Source of the DNA: Lachnospiraceae bacterium
GTDB lineage: Bacteria; Bacillota; Clostridia; Lachnospirales; Lachnospiraceae
Direction of reading: 5' to 3'
Length of the DNA: 37,175 nt
Assembly (NCBI GenBank): GCA_021203465.1
Contig: JAJQBC010000097.1
Location: 1-37,175, forward strand
Of this stretch, positions 1 through 37,175 are shown in pieces. The position numbers and the translations under genes were made by a program. How positions within the stretch are numbered: the first letter of the stretch is position 1; every line of letters starts with the position of its first letter. The notes beneath the pieces were generated by a model. That model saw only the letters and a list, made by a program, of their open reading frames with translations. It was not told where the DNA came from and searched no databases.

Positions 1-1
1 G

Positions 2-2083
2 ACTAACTCCAATTTTCGCCTGTGCCTGCGTGTACACGACATACACGACTCGATCTATATGCTGCGAAATTAGTACTCTGATTATATCACGCAGGCCGGG
101 CGCGGTTATCTGCAAGTCGGCAGCGACGAGATCTACGAGCAGTTCCAGTCCGGCTACAGCGGCGCGGAGTACGTGGATGACCCGGCGCAGAATCGCCCTT
201 CCGTGGCTGTAATGCTGACGCGGACCGGCCGGGTTTCTTTGGAGGGGAACGCTTCCGGGCCGAAGCGCCGCGCGGACGGTACGGCAGTCACGCAGCTCGA
301 CGCGGTTATCGCATACTTATCGCGCATCACGAAGGAGCATCACTATGACCGGGAAATGCTGCTCTGGCTGCCGGTGCTCCCGCGGGAGCTTTATCTTAAC
401 GAGCTGGAAGGCTACGAGGAGCAGAAGAAAAAGATACCGGGAGCGTCCTGGAGTCTCGACGCGATGATCGGCCTTTACGACGATCCGGCAAATCAGGCGC
501 AGAAGCCGCTGCATGTGTCCTTCTCGGAGGGCGGTCATCTGGCGGTCTGCGGGGCGGTGACCAGCGGCAAGAGCACCTTTGTGCAGACGCTGCTTTATTC
601 CCTGCTGGAGCGCTACACGCCGGCGGAGCTGAATTTCTATGTGCTGGACTACAACAGCCGCATGCTGCTGCCCTTCGCGGAAGCACCGCACTGCGGCGGT
701 GTGATTCTCGACACGGACGAGGAGAAGGTGAAGCGCTTCTTTCACATGCTGTCCCAGATGATGGAGGAGCGGAAAAACCAGTTTGGCGGCGGAAACTACA
801 GTCAGTATGTGCGTGCCTGCGGCGGTGAGGTGAAGCTTCCGGCGGTGCTGATCGTGATCGACAATTACGCGGGATTTCGCGAGAAGACGGGCTCACAGTT
901 CGACGACTTTATGGTGCGGCTGTCCCGTGAGGGCGCGGGCTACGGTCTGTTTCTGGTGCTGACGGCGGGCGGTTTTGGCGCGAGCGAGATTCCGGCCCGG
1001 CTCGGTGGAAACATGCGCACGGTGATCTCCCTTGAGATGGGGGATAAATTCAAGTATGCAGAAGTCATGCGTGTCTCGCGGATCGGAATCGTACCGGAGA
1101 CCGATGTGAAGGGGCGCGGCCTGGCGAATGTCGGCGGAAATATTCTGGAATTCCAGACCGCGCTGGCGAGAAAGGCGCCGGACGCCTACGCGCTGTCCGA
1201 GGGCATCCGTGCAGTCTGTAAGAAGGTGGCGGAGGGCTGGAGCGGAAAGCGGGCGGCCCGTATCCCGGTCATACCGGAGAAGCCGACGCTTGCCGATCTG
1301 CAGGAGGCGGAGGGATATGAGGCGGCGCAGGAGAGCCGCCGTTATCTGCCGCTCGGCTACCTCGAGCAGGACGCTTCTCTCTACAGCATCGACCTGTGGC
1401 GTACGTATTGTTATCTGATTCAGGGAAAGAGCCGGACAGGAAAGAAGAATGTGCTGAAGCTTCTTATGCATGCAGCAGTCCGGAAAGCGGGCGCGCGCGT
1501 CTGCCTGATCGAACTGAACGGGAAGGAACTGCAGTCCACGGTGGAGCTTCTGGCGGTCGAGTACCTGTCGGAGGAGACGGCGGTTTACGAGTTCTTCAAG
1601 TCCACGGTGCCGGTCTTCAAGGAGCGGAATCAGCACAAGCGTCAGTTGCTTGCGGAGGGACTGGAGGGCGACACGCTCGCCGAACAGATGAACGGGGGAC
1701 AGCAGATCTTCATCTTTATCGCCGATATGCTCAGTTTTCTGCAGATGGCCTACCGGCCTTCGGAGGGTGTGGGAGACATCCACGCCTATCTGGAAAATAT
1801 CACAGAGAAAGGCAGCAGCCATGGTTTTTATTTCTTTGGCTGTATGCTTCCGGAACAGCACGCGCAGATTTCCGCAAGGCCGGTGTATGCGAACATGATT
1901 TCTTATCAGACGGGCATACACCTTGGAGGAAATACGGGTGCGCAGTGCCTGTTCCAGTTTACCAACATTCCGCATATGGAGCAGCTGAAGGCCGCGAAGC
2001 CGGGGACGGGACTGATCCCGGACGCGGAAGACGCGTCAGTGTCCCGCAAGCTTGTACTTCCGCTGTACAGGGGGAGTAAATGA
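2..2083 (+). CDS. essC: EssC-type T7SS ATPase, C-terminal part (5' partial, in-frame stop near the edge)
   Basis: This is the C-terminal half of the FtsK/SpoIIIE-like motor that drives type VII secretion at the membrane. Homology-like reading starts at base 2 (FRLCLRV) and runs in one frame into QAGRGYLQVGSDEIYEQFQ, the conserved end of the first ATPase domain. A TAG at 71-73 interrupts it; the first usable downstream start is GTG 173. Numbered from that GTG, ATPase domain 2 has Walker A GAVTSGKS (127-134) and Walker B VLIVID (225-230). Domain 3 has a degenerate Walker A (GKSRTGKK, about 418-425, with Lys for Ser/Thr) and a weak Walker B (IFIFIAD), as in the substrate-binding last domain of EssC. 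The stop TGA overlaps the next start (ATGA), implying translational coupling. The stop at 71 lies in a divergent patch at the window edge, so it may be a contig-end error. Confidence 0.88.
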
Positions 2084-2784
2084 TCTGTACAGTGTTTCGC
2101 ACCGCGAAGGCGGAGGCGGCTCTGATCGAGGAGGAACTGCGGAGGAAAACGGCGCTTGCTACCGATGAGCGGCTGGTCGTCGTGGGTCTGTTCACGCGGG
2201 ATGCCTACCAGAGGTTTCTGGACGGCGAGGAGCGGGCGGATGTGATCTGCGTCGATGTCTCCGCGACGCCCGGGATCGGCCATGCGGAGGCGCTGCGCAG
2301 GAGATGTCCGGCTGCGGCGATCGTGCTGCTGGCGGACGTGAAGACGCCGCCGACCGCTTATATGAAACCCACGATTCTGGCCGCGGCGCTGCTCCTAAAG
2401 CCGCTGAGCGTAGAGACGGTGCGCGGCGTGGTGGAGGAGGTCTTCCGCTGTTTTCTGGAGAAAGAGCCGGATGACGGGAGCGTATTCCTTGTGGAGACGC
2501 GCGAGGGAAAGGAACGGATTCCCTGGTCAGATATTCTCTACTTTGAAGCACGTGCGAAGAAGATTTACGCCTGCACCGCGGACAGTGAGTATGGCTTTTA
2601 CGATACGATGGACGCCCTGGAAGAGAGGCTGAAAGACCGCTTCGTGCGCTGCCACAGGAGTTATCTGGCGAACAGGAAACTGATCGAGAAGGTGCGCCTC
2701 TCACAGAATTTCATCACCCTGCAGGGCGATGTGGAGCTGCCGCTGTCGCGCAGCTACAAGGGCGTATTGAAGGAGATGAAGTGA
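2080..2784 (+). CDS. LytTR-family response regulator with atypical receiver domain
   Basis: This 234-residue protein has a receiver-like N-terminal half and a LytTR DNA-binding domain from about residue 132 (SVFLVETREGKERIPWSDI, then DRFVRCHRSYLANRKLI). LytTR proteins bind pairs of direct repeats two helical turns apart and usually activate transcription. The receiver keeps an Asp in VICVDVS (D59) and a Lys in LLLKPLS. It lacks the acidic pair normally seen at the end of strand 1 (MICTVFRTAK), so phosphorylation may be weak or absent. No histidine kinase lies in the window. Its start overlaps the essC stop by 4 bases and its stop overlaps the next ATG, so it belongs to the secretion operon. 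Direct-repeat operators at 3449-3478 and 6071-6100 are plausible targets. Confidence 0.88.
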   Translation: MICTVFRTAKAEAALIEEELRRKTALATDERLVVVGLFTRDAYQRFLDGEERADVICVDVSATPGIGHAEALRRRCPAAAIVLLADVKTPPTAYMKPTILAAALLLKPLSVETVRGVVEEVFRCFLEKEPDDGSVFLVETREGKERIPWSDILYFEARAKKIYACTADSEYGFYDTMDALEERLKDRFVRCHRSYLANRKLIEKVRLSQNFITLQGDVELPLSRSYKGVLKEMK

Positions 2785-3215
2785 TGAAGGACAGAGTACA
2801 TTTATTTACAAAGGAAGAGTTTGTCCTTCTCGCTGCCTGCGCGGGGATACACAGGATGTACGGCTTTGAGACGGGGGCGGACGCGCTGAAGCGGGAAGGC
2901 GCGATCGCGGCGTTGCAAAAACTGCATGTCCGTGGCTGTGTGGAGACAGAGGATGACAGGTTCCGGCTCTGCGGGGAGACGAAGGATCTGTTTGCTGGGA
3001 TACGTGAGGCGGCGACGACGCTGGAGGTGCGCAAATCAAACGGAAGAAGCTGTATGATTTACATAGGCTCTGAGGCGGTGCGGGTCGCGCCGTCCGTCAG
3101 GAGACAGGGAATGCTGGAGGTGCAGGGAATCGCCGTCGCCGATTTGTGGGATTTCCTGCAGGACGAGGGGTGGATATCGAAGGAACAGGAAGAGAGAATG
3201 GAGGAGATTCTGTGA
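2784..3215 (+). CDS. Small T7SS-operon protein, possibly EspG-like
   Basis: This 143-residue protein has no signal peptide or membrane segment. ATG 2784 is chosen because it overlaps the preceding stop (TGATG); a GTG lies one codon upstream. The N-terminal half looks helical (FTKEEFVLLAACAGI, then ALKREGAIAALQKLHVRGCV). The C-terminal half looks like a beta sheet (CMIYIGSEAVRV, then MLEVQGIAVADLWDFLQ). This order of helices, a reach-a-new-row 'LxxRG' element and a sheet resembles EspG chaperones of actinobacterial ESX systems, but I see no diagnostic motif and that idea is an inference. It is translationally coupled on both sides inside the secretion operon, which supports a role in T7SS such as chaperone or targeting factor. 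Confidence 0.72.
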   Translation: MKDRVHLFTKEEFVLLAACAGIHRMYGFETGADALKREGAIAALQKLHVRGCVETEDDRFRLCGETKDLFAGIREAATTLEVRKSNGRSCMIYIGSEAVRVAPSVRRQGMLEVQGIAVADLWDFLQDEGWISKEQEERMEEIL

Positions 3216-3442
3216 TACTTGTGGATATTCTGGTGGCGGCAAATGGAAGGCAATATGATTTCCGTCTGGATGAGGACGCGTACACGGCCGTGATCGTGGA
3301 TGAAATAGGAAAGCAGCTCTCGCCGACGGGCGATGCATCGGACTTGCTGCTCTGCGATTACGAGGCGGGGCAGATCCTGCCGCTCGACCGGACGCTGAAG
3401 CAGCTCGGCATCGGAAATGGAAAAAAGCTGGTGCTGGTCTGA
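3212..3442 (+). CDS. esaB: YukD/EsaB-like ubiquitin-fold T7SS protein
   Basis: This 76-residue protein starts at GTG 3212, which overlaps the previous stop by 4 bases and follows a GGAGGA ribosome site at 3200-3205. The sequence has a beta-grasp pattern: a first strand pair (VDILVAANGRQYDFRL), a helix (YTAVIVDEIGKQL), and the ending LPLDRTLKQLGIGNGKKLVLV. That ending is typical of YukD/EsaB, small ubiquitin-like cytosolic proteins found in T7SSb loci, where they are needed for secretion or regulate it. Position after essC and the LytTR gene supports this. A longer reading frame opens upstream at 3146, but it would overlap the previous gene by 70 bases and lacks a good ribosome site. Confidence 0.85.
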   Translation: MILVDILVAANGRQYDFRLDEDAYTAVIVDEIGKQLSPTGDASDLLLCDYEAGQILPLDRTLKQLGIGNGKKLVLV

Positions 3443-3448
3443 AAATGT

Positions 3449-3515
3449 GTCGTTCGTCAGAAAAACAGGTCGTCTGTCGCGTTTCATCCGCAGCAGATGC
3501 AAGGCGTGATATTGT
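3449..3515 (+). promoter_or_regulatory. Candidate LytTR operator and promoter of the WXG100 operon
   Basis: Two 10-base direct repeats, GTCGTTCGTC (3449-3458) and GTCGTCTGTC (3469-3478), lie exactly 20 bases apart, about two helical turns. Seven of nine positions of the first repeat fit the general LytTR half-site with its central GTT. Thirty-one bases after the second repeat is an extended -10 (TGA TATTGT, 3507-3515). There is no good -35 box, as expected of an activator-dependent promoter. The predicted start near 3522 leaves a leader of about 15 bases holding AAGGAGGG. The same arrangement recurs at 6071-6137. Confidence 0.72.
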
Positions 3516-3536
3516 AGTATCTGCAAGGAGGGAAAC

Positions 3537-3893
3537 ATGTTAGCAATCGACGTCAGACAGGTAAACAGGACGCTTACTTCCATGGAGAACTGCCTGCGAA
3601 AACTCGAGGCTCTGAATGACGAGGTCGATCAGGTGAGCCGGAAGCTCCGCGAGTATACGGAGATGGAAGAAGTGGTGGCGAGTCTCCATGTTCAGACGGT
3701 GCAGATTGGCGAGCAGAACTACAGTCTGAAGCGGATGACGGACAAGCTTGCCGACATTGTGCAGATCTACAATGATCGCGAGACGGCTATTGCAGGTTAT
3801 GCGGAAGAAGCCGATGCGGCGGCGGGAAGTGCGGCGGTCACGAACTGGGAAGTCCCGGGATGGATCTTCCGGATATTAGGACAGGAGGGATGA
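3537..3893 (+). CDS. Coiled-coil protein of the WXG100 operon
   Basis: This 118-residue protein is preceded by a strong AAGGAGGG site. Residues 5-85 are a long run of heptad-like helix (VNRTLTSMENCLRKLEAL, then LREYTEMEEVVASLHVQTV), followed by a short hydrophobic end with VPGWIFRIL. There is no signal peptide and no clear central WXG: the only tryptophans are near the C-terminus. Helical-hairpin size and first place in the WXG100 operon suggest a WXG100-like partner or secretion accessory protein. I do not recognise a named family. It is the first gene behind the candidate LytTR-controlled promoter. Confidence 0.75.
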   Translation: MLAIDVRQVNRTLTSMENCLRKLEALNDEVDQVSRKLREYTEMEEVVASLHVQTVQIGEQNYSLKRMTDKLADIVQIYNDRETAIAGYAEEADAAAGSAAVTNWEVPGWIFRILGQEG

Positions 3894-3897
3894 AAGG

Positions 3898-4200
3898 ATG
3901 ATTCCGTACACGGAGGTTGACACGGCCAGAATGAACCAGGACATCAGAGTGCTGGAACAGGAGATTGCGAATGCCCGGAGCGGACTCGACAAGATGATGC
4001 AGGAGATCGAACAGCTCAATTCCATGTGGGTTGGCAAGGCAAATATGGCGTTTCGGGTGCAGGTGGCGAAGGATCAGACGACGATGAACGAAGTGCTTGA
4101 CGAGATGGACCGTCTGGTTGACTGCATGACCTATGCGAGCAGCGAGTATGCAAAGTGTGAGAGTGAAGTCCGTAGCGTTGTGGACAGCATCAGAGTATAA
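3898..4200 (+). CDS. WXG100-family protein (1)
   Basis: This 100-residue protein is all helical, with the turn motif W44-V-G46 (NSMWVGKANMAF) in the middle, the hallmark of the WXG100/ESAT-6 superfamily. Such proteins form helical-hairpin dimers and are exported by EssC-type motors. The C-terminal helix carries YxxxE elements (YASSE, YAKCE) of the kind used as export signals. The ATG follows GGAGGGATGAAAGG, only 4 bases after the previous stop. It differs clearly in sequence from the other WXG100 proteins here, so it may pair with one of them as a heterodimer. Confidence 0.9.
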   Translation: MIPYTEVDTARMNQDIRVLEQEIANARSGLDKMMQEIEQLNSMWVGKANMAFRVQVAKDQTTMNEVLDEMDRLVDCMTYASSEYAKCESEVRSVVDSIRV

Positions 4201-4214
4201 GGAGGGATAGAAAC

Positions 4215-4559
4215 ATGGCAATAGCAGGTTTGACGCTGGACAGCTTCCTGAGCGTGCTGAAGGTCAATCCCCAGGTGATGCTGACAAAGGCCTCCACTGT
4301 CAACACACAGATCGGGAACATGAAGAAAGCGTTCGAGGAGCTCGAAGCTTCTGTTAACAACACGAAGAACTACTGGATTGGGGACGCAGGGGACGCGCAT
4401 CGCGCCTATTATACGAACCGAAAGGCGGAGATCGAGGAAATTTTTGCAAGACTTCAGGAACATGTGACGGATTTGCAGCAGATGTCCGCGGTGTATTCGG
4501 GGGCGGAGCAGGAAGCGGAAGCGACGGCGGAGGAACTTCCGTCGGATGTGATCGTATAG
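4215..4559 (+). CDS. WXG100-family protein (2)
   Basis: This 114-residue helical-hairpin protein has W54-I-G56 (KNYWIGDAGDAHRAYY). After the second helix comes a YxxxE element (YSGAE) and a short acidic tail ending in DVIV. The same DVIV ending occurs in the 104-residue WXG100 proteins downstream. An AAGGAGGGA site precedes the ATG. It lies in the middle of the operon. The extra residues compared with a canonical WXG100 are at the N-terminus (LDSFLSVLKVNPQVM), ahead of the first long helix. Confidence 0.9.
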   Translation: MAIAGLTLDSFLSVLKVNPQVMLTKASTVNTQIGNMKKAFEELEASVNNTKNYWIGDAGDAHRAYYTNRKAEIEEIFARLQEHVTDLQQMSAVYSGAEQEAEATAEELPSDVIV

Positions 4560-4569
4560 GAGGTGCAGC

Positions 4570-4887
4570 ATGAAGACGGCTTCAGAAATTCGCTTTAATT
4601 ACAATCAGGCGCTCGCGAGAGCGCAGGAACTGGAGGAGGTTGCTTCTGAGATGAAATCGCTCGCGAATAAAGAGCTGGCGGATTCCATGCAGAATCTTTC
4701 GACGGTCTGGCAGGGAGACTCGGCAACGGCTTTTCTTGGAAAAGGGGCGACGCTGAAAGAGAAAGTTTTAAAAAGTGCAAAAGGCCTGGAGGAGACGGCG
4801 ACCACGATTCGAAATGTAGCAAAACGAATCTATGATGCGGAGATGGCGGCCTACAGGCTTGCAATGGCAAGAAAGTACAACGATTAA
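4570..4887 (+). CDS. WXG100-family protein (3)
   Basis: This 105-residue protein has W47-Q-G49 (LSTVWQGDSATAFL) between two long helices, the typical WXG100 layout. Its C-terminal helix ends in YDAEMAAYRLAMARKYND, which lacks an exact YxxxD/E motif. It may therefore depend on a partner for export. The start codon follows AGGAGGTGCAGC, 10 bases after the previous stop. It is the most basic of the WXG100 proteins in this operon. Confidence 0.9.
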   Translation: MKTASEIRFNYNQALARAQELEEVASEMKSLANKELADSMQNLSTVWQGDSATAFLGKGATLKEKVLKSAKGLEETATTIRNVAKRIYDAEMAAYRLAMARKYND

Positions 4888-4912
4888 ACAAAATTTAAGG
4901 AGGAACAAAAGG

Positions 4913-5215
4913 ATGGCATTGATCAGAGTAACGGCAACACAGCTGAAGGCGCAGGCGGAGGAGCTCAGGACGCTGAACTCCCAGTATAAGGATCAGGTGA
5001 CAGAACTCGAGACTTGTGAGACGAATCTGGCCGGTATGTGGGAAGGCGAGGCGCGGGACGCGTTCCACAACGCCTTCAACAGCGACAAGACCCAGATGAC
5101 GAACTTTTACACGCTGATCGAGCAGTACGTCGCGAAGCTTCTGACGATCGCCGCGAAGTACGAGCAGGCGGAAGCGACGAACCAGGAAATCGCAACAGTT
5201 CGGAACTACCAGTAG
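4913..5215 (+). CDS. WXG100-family protein, type A, copy 1
   Basis: This 100-residue WXG100 protein has W43-E-G45 (GMWEGEARDAFHNAF) and the C-terminal YxxxE element YEQAE. ATG 4913 is chosen over an upstream start at 4832, because AAGGAGGAACAAAAGG sits directly before it and the paralogue at 6811 starts at the same place. By eye the two copies differ at about 11 of 303 bases, and only one difference changes the protein (Gly41 to Ser). It always sits next to the type B gene, so A and B probably act as a pair. Confidence 0.93.
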   Translation: MALIRVTATQLKAQAEELRTLNSQYKDQVTELETCETNLAGMWEGEARDAFHNAFNSDKTQMTNFYTLIEQYVAKLLTIAAKYEQAEATNQEIATVRNYQ

Positions 5216-5306
5216 AGCGCAGCAGAGAACTGAAAACGGCGTAATTACGTCGGAGAACAAACAATCAAGAATACCGTATGGCATAAGCCGAAAGGAGATA
5301 TAGAAA

Positions 5307-5621
5307 ATGGAAGGAACGTTAAGAGTAACACCGGAGCAGCTGCAGTCGGCGGCGAGTGAATTTTCGAGCAGAGGAACCACAGTAGGAAACCTGACCTCCC
5401 AGATGACGAATCTGGTGACGGGGCTGAGCAGTATCTGGGAGGGCGAGGCCTTTACAGCTTACACGACGAAGTTCCGGCAGCTGGATGACGATATTCAGAA
5501 GATCATCCGCATGATCACGGAGCACAGCGAGGATCTGACCGAGATGGCGCGCATCTACAGCGAGGCCGAGACCGCGAATCAGGAGGAGATCGCGAGCCTG
5601 GCGGGGGATGTGATCGTTTAA
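5307..5621 (+). CDS. WXG100-family protein, type B, copy 1
   Basis: This 104-residue WXG100 protein has W44-E-G46 (SSIWEGEAFTAYTTKF), YxxxE (YSEAE) and a DVIV tail. A CGAAAGGAGATATA site precedes the ATG and is conserved in the second copy. The protein is identical to that encoded at 7269-7583, although the genes differ at about 18 codons by eye, all silent. This shows strong selection on the protein after an old duplication. It follows type A copy 1 by 91 bases. The last codons are followed by the remains of another gene. Confidence 0.93.
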   Translation: MEGTLRVTPEQLQSAASEFSSRGTTVGNLTSQMTNLVTGLSSIWEGEAFTAYTTKFRQLDDDIQKIIRMITEHSEDLTEMARIYSEAETANQEEIASLAGDVIV

Positions 5622-5685
5622 GAGAATGAAATGAAGCATACTGACCGGATGAGGCAAAGTATGGAGAAAAAGAGGGAGAACAGGA

Positions 5686-6005
5686 TGAAACAAAGAAATC
5701 GACGGAAATCTCCCGGCGCAAAACAGGCCCTGTGCCTGTCTTTGTGCTGTGTTTTGCAACAGTGAATTCCTGATTGATATCTATGGAAACAAGGCACCGG
5801 ACAACGACAGACCCTGTCTGTCGGTTTGGTCTCTGCAGCAGGGACATCAGATGGACAAACCGGCTACGGGGTCTTTGACCTGTTCACCGGAAGACAGCTT
5901 CTGGACTATAAGTACAGCTCTATACAGTACGTATCCGGCTATATCTATGCGCTGGATAATGCGCAGAATACCTGGACGATATACAAGGTGAACCTGTCGC
6001 TTTAG
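5686..6005 (+). pseudogene. Remnant of a gene with a WG-repeat-like C-terminus
   Basis: No single frame spans this stretch, but its end reads well in the frame stopping at TAG 6003: GYGVFDLFTGRQLLDYKY, followed by SGYIYALDNAQNTWTIYKV. This resembles the repeats of WG-repeat or similar beta-propeller-like extracellular proteins. The first part has a start (ATG 5686) with a basic then Cys/Leu-rich segment that stops at 5763, in another frame. I infer a decayed secreted or lipid-anchored protein with internal deletions or frameshifts. It lies between two copies of the duplicated WXG100 pair, so it was probably broken during that rearrangement. Confidence 0.55.
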
Positions 6006-6041
6006 ATTTTGCCGGATGAGCAGGCAAAGGAGGAAGAAACG

Positions 6042-6068
6042 TGAAAGTACAATTCAGGCTTGTGTGAA
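6042..6068 (+). pseudogene. Truncated gene start (8 codons)
   Basis: A good ribosome site (AAAGGAGGAAG, about 6027-6037) precedes GTG 6042. The reading frame encodes only VKVQFRLV before a TGA at 6066-6068. The next bases are the LytTR-type operator at 6071. It looks like the beginning of the next operon gene, cut off where the operator/promoter segment was joined. A functional micro-ORF or leader peptide cannot be excluded. Confidence 0.4.
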
Positions 6069-6070
6069 GT

Positions 6071-6137
6071 GTCATTCGTCGGAAAAACAGGTCGTCTGTC
6101 GGGATTCTGACGCTCCTTCCGAGTGATGTGTTATCCT
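6071..6137 (+). promoter_or_regulatory. Second candidate LytTR operator and promoter
   Basis: Direct repeats GTCATTCGTC (6071-6080) and GTCGTCTGTC (6091-6100) again have a 20-base period. Exactly 31 bases later is an extended -10 (TGT TATCCT, 6129-6137), the same geometry as at 3449-3515. The segment from the first repeat to the end of the second matches the upstream site at 28 of 30 bases; the following 31 bases do not match, so the operator is conserved and not just copied with its surroundings. It should drive the secreted-protein gene at 6218 and perhaps the WXG100 pair after it. Confidence 0.72.
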
Positions 6138-6217
6138 GTACTTGCAGGAAACGAAAACGGCTGCTTACAGAAGTCAGCCGAAATCAACACAGCAAAACAG
6201 AGAAGGGAGACTGCAAT

Positions 6218-6730
6218 ATGACAACTACAAAGAAAGCATTTCAAACACGTTTCATTACACTTTTACTGGCATGCGCGCTTATTTTTACTGCAGTGCTGAC
6301 CAACACAACCATGACCGTTTTTGCAGCAACGACGGGAGGAACCGACACCAAGACTATTACAGTAAAAACACAGTCTAATTGGTACAAGCCAGGTTCAGAG
6401 AGCATTACCCTCAGACAGAATAAACAGACGATCACTTACAAAAATGTTTCTGGAAAGGCAAAAGAAATAACAGGCTATTATGGTTATTATACCATTACCG
6501 TTTATAACAAAACAGACAATAAGACCAGCACAGTTTACTGGAAGGGCGGAAAAACCTACAAAATTTCCCTTGGTCGAGATAAGACTTATTCTATTAAGGT
6601 GGCCTATAATGCAAGCCAGACAAACTTAAAGGCATTAGCGGCGATGCCCAAGACGGGGTGGAGGAATATGAGCTATACATCTGCAAGCTGGTATGTAAGT
6701 TCAACCTGTAAGGTTTCCAGTTATCACTAA
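6218..6730 (+). CDS. Small secreted protein, low GC, unknown function
   Basis: This 170-residue protein has a clear Sec signal peptide: basic start (TTTKKAFQTRF), hydrophobic core (ITLLLACALIFTAVL) and a likely cleavage after VFA at residue 36. The mature part of about 134 residues is rich in Thr, Tyr, Lys and Ser, with short strand-like pieces (KTITVKTQSNWY, TVYWKGGKTYKISLG). This suggests a small beta-sandwich outside the cell or at the wall. There is no lipobox or LPXTG. Its base composition is visibly more AT-rich than its neighbours, which suggests recent acquisition. It has its own LytTR-type promoter at 6071-6137 and a GAAGGGAGA ribosome site. I do not recognise a family. Confidence 0.78.
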   Translation: MTTTKKAFQTRFITLLLACALIFTAVLTNTTMTVFAATTGGTDTKTITVKTQSNWYKPGSESITLRQNKQTITYKNVSGKAKEITGYYGYYTITVYNKTDNKTSTVYWKGGKTYKISLGRDKTYSIKVAYNASQTNLKALAAMPKTGWRNMSYTSASWYVSSTCKVSSYH

Positions 6731-6810
6731 TTTCCCCAGTATCAGACAGAAGTTTCGGGAAAGAAGCTACTGACAACCAAAGTCAGAGAAATTAAAGGAG
6801 GAACAAAAAG

Positions 6811-7113
6811 ATGGCATTGATCAGAGTAACGGCAACACAGCTGAAGGCGCAGGCGGAGGAGCTCAGAACGCTGAACTCCCAGTATAAGGATCAGGTGACA
6901 GAACTCGAGACCTGTGAGACGAATCTGGCCAGTATGTGGGAAGGCGAGGCGCGGGACGCGTTCCACAACGCTTTCAACAGCGACAAGACCCAGATGACGA
7001 ATTTTTACACGCTGATCGAGCAGTACGTCGCGAAGCTTCTTACGATCGCCGCGAAGTACGAGCAGGCGGAGGCGACAAATCAGGAAATCGCGACAGTCCG
7101 GAACTACCAGTAG
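6811..7113 (+). CDS. WXG100-family protein, type A, copy 2
   Basis: This 100-residue paralogue of the protein at 4913-5215 is identical except Ser for Gly41 just before the W-E-G motif (SMWEGEARDAF). The ribosome site AAAGGAGGAACAAAAAG is also conserved, but similarity stops a few bases upstream of it. The duplicated unit therefore begins about at the Shine-Dalgarno sequence. It lies downstream of the low-GC secreted-protein gene and may be co-transcribed with it from the second LytTR-type promoter. Confidence 0.93.
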   Translation: MALIRVTATQLKAQAEELRTLNSQYKDQVTELETCETNLASMWEGEARDAFHNAFNSDKTQMTNFYTLIEQYVAKLLTIAAKYEQAEATNQEIATVRNYQ

Positions 7114-7268
7114 AGCGTCAGCTCAACAGCCATAGCACTGGAACAGGCAAGACGTGTCTCTTACCAGGACAAAAGTCAAACGGGCAGACTGTTTTACGCT
7201 GACGCGCGGCTACAGTCTGAGATTATCAAAGAACATACCGATACACAAGCCGAAAGGAGATATAGGAA

Positions 7269-7583
7269 ATGGAAGGAACATTGAGAGTTACACCGGAGCA
7301 GCTGCAGTCGGCGGCAAGCGAATTTTCGAGCAGAGGAACCACAGTAGGAAACCTGACCTCTCAGATGACGAATCTGGTGACGGGTTTGAGCAGTATCTGG
7401 GAGGGCGAGGCTTTCACGGCTTACACGACGAAGTTCCGGCAGCTGGATGACGATATTCAGAAGATCATCCGCATGATCACGGAGCACAGCGAGGACTTGA
7501 CCGAGATGGCGCGCATCTACAGCGAGGCCGAGACTGCGAACCAGGAGGAGATCGCGAGTCTTGCGGGTGATGTGATCGTTTAG
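7269..7583 (+). CDS. WXG100-family protein, type B, copy 2
   Basis: This 104-residue protein is identical in sequence to that at 5307-5621, with W44-E-G46, YSEAE and the DVIV end. The gap to type A copy 2 is 155 bases, compared with 91 in copy 1. The two gaps are unlike except for the last 20 or so bases carrying the ribosome site. The genes were therefore kept while the spacers drifted or were replaced. A GC-rich hairpin follows at 7599-7625. Confidence 0.93.
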   Translation: MEGTLRVTPEQLQSAASEFSSRGTTVGNLTSQMTNLVTGLSSIWEGEAFTAYTTKFRQLDDDIQKIIRMITEHSEDLTEMARIYSEAETANQEEIASLAGDVIV

Positions 7584-7598
7584 AAAGTCGTATCAAAA

Positions 7599-7625
7599 CC
7601 GCCGGATGCAGCCGCGCTCCGGCGG
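7599..7625 (+). terminator. Intercistronic hairpin without a T run
   Basis: CCGCCGGA (7599-7606) and TCCGGCGG (7618-7625) form a perfect 8-bp stem with an 11-base loop, 15 bases after the WXG100 stop codon. No T tract follows. It is more likely an mRNA-end stabiliser or a partial terminator that lowers expression of downstream genes than a full intrinsic terminator. Confidence 0.45.
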
Positions 7626-7654
7626 TGAAACAAGAAAGAGAAGGGAGTACGGTT

Positions 7655-8905
7655 ATGTACTGTAGATATTGTGGTTCGGAGAACGCAGACAACAGCAGAT
7701 ATTGTAGAAATTGCGGGGCGGATATGTATCCGCAGGAGTATGGAAACTCAGGAAATTATGGGAACTCCCAGAATTATGGGGCTTCGTCGATGTCGGAACC
7801 CTCTGTTTCGGTGAATCTGCTGTTGACGATCGCTGCCGTTGCGCTTGCCATCCTGTATGGACAGAGAGCAGTTCGGGTAATCTGGAGTGCCATTATGCTT
7901 CTCACCCGTTCGTCTTCGTTGCCTGCCATGCTGCGCGGACTGCTCAACATCGGATTGATATTTGTTATCTGCGCCGCGCTCTGCTATGTCCTCCTTGTGT
8001 TTGGCCTGCGCAGAACGCAGGAGACGACAGAACCGCTGTATCTGGGCGTTATTATTCTGGCAGGCGCAAGGATTGTATGGGCACTGATCTGGATGCTGAT
8101 CCTGAGCGTCACATATCTGGTAAGCTGGTATGGTCTTTTTCAGGATCTGTTTGGCTCTCTGGTTTTTACTTTTCTGAAGACAGCTCTGTGTGCGGGTCTT
8201 ACCGTTGGGGTTCTGTTCCTCCTTCTTACGCTTGCAGGGAGGAGACCCTTTGCAGGAAGATCAAAAGAGGAGCTGGCAGCCATGCTGGGAGAGTTGCCGA
8301 ATATTCTGCTGAACAGCAATATCTGGGTAAAAGATAAGACATCCCGGACAGATGCGGATGGGGCAGCCTATGGACAGAATTACAATCAGGGTTATGCTTA
8401 TGCGCAGAACGGCGGTCAGAATTACAGCCAGAATCCCGGGCAGAGTATGCAGCCGCAGCCGATGCATCGCCCCGATGACAGACTGAAGACGGACAGAAGT
8501 CTTCTGAAGTACATTTTGTTTTCGATCATCACCTGTGGAATCTATAATTATATCTTTTATTATGAGATTGCGAAGGACATCAACAAGATCTGCTGGGATG
8601 ACGGGAAAAAGACGACCGGTCTGGTTGGCTATATCGTCTTTACCATTATCACCTGTGGGATATACAGCTTTGTCTGGCATTATAAATTTGCCGAGCGCCT
8701 GGCGGATAACGCGCCTTCCTATGGAGTGAACATCCGGGAGGGCGGCAGCACGGTGCTGCTGTGGATGATCGTCGGAGCTTTCCTCTGTGGAATCGGGCCG
8801 TTTGTGGCGATCCATACACAGATCAAAAACCTGAACGCCATGGCGAAAGCGTACAACGCCAGATATTATCCGGAGATGAACGAAAGCCATACACAACCGA
8901 ATTAA
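7655..8905 (+). CDS. Zinc-ribbon membrane protein with DUF4234 domain
   Basis: This 416-residue protein has an N-terminal zinc ribbon with C3-x2-C6 and C17-x2-C20 (MYCRYCGSEN, YCRNCGADM). A first set of hydrophobic segments follows (VNLLLTIAAVALAILYG, GLLNIGLIFVICAALCYVLLV, VIILAGARIVWALIWMLIL, and one more near FTFLKTALCAGL). Then comes a Tyr/Gln/Asn-rich linker, and last a DUF4234-type region with the repeated element IITCGIYNYIFYYEIAKDI / IITCGIYSFVWHYKFAERL. ATG 7655 follows GAAGGGAG. This type of protein has no assigned reaction. Its place between WXG100 genes and the candidate effector suggests a membrane accessory role in this secretion locus, which is inference. Confidence 0.85.
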   Translation: MYCRYCGSENADNSRYCRNCGADMYPQEYGNSGNYGNSQNYGASSMSEPSVSVNLLLTIAAVALAILYGQRAVRVIWSAIMLLTRSSSLPAMLRGLLNIGLIFVICAALCYVLLVFGLRRTQETTEPLYLGVIILAGARIVWALIWMLILSVTYLVSWYGLFQDLFGSLVFTFLKTALCAGLTVGVLFLLLTLAGRRPFAGRSKEELAAMLGELPNILLNSNIWVKDKTSRTDADGAAYGQNYNQGYAYAQNGGQNYSQNPGQSMQPQPMHRPDDRLKTDRSLLKYILFSIITCGIYNYIFYYEIAKDINKICWDDGKKTTGLVGYIVFTIITCGIYSFVWHYKFAERLADNAPSYGVNIREGGSTVLLWMIVGAFLCGIGPFVAIHTQIKNLNAMAKAYNARYYPEMNESHTQPN

Positions 8906-8935
8906 AAAACAAAGAAAAAAGGAAGGAGGTGTCTC

Positions 8936-10081
8936 ATGGCAGATTATAAGGTGCTGGCGTCCGGCATGCAGAGGGAGGCCATTGTACAGGCAAATATTGC
9001 AATGAAACTGAACGGTTATGCCAAAAGGGTCAGGACAGTACGCACAAAGTTATCGATGAGTTCCTCTACTGCCAGCGCGATCAAAAGTAAACTGAAATCA
9101 CAGGCAGACGCAATAGACGAGGAACGTGAGCTGACAATGAAGATGGCTTACGGTCTGGATGATATCCGCGATCTTTATGAAGAGACGGAAAAGCGGATCG
9201 TGGGAGGGGATGTTTCAGGAGACACGGATGCAGGCGGCAATCAGCAGGTGCTGGTTGAACTGGCAACCTCTGCCAGAGATATTCTTGATCGATTTATAAG
9301 TGGAGTCACGCCGGATTTTTCATCTGTGATTGATGTCAGCAAGCTTGATATCAGCGGCGCGCTGCTCAGCGGTTCAACGACGGCTGCGGGAACAATTCTG
9401 GGATTTGACGCATCCGTAACTGCGGAGGGCGAACTGATCGGAGGTTCGGTGACGACAAAATCGAAGGCGAAATGGGATCTGGACGAGGGCGATTTTGGAA
9501 TGGAAGCAGGCATCGAGGCAGAGGGTCATCTGGCGCAGGGCGAGGTGTCGGGAAGTATCGGGTTGCTTAGCGGTTCGCTCTCCGGGACAGTGGGAGCAAT
9601 ATCGGCGACCGGTTCTGTAGGGGTTTCTCTGTTTAAGGATGGGAAATTAACTCCATCGCTTACAGCCGAAGCGAAAGCAGAAGCCAAAGGAGTGTCAGGT
9701 GAGGCAGAAGTCTCTTATGGTTCGGAGACGACAAATGCGCATGTGAAAGCCAGCGGTACCATCGGAAGTGCGAGTGCGGAAGCGAGTGCAAAGGCAGGCG
9801 TGATCACTTATGAGGATGACAATGGGAACACTGTGACGACCTATGGCGTGCAGGGCAAGGTCGGAGCAGAGGCCTATGTTGCGGAAGGAAGCGTGTCAGG
9901 TGGCTTCACCATCTTTGGTATTACGATCGATGCCAGCGTTACCGGCAAGGCTGGAGGAGCCGGGGTCTCAGCATCAGGACAGGTCACAGCAGGCGGCGTT
10001 TCCGGGTCGATTGGAGCCGGTCTTGGCCTGGGTGTTGGATTCAGCATCAGCATAGACTGGAGCAATTTCTCACTTTGGTGA
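8936..10081 (+). CDS. Candidate T7SS effector: helical N-terminus with glycine/alanine-rich repeat domain
   Basis: This 381-residue protein has two regions. Residues 1-90 are helical, with YxxxD/E-like elements (YGLDD at 72-76, YEETE at 81-85) as in T7SS substrates, and no Sec signal. Residues about 130-381 are a repetitive Gly/Ala/Ser/Thr/Val-rich series of alternating short strands (SGSIGLLSGSLSGTVGA, VKASGTIGSASAEASAKAG), ending in a glycine-zipper-like hydrophobic tail (GAGLGLGVGFSISIDW). Cysteine is absent. Such a domain could insert into membranes or act as a surface beta domain. It is not a recognisable nuclease or other enzyme. The ribosome site AAGGAAGGAGGTG is strong. A DUF4176 gene and a possible immunity-type gene follow directly. 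The effector role is inferred from context. Confidence 0.78.
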   Translation: MADYKVLASGMQREAIVQANIAMKLNGYAKRVRTVRTKLSMSSSTASAIKSKLKSQADAIDEERELTMKMAYGLDDIRDLYEETEKRIVGGDVSGDTDAGGNQQVLVELATSARDILDRFISGVTPDFSSVIDVSKLDISGALLSGSTTAAGTILGFDASVTAEGELIGGSVTTKSKAKWDLDEGDFGMEAGIEAEGHLAQGEVSGSIGLLSGSLSGTVGAISATGSVGVSLFKDGKLTPSLTAEAKAEAKGVSGEAEVSYGSETTNAHVKASGTIGSASAEASAKAGVITYEDDNGNTVTTYGVQGKVGAEAYVAEGSVSGGFTIFGITIDASVTGKAGGAGVSASGQVTAGGVSGSIGAGLGLGVGFSISIDWSNFSLW

Positions 10082-10133
10082 TGGTTATTCGAGCGCAGCT
10101 ATGATAAAATATAAAAAACAGGAGGATAGAATT

Positions 10134-10436
10134 ATGTATAAAGATATGTTGCCGATCGGTTCGGTTGTACTTCTCAAGGGCGGCGATAAGAAGATTATGA
10201 TCTGTGGACGCATCCAGTCCAAAGCAGGAGAAGATGTTATCTATGATTACTCGGCCTGCTATTACCCGGAAGGGATTCTCAGCGCTTCGTCGATGTTCTT
10301 CTTCAACAGGGATGCGATTGATACGGTTTATTTCCTTGGTTTTCAGGATAAAGAAGAGCTTAATTACCGTCACAACGTGCTGGATAATCTCGGCGAGTTG
10401 GAGATCCGGGACGGAGCGATCGTTCCGAAGAAATAG
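10134..10436 (+). CDS. DUF4176-family protein
   Basis: This 100-residue soluble protein begins with LPIGSVVLLKGGDKKIMICGRIQ, followed by DYSACYYPEGIL and FFNRDAIDTVYFLGF. This is the pattern of DUF4176 proteins, small beta-rich proteins that recur beside LXG-type toxins in T7SSb loci of Firmicutes. There they are thought to help deliver the toxin. ATG 10134 follows CAGGAGGATAG; an upstream ATG at 10101 has no such site. Its place 52 bases after the candidate effector makes that protein the likely partner. Confidence 0.85.
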   Translation: MYKDMLPIGSVVLLKGGDKKIMICGRIQSKAGEDVIYDYSACYYPEGILSASSMFFFNRDAIDTVYFLGFQDKEELNYRHNVLDNLGELEIRDGAIVPKK

Positions 10437-10445
10437 GAGAAGAAA

Positions 10446-11069
10446 ATGATACTGAAACTGTCGCAGACAGAAAAAGAGCTTTACAGCGCCCGGTTTGAGA
10501 TCTGCCGGGAGTCAGCACAGGCTGGAACGGTATCGCTTCAGGGAACGATGGGTTCCAGAAATGCTGTGATCGGCGGGAATTTTTACAGAACCCGCTTCGA
10601 GATGGAATTCGGTGAAAACCATTATATGGCGGGGAGCGGATTCCGTCCCTATCGCCTGGTTCAGGATGGCGTAGAAGTGGGAGTCGTCTGCCAGACGATG
10701 TTCAGCGGTGGATTTTTTAACAAGTTTGAGTACTATATGATGATGAAAAACGGGCAGGCTTACGACATGTATCCGGTCGGGCTGGGCAAGGAGGGAAACA
10801 AATACCCGGTTTACTGCGGCGATGTACAGATAGCCATGGCGGAGAAGGACTGCGTGGTCTACGATGATCTGCATCAATATCGGATTCTGGCACAGGATGC
10901 GGATGCGGCTCTGGTGACTCTTTTATTCTGCATGCACCTGTATGTGAATGAGAGCTATAAGCCCGGTGTGAAGACGACGGAAGGGAAGATGAAATATGTA
11001 TCCCTTACAACAAACAAAACGCTGAAAAGGAAGTATGATTCTGCATTCAAAGACAGAATCGGACGGTAG
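10446..11069 (+). CDS. Conserved hypothetical, tubby/LURP-like beta protein, possible immunity protein
   Basis: This 207-residue cytosolic protein has no signal peptide. It has many short strands with a repeated 'hydrophobic, aromatic, charged' pattern (TRFEMEFGENHYMAG, EYYMMMKNGQAYDMY, YPVYCGDVQIAMAEKDCVVYDD) and one hydrophobic helix (DADAALVTLLFCMHLYV). This resembles a tubby C-terminal-like / LURP-one-type fold, but I cannot confirm that by sequence alone. Nine bases separate it from the DUF4176 gene, so they are co-transcribed. In T7SS effector modules this position is often taken by the immunity protein; that role is inference here. Confidence 0.72.
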   Translation: MILKLSQTEKELYSARFEICRESAQAGTVSLQGTMGSRNAVIGGNFYRTRFEMEFGENHYMAGSGFRPYRLVQDGVEVGVVCQTMFSGGFFNKFEYYMMMKNGQAYDMYPVGLGKEGNKYPVYCGDVQIAMAEKDCVVYDDLHQYRILAQDADAALVTLLFCMHLYVNESYKPGVKTTEGKMKYVSLTTNKTLKRKYDSAFKDRIGR

Positions 11070-11095
11070 CGGCAGGCGGGGAGTAAAAAGAAACA

Positions 11096-11530
11096 TTGAA
11101 AGATAGTATGCAAACTTTGGATAGAACAATACGTAAGTATGGTAAGACAGCCGACCTGGTTGCGGCAGCCGCGATCATAGCTGTATATGCAATGATGGAA
11201 GGGATGGGCGTTACCTGCCCCATCCTTTTCATTACAGGCGTCTCCTGTGCTGGCTGCGGGATGTCCAGAGCTTGGCTGTCGCTGCTGCGCCTTGATATTT
11301 CCGCGGCTTTTTCTTATCATCCGCTGTTCTGGCTGCCGGTTCCGGCACTTTTTGTTTTTCTGTTTCGGAGGAGGATACCGGCCAGGCTGTATCGGCTGCT
11401 GATATGTATCGCGGCACTGCTTTTCCTGAGTGTCTATTTTATCAGAATATGCGATCCCGCTGACAGTGTCGTCGTGTTCAGGCCGAAACAGGGCCTGTTC
11501 TGGAGGCTTTTAGCAGTGTTTCGGGCATAG
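11096..11530 (+). CDS. DUF2752-family membrane protein
   Basis: This 144-residue protein has three or four membrane segments (LVAAAAIIAVYAMMEG, the cysteine segment, PLFWLPVPALFVFLF, LLICIAALLFLSVYFI). It carries the DUF2752 signature CPILFITGVSCAGCGMSR, followed by AWLSLLRLDISAAFSYHP. The TTG at 11096 is chosen because GGCGGGGAG lies 12 bases before it; ATG 11108 is the alternative. DUF2752 has no known activity. It is the last plus-strand gene of the T7SS region and ends 25 bases from the convergent AraC gene. I see no terminator in between. Confidence 0.8.
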   Translation: MKDSMQTLDRTIRKYGKTADLVAAAAIIAVYAMMEGMGVTCPILFITGVSCAGCGMSRAWLSLLRLDISAAFSYHPLFWLPVPALFVFLFRRRIPARLYRLLICIAALLFLSVYFIRICDPADSVVVFRPKQGLFWRLLAVFRA

Positions 11531-11555
11531 AATCCTAAGGAGAGGTCGGTTTCAC

Positions 11556-12416
11556 TTATGAAAACTCTGCCTTCAGAAATTTCTTTGGTGTGGTTCCCTT
11601 ATATTTATGGAAAGTCCGGATAAAGTAGCTCTCGTCGTTGAAACCGCAGGAGATTGCAGTTTCCTTGATTGAAAGGTTCTTCGTGGAGAGCATTTCGCAA
11701 GCACATTCGATCCGAAAGTAATTTAGGTAGTCGATCGGTGTGCGCCCTGTCACGCTGCGGAAACAGCAGCAGAAATATTTCGAGTTCATGCCCGCGATCC
11801 GCGCGAGGCTGTCGAGGCTGATATTGCCGGAATAGTTGTCCGAAATGTAGGCGAGGACGCTTTTCATTGAGTTCAGGCGCTCCGCGGCGACGGCGTCGCT
11901 CTTGTTTTCCTCATATAGATGCTCGCTGAGAATCACGCCAAGGAGCTGGTACAGGTAGCCCTGTGTCAGAAATTCATATCCGGTCTCGCGTCTGGAGAGC
12001 GCGTCGGTCAGCCCTTCGATGATCGGCGAGACCAGATTGCAGCGCTGTGAGAGCAGCGTATGGACCAGAATCTTGTGATCCCGTATATCCTGAATGGTTT
12101 TCGCGCAGGCCTGATTGTCCTTCAACAGAAATTCCAGATCAAACAAAATACAGTCGTAGACACAGCTGTGATCCACCGGGCTTCCGCCGTGGAGTGTACC
12201 GCCTGTGACAAGGACGACGTCCCCGGCATGGTAGGTTCTGGTGAGATTGTCGAGCGTGAGCTGAAATGCGCCGGACAGAATGTGGATGATTTCATAGTGC
12301 AGATGCCAGTGGTAGGTCATGTAGTAGCGTGGGCTGTAGGAGGTCTGGTGATAGAAGGCGATTGGAAAAGTGAAGGTGCCCTGTTCGCGGCGTTCCCGGT
12401 AGTCGAGGTATTTCAT
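11556..12416 (-). CDS. AraC-family transcription regulator of the fucose cluster
   Basis: This 286-residue protein has an N-terminal cupin sugar-sensing domain (HWHLHYEIIHILSGAFQL, then YHAGDVVLVTGGTLHG). Its C-terminal AraC DNA-binding domain has two helix-turn-helix motifs (LDSLARIAGMNSKYFCCCF and IKETAISCGFNDESYFIRTF) and ends in the usual TPKKFL. It is divergent from fucI with a 125-base shared region, the normal arrangement for an AraC activator of a sugar catabolic operon. The start has a GGAGAAAC ribosome site. An unusual CCCC run (CFCCCF) lies in the first recognition region. Confidence 0.9.
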   Translation of the reverse strand: MKYLDYRERREQGTFTFPIAFYHQTSYSPRYYMTYHWHLHYEIIHILSGAFQLTLDNLTRTYHAGDVVLVTGGTLHGGSPVDHSCVYDCILFDLEFLLKDNQACAKTIQDIRDHKILVHTLLSQRCNLVSPIIEGLTDALSRRETGYEFLTQGYLYQLLGVILSEHLYEENKSDAVAAERLNSMKSVLAYISDNYSGNISLDSLARIAGMNSKYFCCCFRSVTGRTPIDYLNYFRIECACEMLSTKNLSIKETAISCGFNDESYFIRTFHKYKGTTPKKFLKAEFS

Positions 12417-12470
12417 GAAGTTTCTCCATATAATGAGTGAATTTTGTGCTATTTTTTTTTAGTATATCAC

Positions 12471-12499
12471 TTTTGTTTGCGATTGTCATTCTTTATAAT
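12471..12499 (+). promoter_or_regulatory. Probable fucI promoter
   Basis: A perfect -10 (TATAAT, 12494-12499) lies 42 bases before fucI. The matching -35 position, 17 bases upstream (TTTTGT, 12471-12476), is poor. This fits a promoter that needs help from the divergently encoded AraC protein. The AraC gene's own promoter must lie in the same 125-base gap, in the AT-rich run near 12450-12475. Confidence 0.55.
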
Positions 12500-12541
12500 G
12501 AGAATATCTGAAAAAACGTACAATATGAAGGAGGAAGCATT

Positions 12542-14347
12542 ATGGCAAAGAGAGGACTGATCGGCGGTTATCCCGTGATTGGTATTCGTCCTGTGATTGA
12601 CGGGCGGCGTGGACCGATGAAGCTCCGTGAGAGTCTGGAAGACCAGACGATGGAGATCGCACAGGCGGCGAAGAAGTTATACGAGGAGAATCTTCGCTAT
12701 TCGAATGGAGAACCGGTCAAGGTTGTGATCGCGGATACCTCGATCGGACGTTATCCGGAGAGTGCGGCCTGCGCGGAGAAGTTCCGCAAGGAGGGCGTGG
12801 ACATCACGCTGACCGTGACGCCGTGCTGGTGCTATGGTTCTGAGACGATGGATGCCGATCCGATGACCATCAAGGGCGTGTGGGGCTTCAATGGCACGGA
12901 GCGCCCGGGTGCGGTTTATCTGGCGAGCGTTCTGGCGACGCACGCGCAGAAGGGGCTTCCGGCTTTCGGCATTTATGGACATGAGGTACAGGACATCGAT
13001 CAGGTGAGTGAGATTCCGGAGGATGTGAAGGAGAAGCTGCTTCGCTTCGGACGTGCGGCGGTTGCTGCTGCCACGATGAGAGGGAAGTCTTACCTGCAGA
13101 TCGGTTCCATCTGCATGGGCATCGGCGGCTCGATCATTGATTCCAATTTCATCGAGGAATATCTTGGCATGCATGTAGAGTCTGTGGACGAAGTCGAGAT
13201 TCTGCGCCGCATGGAGGAAGGTATTTATAATAAGGCGGAGTACGAGAGAGCGCTCGCCTGGACGAAGGAGCACTGCAAGGAAGGCCGCGATGACAATCCG
13301 GACTTCGTGAAGTTCAACCGTGAGCAGAAGGATAAGCAGTGGGAGTTCACGATCAAGATGTACTGCATCATCAAGGATCTGATGCTGGGTAATCCGGAAC
13401 TTCCGGAGCAGTTTGAGGAGGAGATGGCCGGACACAACGCGATCGCTGCCGGTTTTCAGGGACAGCGTCAGTGGACCGATCATTGGCCGAACTGCGATTA
13501 CCCGGAGGCGGTGCTGAATTCTACCTTCGATTTCGAGGGCAAGAAGGAGCCGATGATCCTCGCGACGGAGAATGATGTGCTGAACGGTCTTGGCATGCTG
13601 TTCATGAAGCTTCTGACCGGACGCGCACAAATCTTCGCGGACGTGCGTACTTACTGGTCGCCGGAGGCCACGAAGCGCGTGACCGGCTACGACCTTGAGG
13701 GCGTGGCGAAGGAGAACGGCGGCATTATCCACCTGCTGAACTCCGGTGCGGCCTGCCTGGACGCCTGCGGCGAGTGCCGTGACGCAGATGGCAATGCGAT
13801 CATGAAGCAGTGGTGGGATGTGACCGAGGAGGATATCAAGAAGATGACCGACGCGACCGTATGGTGCGAGGCCGGCTTTGACAATTTCCGCGGCGGCGGA
13901 TATTCCTCTCACTTCACGACGAGAGCTGAGATGCCGGTGACGATGATCCGTCTGAATCTTGTGAAGAATTTGGGACCGGTTCTGCAGATCGCAGAGGGCT
14001 GGACTGTGAAGCTGCCGGATGAGGTCTCCGATGTCCTGATGGAGCGTACGAATCCGACCTGGCCCTGCACTTGGTTTACGCCGAGATGCACCGGCGAGGG
14101 CGCCTTCAAGAGCGCATACGATGTGATGAACAACTGGGGCGCAAATCACGGTGCGATCAGCTACGGCCACATCGGCGCAGACCTCATCACGCTGGCTTCG
14201 ATCCTTCGCATTCCGGTCTGCATGCACAATGTACCGGAGGAGAAGATCTTCCGCCCATCCGCGTGGAATGCGTTCGGCATGGACAAGGAAGGCCAGGATT
14301 TCCGGGCATGCAGCGCATATGGCCCGATGTATAAGACAATCAAATAA
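12542..14347 (+). CDS. fucI: L-fucose isomerase
   Basis: This 601-residue enzyme converts L-fucose to L-fuculose in the cytosol (also D-arabinose to D-ribulose in this family), using Mn2+. The length matches family members of about 590. Conserved metal and catalytic positions are visible: Glu343 in [13 protein letters not shown], Asp367 in [12 protein letters not shown] and His543 in [13 protein letters not shown]. These correspond to E337, D361 and H528 of the E. coli enzyme. The N-terminus [21 protein letters not shown] is typical. It starts at ATG 12542 after GAAGGAGGAAGC. It is the first gene of the cluster, followed by the transporter operon with its own promoter. Confidence 0.97.
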
Positions 14348-14380
14348 ATGATAATTTCCTGCGTGTGTAGCGGAGTTCCG

Positions 14381-14431
14381 TTGACAGGGAGAGTTGACTT
14401 GTGTATAATAGATGTATTATTTTTCCCTGTC
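14381..14431 (+). promoter_or_regulatory. Consensus promoter inside an inverted repeat
   Basis: TTGACA (14381-14386), 17 bases, TATAAT (14404-14409) is a perfect sigma-A promoter for the transporter genes. GACAGGGA (14383-14390, overlapping the -35) and its exact inverse TCCCTGTC (14424-14431, just after the expected start near 14416) flank it. A perfect promoter bracketed this way suggests repression by a protein binding both arms. The repressor is unknown. Confidence 0.8.
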
Positions 14432-14486
14432 GATGATCTCCGCAGCATTACGCATTTTCGCCGTTTCCGGATTGGGGGATCAGTAA

Positions 14487-14534
14487 CCGTGTATCATTGG
14501 CCGGAATTTAAAGCGACTGGCCGGTGGCACACGG
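14487..14534 (+). other. Leader hairpin in the transporter mRNA
   Basis: CCGTGT (14487-14492) pairs with ACACGG (14529-14534). After a 2x2 internal loop, CA-TTGGCC (14495-14502) pairs with GGCCGG-TG (14519-14526), using two G-U pairs. The apical loop is 16 bases. It sits in a leader of about 180 bases between the promoter and GTG 14595. No T run follows, so it is not an intrinsic terminator. Its function is unknown. Confidence 0.45.
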
Positions 14535-14594
14535 CGCGGGAACGGGAAACAGGGTTTTATATGTGGCCATGCAAGGAAATCAGGAGGAAAACAA

Positions 14595-15581
14595 GTGGAT
14601 AAGATCAGAAACAATGCAATCGTTAAAAAGATTGGATTTAACAGCCTGGTACTGCTCTGTGTGCTGGTACTGCTGTTTATTTTATTTGCCATTCTTACCC
14701 CGATTATGAAGCCCGGTACGACGTTCCTGAGTTATTCCCGTATCGTGAGCATTTTCAATTATGCTTATTTTCTGGGATTTTTGTCTCTGGGCGTCACCTT
14801 CGTGATCGCGACCGGCGGGATCGACTTCTCGATCGGCCCGGTTATGTACTGCGCGGCGCTGATTTCGGGACAGCTTCTCACGAAGAACGGACTGCCGATC
14901 GGAGCCTGTCTGCTGATCAGCATTCTGGTGGGTATCATTTTCGGATGTATCAATGGCATTCTCGTGGCTTACGGCGGCCTGCCGTCTTTCATCACCTCGA
15001 TGGCGAGCATGATGATCGCGAAGGGCGTCGGCAGTGTATTCACGAAGACACAGTCCGTCAGCTGGCCGGGCGGCTGGTATCAGAATCTGGTGAAATGGAC
15101 GGTGGGCGGCGTCGAGATCCCGACCGGTATCATCATCCTCTTTGCGGGAGCCGCGATCTGTGCGGTTGTGCTGAACCAGACGAAGATTGGGCGCTACATA
15201 CTCTGCATCGGAAGCAACCGTGAGGCGGTTAGGCTTTCCGGTGTTGATACAAAGAAGTGGGAGATGCTGGCTTATATCATCTGCGGCGCACTTGCGGGAG
15301 TTGCTGCGATCTTCTATGTTACGGTTTATACGACGGTCCTGCCGGGCGGCGGCGACACCTTCAATAACGACGCGATTGCCGGCTGCGTCATGGGCGGCAC
15401 CTCGATGGCTGGCGGCGTTGCTTCCATCGGTGGCACGCTGATTGGTGTTGTAATCATCTCGCTCCTGCAGGTTGGTATCCTCGCGATGGGTTATCAGAGT
15501 CAGTATCAGTATGTGATCACCGGACTGATTGTTCTGGCGGTTGTATACGCGGATCTGCGCAGTCGTCGCAGAAGTAATTAA
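14595..15581 (+). CDS. Sugar ABC transporter permease (RbsC/AraH type), first
   Basis: This 328-residue integral membrane protein has about eight to ten hydrophobic segments and the family motif GGIDFSIGP in TM3, followed later by the cytoplasmic-loop pattern GSNREAVRLSGVD. It forms part of the channel of a ribose-type (CUT2) importer. The start is GTG 14595 after CAGGAGGAAAAC. It is the first gene of the transporter operon and lies 24 bases from the ATPase. A second permease of the same family follows the ATPase, so the channel is probably a heterodimer. Substrate by context: L-fucose or a similar 6-deoxy sugar. Confidence 0.93.
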   Translation: MDKIRNNAIVKKIGFNSLVLLCVLVLLFILFAILTPIMKPGTTFLSYSRIVSIFNYAYFLGFLSLGVTFVIATGGIDFSIGPVMYCAALISGQLLTKNGLPIGACLLISILVGIIFGCINGILVAYGGLPSFITSMASMMIAKGVGSVFTKTQSVSWPGGWYQNLVKWTVGGVEIPTGIIILFAGAAICAVVLNQTKIGRYILCIGSNREAVRLSGVDTKKWEMLAYIICGALAGVAAIFYVTVYTTVLPGGGDTFNNDAIAGCVMGGTSMAGGVASIGGTLIGVVIISLLQVGILAMGYQSQYQYVITGLIVLAVVYADLRSRRRSN

Positions 15582-15605
15582 TCAGAAAGGGGAAGGAGAG
15601 CAGAT

Positions 15606-17099
15606 ATGGGTGACGTAATTTTAACCATGAAAGGCATCGACAAATCATTCCCCGGCGTGCATGCGCTGGATCATGTAGATCTGGAAGTCCGCAAGGGCGA
15701 GGTGCACGCGCTGATGGGTGAAAACGGAGCCGGAAAGTCAACGCTGATGAAGGTCCTGACCGGTATCTATAAAAAGGACGAGGGAACGATTACCTATGAA
15801 GGAAAGGAAGTCGAGTTCTCAAATCCGCGCGAGGCGCAGGACGCCGGTATCGTGATCGTCCATCAGGAGCTGAATATGATGGGACACCTGACGGTGGCGC
15901 AGAATATCTTCATCGGGCGCGAGATCATGAAGGGAAAGCTCATCGACGATAAGAAGATGAATGAAGAGGCGAAAAAACTGTTCGATCGCCTTGGTATCGA
16001 TATCGACCCGACGGAGACGATGAGCCGTCTGACGGTCGGAAAACAGCAGATGTGTGAGATCGCGAAGGCGATTTCTCATGACGCAAAGGTCATTATCTTT
16101 GACGAGCCGTCGGCGGCACTGACGGAAGCAGAGATCGAAGAACTGTTCAAGATCATCTGTGACCTGCGGGATAAGCAGCTCGGCATCGTCTACATCTCTC
16201 ACCGTATGGATGAGATCAAGGTGATCACGGACCGTGTAACAGTCATGCGAGACGGCGGTTATGTCGGCACGCTGATCACAGAAGACTGTACGAAAGACGA
16301 CATCATCAACATGATGGTCGGACGTGTCATCTATGAGGAGCCGAAGACGCAGAGTGCTGTCGCTCCGGACGCACCGGTCGTGCTGAAGGTGGAACATCTG
16401 AACGCAGGCCGCATGGTGCAGGATGTCAGCTTTGAGTTGAGAAAAGGCGAGATTCTCGGCTTCTCAGGCCTGATGGGAGCCGGACGTACCGAGACGGCGA
16501 GAGCACTGTTTGGCGCAGATCCGAAAGACAGCGGCGATGTCTATATCAATGGCAAAAAGGTGGATATCAAAACGCCGCAGGACGCTGTCAGGAACGGCAT
16601 CGGTTATCTCTCGGAGGATCGCAAGCGTTATGGTATCGTCGTCGACAAGACGATCGCGGAGAACTCCACGATGGCCTCCCTCGAACGCTTCATGAAGGGC
16701 ATTTTCATTAACAAGAAGAAGGAGAACGAGGCGGCGCAGGAGTATGTGGACGCATTAAATACTAAGACGCCGGGCGTCGACCAGCTGGTTGTCAATCTTT
16801 CCGGAGGAAACCAGCAGAAGGTCGTCATCGCGAAGTGGCTGGTGCGGAACTGTGACATCCTGATTTTCGACGAGCCGACCCGTGGTATTGACGTCGGCGC
16901 GAAGAGTGAGATTTATACGCTGATGAATAAACTGGCAGCAGAGGGTAAATCAATCATCATGATTTCTTCAGAGATGACGGAAATCCTCAGAATGAGCGAT
17001 CGGATCGTGGTCATGTGTGAGGGCAAGAAGACCGGAGAACTGAGTATCGAAGAAGCCACACAGGAAAAGATCATGCACGCGGCGACGCTCAGGAATTAG
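15606..17099 (+). CDS. Sugar ABC transporter ATPase, double domain (RbsA/MglA type)
   Basis: This 497-residue protein has two fused nucleotide-binding domains. Domain 1 has Walker A GENGAGKST (38-46), a diverged signature (LTVGKQQMCEIAKAI) and Walker B VIIFDEPSAAL. Domain 2 has a degenerate Walker A (GLMGAGRTE) with intact signature LSGGNQQKVVIAKWL and Walker B ILIFDEPTRGIDVGAK. This asymmetry is normal for CUT2 ATPases: the first site is the active one. It powers import by the two flanking permeases. The ribosome site is GAAAGGGGAAGGAG. The next gene starts within 16 bases, so co-translation is likely. Confidence 0.96.
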   Translation: MGDVILTMKGIDKSFPGVHALDHVDLEVRKGEVHALMGENGAGKSTLMKVLTGIYKKDEGTITYEGKEVEFSNPREAQDAGIVIVHQELNMMGHLTVAQNIFIGREIMKGKLIDDKKMNEEAKKLFDRLGIDIDPTETMSRLTVGKQQMCEIAKAISHDAKVIIFDEPSAALTEAEIEELFKIICDLRDKQLGIVYISHRMDEIKVITDRVTVMRDGGYVGTLITEDCTKDDIINMMVGRVIYEEPKTQSAVAPDAPVVLKVEHLNAGRMVQDVSFELRKGEILGFSGLMGAGRTETARALFGADPKDSGDVYINGKKVDIKTPQDAVRNGIGYLSEDRKRYGIVVDKTIAENSTMASLERFMKGIFINKKKENEAAQEYVDALNTKTPGVDQLVVNLSGGNQQKVVIAKWLVRNCDILIFDEPTRGIDVGAKSEIYTLMNKLAAEGKSIIMISSEMTEILRMSDRIVVMCEGKKTGELSIEEATQEKIMHAATLRN

Positions 17100-17114
17100 G
17101 AGGTGGAAGAGATC

Positions 17115-18116
17115 ATGACAGACAAGAAAAAAGGAAATGTGTTTACAAACAATCCGATCGTGAGAGCGGTTGGCGTACAGAAAATTGTAGTCCTGCTGGT
17201 TCTGATCCTCCTGCTGGTGTTCTTTGGGGCGATGAGCCCGTCCTTCCGGAAATACTCGACGCTTCTGAGTATTATGGACTATACATACTATCTGGCTTTC
17301 CTGGGTATGGGCGTGACTTTCTGTCTCATCACCGGAGGCGTTGATCTTTCGATCGGTACTGGCATGTTCTGCTACGCGATTATCGGCGGTTATCTGATCA
17401 CCAAACAGGGTATGCCCGTTATCGTCGGTATTCTCGTGACGCTGGGCTGTGGTCTGCTCATGGGAACGGTCAACGGCCTGATTGTCTCGCGCGGCGGGCA
17501 CGCGCCTTTCCTTGCGACGCTCTGTACCATGATGATTGTCCGCGGACTCGGGGCGATCGTGACGAACAGCACAAGTGTGACCTGGCCGGCATCGAACGTA
17601 GCGAATGGCTGGACAAGGAAGATTTTTAAGATCACAGTTGGAAATACCAAATTTCCACTGGGGCTGGTATGGGTCATCCTGCTGGCGATTCTGCTGAGCA
17701 TGCTTCTGAACAGGACAAAAGCCGGGCGTTATATCATCGCGATTGGCAGCAACAAGGAGGCGGCGAGGCTCTCCGGTGTGAACGTGGCGAACTATCAGAT
17801 GCTGGCCTATATGATCTGTGGTCTGATGACCGGCCTTGCCGGCTTGGCCTACAGCTCCGCGTTCCAGTCGATGACGCCGAGCGGCGGCAGCGGGATTGAG
17901 CTGAACGCGATCGGCGGCGCGATCATCGGCGGTACATCGATGAGCGGAGGATCCGGGAGTATTGCGGGTACGCTGCTGGGTGTGTTTATCATGTCGGTTT
18001 TGCAGACCGGCCTGCCTTTCATCGGAATCCAGTCAAACTATCAGCAGATTATCATCGGTCTGGTGCTGATCCTCGCGGTCTACGTTGATGTGCTGAAGAA
18101 TAAGAAACTGGCGTAA
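17115..18116 (+). CDS. Sugar ABC transporter permease (RbsC/AraH type), second
   Basis: This 333-residue membrane protein is homologous to the first permease, with GGVDLSIGTGMF and GSNKEAARLSGVN in matching places and about eight to ten hydrophobic segments. ATG 17115 is chosen over GTG 17103, because the AGGAGGT site (17099-17105) is at the right distance and would overlap the GTG. Two distinct permeases around one double ATPase indicate a heteromeric channel rather than the homodimer of classic RbsABC. The C-terminus ends in KNKKLA on the cytoplasmic side. Confidence 0.93.
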   Translation: MTDKKKGNVFTNNPIVRAVGVQKIVVLLVLILLLVFFGAMSPSFRKYSTLLSIMDYTYYLAFLGMGVTFCLITGGVDLSIGTGMFCYAIIGGYLITKQGMPVIVGILVTLGCGLLMGTVNGLIVSRGGHAPFLATLCTMMIVRGLGAIVTNSTSVTWPASNVANGWTRKIFKITVGNTKFPLGLVWVILLAILLSMLLNRTKAGRYIIAIGSNKEAARLSGVNVANYQMLAYMICGLMTGLAGLAYSSAFQSMTPSGGSGIELNAIGGAIIGGTSMSGGSGSIAGTLLGVFIMSVLQTGLPFIGIQSNYQQIIIGLVLILAVYVDVLKNKKLA

Positions 18117-18189
18117 CAGGTGTCAGCTTCCGAGAGGAAGTTTACATACAAAATATCCCAATAAGGGAAAATTAAAGGAGGAATGCAAC

Positions 18190-19374
18190 ATGAAAAAGAA
18201 ACTTTTGGCAGCATTGTTGAGCACAGCAATGGTGGCGGCTCTGCTGTCCGGCTGCGGAAGCTCGTCTTCTTCGTCCACGACGGAGACTGAGACCGAGGAG
18301 GCAGAAGAGGCAACCGAGGAGACGGAAGAGGCTGAGGCGACCGAGGAAGAGGCGGAAGAGGCTACTGAGACAGTTGACTACAGCGGCATCACTCTCGAGA
18401 TCGTATCCAAGGGACTGCAGCATCAGTACTGGCAGGCAGTTCTGCAGGGCGTGGAGTCCAAGTGTGAAGAGCTTGGCGTTACCTACAATTTTGTTGGCCC
18501 GGACAGCGAATCTGACATTCAGGTACAGGTGACTGAGCTTCAGGCGGCTCTGGATGCAAATCCGAGCGCGATCGGCCTGGCAGCTCTGGATACCGAGGCT
18601 GTTTCTGATCTGCTTGAGCAGGCGGCTGAGGCCGGCATCCCGGTCATCGGCTTTGACTCCGGTGTTCCAGATGCTCCGGAGGGATCCGTGTACGCGACCT
18701 GCGCGACCGACAACTATGCTGCGGGCGAGCTTGCGGCGGAGAAGGTCTACGAGGCGATCGAGGACAGGATTGCGAATGCTGACGGCAGCGTCCGTATCGG
18801 TGTTGTGGCGCAGGATGCGACCTCTGAGTCCGTTATCAACCGTGGCCTTGGCTTCATCGACAAGATGGGCGAGCTCGTAGAAGCGTCCGGCAAGACGGTC
18901 GGCATGGCGAGCAACTCCAACGAGAAGTACATCTCCGATTCCGCTCTGGAAGCTGATGACAGCGCAGACGTGATCATCGAGGTGCTGGTGCCGGCGAGCG
19001 TTACCTCTGAGCTTTCCGCTACCGATGCGACCACGCTGATGAACAAGGAAGACACCATCGCGATCTACGGCTCCAATGAGCACAGCGCGAACGCCATGAT
19101 CACTGCGAATGAGAACCTTGGTGTTCTTGGAACTGGCGACGATCAGATCATCGCGGCTGGTTTCGACTCCGGTTCTTCCATTAAGGCCGCTGTTGCGGAC
19201 GGCACCTTCCTTGGCGCTATCACGCAGGCTCCGGTTGCGATGGGCGAGACTCTGGTAGAGCTGATGGTTGCTGCAGCGATGGGCGAGGAAGTGGAAGACG
19301 TCGACACGGGCTGCCAGTGGTACACGGCTGACAACATGGAGGACGAGGAGATCGCACAGAACCTGTACGACTAA
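18190..19374 (+). CDS. Sugar-binding lipoprotein of the ABC transporter (RbsB type)
   Basis: This 394-residue lipoprotein has a signal peptide (MKKKLLAALLSTAMVAALLSGC) with lipobox Cys22. A run of about 40 residues very rich in Glu, Thr and Ala then acts as a spacer from the membrane. The periplasmic-binding-protein type I fold starts near ITLEIVSKGLQHQYWQAVL, with AGIPVIGFDSGV and DNYAAGELAAEKV as in ribose/galactose-binding proteins. It captures the sugar outside the cell and delivers it to the permeases encoded just upstream. A GGAGG site precedes the start. The acidic spacer is longer than usual; the lysine-transporter lipoprotein at 33018 has a similar one. Confidence 0.95.
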   Translation: MKKKLLAALLSTAMVAALLSGCGSSSSSSTTETETEEAEEATEETEEAEATEEEAEEATETVDYSGITLEIVSKGLQHQYWQAVLQGVESKCEELGVTYNFVGPDSESDIQVQVTELQAALDANPSAIGLAALDTEAVSDLLEQAAEAGIPVIGFDSGVPDAPEGSVYATCATDNYAAGELAAEKVYEAIEDRIANADGSVRIGVVAQDATSESVINRGLGFIDKMGELVEASGKTVGMASNSNEKYISDSALEADDSADVIIEVLVPASVTSELSATDATTLMNKEDTIAIYGSNEHSANAMITANENLGVLGTGDDQIIAAGFDSGSSIKAAVADGTFLGAITQAPVAMGETLVELMVAAAMGEEVEDVDTGCQWYTADNMEDEEIAQNLYD

Positions 19375-19412
19375 TCACTACCTGTTCTAAAGTCTGAAAA
19401 GACACGAAAACC

Positions 19413-19444
19413 AAACGGGACATGCCTCACGGTGTGTCCCGTTT
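19413..19444 (+). terminator. Strong hairpin after the binding-protein gene
   Basis: AAACGGGACA (19413-19422) pairs perfectly with TGTCCCGTTT (19435-19444). The stem continues inward for four more pairs (two of them G-U) to a TCAC loop, 14 pairs in all. Only TTT inside the stem follows, with no separate T run. It may terminate part of the transcripts and protect the abundant binding-protein mRNA, so that less fucU/kinase mRNA is made. Confidence 0.6.
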
Positions 19445-19466
19445 CCTGAATAACGAGGTGAATGCA

Positions 19467-19907
19467 ATGTTAAAAGGAATTCCGAAAATTCTCTCCCCGG
19501 AGCTTCTGATGGTTCTGGATGAGATGGGGCATGGCGACCGGTTGGTCATCTCCGACGGCAACTTCCCGGCGGAGTCCATGGGGAAGGACGCGATCGTCAT
19601 CCGCTGCGACGGACATGGAGTGCCGGAGATTCTGGACGCGATTCTTCAGCTTTTCCCGCTCGACACTTATGTGGAGCACCCGGTGAACCTGATGGAGGTC
19701 GTACCGGGGGACGACGTCGAGACGCCAATCTGGGATACCTATAAGGAAATCGTGAGCAAGTATGACAGCCGTGGGGCGGCGGCCTTCGGCAACATCGAGC
19801 GCTTTGCCTTCTACGACGAGGCGAAGACCGTTTATGCGATCATTGCAACGGGAGAATCTGCACTTTATGCAAATATTATGTTGCAGAAGGGCGTTGTGAC
19901 GGAATAG
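19467..19907 (+). CDS. fucU: L-fucose mutarotase (RbsD/FucU family)
   Basis: This 146-residue protein interconverts alpha and beta forms of the imported sugar, supplying the anomer that the isomerase uses. The start LKGIPKILSPELLMVLDEMGHGD contains the conserved His (MGHGD). Further on, VISDGNFPAES and the end ALYANIMLQKGVV match FucU. ATG 19467 is preceded by AACGAGGTG; an upstream in-frame start at 19422 falls inside the hairpin and is rejected. Its presence supports L-fucose as substrate of the cluster. I do not see a separate promoter for it. Confidence 0.93.
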   Translation: MLKGIPKILSPELLMVLDEMGHGDRLVISDGNFPAESMGKDAIVIRCDGHGVPEILDAILQLFPLDTYVEHPVNLMEVVPGDDVETPIWDTYKEIVSKYDSRGAAAFGNIERFAFYDEAKTVYAIIATGESALYANIMLQKGVVTE

Positions 19908-19922
19908 TTTTCCGAGGGTTTC

Positions 19923-19985
19923 AAAGTCATGAATGCGGATGTTTCTATGACAGGCCTTATGCTGCTATATTCGGTTCATGACTTT
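19923..19985 (+). promoter_or_regulatory. Inverted repeat in the fucU-kinase gap
   Basis: AAAGTCATGAA (19923-19933) and TTCATGACTTT (19975-19985) are perfect 11-base inverted repeats 41 bases apart. A weak -10-like TATATT (19966-19971) lies between them. The 190-base gap between fucU and the kinase gene holds nothing else I can name. The repeat could be a double operator or a long-loop RNA stem. Confidence 0.4.
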
Positions 19986-20098
19986 TCTGACCCTGATATA
20001 ACATCCTAGAAATATCCTGTGTTTCATGCTGGGATGAACAGAGTTTAGTTATTTGCGGGATGTGGTATTGTTATTACATGAATAAGGGGGAAAACCGA

Positions 20099-21496
20099 AT
20101 GCAGAAATATTTTCTGGCAGTCGATATCGGCGCTTCGAGCGGGCGTCACATTCTGGGAAGTATTGAAAATGGAAAAATAGTGCTGGAGGAAGTGTATCGC
20201 TTCTGGAACGGCATGGAAAAGATAGATGGTTCCCTGTGCTGGGACGTGGAACGTCTGTTCCGCGAGATCGTCACGGGAATGAAAAAATGTGCGGAGATCG
20301 GAAAGATACCGGAGAGTGTCGGAGTCGACACTTGGGGCGTGGACTTTGTGCTTCTGGATGAGAAGGATCAGATCCTTGGGAAGACGGTAGGCTATCGGGA
20401 TCACCGGACCGACGGGATGGACGAGGAAGTTTATCAGATTATTAGCGAGGAGGAGCTCTACGGGCGTACCGGCATCCAGAAGGCGATTTACAATACGATC
20501 TACCAGCTTATGGCGGTCAAAAAGCAGACTCCGGAACTCATGGATCAGGCTGCGGCGATGCTGATGATGCCGGATTATTTCCATTTCCGGCTCTGTGGAA
20601 ATAAGGTGCAGGAATACTCGGAGGCGACTTCGAGCCAGCTCCTTGACCCGAATGCGCGCGACTGGGATTACGAGCTGATTGAGCGTCTGGGTTACAATAA
20701 AAAGATGTTCCAGAAGATCTACATGCCGGGCAGCGTGGTCGGTACGCTGACGGAAGAAGTGCAGCAAATGGTCGGCTACAGCTGCGAGGTAATCGTGCCG
20801 CCGACGCATGATACGGCCTCCGCGGTCATGGCAATCCCGACGAACGAGGCGGATGTCTGCTACATCAGCTCTGGCACCTGGTCTCTGATGGGCGTCGAGC
20901 GGGCCGAGCCGGACTGCTCGAATGCGAGCATGCAGGCGAACTTTACCAACGAGGGCGGCTATAACGGGCGGATCACTTACCTTACCAATATTATGGGTCT
21001 GTGGATGATTCAGTCGGTGCGCGGCGAACTCGCGCCGGAGATGTCCTATGGCGAACTCTGCGCTCTGGCCGCGAAGGAGACGATTCAGACGACGGTGGAG
21101 TGTCAGGACGACAGTTTCCTTTCACCGGACAGCATGGTGGAGGCGATCAAAGATTATTGCCGGAAGAGCGGGCAGGTCGTACCGGAGACACTCGGCGAAC
21201 TTGCGGCGGTCGTCTACAACAGCCTTGCCAAATGCTATGTGGAGAAACTGCAGGAAATTGAAAAGCTGACCGGAAAAACATATGACCGCATTCACATCAT
21301 CGGCGGTGGTTCCAACGCCGGTTATCTGAATGAGCTGACAGCGAAATTTACAGGGATTCCGGTCTATGCAGGACCCGGTGAGGCGACGGCGATCGGGAGC
21401 ATTCTGGCGCAGATGATCCGGAAAGGGGAGTTTACGGATCTTAAGCAGGCGAGAACCTGTGTGGCACAGTCTTTTGACATTCAGATTTATGAGTAG
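20099..21496 (+). CDS. FGGY carbohydrate kinase, rhamnulokinase (RhaB)-like; probable L-fuculokinase
   Basis: This 465-residue sugar kinase has the RhaB-type phosphate loop (AVDIGASSGRHILG), a substrate-side motif VDTWGVDF, a second phosphate region THDTASAVMAIP with SSGTWSLMGVE, and an adenosine region (HIIGGGSNAGYLNEL). RhaB-like kinases are used as L-fuculokinases in several Clostridia; beside fucI and fucU that is the likely role (L-fuculose to L-fuculose-1-phosphate). L-rhamnulose cannot be excluded. ATG 20099 follows AAGGGGGAAAAC; the upstream start at 20060 lacks a site. The next kinase gene is 15 bases away. Confidence 0.92.
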   Translation: MQKYFLAVDIGASSGRHILGSIENGKIVLEEVYRFWNGMEKIDGSLCWDVERLFREIVTGMKKCAEIGKIPESVGVDTWGVDFVLLDEKDQILGKTVGYRDHRTDGMDEEVYQIISEEELYGRTGIQKAIYNTIYQLMAVKKQTPELMDQAAAMLMMPDYFHFRLCGNKVQEYSEATSSQLLDPNARDWDYELIERLGYNKKMFQKIYMPGSVVGTLTEEVQQMVGYSCEVIVPPTHDTASAVMAIPTNEADVCYISSGTWSLMGVERAEPDCSNASMQANFTNEGGYNGRITYLTNIMGLWMIQSVRGELAPEMSYGELCALAAKETIQTTVECQDDSFLSPDSMVEAIKDYCRKSGQVVPETLGELAAVVYNSLAKCYVEKLQEIEKLTGKTYDRIHIIGGGSNAGYLNELTAKFTGIPVYAGPGEATAIGSILAQMIRKGEFTDLKQARTCVAQSFDIQIYE

Positions 21497-21511
21497 ACAG
21501 GAGGAAGAATT

Positions 21512-22996
21512 ATGGCGCAGTATCTGATCGCGCATGATCTCGGCACATCCGGAAATAAGGCTACACTTTTTACAACGGCGGGGGAGCTGGTGACCAGCTG
21601 TACCTGGCCCTATGATGTACATTTCTTTGGGGAAAATTCTGCGGAGCAGAATCCGGACGACTGGTGGAGGGCTGTCTGTGGTTCTACGAAAAAGGTGCTG
21701 GAATCGCTGCCGGAGGGAGAACGCGATGTGCTTGCGGTTTCCTTTTCCGGACAGATGCAAGGCTGCCTTTTGGTAGACAGGGATGGCGCGCCGCTTCGCC
21801 CTGCGATCATCTGGGCTGATCAGCGTTCCGGGAAACAGGTCGATTTTCTCGACCGGGAGGTGGGCTTTGACCGCATGTATGAGATTACCGGTCAGAGACT
21901 CAGCCCGGGTTACACGCTGGAGAAACTGATGTGGCTGAAGGAGAACGAACCGGAGGTCTACGAAAAGGCTTATAAGACGCTGACCGCGAAGGATTATATT
22001 CTGATGAAGCTGACCGGAAATTTTGTCACGGAATATTCGGACGCTTCGGGGACGGATGCGCTCGATCTGGACGTGATGGACTGGTCGGATGAGATCCTCT
22101 CGGCGGCGGAAATTTCCCGGGATATTTTCCCGGAGCTGCGCCGTTCGATCGACGTCGCGGGTTACGTGACGAAGGAGGCCTCCGCGCTTACCGGCCTGAA
22201 AGAGGGAACTCCGGTGATCTGCGGCGGCGGCGACGGTCCCTGTGCGGCAGTCGGCGCGGGCTGCATCGAGGATCAGAAACTGTATCTGACTTTTGGAACC
22301 TCTGCCTGGATCGGCGGCACGACCTCGAAAAAGTTTCTGGACAAGGAACGGATTTTCTTCTGTTTTGCAAGCGTAATTCCGGGCTTTTACGCGCCCTGCG
22401 GTACGATGCAGGCGGCTGGGAGTTCCTATTCCTATATCCGGAAGCTTTTGGAACCGGGCAGGCCCTACACGGAGCTGAATCATATGATTGAGGCATCCCC
22501 TGCCGGAGCCAATGGCCTTGTCTTTCTGCCCTATATGCTGGGAGAGCGCAGCCCACGCTGGAATGAGCACACGAGTGGTTCCTTCCTTGGCATCAAGATG
22601 CAGCATGATCGGAACGACTATATCCGCGCGGTCATCGAAGGCGTGGCTTATAATATGGAGCTGATTCTGAAAGCGTATCGGAGATACCTGACGGCGGATT
22701 CTATGATCCTGACCGGAGGAGGAGCGAAGGGCGATATTGTCTGCCAGATCCTCTCGGACGTGCTGAACTGCACGATGCGGACGCCGGATCACGTGGAGGA
22801 GGCCACTTCCATCGCGGCGGCCGTGATCGCGGGAGTCGGCGCGGGCGTTTACCCGGATTTCGGGGCGATTTCGGAGTTCCTCCATTTCCAGAAGGAATAC
22901 CGTCCGAATGCAGATAACCAGACGGTCTATCAGAAGCGAAAGGCCGCGTTCGACGCAGCCTATCACGCGCTGGAACCGATTTATCAGATGTTTTGA
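21512..22996 (+). CDS. FGGY carbohydrate kinase, xylulokinase (XylB)-like
   Basis: This 494-residue second sugar kinase has the N-terminal phosphate loop HDLGTSGNKATLF. It also carries the XylB-type pattern VSFSGQMQGCLLVDRDG followed by RPAIIWADQRS. The catalytic Asp lies in GGGDGPCAAVGAG, and the adenosine region is LTGGGAKGDIVCQIL. XylB-like enzymes phosphorylate C5 of ketopentoses, but subgroup specificity cannot be read by eye. It is translationally close to the RhaB-like kinase (15 bases, AGGAGGAAG site). Two kinases suggest the cluster handles more than one sugar, for example fucose plus a pentose, or that one makes a bisphosphate. Its end overlaps the convergent GDSL gene by 13 bases. 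Confidence 0.92.
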   Translation: MAQYLIAHDLGTSGNKATLFTTAGELVTSCTWPYDVHFFGENSAEQNPDDWWRAVCGSTKKVLESLPEGERDVLAVSFSGQMQGCLLVDRDGAPLRPAIIWADQRSGKQVDFLDREVGFDRMYEITGQRLSPGYTLEKLMWLKENEPEVYEKAYKTLTAKDYILMKLTGNFVTEYSDASGTDALDLDVMDWSDEILSAAEISRDIFPELRRSIDVAGYVTKEASALTGLKEGTPVICGGGDGPCAAVGAGCIEDQKLYLTFGTSAWIGGTTSKKFLDKERIFFCFASVIPGFYAPCGTMQAAGSSYSYIRKLLEPGRPYTELNHMIEASPAGANGLVFLPYMLGERSPRWNEHTSGSFLGIKMQHDRNDYIRAVIEGVAYNMELILKAYRRYLTADSMILTGGGAKGDIVCQILSDVLNCTMRTPDHVEEATSIAAAVIAGVGAGVYPDFGAISEFLHFQKEYRPNADNQTVYQKRKAAFDAAYHALEPIYQMF

Positions 22997-23607
22997 ATCA
23001 AAACATGGAAGATGGCTTCAGCCAGCTTCCGGTGCTCCGGCTCTGTGAGATGTAGGCCATCAATCTGTGACGGGATTACAATCTTGCCCGCATCGAGGAA
23101 GGAGGCCTGCTCCTCCGTGGCCTTTCCTTTGAGAATGGCTGCGAGCTGCTGTGATTTCTCGATGGAGCGTTCGTCGAAATATTCGCCGAATATTGGATGG
23201 GTTCGGACGGCGTCTCCGATGGGCGGCGGCGCAACGACGAGGACATTCGCATCCGCATGCGTGGGCACGCCGCGGAAAGCCTGAATATAGCGGCGCAGTG
23301 CTTCTGCTGTGTCGCTGGCTTCCCTCTCGGAAAAATAATTTGCCATATCGTTGCTCCCAAGCATCAGGATAAGCCAGTCCGCGCGGAAGGAGTCGTTCGT
23401 ATATCTGCGGAAAAAAGCCTTCTGTCCGTCCGAACCGGAGATCGTCGGCAATGTACCCTGTGCGGTTCTGCCACACATCCCGTCCGTCAGTATCTTATCG
23501 GCAGGCAGCAGCTCCTGCAGCACAACGGTCCAGGGCTTCGCGAGCCGGTGGCCATCTTCGGGGTTGTAGCCCCAGGTGTTTGAATCTCCATAACATAAAA
23601 TTTTCAT
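22984..23607 (-). CDS. SGNH/GDSL-family hydrolase (esterase)
   Basis: This 207-residue soluble esterase has block I CYGDSNTWG (nucleophile Ser9), block II-like GMCGRTAQGT, block III LGSNDMANYF and block V DGLHLTEPEHR with the Asp-x-x-His dyad. It has no signal peptide, so it works inside the cell. Proteins of this group remove acetyl or similar groups from sugars. ATG 23607 is chosen since it follows AAGAAGGT; a longer frame upstream has no ribosome site. It overlaps the XylB-like gene tail to tail by 13 bases. A role in deacetylating an imported sugar is inference. Confidence 0.9.
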   Translation of the reverse strand: MKILCYGDSNTWGYNPEDGHRLAKPWTVVLQELLPADKILTDGMCGRTAQGTLPTISGSDGQKAFFRRYTNDSFRADWLILMLGSNDMANYFSEREASDTAEALRRYIQAFRGVPTHADANVLVVAPPPIGDAVRTHPIFGEYFDERSIEKSQQLAAILKGKATEEQASFLDAGKIVIPSQIDGLHLTEPEHRKLAEAIFHVLIQNI

Positions 23608-23637
23608 GGCAAGACCTTCTTTCCTTTTCTGAACTCT

Positions 23638-23667
23638 ATTATATACTCCTTTGCCGCGCGCTGGCAA
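23638..23667 (-). promoter_or_regulatory. Promoter of the GDSL hydrolase gene
   Basis: On the minus strand TTGCCA (complement of 23662-23667), 18 bases, TATAAT (complement of 23638-23643). The spacer is part of a dyad TTGCC-7-GGCAA (23651-23667) that could be an operator. Confidence 0.6.
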
Positions 23668-23684
23668 GGTTTCGCTATCAGTGA

Positions 23685-23742
23685 AAAATGTTAAAATAAA
23701 TGGAAAATATCGCTTGACAGTAATGTTATAAAATGTTAAGAT
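23685..23742 (+). promoter_or_regulatory. Promoter of the DeoR gene with AATGTTA repeats
   Basis: TTGACA (23714-23719), 17 bases, TAAGAT (23737-23742). The heptamer AATGTTA occurs three times: 23687-23693, 23722-23728 and 23732-23738, the last two one helical turn apart and inside the promoter. The 10-mer AAAATGTTAA is repeated exactly at 23685 and 23730. These may be binding sites for the DeoR protein itself. Confidence 0.6.
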
Positions 23743-23790
23743 TTGAAAAGAAACAAACAATAAATAACAATTTTGCTAAAGGGTGCTGAG

Positions 23791-24549
23791 ATGAACCAGA
23801 TTCGCAGAGAGAGTATTGGAAAATATATTCAGGAAAAGGGTGCGGTGACGGTGAAGGAGATCAGCGCCCTTTTTCCGGATCTCAGCGCGATGACGATTCA
23901 CCGGGATCTGGAGAAGCTCGAGGAGGAGGGCGTCATCGTCCGCACGAGAGGCGGCGCGATGCCAGCGAGCCCAAGCGCGTTTCACACTGAAGTGAAGTTT
24001 GAAAAGCGGATGCAGACGAATGTACAGGCGAAGAAAGAGATGGCACAGAAGGCACTTCCGTTGATCGGACAGGGCAGTGCTGTTTTTCTCGATGCGGGGA
24101 CTTCCTGTCTGGCCTTGGCGCAGGTTCTTCCGGACATGGATCTCAATATTTTCACGACGGCTCCGAACATAGCTCTGGAGCTCGGGCGGCTCTCGCTGCC
24201 GACCGTTCATATGTGCGGCGGAATGCTGAATCGTTCGAATCTGGCGGTCTCCGGGCAGAGCACGATCCAGATGCTGAATGAGATCAACATTGCGATTGCG
24301 TTCTTAGGGGTCTCCGGCTGCACAGCAGAAGGCGATTTTACCTGCGGCAAAGAGGACGAGATGTTGGTCAAGCGTTTGCTGGTGCAGAAGGCCGGGACAA
24401 CGGTAATTCTGATGGACAGTTCCAAATGCGGGAAGATTCTCCCTTATACTTTTGGCAGCATTACGGGCGTCGATTATATTATCAGCGACGGAGAATTGCC
24501 GGAAGAGCTGGCAGAAAAGGCGGAAGCAGCCGGAACCAGTGTTTTATAG
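23791..24549 (+). CDS. DeoR-family transcription repressor
   Basis: This 252-residue protein has the DeoR winged helix at the start (RRESIGKYIQEKGAVTVKEISALFPDLSAMTIHRDLEKLEEEG contains the family pattern 'MTIHRDLEKLEEEGVIVRTRGG' in split form). A sugar-phosphate-isomerase-like sensor domain follows (FLDAGTSCLALAQVLP, IFTTAPNIALELG, MDSSKCGK). Such proteins bind a phosphorylated sugar intermediate. ATG 23791 is chosen; the upstream TTG at 23773 has a worse site. It lies between the sugar cluster and the dehydrogenase operon and could regulate either. Confidence 0.93.
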   Translation: MNQIRRESIGKYIQEKGAVTVKEISALFPDLSAMTIHRDLEKLEEEGVIVRTRGGAMPASPSAFHTEVKFEKRMQTNVQAKKEMAQKALPLIGQGSAVFLDAGTSCLALAQVLPDMDLNIFTTAPNIALELGRLSLPTVHMCGGMLNRSNLAVSGQSTIQMLNEINIAIAFLGVSGCTAEGDFTCGKEDEMLVKRLLVQKAGTTVILMDSSKCGKILPYTFGSITGVDYIISDGELPEELAEKAEAAGTSVL

Positions 24550-24597
24550 GTAATCCTTTAATTTTTATATAAAATAATTAAGATGGAGGTAAGAAAC

Positions 24598-26187
24598 ATG
24601 GCAGTAGGTGTATTGATGCCGAAAGCTGGAATCACGGTTGAAGAATGCGTGATCAGCGAGTGGAAGGTGAAGAAGGGCGATCATGTCAAGGTCGGCGATA
24701 TCCTCTTCACCTACGAGACGGACAAGGCCGAGTTTGAGTGCGAGTCCACGGCGGAAGGCGAGATCCTCGAGATCTTCTACGAGGATGGAGATGAGGTCCC
24801 CGTACTCGTGAATGTCTGCGCGGTCGGACAGCCGGGCGACGACATCAGCGGGATCAAGGAAGGAACAGATGTTCCGACAGCGAGCGCTCCGGCTGAGGCG
24901 GCTCCTGCAGCAGCGGCAGCACCGGCGGTAGCGGCTCCGGCCGGCAACATGGCGCAGGGCGTGCTGATGCCGAAGGCCGGAATCACGGTCGAGGAGTGCG
25001 TGATCAGCGAGTGGAAGGTGAAGAAGGGCGATCATGTCAAGGTCGGCGATATCCTCTTTACCTACGAGACAGACAAGGCTGAGTTTGAGTGCGAGTCTAC
25101 GGCAGAGGGCGAGATCCTTGATATCTTCTATGAGGATGGAGACGAGGTTCCGGTGCTCGTGAATGTCTGCGCGGTCGGTAAACCCGGCGATTGCATCGTG
25201 GGTCTCAGAGAAGGTGAGGAAGCCCCGGCTCCCACAGCAGCGGCAGTACCGGCTGCAGCAGCTCCTGCAGCGGCGCCGGCAGCAGGAGGAACCGCAAACG
25301 CGGATGCGAAGGTTTCTCCGAGAGCGAGAAAGACAGCGGCAGAGCTTGGCGTGGATGCGACGGCAGCGACAGGAAGTGGCCCTTACGGACGCATTGTGGA
25401 GAGCGATGTGAAAGCCTATGCGGCGAGTCTTCCGGCGGATGCTCCGGTGGAGCAGGTTTCTGCAGCGGCAGCAGCAGCGGCGGCAGAAGCGGAGTATGTC
25501 GATGTGAAGTTCTCTGCTGTGAGAAAGGCGACTGCGAAGGCGATGACGAAGTCTCTGAGCACGATGGCACAGCTCACGCACTGCCATTCCTTCGATGCGA
25601 CTGCGATCCAGAAGCTGCGCAAGCAGATCAAGGCGAACGGAGAGGCGATGGGTCTGCCGAATATCACGCTGAACGATATCGTGATGTATGCAGTGTCCCG
25701 CGTGATCCTGAACCATTCCGATCTGAACGCAATCATGCCGGAAGACAATGTGCTGCGTAAGTACACGAATGTCCATCTTGGCATGGCGGTAGATTCGCCG
25801 AAGGGCCTGCTGGTGCCGACGATCTTTAATGCGAACAAGCTGAGCCTTGCTGAGATCAGCATGGAGGCGAAGCGCCTTGCGAAGATCTGTCAGGAAGGTC
25901 AGGCGACGCCGGATATGCTGGCAGGCGCAAGCTTTACCGTGTCGAATGTCGGTTCCCTCGGCGTTGAGATGTTTACCCCGGTCGTGAATCCGCCGCAGGT
26001 CGGGATTCTTGGCGTATGCGGTATCACCACCCGCGTGAAGGAAGTGAACGGTGAGATTAAGACCTATCCGGCGATGAGCCTCTGCCTGTCCTATGATCAT
26101 AGGGCGATCGACGGAACGCCGGCATCGAAGTTTATGAAGGAGCTCTGCAATGCACTTGAAAATTTCGATTTGCTGATGATGAAGTAA
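24598..26187 (+). CDS. 2-oxoacid dehydrogenase complex E2 with two lipoyl domains
   Basis: This 529-residue dihydrolipoamide acyltransferase is the core of the complex. Lipoyl domains 1 (about 1-80) and 2 (about 118-197) carry the lipoylated Lys in ETDKAEFE (K43 and K160) and are nearly identical. Ala/Pro-rich linkers follow each. The E1/E3-binding domain is at about 239-275 (SPRARKTAAELGVD, then GSGPYGRIVESDV). The catalytic domain runs from about 300 and has the active-site motif HRAIDG (501-506). ATG 24598 follows TGGAGGTAAG. The E3 gene starts 13 bases downstream. The substrate (pyruvate, acetoin or a branched 2-oxoacid) is not fixed by the sequence. Confidence 0.95.
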   Translation: MAVGVLMPKAGITVEECVISEWKVKKGDHVKVGDILFTYETDKAEFECESTAEGEILEIFYEDGDEVPVLVNVCAVGQPGDDISGIKEGTDVPTASAPAEAAPAAAAAPAVAAPAGNMAQGVLMPKAGITVEECVISEWKVKKGDHVKVGDILFTYETDKAEFECESTAEGEILDIFYEDGDEVPVLVNVCAVGKPGDCIVGLREGEEAPAPTAAAVPAAAAPAAAPAAGGTANADAKVSPRARKTAAELGVDATAATGSGPYGRIVESDVKAYAASLPADAPVEQVSAAAAAAAAEAEYVDVKFSAVRKATAKAMTKSLSTMAQLTHCHSFDATAIQKLRKQIKANGEAMGLPNITLNDIVMYAVSRVILNHSDLNAIMPEDNVLRKYTNVHLGMAVDSPKGLLVPTIFNANKLSLAEISMEAKRLAKICQEGQATPDMLAGASFTVSNVGSLGVEMFTPVVNPPQVGILGVCGITTRVKEVNGEIKTYPAMSLCLSYDHRAIDGTPASKFMKELCNALENFDLLMMK

Positions 26188-26200
26188 AGGAGGAAATCGG

Positions 26201-27571
26201 ATGACCAAAACAGATGTAGTGGTACTGGGCGGCGGCCCGGGCGGATATATGGCGGCCGAGCGTGCCGCTCAGGGCGGAAAGAGTGTGACGCTGATCGAGA
26301 AGCGTGCGCTCGGCGGCACCTGCCTCAATGAGGGCTGCGTTCCCTCCAAGGCGCTGCTGAACTCCGCAAAGCTCTATGAGCACGCGTTGCACGGTGAGGC
26401 TTTCGGCGTGATCGCAGAAAATGTGAAGATCGATCACGCGAAGGTTGTGAAACGCAAGGGAAAGGTCGTGAAGGCTCTTGTCTCCGGCGTTGGCTCGACG
26501 ATGCAGGCGAACGGCGTGAATGTCGTGATGGCGAACGGCTACATAAAGGGGAAGACCGCGGACGGCTTTGTCGTCGAGGCGGACGGCAAGGAGTACGCCG
26601 GAGAAAATCTGATCCTGGCCTGCGGTTCTGAGGTGACGACATTCCCGCTCCCGGGACTTGAGGAGGGACTGAAGTCCGGTTACGTCGTGACGAACCGCGA
26701 GATCCTGAGCATGGAGACGCTGCCGAAGAAGCTGATTGCAATCGGCGGCGGAGTCATCGGACTGGAGATGGCTTCCTACTTCGCGATGATCGGCGTACCG
26801 GTGACCATCATCGAGATGCTGGATAAGATCGCCGGCCCGACGGATCGTGAGATCTCTCAGATTCTGATGAAGAATTATAAGAAGAAGGGCATTGATTTCA
26901 AGCTTTCCTGCAAGGTGACCGCGATCGAGGCGGACGGCGTATGCTACGAGGAGAACGGCGAGAGCAAGAAGGAGACAGGCGATCTGGTGCTCTGGGCGAC
27001 GGGAAGAAGAGCCTTCACCAAGGGCGTCGGCATCGAGAATCTGGGCGTGGAGATGAACCGCGGCGCAGTCGTGACGAACGAATTCATGCAGACGAGCGTG
27101 AAGGGCGTCTATGCGGTCGGCGATATCAACGGAAAGATCATGTTGGCTCATACGGCTTACCGCGAGGCGGAGGTCGCTGTCAACAATATCATCGGGAAGA
27201 AGGATGTGATGCGCTATAATGCGATTCCGTCCGTCATCTACACGAATCCCGAGGTGGCGAGTGTCGGCGAGACCGAGGAGAGCGCGAAGGCGAAGGGCAT
27301 CGATGTGAAGGTCGCAAAGGTGTCCATGCGGATGTCAGGCCGCTACATGGCGGAGGTCGAGAAGGGCGACGGTATCTGCAAGATCGTTGTCGATGCGAAG
27401 AACAATACCCTGATCGGCGTCCACATGATCGGCAGCTACACCTCGGAGATGATCTACGGTGCGGCGCTGATGCTCGAGACGCACATTTCGATCGACCACC
27501 TGAAAGAGCTGGTGTTCCCGCACCCGACGGTGAGCGAGGTCATCCGGGAAGCTTTGTTCGAGGTTAAATAA
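26201..27571 (+). CDS. lpdA: Dihydrolipoamide dehydrogenase (E3)
   Basis: This 456-residue flavoprotein reoxidises the dihydrolipoyl groups of E2 and passes electrons to NAD+. It has an FAD-binding GGGPGG (10-15), the redox disulfide in GGTCLNEGCVPSK (C41, C46), an NAD-binding AIGGGVIGLEMAS, a second FAD motif VYAVGDINGK and the C-terminal catalytic His441 and Glu446 in HPTVSE. AAAGGAGG precedes the start, and it is co-transcribed with E2. The C-terminal interface residues are complete, so the enzyme should be active. Confidence 0.97.
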   Translation: MTKTDVVVLGGGPGGYMAAERAAQGGKSVTLIEKRALGGTCLNEGCVPSKALLNSAKLYEHALHGEAFGVIAENVKIDHAKVVKRKGKVVKALVSGVGSTMQANGVNVVMANGYIKGKTADGFVVEADGKEYAGENLILACGSEVTTFPLPGLEEGLKSGYVVTNREILSMETLPKKLIAIGGGVIGLEMASYFAMIGVPVTIIEMLDKIAGPTDREISQILMKNYKKKGIDFKLSCKVTAIEADGVCYEENGESKKETGDLVLWATGRRAFTKGVGIENLGVEMNRGAVVTNEFMQTSVKGVYAVGDINGKIMLAHTAYREAEVAVNNIIGKKDVMRYNAIPSVIYTNPEVASVGETEESAKAKGIDVKVAKVSMRMSGRYMAEVEKGDGICKIVVDAKNNTLIGVHMIGSYTSEMIYGAALMLETHISIDHLKELVFPHPTVSEVIREALFEVK

Positions 27572-27589
27572 CTGTAATTCTCAGAGCTG

Positions 27590-27730
27590 CAGGCAACAGA
27601 CCGCCTGCTTCGCAGGCTATATGCCGCCTGCGGCGTCATATGTCTGAGGCTTGATGGGTCTTCGTTTCACTACGGTCCGCGCTAAACGGACGTCCCCCGG
27701 ACGTCCAGCGCCGTTTCGCCCATCTCAAAA
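27590..27730. other. Hairpin-rich intergenic element between E3 and E1
   Basis: The 261-base gap holds a compact series of stems. GCCTGC-TTC-GCAGGC spans 27603-27617 and GCCGC-CT-GCGGC spans 27623-27634. An outer pair GATGGG/CCCATC (27653-27658 with 27719-27724) encloses an alternative pair AAACGG/CCGTTT (27684-27689 with 27711-27716) and a perfect GGACGTCC-CCC-GGACGTCC hairpin (27688-27706). There is no coding frame. It could be a dispersed palindromic repeat, an attenuator or a structured RNA. A further small dyad TGCAGAT-AA-ATCTGCA (27747-27762) lies closer to E1. Confidence 0.6.
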
Positions 27731-27832
27731 TGAAAATACAGCCTTATGCAGATAAATCTGCAAAGTCTGTCTTCTCATTTTGCTGCTGCTCTGAACTATA
27801 AAAACAAAAACAATAAAAGGAGATGTATTAAC

Positions 27833-30316
27833 ATGCCAAAGTCACTGTATGTCGATCCTGACAAAATGCGTGCTCCTGGAAAAATTACATTCCAGGATAT
27901 TCCGATCAACACCTACCAGAAGACTGTCAAGGAAGAAGTAGAGGAAGGAACCTACACCAAGGAAGACCTGCTTCGCATCTACCGCGATATGACGATCTGC
28001 CGCGAGTTTGAAGACATGCTGAACCAGGTCAAGACGCAGGCGAAGTATGCCGATGTCGAGACGACTTATCCGGGTCCGGCGCACCTTTCCTATGGACAGG
28101 AAGCGGCAGCTGTCGGCGAGGCCTATCTGCTGAACAAAGAGGATTTCACCTTCGGCAGCCACAGAAGCCACAGCGAGATCCTTGCAAAGTGCCTTTCCTG
28201 CATCCAGAAGCTGGATGACAAGGAACTGATGGACGACATGGAGAATTTCTTCGAGGGCAAGACCCTTGCAGCTGTCAAGAAGGTCAGCAAGGCCGACGGC
28301 GATGTGAAAGAGCTCGCGATTGAGTTCATCGTCTATGGCGCACTGGCAGAGTTGTTTGCAAGAGAGAACGGCTTCCATAAGGGACTCGGCGGCTCCATGC
28401 ACGCATTCTTCCTGCCCTTCGGTGTATATCCGAACAACGCGCTTGTGGGCGGCTCCGCGACGATCGCGACCGGTGCTGCGCTGTTCAAGAAGTGCAACGA
28501 AAAGGGCGGCGTTGTTGTCGCAAACCTTGGCGATGGTTCCATGGGCCGCGGCCCCGTGTGGGAGGCTCTTTCCTTCGCGACGATGGATCAGTACAAGACC
28601 CTCTGGGAGGAGGGACGTAAGGGCGGACTTCCGCTGATCTTCAATATCAACAACAACTCCTACGGCATGGGCGGCCAGACCTGCGGTGAGACGATGGGCT
28701 ACGGCGAGCTCGCACGTATGGGCGCCGGCGTGACCGAGAGCCAGCTGCATGCAGAGAGAGTCGACGGTTACAATCCGCTGGCTGTGATCGATGCATACCG
28801 CCGTAAGCTTCCGCTTGTCAAGAGCGGCGAGGGTCCGGTATTCCTGGATGTTGTGACCTACCGTCTGCTCGGCCATTCGACCTCTGACCAGAACGCTTAC
28901 CGCACGAAGGAGGAGATCGAGGCCTGGAGAGCGCAGGATCCGATCATCACCTTCCGCAAGGCGATCGTGGACGCGGGCATCGCGGACGACAGCGAGTTCG
29001 AGGCGATCTGGGCGAAGACGAAGGAGAGAATGGCACGTATTTGCCGTCTTGCCTCCGACAAGGAAGCTTCCCCGTACCTTGACTTTGATAAAGATCCGGA
29101 TATCATCCGCAAGCTGATGTACAACAATGAGGAGCGCCGCAGCATGGATACGACCAGAGAGCCGTCTGTCCTTGGCCCGAAGGAGAGCTGCAAGCGCTAT
29201 ACGGACATCCAGAAGAAGGTTCGCACGCATTACGACGCGGACGGTAAGGAAGTCAGCTCGATGAAGCGCTACAATATCCGCGACGCGATCTTCGAGCCGA
29301 TGATCAACAAGTATTATGAGGATCCGACACTCATCGCCTACGGCGAAGATGTGCGTGACTGGGGCGGCGCCTTCGCGGTGTACCGTGGATTCACGGATGT
29401 GATTCCCTACTCCAGGCTGTTCAACTCTCCGATTTCTGAGTCCGCGATTGTCGGTACCGGCGTCGGCTATACGATGTGCGGCGGCCGCGCGGTGGTAGAG
29501 CTGATGTACGGCGACTTCATCGGCTGCTGTGGAGACGAGATTTTCAACCAGATGGCAAAGTGGCAGGCCATGAGCGCGGGCATCCTGAAGATGCCGCTGA
29601 TCCTGCGTGTGTCCGTCGGTTCCAAGTACGGCGCGCAGCACTCTCAGGACTGGACCTCGATGTGTGCGCATGTACCGGGCCTGAAGGTAGCCTTCCCGGC
29701 TACGCCTTATGAGGCGAAGGGCCTGATGCAGTCCGCGCTGAACGGCACGGATCCGGTTGTGTTCTTTGAGAGCCAGAGAATCTATGATATCGGCGAGAAG
29801 TTCCACGAGGGCGGCGTCCCGACGGAAGAGTACGAGATTCCGTTCGGTGCGGTCGATGTGATTCAGACCGGTTCCGATATCACGATGCTGACGATCGGCG
29901 CAACCCTGTACCGTGCGGTGGATGCAGCGAAGGAGCTGCAGGAGAAGTACGGCCTGAGCGTGGAGCTTATCAACCTGCCGAGCCTTGTACCACTGGATTA
30001 CGAGACGATCATCGAGTCCGTAAAGAAGACCGGCAAGGTCGTTCTGGCCTCCGATGCCTGCGCGAGAGGAACCTTCCTCAACGACGTTGCGAAGAATATC
30101 ACCGAGCTGGCATTCGATTATCTGGATGCTCCGCCTGTGGTCGTCGGCGCGATGAACGGTATCACCCCGCCCTTCGAGTATGATCATTACTTCTTCCCGC
30201 AGAAGGAGTGGATCCTCGACGCGATCAACGAGAAGATCATGCCGCTTCCGGGCTACGAGCCGGAGACGAACGTGAAGCCGGATGAGCAGATGAGAAGGCT
30301 GAAACTGGGAGTCTAA
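27833..30316 (+). CDS. 2-oxoacid dehydrogenase E1, alpha and beta subunits fused
   Basis: This 827-residue thiamine-diphosphate enzyme decarboxylates a 2-oxoacid (or cleaves acetoin) and loads the acyl group on E2. Residues about 40-440 are the alpha part, with SHRSH (109-113), the ThDP motif from GDGSMGRG (233-240) to NINNNSYG (271-278) and RLLGHSTSD. Residues about 478-827 are the beta part, from KRYNIRDAIFEPM through YGEDVRDWGGAF to a C-terminal transketolase domain. The two subunits are usually separate genes in Gram-positives; here they are one chain. ATG 27833 follows AAAAGGAGATG. A frame opening upstream at 27746 is not used, as it has no site. Confidence 0.94.
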   Translation: MPKSLYVDPDKMRAPGKITFQDIPINTYQKTVKEEVEEGTYTKEDLLRIYRDMTICREFEDMLNQVKTQAKYADVETTYPGPAHLSYGQEAAAVGEAYLLNKEDFTFGSHRSHSEILAKCLSCIQKLDDKELMDDMENFFEGKTLAAVKKVSKADGDVKELAIEFIVYGALAELFARENGFHKGLGGSMHAFFLPFGVYPNNALVGGSATIATGAALFKKCNEKGGVVVANLGDGSMGRGPVWEALSFATMDQYKTLWEEGRKGGLPLIFNINNNSYGMGGQTCGETMGYGELARMGAGVTESQLHAERVDGYNPLAVIDAYRRKLPLVKSGEGPVFLDVVTYRLLGHSTSDQNAYRTKEEIEAWRAQDPIITFRKAIVDAGIADDSEFEAIWAKTKERMARICRLASDKEASPYLDFDKDPDIIRKLMYNNEERRSMDTTREPSVLGPKESCKRYTDIQKKVRTHYDADGKEVSSMKRYNIRDAIFEPMINKYYEDPTLIAYGEDVRDWGGAFAVYRGFTDVIPYSRLFNSPISESAIVGTGVGYTMCGGRAVVELMYGDFIGCCGDEIFNQMAKWQAMSAGILKMPLILRVSVGSKYGAQHSQDWTSMCAHVPGLKVAFPATPYEAKGLMQSALNGTDPVVFFESQRIYDIGEKFHEGGVPTEEYEIPFGAVDVIQTGSDITMLTIGATLYRAVDAAKELQEKYGLSVELINLPSLVPLDYETIIESVKKTGKVVLASDACARGTFLNDVAKNITELAFDYLDAPPVVVGAMNGITPPFEYDHYFFPQKEWILDAINEKIMPLPGYEPETNVKPDEQMRRLKLGV

Positions 30317-30338
30317 GTAAAAGTAACTATAAAACATG

Positions 30339-30372
30339 CGGGGTCGGAATGCTTTTGTTCCGGCCCCGTTTT
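30339..30372 (+). terminator. Intrinsic terminator after E1
   Basis: CGGGGTCGGAA (30339-30349) pairs with TTCCGGCCCCG (30358-30368) with one G-U pair, an 8-base loop and TTTT directly after. It lies 22 bases after the E1 stop and 25 before the lipoate ligase gene, so the ligase is read by read-through or from another start. Confidence 0.85.
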
Positions 30373-30397
30373 ACTTAAAACGAAGGGAAAAGACGAG

Positions 30398-31387
30398 ATG
30401 GGAAACTGTTTTCTGGAAACGAGAACCTGGAACCCCTGGTGGAACCTTGCGGTGGAAAAATATCTCTCGGAGCAGATCGGAGAGGGTGATGTGTGGCTCT
30501 ATCTCTGGCAGAACGACCATACAGTTGTGATCGGCCGCAATCAGAACGCACTGCGGGAGTGCCGCGCGAAGCTGCTGGAGGAGGATGGCGGATACCTGGC
30601 AAGGCGCACGACCGGAGGCGGCGCCGTCTATCATGATCTCGGAAATCTCTGTTTTACCTTCCTTGCCTCCCCGGAAGCCTACGATCTTACGCGACAGATG
30701 AGTGTGATACAGCGCGCCTGCCGGAGTTTCGGTATTGAGACACAACTTTCCGGAAGAAATGATGTGATCACGGAGGAAGGTTTCAAATTTTCCGGAAATG
30801 CCTTCTCGAAGACGCGGCAGTGCTGGATCCAGCACGGCACGCTGATGGTCGACGTCGACGTCACACAGCTCGGAAACTATCTGACACCCTCCAGGGAAAA
30901 GCTGCAGTCCAAGGGCGTGAAATCCGTCCGCTCCCGCGTCTGTAATCTGAAGGAACTGAACCCGGAGGTCACGACCGACGCGATGCGCACGGCGCTGAAG
31001 GAGAGCTTCCGGGAGATTTACGGTGATTTTACGGAGCTGGACGCCGCTTCACTCGACTGTCCGGAAGTGCGGAATATCTATGAACTTTATTCTTCCTGGG
31101 ACTGGCGCTATGGCAAATCGCCCGCCTGCGAGACGAGTTATCAGAAGCGCTTTGACTGGGGTGAGATCGAGATCTCCTTGAAGCTGCAGAACCTGCGCGT
31201 CAGCGAAGCCACGGTTTATTCTGATATGCTGGACGTTGAGTTCCCGGAATTGCTCGGACAGCTTCTCATCGGAAAATGTTATGATATGTCCGACATGGAC
31301 ATCGAAAAAGGGCTTCCCGGCTGCTCCGAAGAGCAACAGCGGAAAGCCCGTGAGATCGTGGATTGGCTGGCCTCTGTGCAGGATTAG
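30398..31387 (+). CDS. lplA: Lipoate-protein ligase A
   Basis: This 329-residue enzyme activates lipoate with ATP and attaches it to the lipoyl-domain lysines of E2. It carries the family motif [12 protein letters not shown] (69-80, Thr where many have Ser), the lipoyl-AMP region with [20 protein letters not shown] (contains the catalytic Lys in FKFSGNA) and a full C-terminal accessory domain (about 240-329). It is immediately downstream of the complex that needs it, which indicates the organism scavenges lipoate for this complex. Its stop overlaps the convergent ABC gene by 4 bases. The start has GAAGGGAAAAG. Confidence 0.95.
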
Positions 31388-32130
31388 ACCTTATTTTCGC
31401 GGAAGCGGGAAAGAAATTCTTTTGTCTCCGGCTTCTGCGGATTTCCAAAGATCTCCTGAGGCGTGCCCTGTTCGCAGATCACGCCTCCGTTCATGTAGAC
31501 GACCTGACTGCTCACGTCGCGCGCGAAGGCCATCTCGTGCGTGACGACCAGCATTGTCATTCCATCCTGCGCGAGGGACTGCATGACGCTTAGCACCTCG
31601 CCGACCATCTCCGGGTCGAGCGCGGAGGTCGGCTCGTCGAAGAGCAGTACCTCGGGTCCCATCGCCAGCGCGCGGGCGATCGCGACACGCTGCTTCTGGC
31701 CGCCGGAGATCTGACGCGGTCTGGCGTTGATATAGGGCGCCATGCCGACGCGGTCGAGATAGAATAGCGCGTTTTCCCTCGCTTCTTCTTTCTTCTTTTT
31801 CAGCACTTTCACCTGTCCCACGATGCAGTTTTCCAGAACCGTCATATTGTTGAAGAGATTGAAGGACTGGAAGACCATGCCCACATGGGAACGGTACTCC
31901 GAGGCGTTGACGCCGCGCCCGTTGACCAGACGGTCATGGTAGCGGATCTCGCCGCCGCTCGGCGTCTCCAGCAGGTTGATGCAACGTAGCAGCGTGGATT
32001 TTCCGGAGCCGGAAGCGCCGATGATGGAGGTTACATCCCCCTTTTCCACCGTAAAGTCGATATCCCGCAGCACGGCGTTGGAGCCGAAGGACTTTGACAG
32101 ATGACTGACCTGTAATATCATTTCGCCCAT
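31384..32130 (-). CDS. Amino-acid ABC transporter ATPase (probable lysine importer)
   Basis: This 248-residue ATPase has Walker [10 protein letters not shown] (38-46), signature [15 protein letters not shown], Walker [15 protein letters not shown] and the polar-amino-acid family end [19 protein letters not shown]. It belongs to the GlnQ/HisP group. The start MGEMILQV (ATG complement of 32128-32130) is chosen because AAGGAGG lies 9 bases upstream and the previous stop ends at 32132. It is the last gene of the riboswitch-controlled operon and energises import through the permease encoded just before it. Confidence 0.95.
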
Positions 32131-32131
32131 C

Positions 32132-32968
32132 TTATTGATCCTCCTTATACTCGCGGCTGCGCTCGTCAAAGGGCGTCCCCTTGTCCGGATGCTTGTAGGT
32201 GCCGGCCGGCATGGTCAGCATGTCCGCCTCCGCCAGCTCATAGCTGCTGTCGCCGTCCAGCCGTTTCTCCACGTAGCGGAGCAGGAAAGAGGCGATCAGC
32301 GTCATCGTCAGGTATCCGGCCATCTCTACCGTCGCGGACGGGAAATAGAGATAAGTCGCGCCGACCGCCGCCCGGTGAGCGGCGAAGAAATCCGGGAAGC
32401 CGATGATGAACATGACCGAGGTGTCTTTCACGTTAATGATAAAGTTGTTGCCGATCTGCGGCATAATATTGCGCAGCGCCTGTGGCAGGATGACGCTCGT
32501 CATCGTCTGCACATGATTCATGCCGATGGCTTTCGCGCCCTCGGTCTGTCCCGGGTCAATGGAGATGATACCGCCGCGCACGGATTCCGCCATGTAGGCG
32601 CCCGTATTGATGGATACGACAAAGATCGCCGCTGCCCAGACGCTTCCCCACTTTACCGCATTGTTGGTAAAATAGGGCAGTCCGTAGTAGAGGAAGACCG
32701 CCTGCAGCATCATGGGAGTGCCGCGGAAGACTTCCACGTAGACGCGCACGACAACGCGGATCAGGCAGAGGATAAAGCGCCTGACGGGCGGATCGCTCTT
32801 CTCATGCGGAATGGTGTTGAGCACGCCGCAGACGAAGCCGATCAGACAGCCAATCACCGTGCCAATCAGCGCGAGGATCAGGGTGTTGCGGATACCGCTT
32901 AAGTATCCGCTGCCGTAGTTTGCCCAGAGCTTTCCGATATCCGCGGAAAGCTGTACAAATTTGTTCAT
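32132..32968 (-). CDS. Amino-acid ABC transporter permease (probable lysine importer)
   Basis: This 278-residue HisM/GlnP-type permease has membrane segments starting at [19 protein letters not shown]. The ATPase-contact EAA loop reads [21 protein letters not shown]. The segment [18 protein letters not shown] is typical of polar amino-acid permeases. It has a long hydrophilic C-terminal tail (about 30 residues, ending REYKEDQ), which is unusual. Only one permease gene is present, so the channel is a homodimer. It is the middle gene of the operon, 49 bases after the binding-protein gene with a hairpin between. Confidence 0.94.
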
Positions 32969-32984
32969 GGATGTACATCCCTTC

Positions 32985-33009
32985 TGAAAAGCATCCGGCA
33001 GAGCCGGAT
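32985..33009 (-). terminator. Attenuator-like hairpin between binding protein and permease
   Basis: On the minus strand ATCCGGC-TCT-GCCGGAT (33009 down to 32993) is followed by GCTTTTC. The stem is 7 bp with a short imperfect T run. It lies just after the binding-protein stop and probably lets only some transcripts continue, giving more binding protein than permease. Confidence 0.6.
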
Positions 33010-33017
33010 TACATTGG

Positions 33018-33956
33018 TTACTCGCTCATCGGCTGGATCGCGATCGCCTCGTCCATCAGTTCGTTGAAATCGTCGACCGTCATCGTGGAGAGCACACTGT
33101 CAATGGCCTCCTTCAGCACGGTATTGCCCTTCATGAGGGAGATGCCGATGTTGATTTCGCCCTCATCGACCTCAAAGTCGTCATCCGTGCCGCTGAAATC
33201 CAGAATTTTCATATCCGGATAGGCGGCCACCGCGCCCATGGCGGTCGGCATGTCGGTGCAGATGAAGTCGACCGTGTCGGTCTCCAGCGCCATCAGCATG
33301 GCCGGGGCGGTCTCGGAAGCGGTCTGGATCTCGGCGCCCTCGATCTGCGGCAGGCAGCTGTCATACCAGATCGTCGCGATCTGCGCGGTGCAGGTGCCGC
33401 CGGCGAGATCGGAGATGCCCTGCGCGTCCGCAAACTCGCTGTCAGCCTTCGTCACGCAGACGATGGAAGCGTAGAAGTAGGGTCCCGCGAAATCAACCTG
33501 CTCCATGCGCTCTTCCGTCATGGACTGTCCGGCGATGACCGCGTCGATCGTGCCGGTCTGTACCGCCGGTACGAGGGAATCCCAGTCGGACTGTACGACC
33601 TCGAGCTCCCAGCCGTTTGCCTCGCAGATCAGCTTGCCGATCATGACGTCGTAGCCGTTCGCGTACTGCCCGGGGACATTGGAGATCTCGACCGCGCCGT
33701 TGGAATCGTCGCTCTGCGTCCAGTTGTAGGGGGCGTAGGCGCACTCCATCGCGATGGTCAGGACGCCGTCCTCCACGCCGGAAGCGACCTCTGAGGTCTC
33801 GGCGTCTTCGGCAGTTTCAGCAGCCTCAGCTTCTTCTGTGTCTTCTGTGCTTTCCTCCGTGCTCGTGGTATCCGTGGCGGTGCTGCCCGAGCTGCCGCAG
33901 GCGGCCAGAGAGCAGGCCATAGCCAGAGTCAACAGGATTGCTACATACTTTTTCAT
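33018..33956 (-). CDS. Amino-acid-binding lipoprotein (probable lysine importer)
   Basis: This 312-residue extracellular solute-binding protein (family 3) has a signal peptide with lipobox SLAAC (Cys20). A spacer of about 40 residues, rich in Thr, Glu, Ala and Ser, follows. The binding fold starts at GVLTIAMECAYAPYNW, with YDVMIGKLICEANG, then DSLVPAVQTGTIDAVIAGQSMTEER as two overlapping family blocks, and ends DFNELMDEAIAIQPMSE. ATG 33956 is chosen for its AAGGAGGAACC site; the longer upstream frame runs into the riboswitch. The lysine riboswitch in front indicates that lysine is the ligand. Confidence 0.95.
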   Translation of the reverse strand: MKKYVAILLTLAMACSLAACGSSGSTATDTTSTEESTEDTEEAEAAETAEDAETSEVASGVEDGVLTIAMECAYAPYNWTQSDDSNGAVEISNVPGQYANGYDVMIGKLICEANGWELEVVQSDWDSLVPAVQTGTIDAVIAGQSMTEERMEQVDFAGPYFYASIVCVTKADSEFADAQGISDLAGGTCTAQIATIWYDSCLPQIEGAEIQTASETAPAMLMALETDTVDFICTDMPTAMGAVAAYPDMKILDFSGTDDDFEVDEGEINIGISLMKGNTVLKEAIDSVLSTMTVDDFNELMDEAIAIQPMSE

Positions 33957-33985
33957 AACAGGTTCCTCCTTATTGATAAAAATGG

Positions 33986-34020
33986 TGAAAACAAAAGAGA
34001 ACCGCTTTGTCAGGCGGTTC
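33986..34020 (-). terminator. Intrinsic terminator of the lysine riboswitch
   Basis: On the minus strand GAACCGC (34020-34014), loop of 8, GCGGTTC (34005-33999), then TCTTTTGTTTT. It lies between the riboswitch aptamer and the binding-protein start. It forms the expression platform: high lysine should favour this stem and stop transcription. Confidence 0.88.
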
Positions 34021-34048
34021 ATCGAAAATACAGAAGCATATTCTCTCA

Positions 34049-34212
34049 GATAGCGCTCCACAAAGAAATCTGTGACAGTTCGGTCAGATCTTATCTGCCA
34101 TCCCAGCATCAGGGAATCAGGCACTGCCCGGATGCTTCGGCGGTCTCCCCTTTCCCGTCCCGCGGCTGCCTGGCCTTGCGGGAACGATACTGATGAATAC
34201 CGCGCCTCTATC
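34049..34212 (-). ncRNA. Lysine riboswitch (L box) aptamer
   Basis: Read on the minus strand, the 164-base element begins GATAGAGGCGCGG and ends in GGAGCGCTATC, so that GATAG and CTATC close helix P1. Internal conserved blocks match the known lysine aptamer as in B. subtilis lysC: AGAGGCGC, an AGTAT-type loop, GGGAAAGGGGAGACC, CGCCGAAGC, GCTGGGA and ACTGTCA. It sits 17 bases after the predicted start of the transporter mRNA and 28 bases before a terminator. It should switch the transporter off when lysine is plentiful. No other riboswitch type fits these blocks. Confidence 0.93.
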
Positions 34213-34235
34213 GAAAGCGATTCAATTTTGAACGT

Positions 34236-34264
34236 ATCTTACTACTTTGTAGGTGAGATGTCAA
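34236..34264 (-). promoter_or_regulatory. Promoter of the lysine riboswitch operon
   Basis: On the minus strand TTGACA (complement of 34259-34264), 17 bases, TAAGAT (complement of 34236-34241). The expected start near 34229 is just upstream of the aptamer. Confidence 0.8.
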
Positions 34265-34270
34265 CATCAT

Positions 34271-34300
34271 TTGACAAATTAAGAATACTTTCGCTACAAA
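34271..34300 (+). promoter_or_regulatory. Possible promoter of the AraC gene
   Basis: TTGACA (34271-34276) followed after 18 bases by TACAAA (34295-34300), pointing toward the AraC gene, 165 bases upstream of it. It is back to back with the riboswitch promoter. The rest of the leader (34310-34450) is AT-rich with no other signal I can name. Confidence 0.4.
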
Positions 34301-34464
34301 GATACCGCAAAACACGGAAATTAAGGATAGTTTTTTGCGTAAATGAGAACCTTAAAAGAGTAGTTGGATTCTGCTATATTTATGAGTGGACATTTATGCC
34401 AGGAGACCTTAAAATAATAAACTGATTGACAGTCTCATGGAACGACTTTTGGAGGTGTGACATC

Positions 34465-35376
34465 ATGGTAGATGAGAGTATCATCGGGAAATTGCGCGGG
34501 CAGTCCGGGGATAGGATGCTGAACGATCAGAGGCTGGCCGCGGTGAATGTGTTGGACGGGGGACGGACAGATTCTCTGGACGACGGGCAGTGTGCGCTTG
34601 AGTTTTTGTATGTATGCAGCGGAAATCTGACGGCAGAGGCGGGGCGTGAGGAGCTGAGCGCCGCGGCGGGAGATGTTCTGCTCCTGAATCAATACACAGA
34701 ATATACCATAAAGGAAGTCGGGGAACGCAGCGAGGTGATCTGCCTCACTGCGCTGCCCGTATTTTTTGAGAAATCGTTTCAGATGCTTGACAGGCAGAGC
34801 CGGATCACAGACTTTCTGGCGAATGTGCTGTTGCAGGGCGATCGTACGCCGGAGTACCTGCTGCTGCATTTGGGAGAGCGGCATCCGATCGAAAATCTGG
34901 TCGAAAATCTCTGCGAATCGCTTCTGGACGACGGTGCGCGCAGCTCCGAGATCAGTCAGTACACGATGGGCTTGATTTTCCTGCATCTGAGCGACCATCT
35001 GAACCGTGTCGATCCGAATTCTGCACAGAGCTATAAGGCGCTCGTGATACAGGAGACTCTGAAGTACATTGAGCAGAACTACAAGACCGCCAGACTTGGC
35101 TATCTGGCAGAGCAGTTTCACCAGACGCTCCCGGTCATCAGCAAGATGATCAAAGCCGGGACGGGTTCCACCTTTCAGGAATTGCTGATGACAAAGCGCT
35201 TCCAGAAGGCATCGCAGCTCCTTGTGGAGACGAATCTCCCGGTCGAGGAGATCGCGCTGGAGATCGGCTATGAGAACCAGAGCTATTTTCACAGGCAGTT
35301 CAAGCAGCGCTATAACATTACGCCGCGTCGCTATCGTCTGAAGCATCGCCGAATGACGGCAGCTGCGGGAAAATAA
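34465..35376 (+). CDS. AraC-family transcription regulator
   Basis: This 303-residue protein has an N-terminal cupin-like sensor (EFLYVCSGNLTAEAG, AAGDVLLLNQYTEYTI). Its C-terminal AraC domain has TARLGYLAEQFHQTLPVISKM as first helix-turn-helix and LPVEEIALEIGYENQSYFHR as second, ending TPRRYRLKHRR. ATG 34465 follows TGGAGGTG; an upstream start at 34426 has no site. It is divergent from the lysine transporter, but that operon is already under riboswitch control, so the target is uncertain. It is a single gene closed by a terminator at 35387-35421. Confidence 0.92.
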   Translation: MVDESIIGKLRGQSGDRMLNDQRLAAVNVLDGGRTDSLDDGQCALEFLYVCSGNLTAEAGREELSAAAGDVLLLNQYTEYTIKEVGERSEVICLTALPVFFEKSFQMLDRQSRITDFLANVLLQGDRTPEYLLLHLGERHPIENLVENLCESLLDDGARSSEISQYTMGLIFLHLSDHLNRVDPNSAQSYKALVIQETLKYIEQNYKTARLGYLAEQFHQTLPVISKMIKAGTGSTFQELLMTKRFQKASQLLVETNLPVEEIALEIGYENQSYFHRQFKQRYNITPRRYRLKHRRMTAAAGK

Positions 35377-35386
35377 AGGGTAGTAA

Positions 35387-35421
35387 AAAAGTCGGTTTCG
35401 TTTGATACGGAACCGACTTTT
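35387..35421. terminator. Bidirectional intrinsic terminator
   Basis: AAAAGTCGGTTTCG (35387-35400), 7-base loop, CGGAACCGACTTTT (35408-35421), with one G-U or mismatched pair. The A and T runs on both ends let it work in both directions, for the plus-strand AraC gene and the minus-strand ABC-F gene that converge here. Confidence 0.9.
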
Positions 35422-35433
35422 GCGTATGCGTGT

Positions 35434-37074
35434 TTAGTTGTCGTCCTCCACGGTTTTCGTGCTGGTGTAGACCGTACGCTTGCGCGCCATCGCGTCGCTT
35501 TCCAGATACTCGTCGTAGGTCGTGATCTTGTCGATGAAGGAGCCGTCCGGGAGGATCTCAATGATGCGGTTGGCTGTCGTCTGCACGATTTGGTGGTCGC
35601 GGGACGAGAAGAGCAGCACGCCCGGGAACTTGATCAGGCCGTTGTTCAGCGCGGTGATCGCCTCCATGTCCAGATGATCGGTCGGCTCGTCGAGGATCAG
35701 CACGTTCGCTCCGGAGATCATCAGCTTGCTCAGCATGCAGCGTACCTTCTCGCCGCCGGAGAGCACGCGCACCTTCTTTACACCATCCTCGCCCGCGAAG
35801 AGCATGCGTCCGAGGAAGCCGCGGACATAGGTGACGTCCTTGATCTCCGAATACTGTGTCAGCCAGTCCACGATCGTATCGTCGTTATCAAACTCGTGTG
35901 AATTATCTTTCGGAAAGTAGGACTGTGAGGTCGTGACACCCCATTTAAACGTGCCCTCATCCGGCTCCATCTCCCCAGCGAGAATCTGGAAGAGCGTCGT
36001 CTTCGCGAACTCATTGCTGCCGACGAAGGCGATCTTGTCGTCGTGTCCCATGATGAAGGAAATATTGTCCAACACCTTCACGCCGTCGATAGTCTTGGAA
36101 ATCCCATCCACGGTCAGTATCTCGTTGCCGATCTCGCGGTTCGGACGGAAGTCAATGTAGGGATATTTGCGGCTTGAGGGGCGGATCTCATCGAGCTGAA
36201 TCTTCTCGAGCGCCCGTTTACGGGAGGTCGCCTGCTTGGATTTCGAGGCGTTCGCGGAGAAGCGGGAGATGAATTCCTGCAGTTCCTTGATCTTTTCCTC
36301 TTTCTTCTTATTTGCTTCCTTCATCTGGCGGATCAGCAGCTGGCTTGACTCGTACCAGAAATCGTAGTTACCGGCGTAGAGCTGGATCTTGCCGTAGTCG
36401 ATGTCCGCGATGTGCGTACATACCTTATTTAAAAAGTAGCGGTCGTGGGAGACCACGATCACGGTGTTGTTGAAGTTGATCAGAAATTCCTCGAGCCAGG
36501 TGATTGCGTCGAGATCGAGGTGGTTCGTCGGCTCGTCAAGCAGCAGGATGTCCGGATTGCCGAACAGGGCCTGTGCAAGCAATATTTTGACCTTCTGCGC
36601 GCCGAGAAGATCCTTCATCAGGGAGTAGTGGAGATCCGTCTCGATGCCAAGGCCGTTCAGCAGCGTGGCGGCGTCAGACTCGGCCTCCCAGCCGTCCATG
36701 TCCGCAAATTCCGCCTCGAGCTCGCTCGCGCGGATGCCGTCCTCCTCGGAGAAATCCTCCTTCGCGTAGATCGCGTCCTTCTCCTTCATGATCTCATAGA
36801 GTCTGGCATTTCCCATGATGACCGTGTCCAGCACTGTATATTCATCGTAGCGGAAGTGGTCCTGCTTCAGGAAGGAAATGCGTTGGCCGGGCGTGACCGC
36901 GATCTCCCCCTTCGTGCTGTCCAGCTCGCCGGAGAGGATCTTCAGGAAGGTGGACTTGCCGGCGCCGTTCGCGCCGATCAGGCCGTAGCAGTTTCCCTCG
37001 GTGAATTTGATATTGACATCCTCGAAGAGGGCTTTCTTGCCGATTCTCAGGGTTACATTGTTTGCAGATATCAT
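35434..37074 (-). CDS. ABC-F family ATPase, YbiT type
   Basis: This 546-residue cytosolic protein has two ABC domains and no membrane segment. ABC-F proteins bind the ribosome E-site region and affect translation. Domain 1 has Walker A GANGAGKST (34-42), a changed signature (LLGAQKVKILLAQAL) and Walker B ILLLDEPTNHLD. A charged linker follows (KKKEEKIKELQEF). Domain 2 has an odd Walker A (GSNEFAKTT), intact signature LSGGEKVRCML and LILDEPTDHLD. This order and the NExAKTT loop fit the YbiT subgroup, not the antibiotic-resistance ABC-Fs. The start has AAAGGAG 5 bases before ATG 37074. Confidence 0.92.
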   Translation of the reverse strand: MISANNVTLRIGKKALFEDVNIKFTEGNCYGLIGANGAGKSTFLKILSGELDSTKGEIAVTPGQRISFLKQDHFRYDEYTVLDTVIMGNARLYEIMKEKDAIYAKEDFSEEDGIRASELEAEFADMDGWEAESDAATLLNGLGIETDLHYSLMKDLLGAQKVKILLAQALFGNPDILLLDEPTNHLDLDAITWLEEFLINFNNTVIVVSHDRYFLNKVCTHIADIDYGKIQLYAGNYDFWYESSQLLIRQMKEANKKKEEKIKELQEFISRFSANASKSKQATSRKRALEKIQLDEIRPSSRKYPYIDFRPNREIGNEILTVDGISKTIDGVKVLDNISFIMGHDDKIAFVGSNEFAKTTLFQILAGEMEPDEGTFKWGVTTSQSYFPKDNSHEFDNDDTIVDWLTQYSEIKDVTYVRGFLGRMLFAGEDGVKKVRVLSGGEKVRCMLSKLMISGANVLILDEPTDHLDMEAITALNNGLIKFPGVLLFSSRDHQIVQTTANRIIEILPDGSFIDKITTYDEYLESDAMARKRTVYTSTKTVEDDN

Positions 37075-37124
37075 AAAAACTCCTTTACTTTCAGGCATTT
37101 CTCAGCATTATAGCCGCTCTTTCC

Positions 37125-37152
37125 ATTATACACAAGACCGAGTTTTTTTCAA
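37125..37152 (-). promoter_or_regulatory. Promoter of the ABC-F gene
   Basis: On the minus strand TTGAAA (complement of 37147-37152), 16 bases, TATAAT (complement of 37125-37130), about 50 bases before the start codon. A second TATAAT lies closer (complement of 37107-37112) without a clear -35. Confidence 0.7.
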
Positions 37153-37175
37153 GAAAAATATGAGTGAAAAGCGGT

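Follow-up and report, generated by a model that had tools for sequence, protein, structure and literature searches.

Which protein is likely to control the WXG100 genes of this type VII secretion system (T7SS) locus, and through which DNA signal? The window, a stretch of 37,175 nucleotides from a Lachnospiraceae bacterium, contains two nearly identical repeat elements, each followed by an extended -10 box and WXG100 genes. The features concerned, all on the forward strand, are:

173-2083, forward: C-terminal part of EssC (FtsK/SpoIIIE ATPase; PF01580, 1.2e-22), cut because the contig begins within the gene
2080-2784, forward: LytTR regulator with a degenerate receiver-like N-domain and a LytTR DNA-binding domain (residues 146-233)
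2781-3215, forward: G3, a small protein co-occurring with the LytTR
3212-3442, forward: YukD/EsaB-like protein (PF08817, 5.5e-8; ORF 3146-3442, GTG start at 3212 placed by eye)
3449-3478, forward: candidate operator 1, 10-bp direct repeats GTCGTTCGTC and GTCGTCTGTC with period 20 and an A-rich spacer, conserved in relatives
3507-3515, forward: extended -10 TGA-TATTGT of the WXG100 operon promoter (hexamer TATTGT, 3510-3515)
3537-5621, forward: putative first controlled unit, a coiled-coil protein (3537-3893) and five WXG100 genes (3898-4200, 4215-4559, 4570-4887, 4913-5215 and 5307-5621; PF06013 in all five)
6071-6100, forward: candidate operator 2, repeats GTCATTCGTC and GTCGTCTGTC with period 20
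6129-6137, forward: extended -10 TGT-TATCCT of the second promoter (hexamer TATCCT, 6132-6137)
6218-6730, forward: secreted-protein gene of low GC content (40.5%), located after operator 2 and before the second WXG100 pair
6811-7583, forward: second WXG100 pair (6811-7113 and 7269-7583)

An earlier note had described the 10-base direct repeats as conserved at 28 of 30 positions, and re-comparison of the two 30-mers reproduced both the count and the coordinates exactly. The 10-nt spacer is likewise conserved between the operators (AGAAAAACAG and GGAAAAACAG), and the two 10-mers within a site differ at 2 positions in the first operator and 3 in the second. Operator 1 starts 6 nt past the yukD stop; the counterpart of operator 2 in the near-identical locus L033 lies at 20516. 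The note had also placed an extended -10 31 bases past the repeat. In both promoters this distance applies to the hexamer and not to the TGN, which stands immediately 5' of the hexamer, 28 nt from the operator. An ordinary housekeeping promoter was rejected because neither promoter gave a -35/-10 pair in a sigma-70 scan.

Self-comparison of the window gave four same-strand diagonals with 30-mers of at least 28 identities: one within a lipoyl-domain protein, two formed by the duplicated WXG100 pair, and one formed by the operator pair. The genome-wide search proposed earlier found, at up to 3 mismatches, only the two places already reported and no third copy; the reversed-pattern control found none. 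With the duplicated WXG100 pair located downstream of operator 2, the repeat might be a by-product of that local duplication, or a mobile repeat, with no regulatory meaning. This reading is hardly credible and was rejected because the flanks are unrelated (15/40 identical upstream; 14/31 between operator and -10, where the note had also called the bases unrelated) and because both the location of the element and its distance to the -10 are preserved in relatives with LytTRs of about 31-56% identity; the presence of just two copies in the genome also speaks against it.

Conservation in Lachnospiraceae was examined with a bipartite score in 24 LytTR loci including the window, sites of a locus's own genome being excluded from its scoring. 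The best-scoring site of the locus lay just behind yukD (within 315 nt downstream) in 20 of the 24 loci from LytTR genomes, whereas no such case occurred among 32 yukD loci that lack this LytTR (Fisher 1.4e-11, not corrected for relatedness). In the other four LytTR loci the site ranked third (L042), seventh (L047), sixth (L050) and 193rd (L053); L035, with no top-scoring site behind yukD, was left out of the 24-locus test. Among the controls, the site behind yukD ranked second in L063, and L074 had no site, although it has an EssC and a more distant LytTR.

A profile, R1, was built from 17 sites, and matches with E up to 1e-4 were taken as strong. In 299 family genomes it gave 32 strong matches, 31 of them within 22 LytTR-bearing genomes and one in G189, which lacks this LytTR; outside the training set the figures were 22 matches, 21 in LytTR genomes. 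A second profile, R2, gave 34 matches at the same threshold in 13 of the 22 LytTR genomes, 27 of them being its own training sites, and none in 18 yukD-bearing genomes without this LytTR. About 98 additional family genomes yielded no new site-bearing genome. Across Lachnospiraceae genera the element recurs in the same position, with the same neighbours and almost the same geometry, and the -10 of the WXG100 operon keeps its position relative to the operator. The geometry, which the note had ascribed to LytTR-activated promoters, matches published spacing; it is not absolute, the relatives having a period of 20 or 21 and a -10 distance of 30 or 31 nt (tolerances set after the relatives were inspected). 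A natural control of the same genus, G703, has the same type of T7SS in a locus lacking LytTR, G3 and operator. All three are also missing from the second T7SS of the window's own genome, on contig C80. Conservation and association with the LytTR thus support the earlier proposal of a LytTR-type operator apparently serving T7SS substrate genes.

The regulator is indeed a LytTR protein, as had been claimed (PF04397, 2.7e-23), with AgrA (3bs1) and ComE (4cbv) as relatives in the PDB. The 28 T7SS-linked LytTRs, including that of the window, form one clade (100/99), which indicates one origin; a plasmid search with the protein gave no match at 1e-15. Its gene lies behind an EssC fragment that is 95% identical to the corresponding part of the L033 EssC (1560 aa; FHA 1.4e-12, FtsK 6.7e-56), which also has the LytTR gene directly behind it.

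The association of G3 with the LytTR is as strict as that of the operator, so co-occurrence alone cannot tell which protein binds. The operator may be real and bound by G3, either alone or jointly with the LytTR, or by some other factor travelling with the locus, the LytTR acting elsewhere. In favour of this, the G3 profile matched all 27 LytTR loci searched and, among control regions, only L071 (6e-19) and weakly L073 (5e-4), and it gave faint winged-helix matches (DEP domain 0.0098, MotA 0.79, MarR 1.1). However, the layout described in the literature for LytTR sites is the one seen here, with direct repeats spaced by two turns and an extended -10 lying 30-31 nt downstream, and L071 scores no operator in spite of its G3 (its contig begins there). 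G3-like proteins also adjoin substrate-like genes (a second copy in L205, weakly in L182), as for a chaperone. We therefore regard binding by G3 or another such factor as improbable, and suspect that G3 is an EspG/TsiG-like chaperone or regulatory partner; sequence search gave no EspG match, and Pfam, NCBIfam and PDB searches with G3 gave no informative match. The half-sites bear only a weak likeness to the general LytTR consensus (6.35 of 9 positions; column-permutation P 0.038), the LRS consensus being summarised from published examples. The repeat signal is very probably the docking site of the regulator encoded in the same gene cluster.

The two promoters were said to lead into the WXG100 operon and the low-GC gene. 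The first target holds; the conserved target of the second promoter, judged from the related loci, is the second WXG100 pair. In the near-identical locus L033/L183 the second site stands directly before that pair, and the low-GC gene is missing from the corresponding place in L183. This gene, which has no Pfam match, looks like local cargo, an extra gene in the window; neither it nor the degraded stretch 5622-6070 had a tblastx match at 1e-3 among the loci compared. Some relatives carry 3-10 sites per genome, several before WXG100 or other substrate-like genes. Sites in G134, G166, G148, G210, G188 and G300 precede WXG100 genes, Mbeg1-like genes or genes whose proteins match a home-made profile of the coiled-coil component; sites in G101 (contig C19) and G171 have no recognisable T7SS genes downstream. 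Five of ten proteins behind the relatives' sites had no Pfam match at all.

Taken together, both elements are very probably operators of the T7SS-encoded LytTR, through which it would activate the WXG100 operon and the second pair together. The sequences show the element itself, its nearly constant geometry, its conservation and its association with this LytTR; LytTR binding, activation rather than repression, the start sites and the signal are what we infer. A LytTR dimer would bind both half-sites, which are spaced by two helical turns. If transcription starts about 7 nt past the -10 hexamer, at about 3522 for the WXG100 operon, the half-sites would span roughly -73 to -64 and -53 to -44. 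The LytTR would stand in for the missing -35 and recruit RNA polymerase to the extended -10 promoter, so that the WXG100 operon would be turned on in concert with the second WXG100 pair and the cargo gene attached to it. Repression of these promoters by the LytTR is quite improbable: the operator sits 5' of the core promoter, leaving -10 and start free; it takes the place of a missing -35; and the comparable LytTR sites in the accessible text of two reports (PMC6193735, PMC2766830) are activator sites. In relatives, the same operator would place scattered substrate-like operons under the same regulator, and would thus define a T7SS regulon.

The signal to the LytTR is probably not a classical phosphorelay, because its receiver is degenerate and the L033 locus encodes a Ser/Thr kinase and FHA proteins, whereas its scanned proteins include no histidine kinase. 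No Response_reg match was found in the LytTR by Pfam scan, and the protein does not conform to the classical two-component receiver (acidic pair, Asp, Thr/Ser, Lys). By-eye assignment in 27 LytTRs gave Asp at the Asp position in 26 and Glu in one, Ala (24), Val (2) or Ser (1) at the Thr/Ser position, and Lys in 11 or Arg in 14 at the Lys position; the acidic pair is missing from the window's receiver, rows with a cut N-terminus being left out. Upstream of the LytTR gene, where LRS-type autoregulation would call for an operator, relatives' stretches of about 2-16 kb gave no accepted site, two weak scores (L039, L043) remaining unaccepted. Many of these stretches end near EssC and the window lacks the region before the operon; thus, the LytTR operon promoter may lie outside.

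A wider reading, which we put forward only tentatively and consider doubtful, is that this operator serves as an address label marking T7SS substrates throughout the genome, read by the LytTR with its degenerate receiver, with LytTR activity set by the secretion machine and substrates transcribed in step; candidate inputs would be the EspG-like chaperone G3, EssC, and the Ser/Thr kinase and FHA proteins. If true, substrate transcription would be coupled to secretion in Lachnospiraceae. A dedicated operator predicts the promoters serving WXG100 genes and connects substrate-like genes at separate places with a single machine; used as a profile of 75 positions, it can list candidate substrates, including those without a known domain. 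The degenerate receiver raises the testable question of the route from secretion state to transcription.

AgrA-activated promoters carry direct repeats just before the promoter, as in this locus. A pair of direct repeats is also found at the promoters activated by the LytTR proteins HdrR/BrsR (LRS), SilA and YpdB, and LytTR-activated promoters often have an extended -10 like the one here, as far as the accessible descriptions go. Reported layouts include repeats of 9-11 nt separated by spacers of 11-13 nt (PMC4847170), 9-bp repeats 12 bp apart and 10 bp before the -35 (PMC6193735), and 10-bp repeats with an AT-rich 11-bp spacer at the SilA promoter (PMC2766830); taking the repeat as 9 nt long, the spacer in this locus and its relatives is 11 or 12 nt. 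The half-site here reads GTCRTYTGTC, against ACCRCTTRY in a summary of published examples (PMC6193735). Unlike in known LytTR-activated promoters, the target is a T7SS. Known T7SSb regulation is likewise transcriptional, involving SigB, ArlRS, Agr, SaeRS, DegSU and, in one case with a Ser/Thr kinase, a GntR-type factor with IreK (PMC10765036); the accessible text of that review describes no regulator beside EssC with its own operator, and the words LytTR, Lachnospir and promoter were not found in it. The literature examined, partly in excerpt, gave no description of T7SS gene control in gut Clostridia and no paper tying a LytTR protein to T7SS genes through an operator, TsiN being the sole related mention. 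TsiN, a predicted 'LytR-like' regulator of T7SSi in Vallitalea (Garrett, Higginson, Palmer 2024, PMC11217815), is the closest prior report in the sources available. T7SSi, as outlined there, resembles this locus in having a predicted LytR-type regulator among its core genes, an FHA-bearing EssC, an EspG-like protein (TsiG, of which G3 is the suspected counterpart) and variably placed WXG100 genes, often beside substrates; a LytR-like regulator beside an FHA-bearing EssC is found in L033. In the accessible part of that report (PMC11217815), TsiN is reported from Vallitalea alone, and as no more than a possible regulator, with no operator, promoter or regulon. The LytTR described here differs from it in occurring across Lachnospiraceae genera, with a degenerate receiver and a candidate operator.

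The locus lies at the left end of the window, which is one entire contig, and its EssC gene is truncated by that end. The features are arranged in the following order:
left end: C-terminal part of EssC
2080-2784: LytTR regulator
2781-3215: G3, a small protein
ending at 3442: YukD
3449-3478: operator 1
behind operator 1: coiled-coil protein, then five WXG100 genes
6071-6100: operator 2
6218-6730: low-GC secreted-protein gene
6769-7586: second WXG100 pair

An earlier note had placed two repeat elements with identical geometry here, and rechecking of the coordinates bore this out. Direct comparison showed that the elements are alike at 28 of 30 positions, the 10-nt spacer counted in. Past 31 further nucleotides comes a -10 hexamer, TATTGT in one case and TATCCT in the other, with TGN in front, and the stretch between repeat and -10 is unrelated as claimed (14/31 identical between the two sites). 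Only four same-strand diagonals in the window reach 28/30 identity; the three besides the operator pair are coding repeats. A pattern search of the 3.24-Mb own genome with up to 3 mismatches returned these two places only, and the reversed-pattern control returned none. At neither promoter was a -35/-10 pair reported by a sigma-70 scan.

For the promoter at operator 2, the conserved target in the window is the WXG100 pair. The low-GC gene (40.5% GC) is absent from the corresponding place in L183, part of the near-identical locus L033/L183. The WXG100 pair is duplicated near-identically in the window (4891-5620 and 6769-7586); L033/L183 also has two copies, with about 7 kb of other genes between them, one Mbeg1-like. 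The WXG100 operon is separated from operator 2 by about 450 nt (5622-6070) with short broken frames, which may be relics of substrate genes such as L033 has there; tblastx with this stretch found no match among the fetched loci (E 1e-3). Farther along, 11556-23000 is a deoxy-sugar use cluster, with an AraC-type regulator, L-fucose isomerase, RbsD/FucU, two FGGY kinases and a sugar-binding protein accompanied by transporter-like genes (by eye).

When the LytTR protein was used to search 299 family genomes, 89 had matches at E 1e-10, of which 22 form a separate top group (best E < 1e-24; next genome 4e-17). Public genomes supplied six additional loci. A match to the window's EssC part lies directly upstream of LytTR in all 26 relative loci examined, and a 55-protein LytTR tree places the 28 T7SS-linked members of the window's kind in a single clade (support 100/99).

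A matrix scan, whose seeds came mostly from the scoring loci themselves, found the same 30-mer above 23 bits 0.67-1.19 kb behind the LytTR gene in 10 of 27 loci; five more (L040, L046, L049, L052, L054) score more weakly there. Most sites in relatives lie immediately behind yukD, and an alignment of 17 sites, with gaps of one base, keeps the -10 at 30 or 31 nt. Since several loci missed by the first matrix have, at this position, half-sites whose period is 21, a combined score was adopted (both half-sites plus -10; period 20 or 21, distance 30 or 31; both strands; the locus's own genome left out), its tolerances fixed after inspection of the period-21 loci. The best position of the locus fell within 315 nt behind yukD in 20 of 24 LytTR loci, against 0 of 32 loci (29 genomes) selected by YukD match rather than by complete T7SS and lacking a window-type LytTR (Fisher 1.4e-11, loci treated as unrelated). 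Among loci without a training site, 7/11 ranked first. The misses were L042, L047, L050 and L053; in L053 (genome G134) the WXG100 operon is on another contig, and that contig has sites. The 24 were drawn from 28 LytTR loci, with L035, L056, L057 and L058 excluded; L035 has no top-scoring site behind yukD. For genomes G058 and G090, scoring used the contig that carries yukD. Six of the 38 regions retrieved around YukD matches did not serve as controls: L083, whose match is within a 1510-aa ORF, and five that belong to LytTR genomes. Control L063 ranked second, and control L074 carries a more distant LytTR.

Genome-wide searches linked the operator to the LytTR. Profile R1 (17 sites, 75 positions), applied to these 299 genomes, returned 32 matches at E <= 1e-4: 31 within 12 of the 22 LytTR genomes and one in G189. 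Ten of the 32 were training sites; outside training, 21/22 were in LytTR genomes. For genomes without a training site, a match occurred in 4/14 with LytTR vs 1/277 without (P 1.7e-5). The sole strong match outside LytTR genomes (G189:C16:214537-214598, L144) is followed by a 155-aa protein and by a gene that by eye is ATP-binding-protein-like. Profile R2 (35 sites) yielded 34 matches at E <= 1e-4 in 13 of the 22 genomes, 27 of them its own training sites, and none at that level in 18 yukD-bearing genomes without LytTR (best 0.0016). Extending the family search to 397 genomes (about 98 new, LytTR being searched for in G703 only among these) added no site-bearing genome, so the only fresh positives beyond the first sample are four extra distant sites in genome G300, none used to train R2.

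In most loci read, the yukD-side operator leads into the coiled-coil/WXG100 unit; the operator is first followed by a lipoprotein gene and Mbeg1-like genes in L051, by a kinase-like protein in L042 and by a 427-aa ORF in L055. The second site of L034 is followed by a WXG100 gene, those of L051 and L183 by WXG100 pairs. Distant sites lie ahead of WXG100 genes in G134 and G166, and ahead of matches to a home-made coiled-coil component profile in L131 (1.8e-6), L182 (5e-5) and L139 (1.3e-3), E-values that hold within that small set. In G148 a lipoprotein and then Mbeg1-like proteins follow, and G210 has a similar trio (by eye). Downstream of three G300 sites are an LXG-like protein (by eye) with weak metallopeptidase matches, a CAP-domain secreted protein and an M48 peptidase with zinc ribbon; the fourth has no clear gene behind it. 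A Pfam scan left 5/10 proteins downstream of relatives' sites without a match, the genes behind the two sites on contig C19 of G101 lack T7SS features, and no clear gene follows either of the two in G171.

Two natural controls, one case each, are T7SS loci without LytTR. Genome G703, of the window's genus, has a T7SS of the same type with contiguous EssC (44% identical to the window's protein), YukD (47%) and two WXG100 genes (proteins 61-62.5%); this locus lacks LytTR, G3 and operator, and the best LytTR elsewhere in the genome is distant (7e-18). At the own genome's second T7SS (contig C80), LytTR, G3 and operator were all not found. This different system (L219, C80:12000-27049) follows an ORF that looks integrase-like by eye; it encodes EssC of about 1535 aa, a YukD-like protein, a kinase-like protein (by eye) and two WXG100 proteins.

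Beyond the family, at class level, G456 and G623 have LytTRs linked to EssC or WXG100, a separate lineage in the 55-protein tree. Their operator-like sites score low (15.7; 14.5 and 13.4), and chance maxima in control loci, some equal or higher, reach 19.8; the mutual likeness of the two G623 sites extends well past the half-sites. These candidate sites are a lead only. L206 (genome G322) has an operator-like site from 1896 (period 21, 26.6 bits) and a LytTR related to those of G456/G623; the contig stretch examined has no T7SS match.

Taken together, the elements very probably mark a LytTR regulon that has the published geometry and serves a T7SS and its scattered substrates; this confidence is slightly reduced by the choice of controls by YukD match. 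Most likely, a LytTR dimer would bind both half-sites and activate an extended -10 promoter without a -35. Base resemblance to the LytTR consensus is weak on its own (P 0.038). That G3 binds the operator, as a rival to or partner of LytTR, is a much less probable alternative; G3 co-occurs with LytTR and its kin adjoin substrate-like genes, which suggests a putative chaperone. The LytTR receiver keeps Asp in 26/27 sequences, with Ala at the Thr/Ser position in 24/27 and Lys replaced by Arg in 14/27 (positions assigned by eye). Upstream of EssC (FHA and FtsK domains), L033 encodes a Ser/Thr kinase, a TPR protein and two FHA proteins, with no histidine kinase among the L033 proteins scanned. Given the locus's kinase and FHA genes, the secretion machine or Ser/Thr phosphorylation may be what supplies the signal.

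In the relevant part of a 2024 survey of T7SS variants, TsiN is a LytR-like protein of T7SSi and possible regulator, in Vallitalea only (PMC11217815); the regulation passages of a 2023 review name other regulators and no LytTR (PMC10765036). The literature searched yielded no operator or regulon for a TsiN-like protein. Published LytTR sites are described as lacking a common consensus, their two 9-11-nt repeats being separated by 11-13-nt spacers (PMC4847170), or as 9-bp repeats with 12 bp between them, usually 10 bp ahead of the -35, such as ACCGCTTGT-12-ACCGCTTAT (PMC6193735); 10-bp repeats with an 11-bp AT-rich spacer, where a one-base spacer change eliminates activity, are also described (PMC2766830). 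Read as 9-mers, the present sites have 11- or 12-nt spacers and lie 31-32 nt from the -10, against about 33 in an LRS example (10+6+14+3), and a half-site in the relative L042 starts with the published ACCGCTTGT.
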